Positions 1-64,000 of a stretch of 64,000 nucleotides of DNA are shown here, in pieces. Numbering within the stretch: the first letter of the stretch is position 1; each line of letters opens with the position of its first letter. The notes beneath the pieces are model-generated. The model did not search any database and was not told the DNA's origin. It saw only the letters and a list, made by a program, of their open reading frames with translations. The translations under genes were made by a program, and so were the position numbers. Source of the stretch: Trileptium ribeirensis. Its lineage: Eukaryota > Nematoda > Enoplea > Enoplida > Thoracostomopsidae. The DNA lies in the NCBI GenBank assembly GCA_030248225.1, contig JASANE010004949.1, forward strand, positions 1 to 64,000, given 5' to 3'.

Positions 1-7
1 TATTGCT

Positions 8-3000
8 GAGGCTTTGTGGTCAATGCTCCATCTAGTACTTCAGAAGCTTAGTTACCCAAGTGTATGTTTCTTCTTTTATTCTAGTTTGGCCGTTACTGAG
101 TTTTAGGGTCAGATGCATAACTCAGCCTTGCGTGGTAGATTGATTCGCGCGATAGCTCACTGGAAAGCATAAAATCTCTATTTGTGTCCTTTAGTTAGTG
201 CGAGCCCAAGATCCAGCATCTTCCCGCAAAAGCGGACCAAATTCTGTCGGTTTCGGTACCGAAGAGGGCCCAAAAGTTACGTTACTTAAAATACCTGAAC
301 CAGAACCAGTGAAAATTGGGTCATTTTGTACAGAAAATAAGCTTCTATAAGACTATAAAGTTATATGTTATATAAAATTAATATTACATAAAGTTTTGCT
401 ACGTGATTCGTAGGATGTATGAATTTGATCAAAAACGAATTTCAAATGGGCCTGAAGACCTGAAAATACACGAGGTACTCCTCCGCAACCGCACAAGCTA
501 TATACAGCGGAGATGGACGGAGGCATTTCATCAAGACGAAGGAGGCATACGTATTCGTTTATTCGTCGAACGTGGACGGCGAAATTGCATCCGTCCTGTA
601 TCCGTCTTTTGGACATTATGAAGGTCTCTGACTAATTAAAAAGGTCTCTTTAGTTTCATTTTGCACAGCAAGTAAATGATTCTGTATGTATATACACGCG
701 CGCATTGCGAGCATAGTAAACAGCAATCCCAAAAAGTTATGAAATTTATATAAATGTAGCAATTGTATTTGTACTATAAGCCGATTAACAAACTTGGCTG
801 GGGGAAATTGCAGTTGCTATAAATGTCATTACCAAACTAGGAAAGCTAAAATTAAAAAATCTTTTAAGATGTCATTTTGGACTTAATGTACAGTGCCTGC
901 AAGTCGACATGTTCTTAACTATTGAAACAATATGATCTCGGTGGCTCTGATTTTGGTAACTCTGGAACAATAGCTAGGCCGCAGTTTAGCTATGGCTTAA
1001 TAATGCGGAACGGGCCCATGCTGCCGAAGGTCGTGGTGCAGCGCTACGTTTCGCGTGGGCAGTATGTAGCTATTATCTCGCAAGCGAGACTAACGAGACA
1101 AGCGCGGGGCTTCATTTATATATTTTCATTTTGTGTAATCACTTGAACAGGCTTCGTGTTTGACGTATTAGATAAATCCCTCCGTAACCCTAAATTGTCG
1201 GATATTGTTAAAACCATCAAAATGATTCTGAAACAAATGAAATCTCACGAAGTACTATGCTAGTCTCTAGATAACTAAACTGTTGTATCCACACCAACAT
1301 TTTCATACCCGGAACGCAGGTATATTAATCAAGATAGTGAAGACATAAGATTTCCGGCATATCCAGAGTCCATCGGCCTTAAATGGATAAAACATCTGAA
1401 AAGCACGTATTCGGTGTTAATCGAGAGACATACGACGTACCGAATATCTTGCTGCCTGCACGCAATACATAACCAAAATGAGAAACCTTATTTACACTTC
1501 GAAAATCTGGTTCCGTTGACCAAACACCCACGGACGTTGTAGTGGAACTGTCCGTAGCGGAGCTTGGGTGCGGGTTACGGAATGTACTCAATTTTGACTG
1601 TTTGTAAACAGGTATAGGGCTTTATTGAAAATTGAATTCTTCCACCAAAAAACTTATACCGTAAATGTTCCGAACGATCTATTCAATAAAATAACAAATA
1701 TTGCAAAATTCTTATTTTAGCTGTATAAAATTAAATTATAATAAATGAGATGATGATTCGAACTTTTTTAATCCGAAGAAGTATACAGGTACATGATAGG
1801 CTTTCAAACAAAAAAAGTTTTTTTAAAATCCGTTCTAACCCGTCGGACGAACGTACCGAACGAATGAGTTATTTAACCTTTACTTTGATAATATAAAATA
1901 AGTTCCGGCTCGGTTTCTGCCGAAGTTTCTGCTCAAAAACACGTAAAGTCAAGTTCGGCAATTATAATAAAACCACCATATTTACAGTGCGCTAATTACC
2001 TAATTAATAGACACTCATTGTAGCAAAAATGATATGGCCCGAACAAAAAATCATCCTTCAGACGAATATTCAGGGCCCATAACGGTCAGGACCCCTCGTA
2101 TGTAAGCGGTCACAATGCAGATTCGCAGCGCGCGACAGAATAGTGGCTGTCCACGTGAAGCTGTATGAGCCTACGCAAAATACGTACGTTGTGTATACGG
2201 AAATGTCAAACTGTTTTTCGATTTGACCCCGAAATAGGGTACGACTGTTCGCGTTCAACTAAACGCCACATCCTCGTCACTATCGGGGCGATCGAATAAA
2301 AAAGTATCGAAATTTATTCATCAAGTATCATGGTTACATAAACAGACAAGAACAAATTTTTACGACCCAGCGAATCTAGCTGAGTTCAGTCGTCGTTTCA
2401 ACAAGAACCCCAGACAGACCCGGCTTTCCATGAGGGGGAGACAGTCGCGACCCGAGATTTCCAGACTCCTCAGTGTATACGCTGCACGACTAAAAAATAG
2501 GGCCAATTTTTTGCACGCTAAAAAATAGGCCGGAATTTTCTCTAAAAAAAAAAAAAATACGCAAAGTTTTCCTTATGAAACTAAAAACCCCAAATTTTCG
2601 CTGTGGAGCTAAAACACCATAATTGCCGTTAATTTTTATAAGGTTTCACTTTATAATGTGCATTATTACTGGGATATTTACTGTGAATCGGCAATTTATG
2701 CTATTTTATTCTGTTTTTTAGTTCCTAGTTCAATGGGTCAATTCCACCTTTAGCAACGTAATGGGTTAATATACATTTGCATGTGTTAGTGTTTTAAGAC
2801 AATGAAATTTAATTAAATTATATCATCAAAAACAAAATTAACTTTACCAAATGTAGAATATCCAACGTCAACTGATAAATCATATTATCAATTATACACG
2901 GACACCGAATTGGTGATGTGAAACGACTGCGATAAACGACTGTAGCGTGTTGCACAGCTTGACGCGTGGAATGGTGGGAATCTAAAACACGAGAATATAA

Positions 3001-4717
3001 ACAGTTGATTACGAAATAGTGGAAAAAATAAAATAATACAACAAACTTAGCGATTATATTTGCACAACAAGTTTGTGAAACAAAATAGGAGATGACAAAC
3101 GAGACAGAAACGGTTATTAATGTAAATAGTGGAGATACATATATAATATAACTTAGCGATTAGGCACAGATTTCATAGCTTCTGAATTTTCTTTATATTG
3201 AAATGCTCTATACTATTTTGTCAAACTGATACGAATTAATAGATAAATCCCCAAACTTCAACAAATATTTAGCACAAAATATCGCCTAAATTTGGCTAAT
3301 CATTTGAAAAAATTTAGTGCTCTTTTCAAAAATCGAAATGGCGCTTCGCTATAATTTTCCGGGAAAAGTATGCCTGCTTAAATACAAAAAAATTCAGGAG
3401 CTTAGTTGAATATTGGCAAAACAAGCTCCGCCATTTCATGGGTTTGATTTACGTGCCTGTTTGTCGCACGAGTTATCGGTATTATTTTTGCAAAATTTTC
3501 TTATATGCACTCGTAAAACGGAAACCGATGACTTCGCCTCCAGCCACCTCAACTCATGAATGATAGGCATATAAGTAAAATTAAACGTTTATAAGAAATG
3601 TTTCAAAAATTTTAGATTCCAAGTGTAAATAATTTGAAGTTCCTCCATTATCTCTAAAAAATTGTAAGTTTTTATAATAAATATATTACAAAATGCTGTA
3701 TAAACTAATTTGGGTGGTGTATTCTTGTACTATTGCAGAACCTTACAAGTAGCTAGTTTTTCATTATCGGAGCCAAATAGTAAGAATATATGGCAAACAC
3801 AGCGTTTAGGCATTTATATAGGCATTTACTTAACATACCGCAAAGCTAATATTACAGTCAATTGCTAGGTTACGGTATTTAGTTATATCATTTTTAAATT
3901 ATTAATTGCGAATCAAGAGTTTATTTAGTATTTTGCATTTTTTGAGTCTTCCTGTTCAGCTGTGGTCACCACAGTTCCTTTTGGAGAACCGAGTTTCCCT
4001 CTCGAAATTTCAAGACTACGTGCACGACAGTATTTCGGACACAGAACCCAATAAATGTACTCGACTCAATTTTACAGGATTTGCATATTTTACTTAAAGC
4101 GTTACCAAATTCCAGGATTATCACGAGATGCTTACCATTTTTCTAAATTTTTCCATGATGATGATTCCATACGTTTGCTAGCCCGTTACAAAAGAATCGC
4201 AGGTGGGCACAGTTTATGCTTTGGGGCACAGAAAAGGCTATAAAGGCGCTCTCTAAAGATGCTCATCGAGCCCAAGAACTTGGAGTATTTTTAGGTGATT
4301 ATCGTAATAATCGTGAAACAATTTTGCCTGGACGTCGTCGTAGCTGCTCCAGTATATACGTAGTGTATATCTTTCCCGAGGAGGACGACCTATCAGGCGA
4401 AGCGTACTCGAGTACAGTGCGAATAACGCGTGAGTCTAGTTGCGTACAAGGTTGGTTCTTTTGGCAAAATCACTAATTGATTTGCGCAGCAGTTCGTACA
4501 ATTGAAAAACGCGATTGCCAATGGCGTTTTTTCTATGCAATAACAAACAAATAGACCGGAAAACATTGTTGCCGCTTCAGAACGCAATTGAGAACGCGGA
4601 CAACGGCGAAAGGACAAAGGCGCGAACGCAAATTCGATTCATAAATACAAGAAAAAAACATTGGTTCCATACGTTAACAAAAGGATAAAGTTTTAGATAC
4701 GCGATTATATGGCTAAC
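8..4717. repeat. Left arm of large inverted repeat 1
   Basis: It mirrors 7686-12609. Matching landmarks: 130-220 with 12400-12490, and 4440-4500 with 7910-7980. Identity by eye is about 88-95% with many small indels, so this is an older event than the 49-60 kb inverted repeat. The arm may run beyond the window start. It contains an antisense broken PTB exon, a mirrored family-A repeat (about 1.1-2.4 kb), and no intact ORF over 90 codons. Confidence 0.9.
2848..2981 (-). pseudogene. Decayed inverted copy of the PTB RRM2 first exon
   Basis: The reverse complement aligns with exon 9428-9562 across its whole length, including TTTTAG acceptor and GTAAAG donor. It has a net one-base deletion and many substitutions; read from the same start it leaves the PTB frame and reaches TAA after about 29 codons. 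Near the 3' end the family residues (YxxTLDIL) can still be recognised in another frame. Confidence 0.88.
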
Positions 4718-7099
4718 TAACAATAACACTAAAAATATATTTTGGACAATAATTATATTCCTTGTTGATGAGTTACAACTACAACTAAAATAACATTTTC
4801 GACCAATGTACAAAATTCGATGCATTAATAAGGGTTTTTCAAAGCGTTACAACGCTTAATGTTAATGTTACAACAATTATCGTAATTTTCGGTTTGTTGT
4901 CTTTCGATTTCAAACTGCTACTGTTTCTGTTTATTTCTTTAAGTTATGAGCATTGGGACATTTAATATTTTCGTAACTGCCGTTGCATGAACTAAATACA
5001 AATTAAATATCAACTCTCGGGTTGGGCGAACCCCGTTTGAGGAGGATTGTACCCACTCAAACATTGTCACTCGAATCAGACGACTCAAATATATGTTTGG
5101 AGATTCAGGTTTTATCATAGGCATATCTATAATTGACGATTGGGGAGGGTGCACCTTCATGCTATGTCATATAAAACAGCATGCATGGTTATAGGGAGAC
5201 GGGGTTATGCCCTGGGGCTTGGACGGACCCCTACCTCTTCGGGCGTTGCCAATCTCTCCCCGCCCCGGAAGAAAGTCTCATCCCTCTGCGGCTCGCACCC
5301 ATGATCTCGAGGCGCGCGGAATATTGTCGCACAAATGGGCAACAATTGCGGAGAATTGGTACAATGAGTACCAAAACATTTAAAAAAACTTGAGTTCCCA
5401 AAAATTTATCCTGTCTGACATAATTCCCCGCCGACATGTTGATCCCAATGGCGACAAACTCCATACCCCCTCCCCTATGAGAATATATGTTTTACATACA
5501 TGGGCGAGGTCTGAAGTTCCAGGGGGTAGAAGTTGCGACGGATACCAAAATTTCTAAGTTTTATCCCTCTGGCACCTCGGATCAGTTTTAGGCCAATTTC
5601 CGACATGATTTTCAACCCGAATCATTCAAAAAAAATTTGTTTGGGGCTAAACCAAAAGGGGGGTCGCGACCCCCGCAACCCCTCCCCCGGCTACGCCCTT
5701 GTACATGTGTCAAATTTAAGCTGTATAACTCTCTATGAACCTAAAGAATATTTTGCTTCGACACCATAAGGGGTATGGCTCCCCTGCCCCCGCCCCTCTA
5801 GTATCGAAAATCTAAAATGAACGTGCGATGCTACGCTGTAAGCAACCGTTACGAATCTTAAATATTGTGATAGGTTTTATATTAAATAGGGTACACCATC
5901 AAATGTATAAAATCAGAAACTCAGATTTAGATGTTTTAATAAAACTATTAAAATAGATTATATTGCTGGTGTTTACAATAATTACAATATATATATATAC
6001 CATGTTATTTATGAAAGTTTGTTGCAACTCTAGTAATTCAGGAACTGTTCGACATATTTGGCTGAATTTTTTTTCCATTTGATTGCGTGTAAAGCATTGA
6101 CTCTTCACTGCAATATTGTTCATATAAGTCCGCTTGTTTTGAAGCTGGGGCAAACATGTCTAATAACACCTGTTTTTGATACTATGAGATTTAAAGTATA
6201 ATATACCGTTCCAATCATATTGGCCAGCTAAGTCCAAAGGTGTAAAAACTAGCGTAATTTTTTTCTTGAAGTAAGGAGCGACGTCTATTTACGTGAAATG
6301 CTAAGCCGTAACCTGAATGTGAACCATGAATTTGGATTCCTGGTGTTGATACAGTTCGACTCGGCTAGTCAAAGCGGCTCGCATGTTATGTAAAATTATC
6401 CATATATTGAGAAAGATTTTCGAAAAGCAACATAGTTTTACAGCTTATAATTATAGACTTACAAAGTTATATTACTGACGTTGATTAATTTGCGAACTTG
6501 GTAGGCCTGAAAAACAACCTGACGCATGGATATGGCCCTAGCAGCGACGGATACCGGTAGGTTCAATATGACACGCCCTCACATCTTGGCTAACTCCTGG
6601 TCGCTAGGCAATCTTGGGACACCTGCCGTCAAGAGTAATATAATCACTGAAATGTGTGTTTGTTTGCTTTTCATATTATAAGTGTATATACCTAATTTTC
6701 TCCTTAGGGTTTTAATAATACGTAAACGTCTATATAATATTGTAACCATTTTAATTGAATTTTCGATAGCCTTCGTAACTAAATACGTAACACAGTGCCA
6801 TCGTGTACATGGTTCTTGAGGCGAGCAGGGGGACTTATTATACATTATAATTTCTTGCATGTGATAAGAATACTGATGATGAAAGTAAGTACTGATTCCA
6901 GTTTTATTGATTACCTGATTGTATATAAGTCAAATATGTTGCTAATACATTTTTTCGATGCATAAACTCTTTTGCTCCCTTCGACAAACATTTGTCGGTG
7001 TTTTTCCGTTATCTCTCCAGCCCGCGTTTACCCAAAAATGGTCAGATTCTGGAAATTTTAGTATTGTGATCCTCGACACCTCCCCTGACCATTTCCACC
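4718..7099. other. Spacer of inverted repeat 1, no gene seen
   Basis: Frames here are short. The stretch at about 5645-5700 carries GGGGGGTCGCGACCCCC and CCCCTCCCCCGGCTACGCCC, a pattern common at the ends of hAT-type or related DNA transposons (GGGCGTAGCC on the other strand), but I cannot find its partner end. Nothing else is recognised. Confidence 0.5.
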
Positions 7100-7488
7100 A
7101 AAATAGAATTTTTAAAATTTTAGATTTTTTCGGGTCCCAAGGGTCCCCCATCCGGAACCCAAAAATTTTTTTCTTAAAAATTAGATTTTACCCACCATTC
7201 AACGCGGCTTGACAAGCTGAATCGAATGGTGAGGTCTTAACGAGATCCGGTCACCGGACCCTAATTTATGGCCAAAACTATGGGATGCTGAGAGGCTCAG
7301 CAATTAAAAAGTTTTTGGCCATAACATTGGATGCTTTTATCCGATCCCGTTAAAAATAACACTATTACACTCAGCTCGTCAAGTCACGTCGAATGGTGAA
7401 TAAATCTAATTTTTAAGAAAAAAATTGTTTGGGTTTCCTAGGGGGACCTTGGGACCTGAAAAAATCAAAATTTAAACAATTTTATAGG
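7100..7488. repeat. Foldback element: near-complete 390-bp palindrome
   Basis: The two halves are reverse complements about a centre at 7294 (GCTGAG at 7287-7292, CTCAGC at 7296-7301). Matching pairs outward: GGCCAAAACTATGGGATGC with GCATCCAATGTTATGGCC; TTTTTCTTAAAAATTAGATT at 7170 with its complement near 7410; GGGTCCCAAGGGTCCCCC with AGGGGGACCTTGGGACC. There is essentially no loop. It probably is a foldback MITE; no TSD was confirmed. Any transcript through it would form one long hairpin. Confidence 0.85.
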
Positions 7489-9427
7489 ATATCCATTCAT
7501 TGTTGACGTTTTGGTGGTCGACCCAGTAAATTGGGGTATAACGGTTTCAAGTAGAAAGCATTGTTTTGGCGGATGTAATATAACCTGAATAACGCCCAGC
7601 GGAACAGTAGGAGTGGTCTTAAAATAGTTATATTTTTATCTCAAAAATATATCTTACTTTTTTAGTGTTGGTGGTTTACATTAAAGTTAAGCCATATAAT
7701 CGCGTATCTAAAACTTTATATTCTTTGCTTTAAACGTATAGAACCAATGTTTTTTTCTTGTATTTATGAATCGAATTTGCGTTCGCGCACATTTGTCCAT
7801 TTCGCACGTTGTCCGCGTTCATCAATTGACATTCTGAAGCGGACAACAATGTTCACGGTCTATTTGTTTGTTATTGCATTAGAAAAAACGCCATTGGCAA
7901 TCGCGTTTTCACTTGTACGAACTGCTGCGCAAATCAATTAGTGATTTTGCCAAAAGAACAACCTTTGTGTACGCAACTAGACTCACGCGTTATTCGCACT
8001 GTACTCGAGTACGCTTCGCCTGATAGGTCATCCTACCTCGGGAAAGATATACACTACGTATATACTGGAGCAGCTACAACAACGTGCAGGCAAAATTGTT
8101 GCGGATTATTTGTTACGATAATCGCCTAAAATACTCCAAGTTCTTGGGCTCGATGAGCATCTTAGAGAGCGCCCTTATAGCCTTTTCTGTGCCCGAAGCA
8201 TAAACTGTGCCCACCTGCGATTCTTTTGTAACGGGCTGGCAAACGTATGGAATCGTCGTCATGGAAAAACTTCAAAAAATGGTAAGCGTCGTGAATAATC
8301 CTGGAATTTGGTATGACCTTAGTGCAAATATTTGCAAATCCTGTAAAATTGAGTCGAGTACATTTATTGGGTTCTGTGTCCAGAAATACTGTAGTGCACG
8401 TAGTCTTGAACTAGGAGAGGGAAACTCGGTTCTCCAAAAGGAACTGTGGTGACCACAGCTGAACAGGAAGACTAGAAAATGCAAAATACAATAAACTCTT
8501 GATTCGCAATTAATAATTTAAAAATGATATAACTAAATACCGTAACCTAGCAATTGACTGTAATATTAGCTTTGCGGTATGTTAAGTAAATGCCTATATA
8601 AATGCCTAAACGCTGTGTTTGCCATATGTATTGGCTCCGATAATGAAAAACTAGCTACTTGTAAGGTTCTGCAATAGTACAAGAATACACCACCCAAATT
8701 AGTTTATACAGCATTTTGTAATATATTTATTATAAAAACTTTCCGATTTTTTTGGTAATGGAGGAACTTCAAATTATTTACACTTGGAATCTAAAATTTT
8801 TGAAACATTTCTTATTATAAACGTTTAATTTTACTTATATGCCTATCATTCATGAGTTGAGGTGGCTGGAGGCGAAGTCATCGGTTACCATTTTCAGTGC
8901 ATATCAGGAATTTTACAAAATAATACCGATAACTCGTGCGACAAACAGGCACGTAAATCAAACCCATGAAATGGCGGAGCTTGTTTTGCCAATATTCAAC
9001 TAAGCTCCTGAATTTTTTTGTATTTAAGCAGGCATACTTTTCCCGGAAAATTATAGCGAAGCGCCATTTCGATTTTTGAAAAGAGCACTAAATTTTCTGC
9101 AAAATGATTAGCCAAATTTAGGCAATATTTTGTGCTAAATATTTGTTGAAGTTTGGGGATTTTATCTTATTAATTCGTATCAGTTTGACAAAATAGTATA
9201 GACGTTTTCGATATAAAGAAATTCAGAAGCTATGAAATCTGTCTAATCGCTAAGTTATATTATATATGTCCACTATTTTACCGTAATCAACCGTTTCTGT
9301 CTCGTTTGTTTCAGATTCTGCTATTTTGTTTCACAAACTTGTTGTCAAATATAATCGCTAAGTTATTGTATTATTTATTTTTTTCCACTATTTTGCCGTA
9401 ATCAACTGTTTATGTCTCGTGTTTTAG

Positions 9428-9562
9428 ATTCCGCCATCCGGCGCGTCGAGCTGTGACGCGCTACAGTCGTTGTCGGCAGTCGTTCAGCAGTCGCCAAATT
9501 CGGTGCTCCGTATTATAATTGATAATATGATTTATCCGGTGACGTTGGATATACTACATTCG
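9428..9562 (+). CDS. heph: PTB exon: end of linker 1 and first half of RRM2
   Basis: This is 45 codons, phase 0 at both ends, after a TTTTAG acceptor and before a GTAAAG donor. It encodes a Ser/Ala/Gln-rich linker ([17 protein letters not shown]) followed by RRM2 strand beta1 (RNP2, VLRIIIDNM) and helix alpha1 ([10 protein letters not shown]). The upstream boundary is the least certain: the frame is open to the TAG of the acceptor, and a phase-0 junction with an unseen RRM1 exon is inferred. The exon lies in the right arm of the 1-12.6 kb inverted repeat; the left arm carries a broken antisense copy at 2848-2981. The intact frame and correct order with downstream exons make this the working copy. 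Confidence 0.92.
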
Positions 9563-12500
9563 GTAAAGTTAATTTTGTTTTGATGATATGTAATTTAATT
9601 AATTTAATTATTCTTTTAAAACACTAAGCGCGTGCAGATGTATTGTAATAACCCATTACGTTGCTAAAGGTCGAATTGAGGACCCCCATTTGAACTAGGG
9701 AACTAAAAAACGGATAAAATAGCATAAATTGCCGATTCACAGTAAATATCCCATAATAATGCACATTATAAAGTGAAACCTTATAAATTAACGGCAATTA
9801 TGGTGTTTTAGCTCCACAGGGCGAAAATTTGGGGTTTTTAGTTTCATAAGGAAAACTTGCGTATTTTTTTTGCCCCACAGAGAAAAATTGGCCTATTTTT
9901 AGCGTGCAGAAAAATTGGCCTATTTTTAGTCGTGCAGGCGTGCGCTGGGGGAGTCTGAAATACGTGGCGACCTATCCTCCCCCTCCATGGGAAAGCCAGT
10001 ATATATAAGATTTCTTTGTTGAAACGGAGCGAGTGGAGTTTTCACTGAGTCCGCTAGGGGGAAAGATCGTGAAAATTTGTTCTTGTCTGTTTATGTCACA
10101 CATAACTCTTCTTCGGGTGGATGGATTTCGATACTTTTTTATTCGATAGCAATAGTGACGAGGATGTGGCATTTAGTTGAACGCGAACAGGTCGTACCTA
10201 TCTTCGGGGTCAAAATGGGAAAAACAGGCTTTTAACGGTTCTTTGCCAATTATTCTGGCAATACGGGTACAGGTATTTCGTAGCTCATATCTCGTGGCAC
10301 AGGCTTCGCATCGAAACAGCCACTATTCTATATCACCTCACTGCGATCTACATGGTTGCTGACCACTACGTTTTTGTGCGACCAGTCCCTGGGCCGTTGT
10401 GGGCCTGAATATGGTTCGTCGACCATTTGGAAGAAATATTGATTTTTCAAATTTCGGCAGATTACTGCGTTCTTTTACCTTACAATGAGTGTCTATTAAT
10501 TAGGTAATTAAGCACACTAAATATGGTGGTTTTGCTATCCTGAGTCCAACTTGACTTTACGTGTTTTTGAGCGGAGCTCGGCGAAGCCGAGCGAAGCGTT
10601 TTTATTTTCTGTCTGGGAGTAAAAAGGTCGATGTCCGTCCGTTCGTTCGTTCGTTCGGTCCAACGGATCTCAAGAACCACTGAACGGATTTTAAAAAACT
10701 TTTTTTGTTTGAAAGCCTATCATGTATATTATATTATATTTTGGGATTAAAAAATTTGGAGTGGTTAATTAGTAATTTGCTAATTAGTTAATTTTATACA
10801 GCTAAAATAGAGAATTTTGCAATATTTGTGTTATTTATTGAAATAGAATCGTTTCGATCAAACCATTATAGGGTTTTTGGGTCGAAGAATTCAAATATAT
10901 TTTTACGAATGATAAAGCCCTATGCCCTATGCAATGTATTTACAAGAACATAAAATTGAGTACATTCGTAATGCCACAGCCCAAGCTCCGCTCACAAATG
11001 CAGTTCCACTACCGACTAGTCCATGGTGTTTGGTCAACGAACCAGATTTTCAAAGTGTAATAGTTATTATTTGGTTATGTATTGCGTGCAGGCAGCAAGA
11101 ATGATCTGTATAGGATTTCGGTACGCTAGATACGATGGTATGGTTATCTTGAGAGTAACGCCAATGTATCGTGCTTTTTCAGATGTTTTCAATGAGTTTA
11201 AGGCCAATGAACTCGATTGCCAGAATATATGTCTTCACTATCTTGGTAATGTATTGCGTACAGGGTATGAAAAATGTTCTTCGGTATGCTGGATACGACA
11301 GTTTAGTTATCTAGAGACTAGCATGAATACTTCGTGGGTTTTCATTTGTTTTCGATTGGTTTAGGGTCGATGAGGTTTTACAATATCGACGGGTTCAGGG
11401 TTACGGAGGGATTACTGTAATACATCAAACACAAAGCCTGTTACAAGTGATTACACAAAATGAATACTTGATGAAACCACGCTTGCTACGTTTCGTCTTC
11501 GCTTGCGAGATAATAGCTACATACTAGCGCGAAACGTAGCACTAGGTTACGGCCACTGACCTTCGGCAGCATGGGTCATCACTCCACATTCTAAGCCGTA
11601 GCTAAAGTTATGTTGATCGCTGACTCTGTTTTGAGCATTACAAAATGAGCCACCGAGTAGCAGCCATATTGTTTGAATAGTTAAGAACATGTCGACAGCT
11701 TAGGGCACAATATACGTAAGTCCAAAAATGACATCTTGAGAAAAAGTGATTTTTTTAGATTTGGCTTTCCTGCAGTGAAAGTTGGTAATGACGGTTTATA
11801 GCAACTGCAATTTCCCACCAAGTTTCCTTTAATACGGGCTTATAATTTCAAATACAATTGCTCAGTTTATATAAATTTCATAACTTTTTGGGATTGCTGT
11901 TTACTATGCTCGCAATGCACATGTATATACATACAGGATCATTTACTTGCTGTGCAAAATGAAACTAAAGAGACCTTCATACAGTCAGAGACCTAAGTAA
12001 GTGTCCAAAAGACGGATACAGACGGATGCAATTTCGCCGTCCACATTTAGACGAATAAACGAAATCGTATGCCTCCTTCGTCTAGATGAAAATGCGTCCG
12101 TCCATCTCTCCGCTGTATATAGCTTGTGCGGTTGCGAAGATATTCGTGTATTTAGGGTCTCAGGGGCCCATTTGAAATTCGTTTTGATCAAAATCATACA
12201 TCCTACGAGAATCGCGTCGCAAAACTTTATGTAATATTAATTTTATATAACATATAACTTTATAGTCTTATAGAAGCTTATTTTCTGTACAAAATGAGCC
12301 CAATTTCACTGGTTATGGAGTTACAGTAAGTAACGTAACTTTTGGGCCCTCTTCGGTACCCGAACCGACAAAATTTGGTCCGCTTTTTAGGGGAAGATGC
12401 TGGAATCTGGGCTCGCACTAACTAAAGGACACAAATAGAGATTTTATGCTTTCCAGTGAGCTATCGCGCGAATCAATCTACCACGCAAGGCTGAGTTATG

Positions 12501-15500
12501 CATGTGACCCTAAAACTCAGTAACGGCCAAACTAGAATAAAAGAAGAAACATACACTTGGGTAACTAAGCTTATGAAGTACTTAATATAAGACATGACCA
12601 CAAAGCCTCCAATGGTTCAAAAATTATGACCAAATTACCAAGCTAGAAAAGAAAAAGAACTTTCTTTAGTGAATTGACTGAGATTTTGAGAAAATTCTTC
12701 TGGTTATGGTAGCACCGTTTCAGTAATGACAGAATTCTTAAAATTTGTACCGGTGTTTATCGCAATGCTTATTTTAAGGCAAATGTTTTTCAGCAAAATA
12801 AATTGTGACCCTAGGAATTACATCATAGCCTTACGAAAATCTCCTTGACATGACAAATGATTTTAATTTAATTGACGTTGCTTTATTTTTATGTATTGAA
12901 AACTGATGCTGGATATCTAGTCTCTCTATTATGCTGTCAGTGGGCCATTCTCTCACACCACTACAACTGGTCAGAATCCCTATGGTCACCCAACTCTTGA
13001 AGATACCTTGTATTATTCTAATCCCTCTCCTGAAAATACGCCATGTTGAACTCTGATTCAGGTTCTCCTTAACCCACAAAAATAAGGAAAACCAAGCACA
13101 CTATGGGTAGTGTATTATATGTGAATTTGCGACCGTTGATAATACAGTCACTAGTGCCGAAAATGAGTGCACGCAGCAAAACCATGTCAAAAACACGACA
13201 AACTGAAATGTCCAACTAGAGGTTTTATCCAAGAATTAACGTGGGCCGTATAGAAATACAAACGACATTATTCGGCTTTTGGGAGGTTCAACATGTTGTT
13301 TACTTGGTTTTGGTGGCGTATTATGTCCATGTATGTATGTATAAGTATTTTGTGGTTGTTTTTTTAGTCTGTGCTATAATCATTGAGCGGAGCGAGGCGA
13401 AGCCGAGCGAAGCGTTTTTATTTTCTGTCTGTAACCAAAAAAGTCGATGTCCGTCCGTTCGTTGGTTCGTTCGGTCCGACGGATCTCAAGAACCACTGAA
13501 CCGATTTTAAAAAACTTTTTTTGTTTGAAAGCCTATCATGTCAGAGTGTGCACCTGATATTTGGAATTAAAAAATTCTGAGTGGTTAATTTATTAGTAAT
13601 TAGCTAATTAGTTAATTTTATGCAGCTAAAATAGAGAATTTTGCAATATTTGTGTTATTTATTGAAATAGAATCGTTTCGATCAAACCATTATAGGTTTT
13701 TTGGGTCGAAGAATTCAAATATAATATCTTTACCAATGATAAAGCCCTATGCAATGTAGTTATTTGAAGAACATAAAATTGAGTACATTCGTAATGCCAC
13801 AGCCCAAGCTCCTCTCACAAATGTAGTTCCACTACCGACTAGTGTTATTGCAATTTCAGATATTTTCGAGATACGGCAAAGTGCTTCGAATAATTACTTT
13901 TAGCAAAAATAGTAAGTCTACATTACACTCTTGCATAATTTACTTATTGCACATTATTTGTTTTTATTTACTATTTCATGCAATGTCAAAAAATAAATTT
14001 GTTGGGTTTTGATTGCCTCTTGAAAATTACTAGACCGACGTTTGATTACAAACGGGCTGTTGTCTAAAATGGTCGAAGTTTCCCGTCTGGTCAGGCCTAA
14101 AAAGGGTCAAGTTATGCAAAGATCATTATGTAGTGTATGTGCTGCGATGTTGGCTCGCTACAGCACTTCAATGTAGCTTTTAATTTGAAAAATAAGACGA
14201 TTATGAATAAGATCGAAGTGACCTTGAAAATGAACAGTACATTTATTATAACTTTATTTTAGCAAGCATGTCGTATGCAAAATTATATTGCATATTTACG
14301 ATAAAAAATTTTGGTCCTGGTTATTTTTACACCAAAATAAGGATGCGTTTTGTGAGCTGTTTCAGGTGCTCATGAAATGGGTCGTCGATTGATTTAGAAT
14401 GAATACTGTGCCGCAGTAAAGTGGCATGTTGTACATTTACGCCGTAACAACGGTATATAATGTGCAGTTCCTGCCGGAAACGAGCGCTGTTCTTTCGCAA
14501 AGTGTAATTGTTCTGGTGTACTTGTTCGAATGTGTTCGATGCGGTCTGTTAAATGTAATTATTGAACATGTAATTGAAAAATAACTTCAAATGATAAAAA
14601 GACTGTTAATACAATATAATGTAAATGTTTCGATATGTGTTCGAAATACGCTGAAGAATAGTGTTTTCTTAATAGCAATAATTTATTCGAGGATCCCTTT
14701 CAAATTCCTGAGAGATTTGTTGTTATTATTATACAGCTTTGTTTTAAATTTGTGTTAAAATTTCAGATACTTTTCAAGTACTTGTCCAGTTTTCTGAAGC
14801 CACTGCTGCACAGGCAGCAAAAAGTGTAAGTTGCATTCAGTTGCTATTAGCAAGCATTTATGTTCTAACAGTGTTCTTGAACGGAACGCTACATAAATTT
14901 TGTTTATCAGACATGTAGGGATACTACATGATGCTTCATTCTAGAACAAAACATTGTCTGTCTTTTATGGATATTCAGATGATTATTCGCGATATTTTAC
15001 GCTGGTAAGTTTGGTCTGACCTCTCCAAACGGCAACAAAAATTGAATAGGTTGATAAATAGTAACCAGGGAATAACCAGAACCGAAATTTACAGGAACCG
15101 GAACCGTCCATTCAAACCAGATCCGGAACCTGGTCATCGAAATTTATATATAGCAAAACAGATGAAGGAAGAAATGAAGATACAGTGGATTTAAAATGTA
15201 TTAAAAATTACTTCTACATTAAACTTAATGTATTGCGATGGTATTATTGCTTTTCTGAAATTTTAAAGAGACTGAGGAAGCTAATAATGTTTATTTATCG
15301 ATCAATCTGTCGGTTTTTTGGACACCCAGAGCAAAAAGCTTCCAGAGCAAAAAATGTCTTCCACTATAACCCTTGTGTATAATGTGTCAAACTGAATGTG
15401 CTTAAAACGCGCATGGAGTGTATATAATAAACACTTTCGCCCTGTTTCCAGTCGCTTCCCTTTACTACACATAAGTTTGTTACATGTTGTTTTGTAGGAA

Positions 15501-18500
15501 ACGTGAAATTATTGGTTTCTATGGTTCTAAGAGAAAATAATAGAGGGTAATTTTTTAATCAGTGGTCAGAGACACTGCTTAGACTAGCGTTGAGAAACCT
15601 GTGCACGTCAGCTAAATGACAACGATGATCAATGTTTAACCAGAATGCTATAAATGAGACAAAGTGTGATACCGCTCATATAGTTTCAATACAATTCACT
15701 GCCAAAAAACGCAGTTTCTAGCTGCGTTAGAGATAACGTTACTTTAGTTCAATGTAGACTGATTTACAAAGTTTGCAAGTGCACTGGCTTGTGCGTGACT
15801 CAATTTATGTTAGCCAAGTATACGCTAAGTACTTCTACTTAATCCATAGTCTGTTACCGAGTTGGACTAGTTTAATTCTAACATAAGCCGCAGACTTCTG
15901 AATGTGTAAAATAGCTACTACAAGCATCAACCTGGCTTAGTTTTGTTAACAAACTCCTTCAGGTGAAGAAATAAAATTCCTACTGAAATGATGTGCCCTA
16001 CTTACATTTCACTCGACATATTTCTGCGTTAATCTTTTCTTTTGCTTGGTTGTATTGGAACTTGATCATTGTAGATATTACAGTATGGTTTTTGCTTTTT
16101 GCCGGAACCGCAACCGGAACACGATTTTCGCCTTAACCAGAATCCCGGTTACTCCCTGGTAGTAACATATACAAGTGTTAAGTATACTGCCCCCATGTTC
16201 GTCCAAATAATGATGTCGAATTTATTTAATGTTTTAAACAGACATTTGATGGTTAATAGTTATATGCTAATTTTGTACTAATAATTTAGTATTCAGAACG
16301 TAGTGATACGTAGTGGAGATGGTGTGCTACAGGGGTGAAATCTTTTAAATTCCGTCTTTTTTGCGTATGTGTTACCGGCCATAACTCTAGAACGCCTTAA
16401 CGGATTTTCATGATCTTGGGCTCATTCGAACCGGCATAGTCGATTTACCGTGTACATCCCCGAGGGTTTTTTGATTCTGGTTTGGGGTCTGGTTCCGGGG
16501 TCAGCGGTCAAAATGTTGGCTTTTGGACCCATTTTATCCCATTTTAGTACCCTTCACGGAAGCAAGGTTATTTTTATCTTAACTGTCGTATTTTTTCTCT
16601 AGATGGTTTTATTTTAGTGTAAAATGATAAATGCCGATGCTCTTTTTTGTTTTTGGATTAAAGCTCCGGTTCTGGATTTATGGGTTTGAGGTACGGGGGT
16701 ATGACGCCCCAATGGTTCCTCGACCCAAAATTTGAAAATTTGTTCTGACGTCTTGGGCGGCTGATAAGCTTTACCTGGGGGTTTCCGGGCATGGGAAACT
16801 CATTGCCGGTGCCGGTTTTGCTCTGCGACCCATGGTTCCATGGGTACGAGGGTATGACACCCCATGATTCGGGGTCAGAGGTCAAAATGAGGGTTTTTTA
16901 GTAGCTTCACGGAAACAAGGTTATTTTTATCTTAACATTCGAATTTCTTTATTTGGTTGCTTTTATTTCATAGTAAAATGATAAATGCCGATGCCTCTTT
17001 TTTGTTTTTCGATTAAGGATCCGGTTTTGGAGTTATAGGGTTTGAGGTATGGCACCTCATGGTTCCTCGTCCCAAAATTAGAAAATTTGTTGTGACGTCC
17101 TGGGCGGCTCAAAAGTTTCACTTTTGGGTTTTCGGGCATGGGAAACTCATTGCCGGTGCCGGTTTGGCTCTGCGACCCATGGTTCTGTGGGTACGGGGTT
17201 ATGACGCCCCATGGTTCGGGGTCAGAGGTCAAAATGAGGGTTTTTAGTACCCTTCACTGAAGCAAGGTTATTTTTTATTTTAACATTCAAATTCTTTCTC
17301 TGGTTGGTTTTATTTCATAGTAAAATGATAAATGCCGATGCTCCTTTTTTGTTTTTCGATTAAGGCTCCGGTTTTGGAGTTATGGGGTTTGAGGTATGGC
17401 ACCCTCATGGTTCCTCGTCCTAAAATTAGAATATTTGTTCTGACATCCTGGGCGGCTGAAACGTTTCACTTGGGGGTTTTTGTGCATGGGAAACTCTTTT
17501 CCGGTATTGGTTTTACTCTGCGACCCATGGTTTCATGGGCACAAGGGTATGGCGCCCTTTTGGTTCGGGGTCAGAGGTCAAAATGAGGGTTTTTGCACCA
17601 TTATAGTACCCTTCACGGTAGCAAGATTATTTTTATCGTAACTTTCGAATTTTTTTCTCTGATTGGTTTTATTTCATAGTCAAATGATAAATGCCGATGC
17701 CTCTTTTTGGATTAAGACTCCAGTTTTTGGAGTTATGGGGTTTGAGGTATGGCACCCTCATGGTTTCTCGTCCCAACATTAGAAAATTTGTTCTGACGTC
17801 CTGGGCTGCTGAAAAGTTTCATTTGGTGGGTTTCGGGCATGGGACACTCATTGCCTGTGTTGGTTTTGCTCTGTGACCCATGGTTCCATGGGTATGGGGT
17901 ATGGCGCTCCCAAAGTTCGGGGTCAGGGAGCAAAATAAAGGTTTTTTACCACATTTTACTCACGGAGGCAAGGTTATTTTTATCTTAACTTTTGAATTTT
18001 TTTCTCTGGTTTGTTTTATTTCATATTAAAATGACAAATGCCGATGCCTCTTTTTTCGTTTTTCGATTAAATCTCCGGTTCTGGATTTATTGCGTTTGAA
18101 GTACGAGAGTATGGCGCCCCAGTGGTTTTTTGACCCAACAGAAAATTTGTTCTGACATCTTCTGATAAGTTTCACCTAGGGGTTTTCGGGCATGGGAAAC
18201 TCATTGCCGGTATTGGTTTTGCTCTGTGACCCATGGTATGGGGTATGGCGCCCTCAAGGTTCGAGGTCAGAGAGGTCAAAATAAAGGTTTTTACCTCATT
18301 TTAGTGCCCTTCACGGAAGCAAGGTTATTTTTATCTTAACTTTAGATTTTTTCTGGTTGGTTTTATTTTATAGCAAAACGACAAAATGTCGATGCCTCTT
18401 TTTTGTTTTTCGATTAAGGCTCCAATTCATGTGGTTATAGGTATGGTATGGCACCTTCGTGGTTAACCGACCCAAAATCGAAAATTTGGTCTGCCGTCCT

Positions 18501-21500
18501 GGACGGCCGAAAAGTTTTACTTGGTGGTTTTCGATCATGGGAAACTCATTGTCTGTGTTGATTTTGCTGTGCGACCCATGGTTCCATGGGTACGGGGTAA
18601 GTCGCCACCATGGCTCATCGACCCAAAATTCTCAATTTTATTGTGACGTCCCGGCAGGCTGGTAGCTTGGTCTGAGGGATTTTCGGGTATGGAATACTTA
18701 TTGACGGAATACTAAGTTGTGCGATATTGTGTGATATCCACATATAGCACATCGACGTATGCTATCGAGAGCTGATTGGCTGTGCACGTAAAAGGCGTAG
18801 GTGTACCTATGCTTCACTACGTTATGCAATCTCGATAGAGTTACTAGTGGTATTGGTGTCGAAACCGTAGACGTTTTTTCAAACTAGATTAAAAGTTATT
18901 TTTAACGCTTCATGGAAGCTAAATTTTGAACTCAGGGTAATATTTTACGGGGATATAATACATGGGCTTTTCGGTTATGGGAGCATGTACCACCGATAAT
19001 GGACAGGCCAGTGTGAAACCAGGGGCTCTGCTCAAATGGAACACAGTATGTTATCTGGATGACGTGTGCGTACTTACATACGTACATACAGCACTCGCAC
19101 GAAATGATAACTGATCATTTTCCGTTCAATCGTAAAAATTGAACTTTTTTTCGAGAGCTGTTCAAAATTTGTTTAAAGGTAATTATTAATTATGTAAATT
19201 ATTTTGTTCCACTTCTGTTCGCTCGTCCAAAACACGAAAGGCGTTTCTGGCGAGTACCGTAGTTCACGACTTCCGTGATGTTGATCTGTTATGCATCTGT
19301 TCTCAGGAATAACGTCGCCAAAATTCTTATGCCCAGCTAGTATACTTATGTTTTTAAAACAGACGATATTTTTCATAATATTCAACGTTTTTGGTCTTCA
19401 GTTCCATTTTTTTCTACCTGTTAGTCAACGGTTTTTATCACATGAATTATTTTCTCTTTTTGTTGATCTAAATTGAATTGTGTACATGCGCATATCAATC
19501 GCAAAAGAAAATATTAACCGTTGGGTTTCTACCGTACATAGGTGTATGCAGACATTAATTCAGCAATAAGACTGTGAGCTTGACGGCAAATATTAAATGT
19601 GGATATTATAACATAACATGGTATGTCATGAAAATGGCGTTATTCGCAGATGACAGCTACCAAACAACAGAAATTTAGCAAAACGTAGTTTTCGTTTTGT
19701 TACTTAATAAAATATCCTAAGATACATTATGCTGTTGCCTAGCTGCAATATACAGTAATAGAAATCAATGTTTATTGCAACACCTATAACTCGAGAACTG
19801 ATTAGTAGAATTTCATCAGTTTTTTACCATTCAATGCGACAAAAGAATGGCACATTCAAGTAAAATTGTTTCCCTATTATATTTTGTTGTTTGCAAGTAG
19901 GGATTGAACAAATCTAATAATTACGGGCCAAAATCATTTTCTATTAAGATGTTATGGTCTATCACCTAGTAAGGGGCAAATATAAAAGGCGTTAAAATTT
20001 TTCCAGGGTACGTAGCATAAACCAACCTATCTGCAGTAATGATATAAACCGAATAAAGCTTTCATGAGACCAACAATACGTTTTGAGAGAACGCCATGTT
20101 TTGAACCAAAACCTTGTCGGAGAGTGGCTGTTATTTATAACTTGGTTGTGGTTAGTACAATTTGGTTCGAACATTCATAGCGCGTATATCATCAGATAGA
20201 AAGATTGCAAAGTAAGTGTACCGCTTCACCAGGGGAAAACCTGTACTTTGTGAAATGTAGTGTTACTTTGCTGTCATCAAATAATATTACTTGAAAATGG
20301 TTGCTTCGGTTAAAATGTTGGTCGCCAAAAACAGGAAATAAATCGTTCGACTGTTGCTAATTGCGTATAACAAGTCATTGAATTTACCAGTCTTACTTAC
20401 ACGACTATCGCAAACATTTATAAATTAAGTGACATTGCTAAACCCAGAGCAGCATCTAGTTGGTAATGTAAAAACATTTAAATTCAGAACAAAGACGGTT
20501 TAATTTGCAGTGATACTGTGCTGTTTGGGCCCAAAATTAACCGCTTTTGTTTAAAATTGTGTTTCCGGAATGCGCCATTAAAACATTAATTGTTTTGTAA
20601 CGGTAAAGTAATTTTATTATTAAATTAATAATTCACTATTAAAATATTAATTGTTGTGTAACGGTAAAGTAGTTTTATTATTAAATCAATAATTCACTCA
20701 CTTGTGTCGTAATACTTTATCGTTAGCTTTACATTATGTTCGCTGATGCAGTCTAACAATACTGGCGTTGAACCTGTTTACACAGTGCTTACCGTAATAA
20801 TGTGACGGCCTCTTTGCGGTAGAGTGAAGCGAGCCAATTTTTGATATGTCGATGCTCTTTTGTAAGGCTGTAGGGTTTTATGTTTCAATATCGATTCATT
20901 TTGACGTATGCTACGTAGTTAAGTATGATATCGACTGTAGGTAATAGGATTTTGATTGATAATTTCTGCTGTTTAGTAAAATATGCAAATTGGTGATATG
21001 TCAATGCTCCTCAGAAAGGCTGTAGCTTTTGTATTTCTTCATTGATCTCTTTGACGTATACTACTGATGTACATAAATATGTACCAGATAGTGACCGTGC
21101 GGTTTTTACAGATTTTGTTCGGATTACAATAGCTCGTGTTCCATTGCGATTTTTCGTTGATTGTGCAGTTGCTATATAACTTGCAAAAATTCATTGCCAA
21201 AAATGTTTGGAAAGTGGAGATAGCATTATTGTGTACGTGTAGATAAATGTGTAGTTGAATAATATATGCTTCTAGTCGCTAGATGGCCAAAATATTTACA
21301 ACGGTTGCTGCACACTAAAAGTCGAATACAGCAAATTGGCAACGCTCAACGTTAAATACAACAACGACAAATCCAAAGATTATACAAACCCGAATTTGCC
21401 AGCTGGCGATTTTGGTTTCGACCATCCGTTGGCTTTAGGTTGGTGTGAGGTTTCTTTTAACAATCCTGCTTCTTTAGCCGGCCTGAGTTTTTTGTTCATT

Positions 21501-24500
21501 TTGGGTAAATACTAATTGTCATAATGCAGCACCTGGTCAAGAGGACAGTGTCCCAGCTCGATGTTACAATAGTGGTCGTTGCATTGTCGAAACAGCGACA
21601 GTCATTTCCGTACGTATATACGTATCATGTGTACATATTATTCTTGGTTTTGCTTCTATTAAAATAGAATAATCAGCAGTAGCCATGCACCAAGCGAGAA
21701 GCTACCATTTCTGGCGGACATAGTGGCTAATGTATGTAAGCTGCTTTATACCTGCTTGAACAATATAATTTACTACAATGGCTTACATCTAAACATTACT
21801 ATTTTATCGCTGTTAGTTTCGATTATTCTGTTGAATTTGCACAGTTTGTATTTCAAAAATTTAAAGGCTTAGATTTATTTCACATTTCAAAATCATTGAG
21901 TATGCTGTGTAACATTTTGGTGCTCATTCTATTTTGGCTTTTTCTTGTGTAAAATCCATCGTAGTATTTCCATGTGTATATACACATAGCTTTTAAAAAA
22001 CTTTTCTTTTTATGTCACAGTTCGAACATTATTTCGTTTCGTGTATTACAAAATATTAGCGGATCATTTCTTTTTCTATTGTATCATTCTTATTCTATTT
22101 TCAATCTCGATGTATTAATCATTGTATGACATGTACAACGATCAGATAACGAAAATTATGTTATTACAGCCCTTGCCAGAAATTGATTGCCATCTTTTTA
22201 GCTATCTAATTGAGAGCGGCGTCGAGCGAGTGGTTCTCTAAAATTTCGATAGTTACAATAAAATTTTGCCTTAGAACAAAAATTGCTTTCAAGCCAAATG
22301 TGCGGAGTCGAGCGAGCGGCAGTCATTTTTGACAAGTATGTACTAACATTATTGTTTCATCAACGTAAATAACCGAAACATGCATTAAGCGGTCTCTTTA
22401 TCTCCTGTTGCAGGTTTAAGTGCGTACATATGTTGTTTTTTGATTGTGCAAATAATGTACAATTTTTTTGGGAATTTATGTTTCCGAATTTTTCTTATTT
22501 CAATGTATCTAGTTACATTATTATTATAATAATACGCTTTTTTCACATTTTGTTGCATTTTCTTATATTCGATGTCGCTTTTTTCAAAGTGTAGTTTCCA
22601 TGCAGTTTAGTTTAAATGTTGCACCGCTTATTGGAATTTTTTTAAATTTTTAATGTTTGACCACGCCAACAATGTGATTTTATGCTTCAAATAGCAGACT
22701 TCTTATGAGTGCGGCGCCTAGGAAATTTCTAAGTCTCATGTGTAGTTCCATTCAAGGCTTTGTTTACTACTAGGTTCTTATATAAGTACGAATCTGTAAA
22801 TATTAGTATTAATGTGTTACGTGTGTTGCAAACTACTTCACTGTGAATGCCAAACATCGTTATCGAGGTTTTAATTAAAATTAACTTGTCAATTTCTGTT
22901 TTTACATCGTCATGAGAGCGGTAGAATTGTGTAAAACTGCAGTCACAGAATTTGACCTGTCGAATCTGAATTGTTCATTTTTGTTTCGCTATTTATCGTA
23001 GTATGTGGTTCCATTATGAAACTAGGCTAAATGTGTTTATAATGTTATCCCCATTGTTATGTGAGTGGTAGCGTTAAACATTCCGTGACATCTGTGTATT
23101 TCACAAATATATTTTCAAATACGTTAATAATTATATACCACAGGCAGTATATTAAACGTGGCAACTGGAACTTTTAATGTGAAAATGATATTTTTGGCTT
23201 TTTTTCTGTGCGGCAATATTTCTCCCTTCGGGCATATGTTGTTTTTTCCAGCTAAAAATCTATAAATTTTATCCTGTGTGACTAAATATTTCTAAAGTAG
23301 CAGCCAGTTTTTAGGTTACACTATATAATCATACATTATTGTGAATGAGTTTTTTTAATATTTTTCCATTTTCAGTCCGCCAGTTCTTTTTGATTACTTT
23401 AAGTTGATGCTGTTTACGAAAGCCAGTACCGTAGACACTTGAGAAAATATTTTTGATGTTCTAACCGAGTGTGTTTGCCGGAAATCCTTTGCAGGCACCG
23501 TATTTTTTTATATTCATGTTTATTGATAATAATAATTGCAAAGCCTATTAACCTATAAGAAGTAAAACATTGCAAATTTGTTGGAAATCAAAATCCATGT
23601 TGACTCAAGTGTTATACATAATTTGCTCAGTTTCATTCTGAGATTTAAGTTTAGTAATGCTGCACGGTTATTTAAATATTCCTCGTTAACTGTTATCGAT
23701 ATAAATGCTTTTGTAAATTTTCGTTTAGCTGTTTTATCTAATTAGTGGTGGAATCTTTCCAACATCCTATGTATACACCTGTACGGCTTCTCCAATCATT
23801 TAAACTTTGCATGGAGGCATGAAATGGAAACATTTGGTGAAAGTGGGAGCTTGAAAAACTAAAAAGAAAATTGAGAGTTCTATGCTTTCATCGAAAAACA
23901 TTAAAACTTGTGTATGTACATACATAGTTAGTAAATCCAATTGTATCCAAAACGATATTAAACAAAAAACTGAAAGTAAAAAACTTTTAAATTATTTTTT
24001 GTGAAATGTTCAACTTTAGAATATCGGAGTTGTTAAAAATATTGTCAATATTATTGTGTTTTTACCGGGGATTCGGCCAGGGAGTGTCGAATAAAGGGGG
24101 GCGGCGGCAAAATTTCGGCAGGAGCGAAACCGGATGCCACCATCAAGAAGTAATTACAAATCGAGGGGAAAGGGACCTAGTAGTGCGGCTACTGTGCGCT
24201 TATTGAACATTTTGTCGTTCTTAAGTCAGGTCCCTGAGTCCGCTTAAAGTACAATAATACTTGATATACACTGGTACTACTTCAATGGCAACGCTACAGT
24301 CATTTTAGTCATATAACCGAGGAACTCTATTCTTCTTCGAATGAGCAAAAAGGCGAAAACTATTGAAATTTAAGGTCACTTTTTTTAAGAAAAAAGTAAC
24401 GAGTGAATTTTACCTAATAGGGCCCCTAAAACGATCTCTACCACGCAAATGCAAAATAATATGCAGCAATGCCGAAAATCTATGGACACGTTCGATTGTT

Positions 24501-27500
24501 TTACATATGGACATCTATAATGCAAAAGTGGCGAAATTTGACTATTTTTGTTCTGAAATTTACCAAAATTTTGCTCCGGCATCGTCTGGCAGAATTAATA
24601 ACACATCTAATATGGTGAAACTAACGTGTTGAACGGGTTAAGTAACTCTATATTTCCATTCGCCCAACAGGCAAAAACTTACTTTGCGAAAATATTGAAA
24701 TTTTCATTTTTTGGGAAATTTTTAGGCTTATAACGCGAAAACGACGGTTCTGACAAAAATGCATAGTAGCACAGTTGTAGCTCTTCATGAGAGGATCTCG
24801 AGAAACACTGGCCGTGAAAGATATCCAATTTTCACAAAATGTGCCCTTGAACCCTTTGGGGCCCATTTTAACCCGGAAGACGTGGTCGGCGAGTGGAGCG
24901 TGTAATGAAAAAGCACAGATACACTGAATTTGTGGTCAAATATAATATTGTGAAGATCCATCTATCCGGTGATGAGTTCTGATCTCCACAGACGAACAGA
25001 AAACATTTTTTACGATTTTTGTCGCTATCAAAGCTGTAGGTGGAAAATCATTTTCAATTAAAAAAGCAAGCGTATATGTACGTTTGTTTTGTCGCATGGT
25101 TAGGGTTGGTGGTTAGGTATTTAGGACTGGACTGCCTTGTGTCTTCATATGGTTTGAGTAAATTTGCGGCATGATGAAGCAAAGGAGAACACAACTTGTT
25201 GCTGATTGCATCCTTCTAGAAATTATTAAAACAACAAGCATTAATCGTTTGCGAATGATGCATTAACCGAAATTTTTCGCGACTGATCTGCCAGAGGCCT
25301 TCAAACCGGGTTGGCCAAATGAAGCCAAAAACGCATGTCCCACTATAAACGTTCGCCGTATCGCTAGCACGTGATACATATATGTGTTTTTCATTTCAGT
25401 GTGATTCTTTGTTATTTGCTAATTTTTCCGCAAAAACTTGGGAGTAAGCGTCGACACTGAAGCTGACGCCAAGCTTCCGAAAAAATTTTTCGTGACAAGT
25501 AGCCCCCCCGACCAAGGTCACATCTGGCAGCTTGCATACGCTGTTAAATAACGTCAAATTGCACTAGCGCCAGAAATGCTATATAACGGTAATCGTAATC
25601 AGTACAGTTGTTATTGAAAAAAAGAATATCAGCGTCTGCCCATGTGTTGTTTCATTATGAGGTCGAAGGTCATAAAGTGCCAAAAATGGGGTATGCAAAA
25701 TGTAGCCCCCCCCCGACCTGACGAAAATTAAATTTAAAAAAGCCAAATTTAGTATACAGTCTTACAATAGGCCGGATAGAAACATAGTAACGCTCCATTA
25801 TAATCGAGCCATGTATTACAAATTTTTAATGAAAATGTAGCCCCCCGACCGAATGTATAAAAAAGAAACCGAAGGTGACAAGAACCATATTAGTATATAA
25901 GTTCATCATCATTGCACCATGATATGGGGCCGTGCTGTTACCTTGTTAGCTAGGAACCCTTCTGCCTGTCCGCACATTATTCTCCGTATTGTCCTTGGTA
26001 TCATCACCTAAATGTAAACTAATCATAGATCAATTGTGTTTGTTTTACAGCAGTAGGGTGCTAAAATAAATTGCTAGAAGTAGCCAAAGTTTCACGCAAT
26101 GTATGTTGTAGGAAGATGCAGCCCGCCCCCCGACCGGAAGTGTAGCCTCGCGACCTCAGGTGTACCCCCCGACTAACACATATCAGGGTGCCAATTTTTA
26201 CAAGGCCGAAGGATTTGCCTGAAATTGTTTGTTGGACATCCCCCACTCATGGTTGATTTGTGAGCATAAAATGGTATCAATAGATGCTGTCTCTGTTGCG
26301 CTAGAAAAACTTCAGCGACAGGCTTGTTCTAAATTGGTCGATTTTTAACTATAAAAAGTCGCTAGCTGCACCAATTTTAGGTCGCAAGTCCACCAAATGC
26401 CTTGACTGTGACTCTTTTGGCCCTACTTGCATATAAACAGACCATGGTTCCCATGTCACTGCATTACCCTACAGAATAATGACTTATTTCGGATTAAAAT
26501 TTGATCCCCAGGGGTACCCTTTGCGACCCCTGTAGCACGTTTTAGGTAGCTTGTTTTGCATAGAGACATCGATATTCGAAAAATTCAGTGTTTTTATGTC
26601 GGAAGTGGTCTAGACACTGTACATACGAGAACGTTTCATTTTGACTTCAAAAGTGGTGTTTCAAAAGTACATGGTTTCGTGAAATGGCCCGTAGAGTGTA
26701 TGAATTTTAGACCAATATGTCCCATGTTCTTTAAGTTAAAAGGTCATGAGGGACTGCTTGATATAGGAAATTGGGCAGAATATACGTAGACCAACATGAA
26801 TATCAGAAAGGGAAAGGCATAAACACCGCTTTAAGTCAATTAGTTCGCAATATTAGGATTCAGTAATGGGAAACACACTAAAGGATTGTTTCTAGATATT
26901 GTAGATGCTTTCGATAGCACAAATTTATAAGCTTTTAAAGATATTTTTGGACGATTCTATATATCATCGACATTAAGAAGATGGCACTTAGCCTACCTCC
27001 GGAGTGGGTGGGCCACAGCAGAATTAGGAAGCGACAGAGTGCGGTGTCGCCTGACTAGAGGAAGTCCACAAGAAGGGGTTCTATTCCCTCTATTTTGGAC
27101 AATGGTAGTTGAATTTCTATTCAACAAAATAAACAGTTCTCAGAACTCATACGCTATTCAACACACTTAACCTTGCCACGGGCTTACTCAGACGATTTAG
27201 TTTTTATTAGTTGTGGTGATAGCGTTGGTAAGAACAATGCAACATGCATTTACTAATGTGGAGAACAGGTGTAGTGGCAATGGACGGCACCTGAACCCAA
27301 ATAAGAATAACGATGTCGTTTTTGTCGGTTAATAGAAGTGTTGATATGTTACTGAGAGTGCAACGGGTGCTAGTGCGATCAAGCGTAGTGCTTTTAGACA
27401 GAAAGCTGCAATGGAAATTTCATATAGAAGAGGTTGTTAACAAGGGCGTTAAAATTATGATGATTGTCTTGAAATGCTGTAAGCAAAACATTGGCTCTTA

Positions 27501-30500
27501 ATCCTAGAATATTTCTTTATTCATACAGAATTATAGTTCTTCCGGTAGTCAGTTATGGGTCTACAGTTTGGTGGCATAGACTAAAACTAGTAACATATGC
27601 ACTAAAGTGGAGTTATTGTTCAGAATAGTATGTCTCTGGCTACTGGACGTATGTGTTCAAGTATGACTTTAGGGGAGGTTCCCAAGATCTACTACTGGTG
27701 GATTTTTAGGTTTCTCGTAAGGACATTTTGGACGTACAGAGGATAATTAAAGCTTTTCCAGAATGGCGCAGAAACAGGATATCTATTCAACACCTGGTTC
27801 TTACAGATGAAACTAGAAGTCTTAAAATATTAATGTTCCCTTCAGATTATTTGTTATATGAGTTAGTGGATGCAAATAGATGATTGCATCTTACTCAATT
27901 AGGGAAGGTTGGCTAAACAATCATGAGATATGCTAGGCCGAGAGCTCTGTCTATTGTTACACTGACGACTCGCTCAACAAAGAAAGTTCTAATGCCAGAA
28001 CTAGCGCCCGAACTTATATGATTAATTGCAGTATGACTATATCTTTGAGAGAATATGCCACCATCTTTCAGGCTGAAGATTATGCAATTATGATTGTAAC
28101 GGAGAAATTAGTCGAGAAAATATTAGACATAACACTATTAAGATTTTAGTATGGCATCGTTATTTTTTGCCATCAATTCAGATACGATTAAGTCGTATTT
28201 GATAAAGAAACGTAGAAGGAGCTTACAACAGCTTTCAATAAATTATAATTATCTAACGTTAGTGTTGGTGCAAGGAAACTCAGTAACAGAAGAAAATGAT
28301 AGGGCTGGTGAACTGGCGCGAAATGGCTCTTTCTGTCGGTTTATAGGACCAGAGCGTGCTCTTCCAATAGCCAGAGGAGAAGTTAGGACGAGGGTTAAGG
28401 TATGGACGCATAAAATTTTTTCCCAGATGGGAAGAAGGTAACATTTTGTTGTAGCTTTCCATGTTGTATCAAGGAGATTATAGGTGAACTTTTGAACTGT
28501 AAAATATGTGAACCTACTCATGAAAGATAAAAGTTTTTACTAAACCTGAATAGGAATTGACAGACTTTCTGGCCGTTGCTGGTTAAGAGATCATATATTT
28601 AAGATTAGTGGATTATTAGATCGAACAAACGTTTTGCGTAGTTCGTAATGAAAATGAAGCAGCTAGGCACTTTTTGACAACATGCCGAGGATTTATTGAC
28701 TAGGGAAAGTTAACTTAAGTAAAAATAAGCTCACTATTATAGATGATGTTAGAAGGAAAGGTATCCTGTATATCTATAGATTCATTTGCAGTACTGGTAT
28801 GCTAGCAATAGTGTATAGGTTCCAAAGTTGCTTGAATGATCGGCTTGATGCAATGGATCTATAGTCCTGGCCTGTCCACAGCGGGGTGGGGGGGACCCCC
28901 CCACTTTCCAAATCCCCCATGTTCGTGAGATTTTCCCCCATGTCCGTCCCCACCCCACTCGACCGAAACCCCCCATGTTCAACTAATTCCAAAAATTTTT
29001 ATGTCTGAAAATTTATGTTCTTTGTTTGCAAATTGTTTTTTAAACATTAAGTACCACTATTTATAATGCTAAACTATTGTTTTTTTAGCTTGAAAGTACG
29101 TTCACAGTAGTAAAAATGCATGAAAATATGGAAATATTTTGTATTTTTAAGCAAAATTTATCCCCCCTTTTTTGAAATTTCCCCCGAGAATGAACATGGG
29201 GGCCCCCCGAAATTCCCCCCCCCAGTTTTCGGAGGGCTGTGGACAGGCCAGTAGTCTAAACAAATGTTTAACCCGTCATAATTGACGGAGGCAAGACGAG
29301 CCACCGAAGGTGGCGAGTCGCAGCCGGAGGCGTACATTTAACTTTATATATATCAATATACTAGACGCAAAATTTCAATTTTCTCTGTGACTTTTTTTTT
29401 GTTTGTCACAGACAGGTCTGCAGGTTGAACGCCTGGGCCGATTTTAGAAATTTTTTTTTCTTCGTGTTGCATATTCTCTTGCGGAGTGCCCTTTCATTGA
29501 GCACTTTTTTCTACGAAAATTGCTTTGTACTCAAAATTAAGCAAATGTTGCTCAAACTTAGGGATTTTTGCCATTTTTTCAGCTTTTTCACCGCATCTCG
29601 ACAACCGTTCGTGCTATTTCGGCGATTTTTTTACATAAAATGTATTTTCACGTTTTCTAAACAGCTGTATATAGCTGATTGACGTATTTCATCTCTTTCC
29701 TAAAAAATTAAGCAAATTCTCTTAAAATTGACTTAGGGAAACCTAAGTTCATCATATCTCGACAACCGTTCGTGCTATCTCGGTCATTTTTTGACATAAT
29801 ATGTACCTTCACGTTTTCTAAAAGACGGTATACGAGTGATCTACTTACCTTTATAAATTCTCTTAAAATTAAGCAAAGTCTCTTAAAAATGAGTGAAAAA
29901 TTATTAAGTGTGTTATAACTTTTGAATGACTCGTCCGATTTGGACTAAATTTCATTGATGGGTACAACTTGATAGATGTATTGTCATTCTACTGTATAAA
30001 TAACTAGACGTTTTCATGTCTTCCTCTTATTATTGTTACCAAAAATGTTAGAAATTCCACAAGCTGTATGCACTATTCACGCCGTTGTTAACCACCATGC
30101 CTCCGTTACCCACGTTTACGTGTTACTAGTATATACATATCAGGGAGTAACCGGAATTCCGGTTCCGGTTCCGGTTCCGGCGAAAATCGTGTTCCGGTTG
30201 CGGTTCCGGCAAAGGGCAAAAACCATACCGGAACCGGAATTCCGGTTTAAAAATTTTGTTTGAAATTTTTCACATTTTTGCTTCATCTGTGATCCAAACA
30301 TATGTAATATATATTATACAATGATCAAACTCCAATACAACCGAGCCAAAGAAAAGATTAACTAACCAATTTGCCGTGTGAAACGTAAGTAGGGCACATA
30401 ATTTTGGCAGGAATTTTTCATAATTACCTGCAGGAGTTTGTTAAATCAAAGCCAGGTCGATGCTTGTAGCAGCTATTTTACACATCCAGAAGTCTGTGGG

Positions 30501-33500
30501 ATACATTTGAATTAAACCGGTCCAATTCGGTAACAGAGTGTGGCTTACGCAGAAGTACTTAGCCTATGCTTGGCTAACATAAATTGCGTCAAGCACCAGC
30601 CGATGCGCTTTAAACTTTGTAAATCAGGTGAAATTGAAGTAACGTTATCTGCAACGCAAGCAGAAACTGCTTCCTTGGCAATGAACTGTATTTATTGAAA
30701 CTGTGCGAGCAGGATCACAGTGTGTCTCATCTATAGCATTCTGATTAGAAATTTATCATCATTATCATCTAACTGACGGGCACTGTTTGTCCAACGCTAG
30801 CCTAAACAGTGTCTCTGACCACTGATCAGAAAATTACCTTCTATCTATTATTTTATCTTAGAATCATATAAACCAATAATTTTAAGTTTGCTACAGAAGA
30901 ACATGCAACAAACGTATGTGTAGTAAAGGGAGGCGACTGGAGACAGAGAGAAAGTGTGTATTCTACGCTCCAAGCTTTGTAAGCACATTCGATTTGACGC
31001 AGTATACGCAGTGGTGTATAGTGGAAGACATTTTTTTTGCTCTGAATGTCCAAAAACCGACATATTTGATCGATAAATAAACATTATTAGCTTCCTCAGT
31101 CTCTTTAAAGTTTCAGAAAGGCAATAATACCATCGCAATATATTAAATTTAATGTAAAAGTTATTTTTAATGCATTTTAAATCCACTATACCTTCATTTC
31201 TTCCATCATCTGTTTTACTATATATAAATTTCGAAGACCAGGTTCCGGTTCCGGATCCTGTTTAAATGGACGGTTCCGGTTACTGGTTCCGGTTCCGGTA
31301 AATTTCGGTTCCGGTTATTCCCTGATACATATCTATCAGGGAGTAACCGGAATTCCGGTTCCGGTTCCGGCGAAAATCGTGTTCCGGTTGCGGTTCCGGC
31401 AAAGGGCAAAAACCATACCGGAACCGGAATTCCGGTTTAAAAATTTTGTTTGAAATTTTCCACGTTTTTTGCTTCGTCCTGTAATCCAAACATAATGTAA
31501 TATATATTATACAATGATCAAGTTCCAATACAACCAAGCAAAAGAAAAGATTAACTAACCAATTTGCCGTGTGAAACGTAAGTAGGGCACATAATTTGAG
31601 CAGGAATTTTTCATAATAACCTGCAGGAGTTTGTTAAATAGAAGCCAGGTCGATGCTTGTAGCAGCTATTTCACACATTCAGAAGTTTGCGGGTTACGTT
31701 CGAATTATAGCGGTCCAACCCGGTAACAGAGTATGGCTTACGTAGAAGTACTTAGCCTATGCTTGGCTAACATAAATTGCGTCAAGCACCAGCCGGTGCG
31801 CTTTAAACTTTGTAAATCAGGTGAAATTGAAGTAAAGTAACGTTATCTGCAACGCAAGCAGAAACTGCTTCGTTGGCAATGAACTGTATTTATTGAAACT
31901 GTGCGATCAGCATCACAGTGTGTCTCATTTATAGCATTCTGATTAGAAAGTAGTTATCATCATTATGATCTAACTGACGGGCATTGTTTGTCCAACGCTA
32001 GCCTAAACAGTGTCTGTGACCAATGATCAGAAAATTACCTTCTATCTATTATTAATGTAAAAGTTATTTTTAATGCATTTTAATCCACTATACCTTCATT
32101 TCTTCCATCATCTGTTTTACTACATATAAATTTAGAAGACCAGGTTCGGGTTCCGGTTCCGGTTTAAACGGACGGTTCCGGTTGCTGGTTCCGGTTCCGG
32201 TAAATTTCGGTTTCGGTTATTCCCTGATATCTATCTATATACCAATACAGCCCGTTTTCGCAAAAATAAGTCGACACTTTTTCTTTCCGTTTGGAACTAG
32301 ATTCATAGCTGTCCAAGGTCAGCCGGCTCAGGGGGGTAGATGATTTCGGCTGCGCGGGGTATATACCAAAAATTTCCACCGCTCGACAATTCTTCCTTAT
32401 TTTCTTCAATTTAGAATTGAAATTTCTGCAACTTTACTCACCGAATTGCTAAGATTTTTCGCGCGCCTTTGTCGCTCGGTGATGATGAGCACTGGAGATT
32501 GGTTAGGGGCTCAGTCGTCCAGGCGGGTAATCCGTTTACTCTCTAAGGACTCCTATGGGTCAGTGTTTTAATTGTATTATGTAGGCAAATTTTTGAAGCT
32601 ACATTACTGTTTTATTCGAATTTCGGGTTTTGATTGCTCTCCATATATTTATATTTCTCGCTGTTTTGTAACACCGCTGTGTATGGATTATGTATGTCAT
32701 ATTTTCACAATATTATTTCGCGTTATTTAATTTTGCACAATAATTATTTCTTATTTTATAGCGAATCCATATTATGCCCCGTTTCAACCGGCAGATTATA
32801 ATTGTGAGTGTTATATTTTATAGTGGAATAGTATATTAATTTTTTTAACACTTTTGCGTTCAATGTGTAGTGAGCGAAGCATGCTCATTTTTGTACAACT
32901 CTGCATATTACGATGTTTTCGAGTTTATCTGCGTTCGTGACCATTTGTCTCATGTTTGCACTTTGAAATTACAATGTCGTGTGTCTTTGAACGTCCGATT
33001 CGAAAGCCGCGGACACCCTGAATAATACTGTAATCTTAAATAATTTGACCTGTGGTGCTGCTTCCAATAAAATATTGCTGTTGTCTAAAACTAGTATCGC
33101 TGAATAGCGAGCGTATAATGAAAAATGACGTATAAGCCACATTTTTGGCCAAAATCACTATAGTTTTAGATCCTACGATAGACTAGGCGCTAATGAGTAA
33201 AAGCAAGAACGTTTCAAGTGAAATAATGCCATTGGATGAAATTATAATGCAATGGTAGATGGCGTATGTATATACGTTCCACGTGTGTAACATTGTGCAA
33301 CAAGCATAGCTGTGGAAAGTAAACTTCGGCCGAACGACGCCTTTCTCCAGAGAAACGTCACCGCAGTTTATATTGGTTGTTGTTGAAAAATTGCGATATT
33401 TGCAATTTTAAAAATATGTGGTGAAAGATATTAAAGTAAAAATGATAAGCAGAGATGTCTATGCAATTGTACATCATCTGCGTGTGTGTTTAGATAACTT

Positions 33501-36500
33501 TTGTGTGCTTAATGATCGAAAAGTTAAAACAGGCTGTACTGCTGATTGAACCAACAGTCATCGGACTTTGTAACCGCCACATTACCATTCGGCGATTGCT
33601 TAGAATCGTATTTTAATTTGGCTTATATGACATTGGTATTTTTACTATAATATAGCGTGAAACGATGGAGTGTGGTTTCATCATCTGGTAATTTTGTGAA
33701 ATCATCTTGTACAGCATTGTATTGAATGTATATGCTACATTAAGACTTATGTAATACTGAATCCGTTGAAACCTCTAAAACCTCGTGTACCCCAAAACCC
33801 GTCGGAAACAAGTGAAAACATACGAAGAATTCGTTCTAGTGTCTAAGCAACTGAACCTTCGTATTCAGCATGCCTAAAACATTAATCTGTTATATATATA
33901 TTATGATGTATTATATATCAGGGAGCAATCGGAATTAGGATTCCGGCAAAAACATGGTCCGGTTGGGGTTCCCACAAAAGGCAAAAACCATACCGTAACC
34001 GGTAACCCGTATTCCGGTTAAAAAATTGTTTAAAAGTTTCCACATTTTTTGCTTTGTGGTCCAAACATACGTACGTATATAGAAACAGTTATTTTTATTG
34101 CAGTACAACCAAGTAATAGAAAATATTAGCTCACCAAATTGATCTGTGAAAAGTAAGTAGGATACGCAACTTCTGTAGGAATTTTTCATCTTGGCCCTGC
34201 GGGAGTTTAGCAAAACAAAGCCATGTGGATACTTGTAACAACTGTTGTACACATTCAAAGAGCAGCATTGTATTTTAGCAATGAACCGGTCCAACTTCAT
34301 GTACATAACAGAGTATGGAATATATAGGAGTACTTAGCAGTTACCTTACCTAACATAAATTGCGTCAAGCACCAGTCAGTGCGCTTGTAAATCAGTCTAC
34401 AATTTAGGAAAGTAACATCTGCAACGGAGAGAAGTCATTTTTTCTACTGATACTGGCGGAGCTGTGGGGCTATAATGGAAAATAATGTAAGCCCATATTT
34501 ATTTTTGGGAATAGCTGTATGCGTCAGCAGGTCCATGCACAGAAATATGTTTACGATTCTTGTCTGATGATGTAATAAATTTATTTTAACTTACGCCATT
34601 TTTCATTTACACCATAAGAATATAAAATTTGCTTTAACAATGATGTATGAGTTGTCCCCAGGATTTCGGCGGTTCCTCCAGGTCATGCCCCCAGCTGAAA
34701 ATTTCACTATGTAAGTAATAAATATGGAACAACACTAACGATTACGCCTGTTGTGAAGGCATGAAATGTATGCTAACATGCAGATATTATAAGACCACTA
34801 ATTAGCCTGGGGGAGCAATGTTGACCACCCAGCTAACCTGAGGGTAATTTCCTCAGGTATATCCGGTTCCGTTCCAGCTGGAGCTGAAGCCCCAGCTACA
34901 AGGCATTCAGGTATTTGGTCCTGTGTAGAACCTAACTGTGTAACCTAACCTAACCTTAGTAATCAAATGTGTTTTTGTATGTCAGACATGCATTTTTGCA
35001 AACTTTTACCTAGATTGAAATTTCAAACTCAGGTGAGAGATTTTTTGCGAAAATTTTGTGTTTAGCGGCTGGGATAACAGAACTCCTGTGAAAATTCGGA
35101 CTTGACGGCACCTGTAGTTTATTGTTGTGGGGGTGGCATTATGGATGGCTTACGATGTGTACTAAATAAATATGTCGCGCATCTGTGCCTATTATTGATA
35201 CAAGAAAGTTTCATGATCTCAGTGTGATTTCTACTTCTAACCCTGTATTCGTAAGTAATATTTAAAACCATGTCCCAGTGTGGCATAATAAATACATCGG
35301 TCATTCGTATACTCGTCCGAGGAAAGTTTGGCAAATTTTTTTGCATAAATTATGGGTAAAGCAATTTGTGGGTAAATCATGGATTTTCATTCTAATCCCT
35401 TTCTTCTCTGCACTTGAACGGCTTCGGAGTCGCATGTTTTCTGATTAGCCTTTATCGTTTCTTAGAATGACTGATTTCCTATGAATTAACTTAATTTAAG
35501 CCTTAAAAGATTACAGTTACCCGTTTATGTTAAAATATTTTTTCAGCGAGCATGCTCGGTAACGCTGCAGTACTCCAAACGCATCTCCACAATCTAGCTC
35601 AGCCAACTGCGTCTACTCTCAACAATTCTGCTGCCATATTGCAGGTTTTAGCTGCAACGTCTAACGTTCAGCAGCAACAGCAGCAGCATCAGTCATCAGC
35701 TGTTGCAGCTGCCGCGCACGCGCATCATCAGCAAATTCAGCAACAACAGCTGCAGCAACAACAACAAGCGCTTCAGCAAATTCTTCAACAAAGTAAGTCC
35801 TTCTTCATACATATAACCGTTTGGCCAATGTAACCTTTAGGGGCGTAAACGAAATGCCGTTCACGATATCCTAAGCCTGAGCCTTAGCATAAGGTAAGCC
35901 CAGTATGTTGAGCCTGATAGTAAGTGTAAATCGATGACTACAGCCTTCACCAACCCTGGCGCTAATCTGTTCTTTTTTTAACCATACAACATTACGGCCA
36001 TTAAAGGTGACATGGGCCTGCCCATTTTGCAGGCAGAGATTATTAATATAAGCAAATCATTGGCAAAAAATTCGCGGATAACAATTTATTCAGCGGTGAT
36101 TATTTTTTGCAAACTTTTTGCGCAGATTTGGCTTTCGTTTTGTATAGTAACTGTTTGAAGACTATTTTTCCATTTGCATTTACCACGAATAATACCTAAA
36201 TATTGACAATTTCCACATTCTCGTTATATCGACAACGTCTATACTATTTCATCAAACTGTTGCGAATTGATAGAGTAAAACACACCAACTTGAAAATTGA
36301 AAATTTGGCGCTGTTCTTAAAAAACGAGCCAATGCTGCTCTCTGATTTTCCAGGAAAATGTTTTTTGATTTTTATGATTTTTTAAAGATAACGAAAAATA
36401 ATGAAATATTGCATATTTTTGATCATTTCAAGGACGTACTTCTATTCTGTGCAGCACGTGTTTTTAATATACTACTAATTTTGTTTATGTAACAGCGATG

Positions 36501-39500
36501 ATAACAAAATATTAAAAAAATCATTTGACGTCTTCATCTGCTCATATCTTAGGTAAGGTAACGGTTAATCGATTAGTAATTTTCGAGTGCGCTGAGAACT
36601 ACTGTTTTGGTACTTTTGTACTTTAATTGCGCAGTCGTATTATAGTTGAATCTCAATTTTTAGTTGAATGTTAAGTATACTATCATTTTGTTCACATTAG
36701 AAATATCTACATTTTTGTTTGTGCAATGAAAATTTTGTTCAAGTAGGCATGCTAGGGGCACAGCTTAAACGCACCTTTCACACATAACCGTAATATAACT
36801 TCACTTTTCAGTAATATTGCAGGGGGCACATTATGCTGCACGGTTCCACGGCTACCATGTCTCCCTTTGGCTATCCCCTGATCGAACAGTGTTCCCAGTA
36901 TAGGATCTAGCATGTTCATTTTCCTTCATTGTTTTGAAAATAAAATTTTCCTAAATTTAGTACGGTCGCCAGTAAGTGCTAAATAAGAACTCTGACTTGG
37001 CGGAAATATAGTGATCGACAGAAATGACCATCACCTGTCGAACGAACATTGAACGGAATCTATCAACACTTGAATGCTTTTCAGACAAACTTAAAGAAAA
37101 ATTGCTCCAAATATTTTGAACAGGTCTCGTACAAAATTTGAACACATTTCGGACATAATTTGGAATTTATCGAACGAACTTCGAGTGAATCTGGAACGAA
37201 CAGTACTCATTTCTGGCGAGTAGTGAATTCATTTGTGGCCGTTTACTTGTATTGCAATCTGCAAGTTATTGAAACGAAGCGAGGGAACCGAGCAGAGTTT
37301 CTGGTTAGGCCGCCAGGGAGAAAATCGTGAAAGTTTCTTTTTGTCTGTCGCTCTTATTCATAACTCATTTTCGCACGGACGAAATTCCATAAAATTTTTT
37401 GTTCAGTTGCAATTGATGGCGTTGTGACCTTTAGTTGAACGAGAGCATCTCCTATCCAGTCATCTTGGTTAAAATGGCAAAAGCATATTTTAAATTTTCT
37501 TTGCCGAATCTGGCCATGCAGGTGCCATGCCAGTGTTTGAGTAATATACGTTAGGACTCCTTTTGCCGTGGAAGTTAAATAATTTTCGCTGTATACCAGT
37601 AGAACGAAATGGCTCAAAGCATTTTATTAGAACATAAAGTATTGGAACCTGTTATTTAAGTTAGCTAAGTGCCGTTGAATGGCAACACTACGACTCTTAC
37701 TGCATATCCGGGCGGTCTCGGTTTTACGCCAGTTACAGTTGCCACAAATAGTGTAAATAATATAAATATAACATAAAGTATTGGAACCTGTTATTTAAGA
37801 TAGCCAAGCGCCGTTGAATGGCAGCACTACGACTCTTACGGCATATCCGGGCAGTCTCGGTTTGACGCCAATTACAGTTGCCACAAACAGTGTAAATAAT
37901 ACAGTTGCCGCAGCGGGATTGCCAAATGCAGCTGTTGCTTTACAAGCGTGCCCTGCGACAGGCGTGAGCCCAATTGCGACTGTTCCAACAGTGGGCTCAG
38001 CAATTTATACAAATGCCGCGATTCCAGCAGGAGGTGCCATAATGGGTGCAGCTGCGTCGTGTGGTGGACTACCGGCTGCTCAGGTGGCTGCTCTTGCAGC
38101 AGCAGCCGCTGCTACTGTATCACCTGTTGTTCTTGTCTCGAATTTGAACGAAGAGGTAAGTGGATAGCAATAAAACATCAAGCAGTGTAAACTGCAACTA
38201 ATGGGGCTTTTCGTATTTTTTCTTATTAATCTTGTAGATTGCTACACACTTTCATACTACTGCTACTACTACATAGCGTTTCTTCGTTGTTTTTATTAGA
38301 TATTCATTTTTCATTCTCTTATCTAGGTTTTATTATATTTATGTCCGTTCTCACACAAAATGGACAGTAACTACACATTGAAATGGGGATTGCTCATACT
38401 ATACAATTTGTGCAAAATGCAGTACTTTACCGGGCTTCCAGAATAGGTCGCCAACGAAAAATGTTATTTTTGAAGTAGAAATTTAATAATAATGGGTAAT
38501 TTTGACGCCAATATTAAGTATAAAAAAGCAGCAGTGGTTAAGCAGTGACTGTTTAAATTTCTTCAAGCTGTTCCCGCTTATGTAGGAAGCCCTTTTTATA
38601 GAAATAAAATTTGAAAAAAATTACTTGAGACTAGAGTTGCAGCCGGGTCCGGGTCCGGGTATTCCGGGTATTTTTCGAACAAAAATCCGGGTCCGGGTAT
38701 TTACCTCCAACAAATTCCGGGTCCGGGTATTCTTCCAAAGAAAATTCCGGGTCCGGGTCCGGGAATTGTAAAAATACCCGGACCAAAGTTCAACAGTGTT
38801 GCTGTTGCCATATATACGCATTGAGCAAGGGCGTTGGATCATGTAAAGCGTTGAAATGAAACAGCATTCGTTTCTTGATATTGCGTTTATACCTGATCGC
38901 GTTCGTTAGCGTGTAGCAATAATTGCGTTCTTTTGTGCAAAAAGCTAAGGTCAAAAATAAGGTGGTTAGGGCTGGCAATCGACTCCGAATGTTTTTACCT
39001 AAGTACTATATATACGACGTATAGCACGAGAGTAACAACGCATGGTTTAGAAACCGAGACTGAAAAACCTTGTGACAGTTCGTACGTTGTTAACGCCTTG
39101 CAAAGATATGTAAACAAGCGAGTATATTTCTATTTTAGAAGCGAGCCTAGGAATTTCAGTATTCTCGCCTCTAGTAGGTGCGCATCTTCTCCATTGTTTC
39201 GACATTATGGCCCTGGCTATTTTACCCCCTTACAATTTTTATTCTCTCGTCAACTTCTGGGTATTCCGGGTATTTTTGTTTCAAAATTCCGGGTCCGGGT
39301 ATTTGCCTCCAACAAATTCCGGGTCCGGGTATTTCTTTCCAAAAATTCCGGGTCCGGGTCCGGGTATTTCTTTCCAAAAATTCCGGGTCCGGGTCCGGGT
39401 ATTTCTTTCCAAAAATTCCGGGTCCGGGTCCGGGTATTTCTTTCCAAAAATTCCGGGTCCGGGTCCGGGTATTAATTTTTAACTTTTGCAACTCTACTTG

Positions 39501-42500
39501 AGACCCTATTTGGGTCGCCTTTCCTCGAGGTCTCAACCACTACTAATTTGAGATTCCTATTTTTGTGACCGGTCAAAGATTTAGTAATAGTGTTGCATTC
39601 GGATTACGTTATTGCGAAAACATTATGTGTGGTATCTGCTTCAAATCTATATTTCGAGATTTACCGAGAAATCACTATACTAGTAACTCGCAAGGAGGGT
39701 GAAACGGAGCGAACGTGGTTTCAGCTTTAAATCGCTTGTAACAGATTATGTTTGATGTATACCACCCTAAGGCTATTTGAATACTGAACCCATTGAAAAT
39801 CCTAAAACCTCGTCGACCCTAAACCCATGAAAAACAACTGATAACGCATCAAGTATTTGTGCTAGTCTCTAGATAATCAATCCATCGTATTTAGCCTACC
39901 GGAAAACCTGTAGACAATTCTTGATGACCTGTATGCAATGCGTAACCAAACGTGGAGACAAACTATATTCAGGAAATCGGGTTCATTGACCCTAAACCCA
40001 TTGACACCATATTTAAAGGCATGAAATATAAACACTGTACTCTAGAAAACTAAATTATATTAAGAATACCGAAAAACCTCTGTATAGATTATTTTGATGC
40101 CATGTACCAAACACCTGAAGACCGACTATATTCTTGAAATCAGGGTCATTGATTCATCCAATTTTGGAACACTTTTGAAAAAAGTTCGAATCTAGAATAT
40201 TTTTTCGAGGTGCAGGCACATCGAATTTTTTTATTTGATCGAGTCATTTTTGTGTTAACTGAAATCTTGACTCACTAAGATAATACTTTGCTTGAACCAT
40301 AGTTAGTGAAATTATCTGCTTAAAATTTGTTTGGCTTCATTAATCGGTTTGTCTGACTAGGATTCAGGGGGCAGAATGTTTCGCAAGGACCAGAATGTCG
40401 CCCACGGTTGAACAAAAAGGCTTTGGAATTCAAAAATTGTCAAAATTCAGTTTTTTTCAACATAATTCGTTAATAGCTGGTAAATCGCTTCAGATCGCTG
40501 TCAAGATCTCTGTTAAAAGCTGTTTAAGTAAATTTTTTGTGTGATTTGGACGAATTTTTTCATTATGTATTTGACGCGTAAAAGGATATATGTACATATA
40601 TTTGCGTTTGCACTGTTACTATAATTTTCTGCCTAATTCTCACAAAACCGACAATAATTGGAAGTATTGTGATTTTGATCACGAGTGCACAGGGATTTGG
40701 TTTACAACTCTTTTTATTAATATTCTCTCAACTGAGATATCTAGCATCTTTTCTTTGAGCAACCGTTTTCTGTTTCATACTAAAGTTTAAAAATACTCAC
40801 AAAACTGAAATTTTCAAAATTTTGATCAAGTGAATTTCTATTATAAACTTATTGTAGCGGAACTAGAATTATTGTGGCTAGAATTATTTATTACGGTTAA
40901 ACATGGTCTTCGTTGTCTTAAATCTAAATTCTGCACGACGTTGAACAAATAAGGCACTACAGGGTATTAAAACACTAATTTTTACCAACACGTTATCAAG
41001 TGTTGGCTTTTCTGAATTAGACTGCAACAATACACATACAGGACATCGGTCTTTTTCAGAACGTAGTGTAAAATAGTGGAGATTTTGTTATTGCAGGAGT
41101 GAAAGTTTTTAAATTCCGTCTCCGTGTGTGTCTGTGATCGATTATAACTCGGAAAAGACTTAACCGATTGTAACGATGTTGGGCTCATTCGAACCAGCAT
41201 AGTCGATTTTGGGTTTGGGGTTTGGATCCGGGGTCGGGGGTCAAAATGAGGGTTTTACCCCATTTTAGTAACCTTCACAGAAGCAAAGTTATTTTATCTT
41301 AACTTTCGTATTTTTTTCTGCTTGGTTTTATTTCATTGTAAAATGATAAATGCCGAAGCCACTTTTTTTGTTTTTCGATTAAGGTTCCGGTTCTGGAGGT
41401 ATGGGGTTTGAGGTATGGCACCCTCGTGGTTCATCGACCCAAAAATCCAAATTTTATTGTGACGTCCTTGGAGGCTGATAGCTTGCATTTGAAGGGTTTT
41501 CGGGCAAGGGAAACTTATTGTCAGTGTTAGTTTTGTTCTGCGACACATGACGTAAAGTACGGGGGTATGGTGCCCCTAATGCTAAAGGTCAGAGGGCAAA
41601 AACAGGGTTTTAGTACCCTTCACTGTAGAAAGATTATTTTTATCTTAACTTTCGAATTTTTTCTCGGGTTGGTTTTCTTTAATAGTAAAATAACCTTTCT
41701 AAAATAACCATGCTAGTTTCTATCTTCACTAATATTGTGACGTGCTGGGAGGTCTGATAGCTTGCACTTGGGGGTTTTCGGGCATGGGACACTTATTGCC
41801 GGCGTTAGTTTTGGTCTAACCTGTGCGGTATTGTGTGATGTCCAAATATAGTGTATCAACGTATGCCATCGAGAGCTGATTGGTTGTGCATGCAAAAGGC
41901 GTAGGTGTACCTATGCTTCACTACGTGCTGAAATCTCGATAGAATTACTAGTATGATGACAGAAATTGTACTTACTATGTACTCATTTACAACGGCAAGC
42001 ACTACGGGCCTACATGGAAGCATTAATTTGAACTATAATATTTTTCAAATTTTTGTAACTTATATACAAATTTTGAAAATTTCCATCTTTTTGTCACTGG
42101 CGTGATAATAATAAATAATCTTAAGATTTGAGTATGTATATTATGTTGAAAATGGCCATAACTGTTACCCTAAACGATGTCAATTCATCATTGTCTTTTA
42201 TAGAATCTGAAGGGGGTTCAGTAAGTTCAACTTGAAACCTCAAATAATCACCAGACGTACACAGATTACCCATAAGGGCTCAGTTTCCGTTCTTCCCGCA
42301 TGTTACCAGCAATAGGCAATACATGTTACAATAAATTTGAAGCGAGTTCTCACTTTTAAGTTCATATGAACGCTGGATAGATTTAAAATGAAGCATATTT
42401 CTGTTGAAGCGTGATACAGTTGCTATAGTTACAGTACCGAAATTTGTATGGGATATAGATTAATACTACATATTCACCAATAATTATATGCAGGAGTCTT

Positions 42501-45500
42501 CGTTCCTGGCGTTTTAGGGAAAATTATTCGCCTCTATTTATGGTTGAGTAACCAGCTGAGGGTAGCGCCAAAACACTAATAATTGATGTATTTTCATTGG
42601 TATGGGCGTAAACCCACGAGATATCTCACAAACCCTATCTACACAACACACTATGAGATACTTTTATATCTGTTCACTGTTTCATTTTTTTGAATAAAAT
42701 TCACACTATTTTCAGTAACGTGACTACTACTTTATCGCTTCCTATATTCACATTGCATTGTTTTCCTTAAAATCATTTGTGTATCTAGCTTTTATGCTAT
42801 TTCACTATTGTACATAATGACGCGTGTCGAGTAATTTATTACATTTTTAAACTGTTATCTTTCTCTTGCTGTCTTTAAAAATTTTCAAGGGATTTGTACC
42901 CTTTTATTTTCCTTCTTCTGCCTTACAGCAGTGTAGCCTGTCAGAATGTATTTGTTTCTGTCTATTGAATAATTATTTTCAGAAAGTCACTTGTGATGCT
43001 CTTTTCACGCTATTTGGTATGTTCTTGAATGAACTATTGTACTGTACTCCCGAGAAATGATGACTTTTCAAGAAGCCTAGAACGAGCTATAAAGCTAGTG
43101 GCTCGCTCGAGGTTTCGAAAATGTTCTTATAAAAATATTTTATTTTTAAACGAAATGTTTTCGAGTGGGACACTAGTGTGTCTCTAGCGGGCTACTGTCA
43201 TTTTTGGCGAGTACTGTATTTGTCTAGCTATTGTTAATGATGGTGTTCTTGTTAGTATGGTAGCTTATTTCTGTGCCGATGATATGTGCTTAATCATACT
43301 CGAAACTGTAAGGTTTCGAAATATCAGAAGTGATACACAAACGACGGAAATATTTGGCTCAGCAGAAGCTCGACCGCCTATCGTTTGTATCTTTAGCAAA
43401 ACACGCATATTATTTTGTTTTACTACGGCATGTTTGCTCGAAATATTTGTCTATAACACGCTGAGATTGTATCATGTTTGTTCATTTATTATTTCAGTAG
43501 GCGTCCTGTCGCATTCTTATTGTAGCAGTCCACCGGGTACTATGTGCTTGGCGAGTACCACTACAGTTTATGCGTATAGCTTGCAAAAAACCAATTAGGG
43601 TGAAAGACCTGAGGTGAAAACATATGCGAAGCACTATAATATTTTATATTTTTTGAGTTTGCGAATATAAAATCTCGTGCTTAAGCATGTTTGTCAGAGA
43701 TGGAAGCGGGTTACCGGGTCACAGTGCGTGATGAGGTCTGATTCAGAAGCCGAAACCTCTGCATTGAACTCAACACAACAGAAACAGACCGGCACCTTTT
43801 GCTTAGTTCTTTATCTGCTCAGCTTGTCCAAAGAAGCACGTTGGCGACTCAGGTGTACGTAAACCAAGCTCTGCGTTGACTATTGCTCTAAATTCGCAGT
43901 AAGTGGCCGACTAGAATGATGGAAGATTGGCTGAAGTATGGTGCTCTGCCTTGTTGCTAAAGTTCATGCCGGGCAGCTCGAAAACAAAATTCATAGTCCT
44001 GGATAGCACTATGTGATCCTTTTCACTAAAGGTGAGAATTTTGGCTCTAGGCTTGGATCAGCTTTTGAGATAACCCTGCTGTGACATCTGGAGAGACGAG
44101 CCAACCCTGAGCTAAGTATCTGTCGGTCCTACTGTGTCTGGATAAGCAGGGACCCTTTCTAAAAATGTCTAAAACAACTATTTATAGTAGTTTGTTTGTT
44201 TGTTGAATTGTATATTAAGGTTTCTCTAATGTAATGTTCTTGATTTGCAGACATATATTATTAAGAGTGGAGCCAAGCCTGTGTTTACATTGGAAGAGCC
44301 GAATCGAAGCAAAGCCTACAATCTATCTGTGAGGTCCCAGCGGAGCCGGACATAGTTCAGGAAGAGCCCAACCAGAGCTTGAACTAATACCTCCAAGTTG
44401 CATTTAGCTTACTTCAAAAGTTGACAAAACAAATTTCCAAACACAGCCTAATAGCTTACTCCTTGGACATTTTTGTCCAGGACTTTAGTTTCATGCTAAT
44501 GTGCTACCGAATTGTAATCGATCTGTAATTGCGGTCTGACAAGAAGATCTTAAAAAGTTTTCAAACACCGTTTTTTATGAATTAATAAATTTACGTAGGT
44601 TGCTTTTGAAAATAGCCTAGTCACTAGGTTACTAGCATAACCGGGTCACTGGGACACTATCATGACCGGGTCACAGGATCACAAAGCGGTGACCCGGTTT
44701 CATATAGTATTATCCCTGTTGTATCATGCAACAAGCAACACAAATCAGATACCATTGGAGTAGCTTTATGCAGATGACATCGTATTGGTGGCAAGGACTG
44801 TAGGATATCTGCCTGTACGATACAACAGTTTGGCATAACGCATAAAATACTGAATATCTGTGTTTCCGTGTTTGCTGGAATTAAGCCAGTAATGTTTACG
44901 CAATGCACAACACTGAAACAATGTTCGATTTCTACTGATTCCAGTACTAAAATGATTATCGTTTTTTTGAGTGACCCAGCAATATTTAGCGAACAGTGCT
45001 ATCAGTTCTATCGAGCAGTGAGCGGTTATCGAGGGAATAGTGCTGTAACATTAAACGGGCAATGAGCGAATATCCAACGAGCAGTGAATAACATCAGGTT
45101 TCGAACAGCGAGTGAATATCACGCGAATAGTGGTAAAATACGGAGTGCGTCCTGAGCAAAGTTCAGCGGGCAACGAGTGGATGTCAAGCGAGCGCAGCTA
45201 TAACATTGAACGAGCAGTGAATTAACATTGAGCGAACAATGCTATGGTGTTTCCAGCAGCGATCATTCTGGCGGTTACCTATTTTCAAAATATGTTTATA
45301 GTTGCTTTATCAGCGAAATGAACGCTGTTCTGATATAATAATTATATCTCGTACTAGTGTATAGCTACGGCCAGAAATGAAAGCAAATCTTTCATAAACA
45401 TCTTCACGAAAAATTAGCAGCTATTATATTGGTATTCCCCTACTATGGCTAACGAATTGTTTTTATTTGTGTACGTGACTGAATTGCTGTGTGTAACGAA

Positions 45501-48500
45501 AATTTGTTTAAACTACACAGTTCTGCGACACTTGTACTGGTCGACTGCACCGTAGCCGCGTTCATTTCTTCATGTGCTACTGCTCTACATATAGTTATCT
45601 TTGTACTTTCTATTCTGCCGTTCTATAAATTTCAACTTTAAACACGCTTTTGTGTCGGAGCTTTCTTCGGTTGTATTAACTAAACGTACTAGTACATTGT
45701 AGTATATACTACATTGTAAAACCTATTTCGCGTTTTAACTGCCCCGAAAGCAATCTTTAAGCAAACAAATGAAGACAAACCGTATTCTGGAATTCGGGTT
45801 CGCCGATCTTAACCGTACTGAAAGCCTCTAAAATGCATGAAATACGTATTCTGAAGTCTAGATAATCAAAATCATCCTATTCATTCAGAAAATGGCTGTC
45901 ATCTTGAATAAGAGATTGAGAAACAATCTGTTTTTATTCAAAAGTGGATTCAAGTCGTTTTGGTTTCAATTTGTAAGTGATGAGCTTATAATTTGAATCA
46001 AATTTTCACAGAATCACACGACACCTTTAACATTTAACCCACTGTAATAAAACGTTTAAATACAAAACGACAAGCTAATAAATGTCATTTTAACTCAAAT
46101 TAAGCCACATATCGTTAATGTTATTTAATATGACAATTTTATGGCTGTTGCTTACGTTTAAAAAGTTCTTAGCTTACGCAGTTTGAGTTATAAGAAATGG
46201 TAAAGATTTATTACTAATCTATAATACGTAAAATTTAAGAATTATACGTTTAGTAAAAATCTCAGTGCTCTATTTTAGACACTAAGTATATTAATTTAGC
46301 GGCTATTGTCTGTAAAATTGATGGCGACTGGATGGATTTTTGCAAAATTTTCAGCATGGCTTATAATCTTAAGCGGCAGTAATATACTTATATCACGTTG
46401 CGAAGCCTATATTTTGGATTTGTTATAATTATTGCGCTAATAGTGTTGTTACTTCCAATAAGTTGTGCATGGTTAGAGTTTTTCTATATGTGGAATATCG
46501 TCGTATGTTTCGGTAGGACACAAACCGAATAGTAAGTGCAGACGAACAGAGACTTAATTGTTAAAGGTTAATGTGGTTCACTTTTTATACATAATCCATC
46601 CTAAAGTATTTTAAACGTCGCAGCATCATAGTTGTGAAATTTTCTCAGAGCTCATTGGTCCCAAAGAACCATCAGTATACATAGTCGATCATGTAATGAG
46701 TTTTGTATTTTTAGGCGTATATGGCGATGTACAACGGGTGAAAATCCTGTTTAATAAGAAGGATAACGCGTTGATACAATTTTCCGAACCGATTCAAGCA
46801 CAATTAGGTTTGTACAATTTTTGTTTGTAATACTATTATAATACATTTAATACTTATTGAAATATCGTTCAATGGATCATACAACACTTTACCCGAATCA
46901 CAAAAGTCGGGGAAAATATGTGAATAGATTTACAAGCTGTGAAACTGCAATGGTACATATTAATCTAACATAATCTATCTAAAATTGATTATCGTTTATG
47001 TAACGTGGTTTCACACCGCAGATTGTTTTAAACGAATACCTTAACTGTTGTCATGACTGGGATGATAATAATTATGTACATCAGCCTTGGACGTCGCTAG
47101 TGCGTAATCCTACAAAAGGCTATTTTCTTGGTTAGAACCAGTTAAATATTTGGCTAAACAACAGTCCTGACCAAAAATACATATTATGTAAGAGCAGTCG
47201 AATTTGCAATCGATCAAAATTTTCTTTTAATCGGAATCTATAAATAAAAATTTCGTTTAATCGAAATCAACGTGATTGTGGTATATACATTTTGGTTTAC
47301 GCCTAATTTGATAAAGTACTAACCTTTGATATTGATAATCGATCCAAACTGATAATAAACCGAAGATATGTATTTGGTGCACAATTTGTTGTAGAAACGG
47401 TTCGGCTTATGTACATGATATACATAGATGGAACTCTCTTCTTACATTAATGGATCTGGGATTTACAGTTGCGGACAAAAATGAAAGCAAATTTTTTCAA
47501 GAACTGTTCGCATCAATATTGCTATTGTTTTCACAATTTCTGTTATTGTCCGTAACTACATTACCCGCTAAATATGGCTGTCGCTCGCTCACAAATGGCT
47601 CGAGACTAGCTCTAAATAAAATTGTTCTAAAAATAGAATTTTCTATTTGTTTAAATTGTTGCTAAATATCAAGCGAGCCGCTCGCTCGCTCGTAATACGA
47701 CAGTCATTTCAGGCGCGTACTGTACATAGATATAGCCTCTTTTCACATACACTAAGGCTTCCTTTTCTAACGGTGTGTTTTACCTTCTCTAGATATATTA
47801 TTTGGCCATGAGTGCGTAACGTGGTAAATTGCTAGATAAAGAAACGCCTAGTTTTAAGGGAAGTTCTATATTTTCTAACACTTTATGTAATAGAAACTTA
47901 CTTCAGGGACTTACATAGTATAGCAAAGTCGGCATACCTCTACTTTACTTACATACCATTGAGGGGTAATTTAGTATTTTTTATTTCAGCTACACAACAT
48001 TTAGATAAGATTCAACTGTGGGACCGGCAGATTCATGTGACTTCGTCAAAACACGTTAATGTCCAAATGCCAAAGGAAGGACAGCCGGTACTGCGTATAT
48101 ATGAATTGTTAATTTTACAGTATTTTTGGAAAATTGAATCTTCGATAAAGTAAGAATTGATATGACATTGATTTCTAAAGAAATATTTAAATTGGTTGGA
48201 ATGGTGACTAGAAATAGTGACGCGCATTATGTTGATATTATATTGTACTTCCGCGCTACATCGATGTCTGGTTTATGTAAAGCAATTTTCTGCATATGCA
48301 TATGCGAGCTTTTAGTCTAAGGAGCTTATTTGTAGCTATGGGCTAGCTAATTATCACTGAAATAGAGCATAATAAATTTTGCTGCTGGACGAATGCAAGC
48401 GAAGCGTGAAACGTAATGGATTGAAAAAATTATTCATAGAGACGAAACATAATAACCTTATTCCGCCCCTGGCATAGGCACGGACAGAGTTCTCGATGTT

Positions 48501-51500
48501 CCGCTGTATGGCGGAAGGGGGTCTGACCCCTCATGCCCCGCGACTGCCCTCTATTTGCCACTTGCCCCTCGAAAGTTTGACTCCCTAAATTATTGATGTT
48601 AACAACGAGAAATTTTTATTTCCTACCAACGTAAGGTGCAATTTCAGCAAATTTAGGAATTTTGTTGCCCATGCCAGTCATACTAAAACAGTAATACTGA
48701 CCCAAAAATGTATATAAAACCATACATTATACATAAATGTAACGTACATATAAAATATAAATTATATAGATAGTATACATATAATATTAAATACATATTT
48801 ACTCTCTCCCTCCGAACTCTGGGTCAGACTTAATCCCGAGAGCCCCCATTGCCAGAGGCCCACCGAAACAGCACGCACACCCACACAAATCCGTTTTTAC
48901 GCACATGTACGCAAACGCGTTTAAACGCACAAGCACTCAAGCGTGTTTAAACTCACGTAGTCACGCACATGCGTTTGAACGCATTTACGTGAGTACGTGC
49001 GTTTTTTGTACACGTAATCCTGTATGTGACTGTAACTTATCTTTAATTTTGTTTGGGACCGTCGTAATATCTCTCGATGTCGCGACTGATTTTTAATTCG
49101 ACATCTTTATTGTCAAGACCCGCCATAATAGTTGCTACTGGATAAAAATTTTCTAGCAAATTAAGTCGCCATGTTTTATTAATCGCCACATGTATGTATA
49201 ATGTTCATTAGTGAGACGATATAGTTCGTTCTTGTTTAATTACGCAATTCTTTTCATTCGTTAACATATTACAATTTAACGTCGTTGATTTATTGAAGGA
49301 TGCTGGTTTAACCAAAGACTACAGTCAGTCAACGTTGCATCGCTTTAAAAAACCAGGCAGCAAAAACTACATGAACATATATCCTCCGGCGTCGACACTG
49401 CATTTGTCGAATATTCCGTTAGTTTGATTTTTGTTATTACACTGATTTCATTGTTGAAACGATAGCAGTTTCCTTTGAGAAGACCGTGACGAAACCAAAT
49501 TATTTCTGCGTCTGCAAAGATATTTTTACAGTTGCGTTTTTGTAGATCGGAAGTGTGGTGATATTGTCTTTTAGAAGAACGCGAAACAATTACGGTCAAA
49601 ATTCCTTTTTCACAAAATTTGAGGTTACGGTATTATAAACATATTTGCACTATAGCTTCACTCGCAAGGTCGTATTAAATATCCGACTCAAAAGAAAGTT
49701 TTTACGGGTAGCTACGGCTTTGCTGTATAACACTTATTTTGTCAGAGCATCCGTTCTAGCGTGGTAAATAAGAGTTGTAAAAATTATAAAAAAATTACTA
49801 AATCCAAATCGATTTACAAGGATTAAATATCGCATATTAAATGCCAAATGGATAAGGAAAGATAAGGCAAATGGAATGTAGAAGCCTACTAACTGCTGTA
49901 AATATACAAAATTTGTATATATTTAGATATTTATTATTCGTTCCGTGTTGTTAGACAAACACATTGTTTGTACTACCTTGAACAACTGTAACGTTATGTT
50001 CTATCAGCTAATGCTACAATTTTGTGGTTGTATCTCGTGGCTTGCAACATCATTATTAATAATTGAACTTTTATTGTTCTTGTGCTAACACAGTAAAAGC
50101 AGCGTTCTTGTCACTCAACGCTTTACTAACAGCTTCAATTTCAGCCAGAACACTGACTCAATCCTTGAAAATCCGTTTTATTGTGCTTGGTGAGTCAGTC
50201 ATACGTCTCTTTTCCAAAGTTGCTCCCAGTTTTGCTTGTACTTTCACGGCCAGTTTTCTCGTTCACCTTGAAGTATTAGACTTTTCAAAGCAATTCACTT
50301 TAAAAAATATTTCATTTTCCTTTACTCCACTTAGTGTCACAGTTATAAGGGAGAGGTGCTTCCCCTTTCATTTTTTGCTGGCAAACGCGAAAAAATCAAT
50401 TTATGGGGTTATAACAAAACGATTGTGTTCTCTCACTTTTTGCAGCCCCCCAACCTTTGAATAGCTTGCAACGCCCTAGACAGTGATGCAAACTGTTAGC
50501 GAAAAATTCATAGAATAGCAATTGAACCGCTGTTACCAATAATTTTACGCGAACTGTTCGCAATATGTTTTTTCGTAAACGGTTCGCGAAAAATTTGCTT
50601 TATTTGTGTCTGCAACAACAATTATATTTTCTTTACTTATTTTTAAATTATATGTAACTGTTTCAGGCCTAATGTCACGCAAGAGTTTCTTGTTAATGCG
50701 TTTGCCGAACACGGATTCGAACCTAAAGGCTTCAAATTTTTTCCGTAAGTTGCGGTTTATTTTTTCTTACTGTTAATTCAGCTAACGCTATGTGTACATA
50801 TATAATAGTTTTTATCCGATATTACGATCTGCCAAACTTTTGTTCGGCAAAAAGAATTGTGCGCATGCTGGAAAAATGGTGGCACAAGTAACGTCATGTA
50901 TAATGATAGATTATGTAGGACTAGTTTGATAATTTTTGCAGTGCAGCGATCCTGAATAGTATTGGCGCAATGAAATTATTCGAAATATTCATCACAATTT
51001 TAGGCATTGATCTTCAGAAATTTATTTGTTAGTATACTCAAGAGTTGATGGTATTTTACTGCAGAGCATGATTCCTTTTGGTGAGGGTAGTTCGCGCTGT
51101 TTTTCAACCTGTACTCCTTCATTTCATGGGGGCACTCAATTATGTTCCGTGGTATCACATGCGGTACTAAGGTACCCCTCTACCCATGAAATATAGGTGG
51201 ACATTATTGTCCACCCATGAAATTCAGGAGCGACGTTTTTGTTTGAAGGGAAAATGGCATATGGAGTGTCCGCTCCCATGAAATGCAAGTGGACAGAAGG
51301 AAACACACGGTGTCACACCTCAATATTCAGCAAATGTTTAATCTTAACAATGTCATACTTTTCAGAAAAATGTTATTCATAGCTCATTTTCGGATGGATG
51401 GATTTCGACAGATTCTTTGTTCGATAGCAAAAGTGATTACGATGTGCCGTTTAGTTGACTAAATTTTCAAGGTCAAAATGGCAAAAAACAGGTTTTTAAT

Positions 51501-52750
51501 GTGGCCATACGAGTTCCAGTGTTTCGCAACCCATATCTCGCGGTACACGCTTCTCGTCGAGAATGGAAACAGAGTCAGCTTATAGAGATGTACAATTGTG
51601 ATGACTATGACTTCCCGAGGACGCTGTGGGCCTTAATTATGGTTCTGGGCCTGAATATGGTCCGTTGATACTTTGCAAGAAATATAGATTTTTCAAATTT
51701 CGCCGTGTTACTGCTTTTTTACCTTACAGTGAGTGCCTATCAGGTTATCAAGCACGCTGGATACGATGGCTTTGCTATCTAGAGTCTAACGTGACTATAT
51801 TCTTTTTTTCTTGGGTTTCAAGGATTTTTTGGTCGATGAACCCGATTTCCGCACCCGAAGTGCGTTTTCATTTTGTTTGATGATGCTTTCCGTGGAGGGC
51901 AGCAACAGTGGTCTAAATATTGTTGGTATTTCTGAAGGCCGACTATAATGATTTGGTTATAATATAGAGTTCAGCGTGCATAACAGTTTCATAACTTTTC
52001 ATGATTTTTCAACTGTGGTTTAGGGTCAATGAACGCTATTTACAGAATTATAGTATGTCTTCAGCTGTTTGGTTACGTTTTGCGTAAGGTGATCAAAAAT
52101 TGCCTATATAGGTGTTCTGTTTGGTTAAATAGGGATGGTTTGGCTATATAAGGTCCAGCACAAGTATCTTATGACGTTATAGTTAGTCTTCTTTGTTGTT
52201 TGGTTACATGTTGCGTACCGGTCATTAAGAATTGTCAATATAGGTTTTCCGATAGGCTGACTACGATGGTTTAGTTATTCTAGAGACGAGCACAATATTA
52301 CATACTTGATGCATTGTCAGTGGTTTTTGATGGGTTTAGGGCCGACCAGGTTTTAGGATTTTAAATGGGTTCAGGGCCAAGAGGTTTTAAGTTGGTATAT
52401 ACATCAACATAGCCTGTTATTATAGGTGATTAAACAAATGTTAATTTAAAAATGAAACCGCGCTCGCACTATTTCAGCCTCGCTTGCGAGGTACCAGTGT
52501 AAATGCATGTACATAAAGTTGTAAAGTGTTAGGCCAATAAGGCAAGTATTTAATGTCAGAGGGATTTTAATATTGTTATCAGTAAAAATTTTGGTGGGAT
52601 AATTATTTTCAATATTGATGTCCGAATTAATGTAGAACATCTTTATACTACAATCGTCAATAATATAGATTTTTCATTATTTTAGGAAAGATTTATAAAA
52701 TGGTACTGCTGCAACACGATCCAGTTAATGATGCTATTAGCGCTCTGATT
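9428..52750 (+). CDS. heph: Polypyrimidine tract-binding protein (PTBP/hephaestus) orthologue, partial, 13 exons
   Basis: PTB proteins are RNA-binding proteins with four RRMs that bind CU-rich tracts and repress or modulate exon inclusion in the nucleus, with cytoplasmic roles in mRNA stability and translation. Exons read here: 9428-9562, 13860-13911, 14767-14825, 21276-21444, 32762-32803, 35547-35792, 37800-38155, 42983-43016, 46715-46807, 47990-48087, 49299-49417, 50667-50744 and 52686-52750. Phases agree at every junction, and the total is 1545 nt (515 codons) if one inserted base in the last exon is discounted. Family hallmarks in order: [87 protein letters not shown]1 and the final RRM4 strand are not in the window. 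Identification rests on remembered family sequence, not a search; orthology to PTB rather than another RRM family is near certain. Confidence 0.95.
10021..11494 (+). mobile_element. Family-A dispersed repeat with GAAACGGAGCGAG-type inverted ends
   Basis: It starts GAAACGGAGCGAGTGGAG and ends with CCACGCTTGCTACGTTTC, an imperfect inverted pair of about 22 bp. The interior has degenerate tandem units of about 150-190 bp (TAGTTATCTAGAG, GTATTGCGTxCAGG). Related copies, some partial, lie at 37271-37600, 39701-40150, about 51365-52474, 57788-58900 and 63310-64000. No transposase frame is visible, so it is probably non-autonomous. Superfamily unknown. Confidence 0.6.
12610..13384. other. Intron, nothing recognised
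   Basis: This is unique sequence between inverted repeat 1 and a dispersed repeat copy. An 82-codon minus-strand frame (12831-13079) matches no family I know. Confidence 0.5.
13385..13843 (+). mobile_element. Partial family-A copy abutting a PTB exon
   Basis: It matches 10568-11017 closely: GAAGCCGAGCGAAGCG, the GTCCGTCCGTTCGTT run, CAAGAACCACTGAAC and the end CCACTACCGACTAGT. The copy stops at 13843, 16 bp before the 13860 exon. It therefore supplies the sequence in which the exon's branch point must lie, unless that lies further upstream. Confidence 0.75.
13860..13911 (+). CDS. heph: PTB exon: RRM2 helix 1 end to strand beta2/beta3 turn
   Basis: The 52-nt micro-exon has a TTTCAG acceptor and a GTAAGT donor. 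It encodes [17 protein letters not shown] plus one base of the next codon, matching the PTB RRM2 segment in which the IFS(K/R)FG turn leads into strand beta2. It enters in phase 0 and leaves in phase 1; the leftover A joins AT of the next exon to give Asn. A dispersed repeat copy ends only 16 bp upstream, so the branch-point region of this exon probably lies in transposon-derived sequence. Confidence 0.93.
14767..14825 (+). CDS. heph: PTB exon: RRM2 RNP1 strand and helix alpha2
   Basis: The 59-nt exon has a TTTCAG acceptor and a GTAAGT donor, enters in phase 1 and leaves in phase 0. It encodes (N)[19 protein letters not shown]. This is the RNP1-type strand beta3 of RRM2 (FQxLxQF in the family) and the start of helix alpha2, where vertebrate PTB has an Ala/Gln/His-rich helix. 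It joins the next exon as AAKS-SLDGQ, matching the family AKLSLDGQ. Confidence 0.94.
15066..16158 (-). mobile_element. Non-autonomous hAT element (CCGGTTCC family), copy 1
   Basis: It has ends CAGGGAATAACC and GGTTACTCCCTG, flanked by 8-bp target duplications ATAGTAAC and GTAGTAAC (one mismatch). The subterminal sequence is rich in GGAACCGG/CCGGTTCC. CAGGG...CCCTG ends with 8-bp duplications are the hAT signature. It is in reverse orientation to the copies at 30-32 kb. A 65-codon frame at 15185-15382 has a relative in the 30141 copy, but no transposase domain. Confidence 0.88.
16293..18848 (+). mobile_element. Element with six ~350-bp internal tandem monomers
   Basis: A left segment starting TCAGAACGTAGTG, an array of about six monomers (marked by AAATGCCGATGC at about 16630, 16982, 17329, 17688, 18037 and 18385) and a right segment ending ATTACTAGT/GTTACTAGT are all shared with a shorter copy at 41056-41952 that has about two monomers. 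Near the right end are an inverted pair (CTATCGAGAG, CTCTCGATAG-like) and a hairpin GCGTAGGTGTACCTATGC. Open frames across the monomers (60-90 codons) repeat with the unit and are not genes. No target duplication or transposase was seen. Confidence 0.8.
18849..21275. other. Intron with small local duplications
   Basis: It contains a 61-bp tandem pair at 20577-20637 and 20638-20698, and a ~135-bp pair at about 20830 and 20975 (GATATGTCxATGCTC ... GACGTATxCTAC). Otherwise nothing recognised. Confidence 0.6.
21276..21444 (+). CDS. heph: PTB exon: end of RRM2 and start of linker 2
   Basis: It begins after CTTCTAG with [20 protein letters not shown] and continues through [14 protein letters not shown], the strongly conserved PTB RRM2 C-terminal extension, into a variable tail ([15 protein letters not shown]). 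Two donors preserve phase 1: GTTGGT after 21438, and GTGAGG after 21444, which is closer to consensus and chosen here. They differ by two codons, so a short alternative splice is possible. It lies after a 6.4 kb intron and before an 11.3 kb intron. Confidence 0.92.
21445..25480. other. Large PTB intron, first part: no gene seen
   Basis: It is AT-rich intronic sequence. Around 22210-22335 GTCGAGCGAG and GGAGTCGAGCGAGCGG flank a short stretch resembling the CGAGCGAGC-containing MITEs at 43 and 47 kb, but complete ends were not found. Frames at 24.0-24.9 kb are short and unrecognised. Confidence 0.5.
25495..26180. repeat. Recurring GTAGCCCCCCGACC motif
   Basis: Variants of GTAGCCCCCCGACC occur at about 25500, 25706, 25840, 26119, 26140 and 26163, separated by unrelated AT-rich sequence. 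On the minus strand these are isolated runs of six to nine G. They look like remnants of one element's ends inserted repeatedly or of a degraded long-period tandem. Confidence 0.6.
26690..28770 (+). mobile_element. Degenerate LINE (non-LTR retrotransposon) with RT and RNase H
   Basis: Order as in I/R1/Jockey-group ORF2: FRPIC at 26705; a [24 protein letters not shown] block near 26800; RT motif [10 protein letters not shown] at 26889-26915; [16 protein letters not shown] near 27051; RT motif C AYSDDLVF at 27182; [12 protein letters not shown] thumb region near 27392; RNase H YTDDS at 27958; IFQAEDYAI near 28063; [13 protein letters not shown] then FIGPE near 28300; and a final HFLTTCRGF near 28670. 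Several stops and frameshifts separate these, so it is dead. The RNase H after RT points to the I/R1 side of LINEs. A stretch within 26-26.7 kb may be its 5' remainder. Confidence 0.88.
28867..29251. mobile_element. 385-bp MITE with 16-bp perfect TIR and TAGTC duplications
   Basis: The ends CTGGCCTGTCCACAGC and GCTGTGGACAGGCCAG are exact reverse complements, flanked on both sides by TAGTC (28862-28866, 29252-29256). Poly-C/poly-G tracts and CCCATGTTC/GAACATGGG lie just inside both ends in inverted order. It is inserted beside the dead LINE. A 5-bp duplication does not fit hAT (8) or mariner (TA); the superfamily is not identified. Confidence 0.85.
29252..30140. repeat. Repetitive intron segment with a ~165-bp repeated block
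   Basis: CGACAACCGTTCGTGCTAT ... TTCACGTTTTCTAAA occurs at about 29598 and 29759, with TCTTAAAATTAAGCAAA-type repeats around it. It begins with GGAGGCAAGACGAGCCACCG, GAAGGTGGCGAGTCGCAGCC, a GC-rich stretch unlike its surroundings, perhaps a transposon end. Confidence 0.5.
30141..31324 (+). mobile_element. Non-autonomous hAT element (CCGGTTCC family), copy 2
   Basis: It starts CAGGGAGTAACCGGAATTCC and ends GGTTCCGGTTATTCCCTG. The 8-bp target duplications ATACATAT at 30133-30140 and 31325-31332 are exact. The interior aligns with the copies at 15066, 31337 and 33919. It contains no transposase; the 112-codon minus frame at 30848-31186 is shared in part with the 15 kb copy. Confidence 0.95.
31337..32226 (+). 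mobile_element. Non-autonomous hAT element, copy 3 with internal deletion
   Basis: It starts 12 bp after the previous copy ends. Exact 8-bp duplications ATATCTAT lie at 31329-31336 and 32227-32234; the left one overlaps the right duplication of copy 2. Relative to copy 2 about 295 bp (equivalent to 30855-31150) is missing, joined at TATTA/TTAATG. Two insertions in the same short AT site are inferred. Confidence 0.95.
32227..32761. other. Intron, nothing recognised
   Basis: This is intron sequence leading to the acceptor of the 32762 micro-exon, with no repeat family identified. Confidence 0.5.
32762..32803 (+). CDS. heph: PTB micro-exon in linker 2
   Basis: The 42-nt exon follows TTTATAG and precedes GTGAGT. 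It encodes (X)[13 protein letters not shown], in phase 1 at both ends. No single motif proves it, but its incoming phase fits the 21444 (or 21438) donor and its outgoing base T joins CG of the 35547 exon to give Ser. Linker 2 of PTB in other animals also has Pro/Tyr/Phe-rich stretches before the Ala-rich part. Because 42 is a multiple of three it could be a cassette exon that can be skipped without changing frame. Confidence 0.7.
32804..33918. other. Intron, nothing recognised
   Basis: This is AT-rich sequence with no recognisable gene or complete element. Confidence 0.5.
33919..34430 (+). mobile_element. Truncated hAT element, copy 4
   Basis: It starts CAGGGAGCAATCGGAATT and follows copy 2 for about 510 bp up to a CATCTGCAACG landmark, after which the sequence is unrelated. 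The right end and target duplication are lost. It is more diverged than the 30-32 kb copies, so probably older. Confidence 0.8.
34431..35546. other. Intron with a short hairpin and TTAGG-like repeats
   Basis: CCTGAGGGTAATTTCCTCAGG at about 34850 is a 7-bp stem with a 7-base loop. AACCTAACCTAACC at about 34938 is three TTAGG-type units on the minus strand. No gene seen. Confidence 0.5.
35547..35792 (+). CDS. heph: PTB exon: Gln/His/Ala-rich linker 2
   Basis: The 246-nt exon lies between a T-rich TTTTTTTCAG acceptor and a GTAAGT donor, phase 1 at both ends. It encodes a low-complexity segment with Q runs, an AHAHH cluster and LQQ repeats, built of CAG/CAA codons. Vertebrate PTB linker 2 is shorter and Ala-rich; fly hephaestus also has expanded low-complexity linkers. 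The mixed CAA/CAG codons suggest an old, relatively stable glutamine tract. It probably is disordered and could mediate condensation or protein contacts (inference). Confidence 0.9.
35793..36960. other. Intron, nothing recognised
   Basis: This is AT-rich intron sequence with no recognised repeat or coding signal. Confidence 0.5.
36961..37225. mobile_element. Possible mariner-like MITE
   Basis: The left part TACGGTCGCCAGTAAGTG and the right part CATTTCTGGCGAGTAGTG are imperfect inverted matches and resemble the TACAGTACTCGCC ends at 43 and 47 kb. GAACGAAC-type short repeats fill the middle. The boundaries are approximate. Confidence 0.4.
37271..37600 (+). mobile_element. Partial family-A repeat
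   Basis: It starts GAAACGAAGCGAGGGAACCG and keeps CATAACTCATTTTCG, GTTGTGACCTTTAGTTGAACG and TTAAAATGGCAAAA in the same order as the copy at 10021. The right end is missing. It lies just upstream of the duplicated PTB splice acceptor. Confidence 0.6.
37631..37769 (+). pseudogene. Tandem 139-bp duplicate of the 3' splice site and 5' part of the next PTB exon
   Basis: The 139 bp repeat almost base for base at 37770-37908, which contains the real acceptor and first ~109 nt of the 37800 exon. The duplicate has its own TTATTTAAG acceptor (pseudo-exon from 37661) and the same following sequence with scattered substitutions. Read in the incoming phase it meets a TAA at 37666-37668, because a C-to-T change turned CAA into TAA. 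It is therefore a broken exon copy with an intact-looking splice acceptor. Confidence 0.88.
37800..38155 (+). CDS. heph: PTB exon: Ala-rich linker 2 and RRM3 strand beta1
   Basis: The 356-nt exon enters in phase 1 (A joined to AT gives Asn) and ends in phase 0 at a GTAAGT donor. It encodes [18 protein letters not shown], then Val/Ala/Gly/Thr-rich sequence with an [10 protein letters not shown] run, then [10 protein letters not shown], the RNP2 strand of RRM3. An alanine stretch immediately before the RRM3 RNP2 is typical of PTB. The acceptor (ATTTAAG) has a weak pyrimidine tract and competes with a duplicated acceptor 139 bp upstream. Confidence 0.95.
38156..38631. other. Intron, nothing recognised
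   Basis: This is unique AT-rich sequence up to the hAT insertion at 38632. Confidence 0.5.
38632..39496. mobile_element. hAT-type element packed with CCGGGTCCGGGTATT repeats
   Basis: The ends TAGAGTTGCA and TGCAACTCTA are exact complements and fit the hAT consensus TAGxGxTGCA. They are flanked by exact 8-bp duplications CTTGAGAC (38624-38631 and 39497-39504). Two arrays of CCGGGTCCGGGTATT units lie near the two ends in the same, not inverted, orientation; the right one has a 35-bp unit repeated four to five times. Frames of 65-180 codons through it (Pro/Gly or Arg/Val repeats on either strand) are by-products of the array. Confidence 0.93.
39701..40150 (-). mobile_element. Partial family-A repeat, reverse orientation
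   Basis: It begins GAAACGGAGCGAACGTGG, the complement of the family's right end, and then runs through CCTCGTCGACCCTAAACCC and CATCAAGTATTTGTGC, TCTAGATAATCAA units like those at 57.85-58.3 kb. About two degenerate internal units are present. Confidence 0.65.
40151..41055. other. Intron, nothing recognised
   Basis: This is AT-rich sequence with no recognised family or coding signal. Confidence 0.5.
41056..41952 (+). mobile_element. Short copy of the 350-bp-monomer element
   Basis: It shares its left segment (TTTTCAGAACGTAGTG, GGGCTCATTCGAACC), about two monomers, and its right segment (TCGAGAGCTGATTGG, GGCGTAGGTGTACCTATGC, ATTACTAGT) with the 2.6 kb copy at 16293. Monomer number, not the ends, accounts for the size difference. 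Confidence 0.8.
41953..42982. other. Intron, nothing recognised
   Basis: This is unique sequence ending in the T-rich acceptor of the 42983 micro-exon. T/C-rich runs at about 42850-42980 could be PTB-type binding sites. Confidence 0.45.
42983..43016 (+). CDS. heph: PTB micro-exon: RRM3 helix alpha1
   Basis: Only 34 nt long, this exon encodes [11 protein letters not shown] plus the first base of Gly, matching family [12 protein letters not shown]. The acceptor is ATTTTCAG and the donor GTATGT; phase 0 in, phase 1 out. Joined to the previous exon it reads [17 protein letters not shown]. The usual Pro is Cys here. A mariner-like MITE begins 23 bp after the donor. Exons this short often depend on splicing enhancers or flanking CU-rich sites. 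Confidence 0.94.
43040..43218. mobile_element. 179-bp mariner-like MITE
   Basis: It starts TACTGTACTCCCGAGAAATGA and ends TCATTTTTGGCGAGTACTGTA, an imperfect ~20-bp inverted pair with TA at both ends, as in Tc1/mariner elements. GGCTCGCTCGAGG lies inside. It lies 23 bp after the donor of the 34-nt PTB exon. Confidence 0.7.
43219..44700. other. Intron, no gene recognised
   Basis: A 113-codon plus frame (43257-43598) and a 61-codon frame (43677-43862) match nothing I know. CCGGGTCAC occurs several times at about 43713 and 44640-44700. Confidence 0.4.
44710..44835 (+). mobile_element. Fragment of a reverse transcriptase
   Basis: [12 protein letters not shown] followed by [17 protein letters not shown] is read at about 44727-44815, with the catalytic YADD at 44767-44778. 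The arrangement (a short strand, then YADDIxLxxRT) fits non-LTR retrotransposons of a different type from the 26.7 kb LINE. Only about 40 codons remain. Confidence 0.65.
44985..45245 (+). repeat. Degenerate ~23-bp minisatellite
   Basis: Units like CGAGCAGTGAGCG, CGGGCAATGAGCGAATATC, CGAGCAGTGAATAACAT and CGAACAGCGAGTGAATATC follow each other at roughly 20-28 bp spacing, about ten times, with heavy divergence. It lies just downstream of the RT fragment. Confidence 0.65.
45246..46714. other. Intron, nothing recognised
   Basis: GGCCAGAAATGAAAGCAAAT at about 45370 resembles the inside of the MITE end at 47464, but no partner end was found. Otherwise it is AT-rich intron. Confidence 0.45.
46715..46807 (+). 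CDS. heph: PTB exon: RRM3 beta2-beta3 (RNP1)
   Basis: The 93-nt exon runs from TTTTTAG to GTTTGT, phase 1 at both ends. It encodes (G)[15 protein letters not shown] followed by [15 protein letters not shown], the best-conserved block of RRM3 in animal PTBs and the source of its RNP1 strand. Only the end (FSEPIQ versus family MAEPxQ) departs from the remembered consensus. This exon fixes the identification of the gene. Confidence 0.97.
46808..47463. other. Intron, nothing recognised
   Basis: This is AT-rich sequence between two PTB exons, with no repeat family identified. Confidence 0.5.
47464..47724. mobile_element. 261-bp mariner-like MITE
   Basis: It starts TACAGTTGCGGACAAAAATG and ends CATTTCAGGCGCGTACTGTA, imperfect inverted ends of the TACAGT type usual in Tc1/mariner elements. 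CGCTCGCTC and GAGCGAGC-like tracts lie near the ends, as in the 43 kb MITE. Confidence 0.7.
47990..48087 (+). CDS. heph: PTB exon: end of RRM3
   Basis: The 98-nt exon follows TTATTTCAG, enters in phase 1 and ends in phase 0. It encodes (A)[17 protein letters not shown] followed by [15 protein letters not shown]. This covers helix alpha2, strand beta4 and the SKHxxVQLPKEGQ extension of PTB RRM3. The donor after CCG is GTACTG, a weak match to consensus; reading through it the frame stays open for about 20 codons to a stop at 48151, giving a possible truncated isoform lacking RRM4. Confidence 0.93.
48895..49012. repeat. Clustered ACGC/GCGT-rich palindromic micro-repeats
   Basis: Short units such as ACGCACATG, ACGCGTTTAAACGCA and TCACGTAG alternate in both orientations over about 120 bp, making overlapping small hairpins. 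The same block recurs in copy C at about 60840-60955. It is intronic. No protein is implied by the frame through it. Confidence 0.6.
49299..49417 (+). CDS. heph: PTB exon (copy A): RRM3-RRM4 linker and RRM4 strand beta1
   Basis: The 119-nt exon enters in phase 0 and leaves in phase 2. It encodes [20 protein letters not shown] then [19 protein letters not shown]. The [10 protein letters not shown] block is a PTB signature that packs RRM3 against RRM4, and TLHLSNIP is the RRM4 RNP2 strand. The acceptor (TTTATTGAAG) is purine-rich just before the AG and weak. This copy is intact; the direct copy at 61243 is frameshifted. Confidence 0.96.
50667..50744 (+). CDS. heph: PTB exon (copy A): RRM4 helix alpha1 and strand beta2
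   Basis: The 78-nt exon lies between GTTTCAG and GTAAGT, in phase 2 at both ends. It encodes (P)[19 protein letters not shown] then KGFKFFP, matching RRM4 of PTB up to the KGFKFF(Q/P)KDRKM junction. An identical open copy lies at 62614-62691 (C); an antisense copy at 59520-59599 (B) has two insertions. Confidence 0.94.
52686..52750 (+). pseudogene. heph: PTB exon (copy A): RRM4 RNP1 strand, frameshifted
   Basis: It lies between ATTTTAG and GTAAGT. It should read (P)[21 protein letters not shown]4 strand beta3 and helix alpha2, but one extra T after AAAGAT makes AAA GAT TTA TAA, an early stop. Without that base the exon would be 64 nt, keeping phase. The antisense copy B at 57514-57577 lacks the insertion and is closer to family consensus ([21 protein letters not shown]). 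Either copy A is decaying, with copy C (just beyond the window) supplying the exon, or the extra base is a consensus error. Confidence 0.85.
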
Positions 52751-53013
52751 GTAAGTAACTATTATTATTCATAAATATAGTCTTCTAATAAAATCAGTCC
52801 CGGTCGCATGATTCTCCGCGGTCTTGTAGCTATCCGGTGAAATCACCATGATCGTTAACATTTAAACTACTCGTTGAGATTTTTATATGAGTGTGAATCC
52901 ATGTACAGATAGTTGTTTCAAGTTTCGTTACATTTTTATTACCCCAGTTAAAGCTTAACGACCTTTGTGTTGTTGAACTATCGCACAATCTCTATTTGCC
53001 AGATTCTGGTGCT

Positions 53014-53029
53014 ACATGCGATCGCATGT
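53014..53029. repeat. Perfect 16-bp palindrome
   Basis: ACATGCGATCGCATGT is its own complement and is conserved in the inverted copy at 57243-57258 although surrounding bases differ. It lies in the intron after the last visible PTB exon. Confidence 0.7.
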
Positions 53030-53339
53030 GGGATAACTTAAAATTTTACCTAATTACACGCTGTATCAGAAAACATGTTAAATTGTTTTATATTTTTCCT
53101 GTTTATCATTTTTAAACAGGTATTTTTAATATTTTTCGGAAATCAACGTGAAAATTGCAATATATACTGATGCCTAATCTGGGAAAACGAAAATTCACGG
53201 AATATCCTTGGGAATCAAGGTGGGTTAGAGATTTTCCTGTTGGTCTCAGTATTTGAAAGTACATTTTGTAGGATGGGAAATCTATGCTGACCTGAAGGGT
53301 AAAGAACATTATTTTCATAAATTCGTCTTATAATCTCGC

Positions 53340-53480
53340 CACATGTGATTTCCCGCCGAATCACAACTCACTGTGCTGGGAAAATAAAATATTTTTAAAT
53401 TTATAGTAGTTTTCTGTTTGCTCGGCTGCTCGCTTACTCGTAAAGCTACAGTTAACTTGTGGAGAGCATTATCTTATCGT
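53340..53480. mobile_element. Decayed mariner-like MITE, better kept in copy B
   Basis: The copy-B version (about 56815-56955) ends CACATGTGGCGAGTACTGTA and has GAGTGAGCGAGCAGCGAG inside, like the 43 and 47 kb MITEs. In copy A the terminal GAGTACTGTA is not intact. The insertion therefore predates the A/B duplication. Confidence 0.5.
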
Positions 53481-54604
53481 CAAACTCGGCAGCAATAAGA
53501 GTCGCATCAATTCCCTTTTGCTATCTACGGCATATCAAATTTTTACCGTTCTCTATGTTATTAAGAATTAACGATAAAATTAATTAACGCTAGTATAGAG
53601 GAGCCATCACAGTATTTTATTACACCGCAATTTTGGTTTAGTTTATGCTCAAAGTAGTCTCTCGTCTAAGCGTAGTGGTAGGCAGAAGCTATTGAGGTGT
53701 AGACGACAAACGTGATTTGACATGCGACCGAGCGAGCGGGCCGACATCAGCATTGTTTTGTAGTTCTTTTAATTGCATGCGCATGGGTAGCGCATATTAT
53801 GTAGCTGTGTGATATCAGAGCGTTGCACAGTAACGTAACATCGTAATTGCAGCAATGGACTGACCAGTTTGGTCTAGTAACGAACGAACATAGATTGGTT
53901 CCGTTTTTGCGTACTTCCTGACCGTTTGTTTGAAATTTCAGATGATGTATAATTACAAGTTGGCAGAAAGTTTTTATAGCTTCGAGTGTTGTTCTCGAAG
54001 CACCATGGTATTTAGCGTACTTGTGTCGTCGCAGTGTTTGTTTTGTTCTAGGATTGTTTCCGTATAAAAAAATATTTCGTTTTAGCATGTTTCTCACTCT
54101 TCTCTGCTGTTTTTCTAAGCCTGGATAAGCCTTCCGGTGAGAATCGTGTAGAATAGATGTGTAATTATACAGTAGTACACAAACTACATAAGCCGTCAAG
54201 AATTAAATACCAAAAGCAATCAAACTGCTGCTTGTCGTGTGGACTTGTCGAAAGGTGTCGTTCAAGCGAATGGGTGGCACCCCTACATGTGTCACGCCTA
54301 ACTTTTACTGTATATTTTTTAGAATATTAGTTTGTTGCTGTAGATATGGTTTTAGTAAATTTTGATATATATTAGTGTCACAATGTTTGATTGTAAATAA
54401 CTATTATTGTAAAGTGTTGTTCTACAGCAAAAATGCCGTAAGAAATTCGAGTGGATTTGGAAAATAAATAATTATTAATTGATGATAAACGCTGTACACT
54501 ATGTGAATGATGCCAAATTATTAGTGTTTTATTGATGTTAACAAAAATATATTTATAGATTGTATAATTTATATTTTATTATTATTTTGTGATTCTTTAC
54601 GTTT

Positions 54605-55716
54605 GCAAGTTACGAGGATATATCATCGAATATTGCACTATAATATTTTTAATAGCAGTTTGTAAGTGTCGCACTGAGCGTGGCATATTGTCGGAAAGTA
54701 GTTGAGCTGAACCTCTTTACGCCAGAGCGGAAGTTCAGTCTAGCTAGATGTAGCGTAGCAAACATCGCGCCGAGCCAGAATCTGAAAATCAAACACTCTT
54801 ACTAATTCACTACTTTGGATTAAAAAGATGCCCGCTCTGCTGTGATGACATATACACTGAACCACCAGTGATCAAGTAACGTATGCAAGTAACTGTTACG
54901 AGCAAACACACACTAGCTATTTAATAGACAGACAGCGTATATTTATCGCTAAAAGCTAAAACGGTTCAGCTCAGACAGACATATAGCTCTATGCAGTTCT
55001 TGAAACACTGTACCATCACGCGACTTTGATTGGTGGAAATATATAGGCAGAATAATTCAACGGTCTCAGAGAAGCATTCGCGTAGTAATGTATTATGTAA
55101 AGCGCAATAAATTTTTTTATGAACTTCACCGCCTACAGACGATGTGAGCAGTGATGTGATGTAAAACATGATTACGCATTTGTGCAACAAATCTTAGATA
55201 TAATAGTTAACAAATTTACACAAAGTTAGATAATGTAAATCTTCAAAACAAATTACTGTAAGTAATAACGTAAATTTTACATACAGTCAAACGGCTTATC
55301 ACATTAACACCTATCAAACGGAATTCATACAGTAATTATTGCTTAATGGTCATTGAAACATAAAAAATGTGTTTTTGTCTTAATCAAAATGATGATCGTA
55401 TCAATAGGCGGTAAAGAGATCACAAAATAATTTGTTAACATAATGAATTTAATATTTTGCCACTTGCTATAACAGCGTTCACAGTAGGTCGAGCTCACAT
55501 TGCTTCCAATCAATTCTTTTACGATATGGTCGAATTCGGTGACTGCACTACACCGTGTGTGTGTACATTATGTATTTATTCATCCCACACTATCTGATTC
55601 GGATATAATAAAATTCGTATCGGATAAGATGCAAGGAGAACACTCTATACATACAATACGAGTGTAAATCGGAATGGACCCAAAATGTGAAAATGGCGAT
55701 ACATTTACAGACATCA
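54605..55716. other. Unique spacer between inverted copies A and B
   Basis: The 1.1 kb has no mirrored counterpart and no recognisable exon. The expected last PTB exon (a basic/His-rich turn then HLRVSFSKS-like strand beta4 and stop) is not seen here. The longest open frames (under 80 codons) match nothing I know. Confidence 0.75.
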
Positions 55717-57513
55717 AAACGTAAAGAATCACAAAATAATAATAAAATATAAATTATACAATCTATAAATATATTTTTGTTAACATCAAAAAAACACTAA
55801 TAATTTGGCATCACACATAGTGTACAGCGTTTATCATCAATTAATAATTATTTATTATTCCAAATCCACTCGAATATATTACGGCATTTTTGCTGTCAAT
55901 AACAACACTTCAATAATAGTTATTTACAATCAAACATTATGGCACTAATATATATCAAAATTTACTAAAACCATATCTACAGCAACAAACTAATATTCTA
56001 AAAAATATACAGTAAAAGTTAGGCGTAACACATGTAGGGGTGCCACCCATTCGCTTGAACGACACCTTTCGACAAGTCACACGACGAGCAGCAGTTAATC
56101 TCTGGGCATTTAGTTGTTGACGGCTTATGTAGTTTGTGTACTACTATAATTACACATCTATTACACGATTATCACCGGAAGGCTTATCCAGCTAGGACAG
56201 CAGAGAAGTGAGAAACATCTAAAACGAATCTTTTCTATTCGTAAACAATCCTGACGAAACAAACGCTGCGACGACACCAGTCGTCAAATACCACTCTTCG
56301 AGAACGACACTCGAAGATGAGAACTTTCTGCCAACTTGTAATTGTGCATCATTCTGAAATTTTAAACAAACGGTCAGGAAGTATGAAAAAAACGGGACCG
56401 AATCTATGTTCGTTCGTTACTATACCAAACTGAGTTCCGTCCATTCCTGCAATTACAATGTACGTTACTGTGCAACGCTGATAGCACAAGAGGCTATATA
56501 AGATGCGGCTACCCATGCGCATGCGATAAAAGAACTACAAAACAGTGCTGATGTCGGCCCGTCTCGCTCGGTCGCATGCAAATCACGTTTGTCATCTCCT
56601 CCTAATAGCTACTGCCTACGACTACGCTTAGACGAGGTTTCTTAAGCGAAATTAGACGAAATCGGGTGTAGATAGAATACTGCTGGCTTCTATAATAGCG
56701 TTAATTAATTTTATCGTTAACTGTTAATAATAAAGAAACGGTAAAAATTTGATATGCCGTAGATAGCAAAACGCAATATCGACTCTTATTGCTGCGATTC
56801 AACGATACGATAATGCTCTCCACGAGTTGACTGTAGCTTTACGAGTGAGCGAGCAGCGAGTAAACAGAAACTACTATAAATTTAAAAATATTTTATTTTC
56901 CCACGAGTAAGTTGTGATTCGAGCACCAGATCACATGTGGCGAGTACTGTAGACGAATTTTTGAAATAATGTTCTTTACCCTTCAGGTCAGCATAGATTT
57001 CCCATCCTACAAAATGTACTTTCAAATACTGGACCAACGAAAATCTTGACCCACCTTGATTCCCAAGGATATTTCATAAATTTTCGTTTTCCAGATTAGC
57101 ATCAGTATATATTGCAATTTTCACGTTGATTTCCAAAATATTAAAAATACCTGTTTAAAAATGAGAAACAGGGGAAAATATAAAACAATTTTAACATGTT
57201 TTCTGATACAGCGTGTAATTTAGTAAAATTTTAATTTATCCCACATGCGATCGCATGTAGCACCAGAATCTGGCCAATAGAGTATTGTGCGATAGTTCAA
57301 CGACACAAAATTCGTTAAGCTTCAACTGGTAGAAAAAATGTCACGAAACTTGGAACAACTATCGGTACATGGTTCACACTCATATAGAAATCTCAACGAG
57401 TAGTTTAAATGTTAACGATCATGGTGATTCACGATAGCTACAAGACCGCGGAAATCATCGACCGGGACTGATTTTATTAGAAGACTATATTATGAATAAT
57501 AATAGTTACTTAC

Positions 57514-57577
57514 AATCAGAGCGCTAATAGCATCATTAACTGAATCCAGTTGCAGCAGTGCCATTTTATGATCTTTC
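57514..57577 (-). pseudogene. Antisense copy of the RRM4 RNP1 exon, frame intact
   Basis: On the minus strand this reads CAG, then 64 nt encoding [21 protein letters not shown], then GTAAGT. It is in frame and agrees better with family consensus (KDRKMALLQL) than the sense copy at 52686. It lies on the wrong strand for the gene, so it cannot be spliced to the upstream exons as assembled. It is called a pseudogene for position only. Confidence 0.85.
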
Positions 57578-59519
57578 CTGAAATAATGAAAAATCTATAT
57601 TATTGACGATTGTAGTATAAAGATGTTCTACATTAATTCGGACATCAATATTGAAAAGAATTCTCCCACCAAAATTTTTACTGATAACAATATTTCAATC
57701 CCTCTGACATTAAATGCTTGCCTTATTGGCCTCACACTTGACAACTATATGTACATGCATTTACTATGGTACCTCTCAAGCGAGGCGGAAATAGTGCGAG
57801 CGCGGTTTCATTTTTAAATTAACATTAGTTTAATCACCGATACTAACAGGCTATGTTGATGTATATACCAACTTAAAACCTCTTGACCCTGAACCCATTT
57901 AAAATCCTAAAACCTGGTCGGCCCTAAACCCATCGAAAACCACTGACAATGCATCAAGTATGTAAATTTGTGCTCGTTCTTTAGAAAGTAATTAAACCAT
58001 CGTAGTCAGCCTATCGGAAAACCTATATTGACAATTCTTAATGACCGGTACGCAACATGTAACCAAACAACGAAGACTAACTATAACGTCATAAGATACT
58101 TGTGCTGGACCTTATATAGCCAAACCATCCTATTTAACCAAACAGAACACCTATATAGGCAATTTTTGATCACCTTACGCAAAACGTAACCAACCAGCTG
58201 AAGACATACTATAATTCTGTAAATAACGTTCATTGACCCTAAACCCATTGAAAAATCATGAAAAGTTATGAAACTGTTATGCACGCTGAACTCTATATTA
58301 TAACCAAATCATTATAGTCAGCCTTCAGAAATACCAACAATATTTAGACCACTGTTGCTGCCCTCCACGGAAAGCATCATCAAACAAATGAAAAAACGCA
58401 CTTCGGGTGCGGAAATCGGGTTCGTCGACCAAAAAATCCTTGAAACCCAAGAAAAAGAATATAGTCAAGTTAGACTCAAGATAGCAAAGCCATCGTATCT
58501 TGCGTGCTTGATAACCTGAAAGACACTCATTGTAAAGGTAAAAAAGCAGTAACACGGCGAAATTTGAAAAATCTATATTTCTGGCAAAGTATCACCGTAT
58601 GATCATTCAGGCCCAGAACCATAATTAAGGCCCACAGTGTCCTCGGGAAGTCATAGTCATCACAATTGTACATCTCTATGGGCTGACTCTGTTTTCCATT
58701 CTCGACGAGAAGCCTGTACCGCGAGATATGGGTTGCGAAACACTGGAACTCGTATGGCCACATTAAAAACCTGTTTTTTGGCATTTTGACCTTGAAAATT
58801 TAGTCAACTAAACGGCACATCGTAATCACTTTTGCTATCGAACAAAGAATCTGTCGAAATCCGTCCATCCGAAAATGAGCTATGAATGACATTTTACTGA
58901 AAAGTATGACATTGTTAAGATTAAACATTTGCTGAATATTGAGGTGTGACACGGTGTGTTTCCTTCTGTCCACTTGCATTTCATGGGAGCGGACACTCCA
59001 TATGCCATTTTCCCTTCAAACAAAAACGTCGCTCCTGAATTTCATGGGTGGACAATAATGTCCACCTATATTTCATGGGTAGAGGGGTACCTTAGTACCG
59101 CATGTGATACCACGGAACATAATTGAGTGCCCCCATGAAATGAAGGAGTTGAGGTTGAAAAACAGCGCGAACTACCCTCACCAAAAGGAATCATGCTCTG
59201 CAGTAAAATACCATCAACTCTTGAGTATACTAACAAATAAATTTCTGAAGATCAATGCCTAAAATTGTAGATGAATATTTTCAATAATTTCATTGCGCCA
59301 ATACTATTCAGGATCGCTGCACTGCAAAAATTATCAAACTAGTCCTACATAATCTATCATTTTACATGACGTTACTTGTGCCACCATTTTTCCAGCATGC
59401 GCACAATTCTTTTTTGCCGAACAAAAGTTTGGCAGATCGTAATATAGGATAAAAACTATTATATATGTACACATAGCGTTAGCTGAATTAACAGTAAGAA
59501 AAAATAAACCGCAACTTAC

Positions 59520-59599
59520 GGAAAAAATTTGAAGCCTTTAGGTTCGAATCCGTGTTCAGGCAAACGCATTAACAGAGAAACTCTTGCGTGACATTAGGC
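59520..59599 (-). pseudogene. Antisense copy of the RRM4 helix-1 exon, frameshifted
   Basis: It is the reverse complement of exon 50667-50744 but 80 nt long: one extra C in the EFLV codons and one extra base in FAEH shift the frame. The splice sites (CAG and GTAAG) are kept. Two single-base insertions in an otherwise near-identical copy look like either early decay or long-read consensus errors. Confidence 0.85.
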
Positions 59600-60004
59600 C
59601 TGAAACAGTTACATATAATTTAAAAAATAAGTAAAGAAAATATAATTGTTGTTGCAAGACAAATAAGCCAAATCTTTCGCGAACCGTTTTCAAAAAACAT
59701 ATTGCGAACAGTTCGCGTAAAATTATTGGTAACAGCGGTTCAATTGCTATTCTATGAATTTTTCGCTAACAGTTTGCATCACTGTCTAGGGCGTTGCAAG
59801 CTATTCAAAGGTTGGGGGGCTGCAAAAGTCAAGAGAGAACACAATCGTTTTGTTATAACCCCATCAATTAATTTTTTCGCGTTTGCCAGCAAAAATTGGA
59901 AGGGGAAGCACCTCTCCCTTATAACTGTGACGCTAAGTGGAGTAAAGGAAAATAAAATATTATTTAAAGTGAATTGCTTTGCAAAGTATAATACTTCAAG
60001 GTGA

Positions 60005-60262
60005 ACGAAAAAACTGGCCGTGAAAGTACAAGCAAAACTGGGAGCAACTTTGGAAAAGAGTAGTATGACTGACTCACCAAGCACAATAAAACGGATTTTC
60101 AAGGATTGAGTCAGTGTTCTGGCTGAAATTGAAGCTGTTAGTAAAGCGTTGAATGACAAGAACGCTGCTTTTACTGTGTTAGCACAAGACAATAAAAGTT
60201 CAATTATTAATAATGATGTTGCAAGCCACGAGATACAACCACAAAATTGTAGCATTAGCTGA
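60005..60262 (+). other. Unidentified coding-like frame interrupted by one TGA
   Basis: On the plus strand of copy B (antisense in A and C) a frame reads [19 protein letters not shown], then [13 protein letters not shown], one TGA at about 60107, then [20 protein letters not shown], ending TAGC-ATT-AGC-TGA at 60262. Composition (Lys, Ala, Glu, Ser) is more protein-like than other frames here, suggesting a decayed transposon ORF. I do not recognise the family. The 133-180 residue frames on its opposite strand are its shadows. Confidence 0.35.
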
Positions 60263-61242
60263 TAGAACATAACGTTACAGTTGTTCAAGGTAGTACAAAC
60301 AATGTGTTTGTCTAACAACACGGAACGAATAATAAATATCTAAATATATACAAATTTTGTATATTTACAGCAGTTAGTAGGCTTCTACATTCCATTTGCC
60401 TTATCTTTCCTTATCCATTTGGCATTTAATATGCGATATTTAATCCTTGTAAATCGATTTGGATTTAGTAATTTTTTTATAATTTTTACAACTCTTATTT
60501 GCCACTTGCCCCTCGAAAGTTTGACTCCCTAAATTATTGATGTTAACAATGAGAAATTTTTATTTCCTGACCAACGTAGGGTGCAATTTCAGCAAATTTA
60601 GGAATTTCGTTGCCCATGCCAGTCATACTAAAACAGTAATACTGACCCAAAAATGTATATAAAACCATACATTATACATAAATGTAACGTACATATAAAA
60701 TATAAATTATATAGATAGTATACATATAATATTAAATACATATTTACTCTCTCCCTCCCAACTCGGGTCAGACTTAATCCCGAGAGCCCCCATTGCCAGA
60801 GGCCCACCGAAACAGCACGCACACCCACACAAATCCGTTTTTACGCACATGTACGCAAACGCGTTTAAACGCACAAGCACTCAAGCGTGTTTAAACTCAC
60901 GTAGTCACGCACATGCGTTTGAACGCATTTACGTGAGTACGTGCGTTTGTACACGTAATCCTGTATGTGACTGGAACTTATCTTTAATTTTGTTTGGGAC
61001 CGTCGTAGTATCTTTCTCGATGTCGCGACTGATTTTTAATTCGACATCTTTATTGTCAAGACCCGCCATAATAGTTGCTACTGGGATAAAAATTTTCTAG
61101 CAAATTAAGTCGCCATGTTTTATTAATCGCCACATGTATGTATAATGTTCATTAGTGAGACGATATAGTTCGTTCTTGTTTAATTACGCAATTCTTTTCA
61201 TTCGTTAACATATTACAATTTAACGTCGTTGATTTATTGAAG

Positions 61243-61364
61243 GATGCCTGGTTTAACCAAAGACTACAGTCAGTCAACGTTGCATCGCTTTAAAAAACCA
61301 GGCAGCAAAAACTACATGAACATATATCCTCCGGCGTTGACACTGCATTTGTCGAATATTTTCC
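61243..61364 (+). pseudogene. Copy C of the RRM3-RRM4 linker exon, frameshifted
   Basis: It is 122 nt instead of 119: one extra C in the GATGCTGG start and two extra T near the end. Read in phase 0 it leaves the PTB frame after Asp and stops within about 17 codons. The total gain of three bases restores phase only at the very end. The splice sites match copy A. Confidence 0.88.
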
Positions 61365-62613
61365 GTTAGTTTGATTTTTGTTATTACACTGATTTCATTG
61401 TTGAAACGATAGCAGTTTCCTTTGAGAAGACCGTGACGAAACCAAATTATTTCTGCGTCTGCAAAGATATTTTTACAGTTGCGTTTTTGTAGATCGGAAG
61501 TGTGGTGATATTGTCTTTTAGAAGAACGCGAAACAATTACGGTCAAAATTCCTTTTTCACAAAATTTGAGGTTACGGTATTATAAACATATTTGCACTAT
61601 AGCTTCACTCGCAAGGTCGTATTAAATATCCGACTCAAAAGAAAGTTTTTACGGGTAGCTACGGCTTTGCTGTATAACACTTATTTTGTCAGAGCATCCG
61701 TTCTAGCGTGGTAAATAAGAGTTGTAAAAATTATAAAAAAATTACTAAATCCAAATCGATTTACAAGGATTAAATATCGCATATTAAATGCCAAATGGAT
61801 AAGGAAAGATAAGGCAAATGGAATGTAGAAGCCTACTAACTGCTGTAAATATACAAAATTTGTATATATTTAGATATTTATTATTCGTTCCGTGTTGTTA
61901 GACAAACACATTGTTTGTACTACCTTGAACAACTGTAACGTTATGTTCTATCAGCTAATGCTACAATTTTGTGGTTGTATCTCGTGGCTTGCAACATCAT
62001 TATTAATAATTGAACTTTTATTGTTCTTGTGCTAACACAGTAAAAGCAGCGTTCTTGTCACTCAACGCTTTACTAACAGCTTCAATTTCAGCCAGAACAC
62101 TGACTCAATCCTTGAAAATCCGTTTTATTGTGCTTGGTGAGTCAGTCATACTACTCTTTTCCAAAGTTGCTCCCAGTTTTGCTTGTACTTTCACGGCCAG
62201 TTTTTTCGTTCACCTTGAAGTATTATACTTTGCAAAGCAATTCACTTTAAATAATATTTTATTTTCCTTTACTCCACTTAGCGTCACAGTTATAAGGGAG
62301 AGGTGCTTCCCCTTCCAATTTTTGCTGGCAAACGCGAAAAAATTAATTGATGGGGTTATAACAAAACGATTGTGTTCTCTCACTTTTTGCAGCCCCCCAA
62401 CCTTTGAATAGCTTGCAACGCCCTAGACAGTGATGCAAACTGTTAGCGAAAAATTCATAGAATAGCAATTGAACCGCTGTTACCAATAATTTTACGCGAA
62501 CTGTTCGCAATATGTTTTTTCGTAAACGGTTCGCGAAAAATTTGCTTTATTTGTGTCTGCAACAACAATTATATTTTCTTTACTTATTTTTAAATTATAT
62601 GTAACTGTTTCAG

Positions 62614-62691
62614 GCCTAATGTCACGCAAGAGTTTCTTGTTAATGCGTTTGCCGAACACGGATTCGAACCTAAAGGCTTCAAATTTTTTCC
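62614..62691 (+). CDS. PTB exon (copy C): RRM4 helix alpha1, intact duplicate
   Basis: It is identical in frame to 50667-50744, with the same CAG acceptor and GTAAGT donor, encoding (P)[19 protein letters not shown] then KGFKFFP. It could be spliced in place of, or in addition to, the copy-A exon; using both would repeat 26 residues, keeping frame because each is 78 nt. Confidence 0.8.
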
Positions 62692-64000
62692 GTAAGTTGC
62701 GGTTTATTTTTTCTTACTGTTAATTCAGCTAACGCTATGTGTACATATATAATAGTTTTTATCCTATATTACGATCTGCCAAACTTTTGTTCGGCAAAAA
62801 AGAATTGTGCGCATGCTGGAAAAATGGTGGCACAAGTAACGTCATGTATAATGATAGATTATGTAGGACTAGTTTGATAATTTTTGCAGTGCAGCGATCC
62901 TGAATAGTATTGGCGCAATGAAATTATTCGAAATATTCATCACAATTTTAGGCATTGATCTTCAGAAATTTATTTGTTAGTATACTCAAGAGTTGATGGT
63001 ATTTTACTGCAGAGCATGATTCCTTTTGGTGAGGGTAGTTCGCGCTGTTTTTCAACCTGTACTCCTTCATTTCATGGGGGCACTCAATTATGTTCCGTGG
63101 TATCACATGCGGTACTAAGGTACCCCTCTACCCATGAAATATAGGTGGACATTATTGTCCACCCATGAAATTCAGGAGCGACGTTTTTGTTTGAAGGGAA
63201 AATGGCATATGGAGTGTCCGCTCCCATGAAATGCAAGTGGACAGAAGGAAACACACCGTGTCACACCTCAATATTCAGCAAATGTTTAATCTTAACAATG
63301 TCATACTTTTCAGTAAAATGTCATTCATAGCTCATTTTCGGATGGACGGATTTCGACAGATTCTTTGTTCGATAGCAAAAGTGATTACGATGTGCCGTTT
63401 AGTTGACTAAATTTTCAAGGTCAAAATGCCAAAAAACAGGTTTTTAATGTGGCCATACGAGTTCCAGTGTTTCGCAACCCATATCTCGCGGTACAGGCTT
63501 CTCGTCGAGAATGGAAACAGAGTCAGCCCATAGAGATGTACAATTGTGATGACTATGACTTCCCGAGGACGCTGTGGGCCTTAATTATGGTTCTGGGCCT
63601 GAATATGGTCCGTTGATACTTTGCCAGAAATATAGATTTTTCAAATTTCGCCGTGTTACTGCTTTTTTACCTTACAATGAGTGTCTTTCAGGTTATCAAG
63701 CACGCAAGATACGATGGCTTTGCTATCTAGAGTCTAACTTGACTATATTCTTTTTCTTGGGTTTCAAGGATTTTTTGGTCGACGAACCCGATTTCCGCAC
63801 CCGAAGTGCGTTTTCATTTGTTTGATGATGCTTTCCGTGGAGGGCAGCAACAGTGGTCTAAATATTGTTGGTATTTCTGAAGGCTGACTATAATGATTTG
63901 GTTATAATATAGAGTTCAGCGTGCATAACAGTTTCATAACTTTTCATGATTTTTCAATGGGTTTAGGGTCAATGAACGCTATTTACAGAATTATAGTATG

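Follow-up and report, generated by a model that had tools for sequence, protein, structure and literature searches.

A block carrying the RRM4 exons of a PTB gene is present in normal, inverted and again normal orientation, and comparison of its copies indicates that this arrangement is very probably an assembly artefact, in which a fold-back (palindromic) chimeric long read was built into the contig. The window, i.e. the whole stretch of DNA analysed here, corresponds to positions 1-64000 of C3274, a contig of 161,092 bases; the assembly to which it belongs has 20,229 contigs and totals 687 Mb. We refer to positions 48552-49760 as x, to 49761-54604 as b and to the spacer 54605-55716 as S. The features of the block are as follows:

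48552-54604, + strand: copy A, consisting of x and then b, with a noisy right half (about 52011-54604)
54602-54604, no strand: first fold-back junction, from A to S, the parent sites of which share CGTTTTG, with one T fewer in the contig
54605-55716, + strand: spacer S, with an inverted second copy outside the window, at contig positions 66471-67577
55717-60505, - strand: copy B, an inverted copy of b
60496-60505, no strand: second fold-back junction, from B to C, the parent sites of which share TATTTRCCAC with one mismatch
60496-64000, + strand: the part of copy C lying in the window, which goes on to 66470 and is followed by inverted S and the right flank; clean from 61708

The geometry can be read directly from the contig. 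Self-comparison of the window gave an inverted match of 49761-54604 with 60505-55717 (93.6% over 4,878 columns), a direct match of 48552-52057 with 60496-64000 (98.5%) and an inverted match of 58205-60505 with 64000-61708 (98.5%), all three far beyond chance. The inverted mirror of 49766-54604 at 55717-60500 and the direct repetition of 48552 onward at 60496, both proposed in a sequence-only reading of this DNA, were thus recovered. The mirrored pair itself stood, but its size had been underestimated, since beyond the window 54602-60505 mirrors 67580-61708 at 97.6%. Over its full length to 66470 copy C is 95.9% identical to 48552-54604. The same reading regarded the 1.1 kb spacer as unique, which does not hold: a search of the own genome located the inverted second copy of S, 95% alike, and a hairpin around a unique spacer is ruled out by it. 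Tandem repeats are present in the window and do not account for the block. Within b there is also a dispersed repeat of about 680 bases (51370-52057, 58205-58892 and 63318-64000), to which sequences on many other contigs are related at about 69-79% identity.

The order on the contig is left flank, x b, S b-inverted, x b S-inverted, right flank. Since S followed by inverted b is the reverse complement of b followed by inverted S, the whole arrangement is a single path (x, b, inverted S) run forward, backward and forward again. At the turns 1.1 kb (first) and 1.2 kb (second) are skipped. A run of this kind over one path with short skips is what a fold-back artefact should leave behind; the same order also has the form of a duplication, an inverted triplication and a duplication with two inverted junctions, as in DUP-TRP/INV-DUP rearrangements. 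The normal-inverted-normal layout and its template-switch geometry, which the sequence-only reading had recognized, are therefore borne out by self-comparison of both the window and the contig. Microhomology of 7 bp at the first turn and about 10 bp at the second is likewise directly visible, and belongs to the expected features of DUP-TRP/INV-DUP as well. Junction microhomology is usual for template switching.

The three copies differ markedly in quality. In a three-way alignment over b there were 184 private substitutions and 47 private indel events in A, 58 and 23 in B, and 2 and 2 in C; only four columns differed in all three copies. Natural divergence of three copies should have left similar counts in B and C, and the observed 58 and 2 private substitutions have a probability of 3e-15 under equal rates. 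These counts identify C from 61708 onward as clean sequence, which A and B resemble in degraded versions; noise is seen directly in A, S, B and the x part of C. The noisiest stretch of all is the right half of A. Its left part (49761-52010) differs from C by 30 substitutions and only 4 indels, with transitions still skewed 12 to 2, and may hold allelic differences. It should be noted that the number of substitutions in A depends on the alignment, 184 private ones in the three-way comparison against 129 in the pairwise comparison with C, due to different placement of gaps. Extra copies with uncorrected read errors beside one clean copy are what a fold-back artefact should leave, and the copies here conform to this, although B lacks a strand skew. 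We also considered C as a gene-conversion mosaic of A and B, and rejected it, as A-private and B-private sites interleave too finely (51566-52036).

The character of the differences was compared with that in other repeats. In ten control pairs, hand-picked from the self-comparison of the window and partially overlapping (c2 with c3, c4 with c7), 74 indel events were counted against 446 substitutions, a ratio of 0.17 with 0.26 in the highest single pair; under a second scoring the ratio rises to 0.32 and 0.38 in two small pairs. An eleventh pair was left out (16896-18582 and 16542-18237, a shifted tandem array), which aligned with itself under the first scoring and gave 0.22 under the second. 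The array in question, 16542-18613, is satellite-like, with a period of 347 and about 5.9 copies, and related stretches occur elsewhere on the contig (e.g. 41055-41691, 87770-88873 and 121476-122381). Indels per substitution amounted to 0.54 between A and C and 0.56 between the two copies of S. The ratios of 0.51 between B and C (27 indels to 53 substitutions) and 1.00 in x (7 to 7) need caution, because several of the five low-mismatch rows (mismatches/gap openings 0/3, 1/0, 1/3, 6/4 and 7/2) that were left out of a table of 12 further repeats, as were rows of repeat families already counted, are indel-heavy. Residual indel errors may thus be a general property of near-identical repeats in this assembly.

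A second inverted pair, of 8-4718 with 12609-7685 (82.7%), lies over the PTB RRM2 exon at the beginning of the contig and shows 0.89 indels per substitution. Its left arm, noisy and starting from contig base 8, contains a broken RRM2 exon, while in the right arm (7685-12609) this exon is intact; the pair is probably the same kind of fold-back error and counts in favour of the artefact.

Furthermore, the noisy differences in A and in the spacer are skewed between the strands. On the + strand of the contig, C-T exchanges stood against A-G exchanges as 56 to 16 between A and C, 10 to 2 in S and 128 to 36 in the second fold-back, whereas the control pairs were even (114 C-T, 112 A-G). Between B and C there was no strand skew (9 C-T, 10 A-G), and these even transitions count against one raw read spanning the whole block. 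Read on the other strand, A-G exchanges were 3.4 (second fold-back), 4.1 (right half of A) and 2.9 (S) times as frequent as the mean transversion type, and C-T exchanges 1.0, 1.3 and 0.9 times, respectively; in this tally by type the count for the second fold-back is 121 instead of the earlier 128, owing to gap placement. For nanopore reads Delahaye and Nicolas (PMC8486125) report A-G errors three to five times as frequent as transversions and C-T errors a bit more frequent. The skew had been counted before that report was seen, the ratios by type afterwards. The sequencing platform was probably nanopore.

The affected gene is on the + strand, with exons from RRM2 (9443) through the end of RRM4. 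When translated, 46615-46827 and 49215-49424 match PTBP1/PTBP2 of the PDB, and in a protein search with 7,986 scored candidates the top named matches, among the best 120 of 3,735 hits, were nematode PTB proteins, 57-61% identical along almost the entire query. A human PTBP1 probe detected no RRM1 exon in the window at E 0.5 or better. ARAGORN predicted no tRNA in the window and Rfam yielded nothing at gathering scores. Four RRM4-region exons are inside the block (the link exon, exon 2, exon 3 and the last exon), which together with the PTBP1/PTBP2 matches supports the earlier statement that the block covers the RRM4 exons of a PTB gene. Their copies in the window are:

49299-49417, + strand: PTB link exon before RRM4, copy A, intact, boundaries by eye
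50667-50744, + strand: RRM4 exon 2, copy A, intact, boundaries by eye
52673-52750, + strand: RRM4 exon 3, copy A, frame-broken and with substitutions
53945-54012, + strand: last PTB exon, copy A, broken
56287-56349, - strand: last PTB exon, copy B, body open, one extra base at its start relative to A and C
57514-57577, - strand: RRM4 exon 3, copy B, intact, boundaries by eye
61250-61360, + strand: link exon, copy C, broken by +1 and +2 insertions
62615-62689, + strand: RRM4 exon 2, copy C, intact

Exon 2 of copy B contains two 1-base insertions. Exon 3 and the last exon of copy C, both beyond the window, are intact; with exon 2, all three RRM4 exons of C after 61708 are undamaged. The exon damage falls in noisy copies. 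The straight path, x of A and then b of C, carries one intact exon set.

These observations would be accounted for by a chimeric molecule that was copied forward to the end of b, jumped 1.1 kb ahead onto the opposite strand, ran back through S and b, jumped 1.2 kb further back and went forward again. The path of clean sequence would then be left flank, x, b, inverted S and right flank, with one copy per PTB exon. Very low read depth would lie behind the noisy stretches (A, S, B and the x part of C), and the chimera may have been born in the library, e.g. by strand-displacement amplification (MDA). Among the mapped chimeras reported for MDA, 406 of 475 (85%) were inverted, 337 of these 406 joined sites less than 10 kb apart, and among the inverted ones below 10 kb, 93.5% carried at least two complementary bases where the parts met (PMC1855051). 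The two turns seen here, of 1.1 and 1.2 kb and with microhomology, agree with this description. Palindrome reads made up 47.8% and 43.6% in two amplified Arabidopsis samples and 11.8% in an amplified gorilla Y sample, against 0.5% in an unamplified control, and they are reported to spoil assembly (PMC6218980). As far as these two reports describe palindromic chimeric WGA reads, they resemble our case in that neighbouring sequence is inverted, a stretch is skipped, the junction bases are complementary over a short length and several turns can occur per molecule; they were, however, studied mainly as PacBio reads, while the present case is known from an assembled contig alone.

The order of the copies and the two microhomology junctions are equally those of a real inverted triplication of the DUP-TRP/INV-DUP type, arising when replication switches template. 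In that case the noise would be technical, a failure of nanopore base-calling in inverted duplicates. DUP-TRP/INV-DUP variants, as named in PMC7229812, share the normal-inverted-normal order and the two inverted junctions. For known real inverted duplicate junctions Spealman and others (PMC7229812) give 80-100% of the spanning reads as low in quality, so real inverted duplications degrade nanopore reads too. In their data, however, reads have normal quality up to the junction, and those entering from the left flank should therefore keep A clean to its end; instead its right half is the noisiest stretch of the three copies. The 2 private substitutions of C against the 58 of B would be improbable as well, except if nearly every read of A and B was of bad quality. 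Real variants hold three genomic copies, and the quality of the copies here argues otherwise; we consider this explanation unlikely. The stronger form of it has a true inverted triplication in the PTB gene, either fixed in this animal or polymorphic, from whose transcript kilobases of dsRNA over RRM4 exons could arise. It is quite unlikely and would require the noise of A and B to be nanopore failure on real inverted duplicates. The triplication within the gene with long dsRNA, as advanced by the sequence-only reading, is not supported: copy C is almost free of private changes, the differences of A and B are indel-rich and, in A and the spacer, strand-skewed, and the exon breaks are located in the noisy copies. 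An old real triplication, in which A and B decayed naturally to pseudo-exons and C is still functional, would agree with the broken exons of A and B and the intact exons 2, 3 and last in C. The block is mostly intron, however, thus C should have diverged equally, contrary to its 2 private substitutions against 58 in B; the other repeats of the window stay at 0.17 indels per substitution and without strand skew, and the link exon is intact in A yet broken in C. This makes natural decay extremely improbable.

A different assembly error was also weighed, namely that haplotypes were misjoined, A from one and C from the other, and an inverted piece was added by the assembler or scaffolder. The 30 substitutions with only 4 indels in 49761-52010 are such as alleles might show, but the transitions there are skewed too (12 to 2), misjoined haplotypes would yield direct copies and not inverted ones, and microhomology at both turns indicates a copying event in DNA; we regard it as very unlikely. 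Plain haplotype duplication was rejected, as it leaves the inverted copy without explanation. For this reason the caveat attached to the earlier triplication proposal, collapsed haplotypes or chimeric reads, survives in its latter half: chimeric reads are the better supported, and collapsed haplotypes alone give no inverted copy. Palindromes in animal assemblies, e.g. of Adineta vaga and Folsomia candida (PMC7953838), are likewise inverted blocks on one scaffold; those are whole-gene blocks found by collinearity, the present one lies within a single gene, and the authors of that list themselves warn of false positives from misassembly.

When the own genome was searched with S, with 2,293 bases of b and with 2,001 bases of the left flank, only the best candidates being scored, no straight path was found on another contig, and full-length copies were found on C3274 only. 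This would favour a real triplication; a fold-back artefact does not require the straight path elsewhere, because in a haploid assembly the wrong path may be the only one present. Together with this result, the missing skew in B, the few indels in the left part of A and the fact that real inverted duplications also degrade reads count against the artefact. In a small sample, made up of 53.5 kb from three other contigs and of nine further 10 kb pieces from other contigs, there was no like fold-back, which gives no indication that such errors are common in the assembly; the longest inverted pair of the sampled pieces had 856 columns and was in a piece too short for long arms.

If the fold-back chimeric read is indeed the origin of the block, gene models of this region with doubled or missing RRM4 exons are wrong, and so are claims of a palindrome or dsRNA. 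It should be emphasized that private changes per copy, indels per substitution relative to other repeats and the strand skew of transitions need only the assembled sequence; these three tests might flag fold-back errors in assemblies for which the reads are not at hand.

Elsewhere in the window, part of a PTB linker exon is duplicated in tandem, at 37628-37762 and 37767-37901. The two copies differ by 10 substitutions and no indels, both are open over about 30 codons, and they may represent a real exon duplication.
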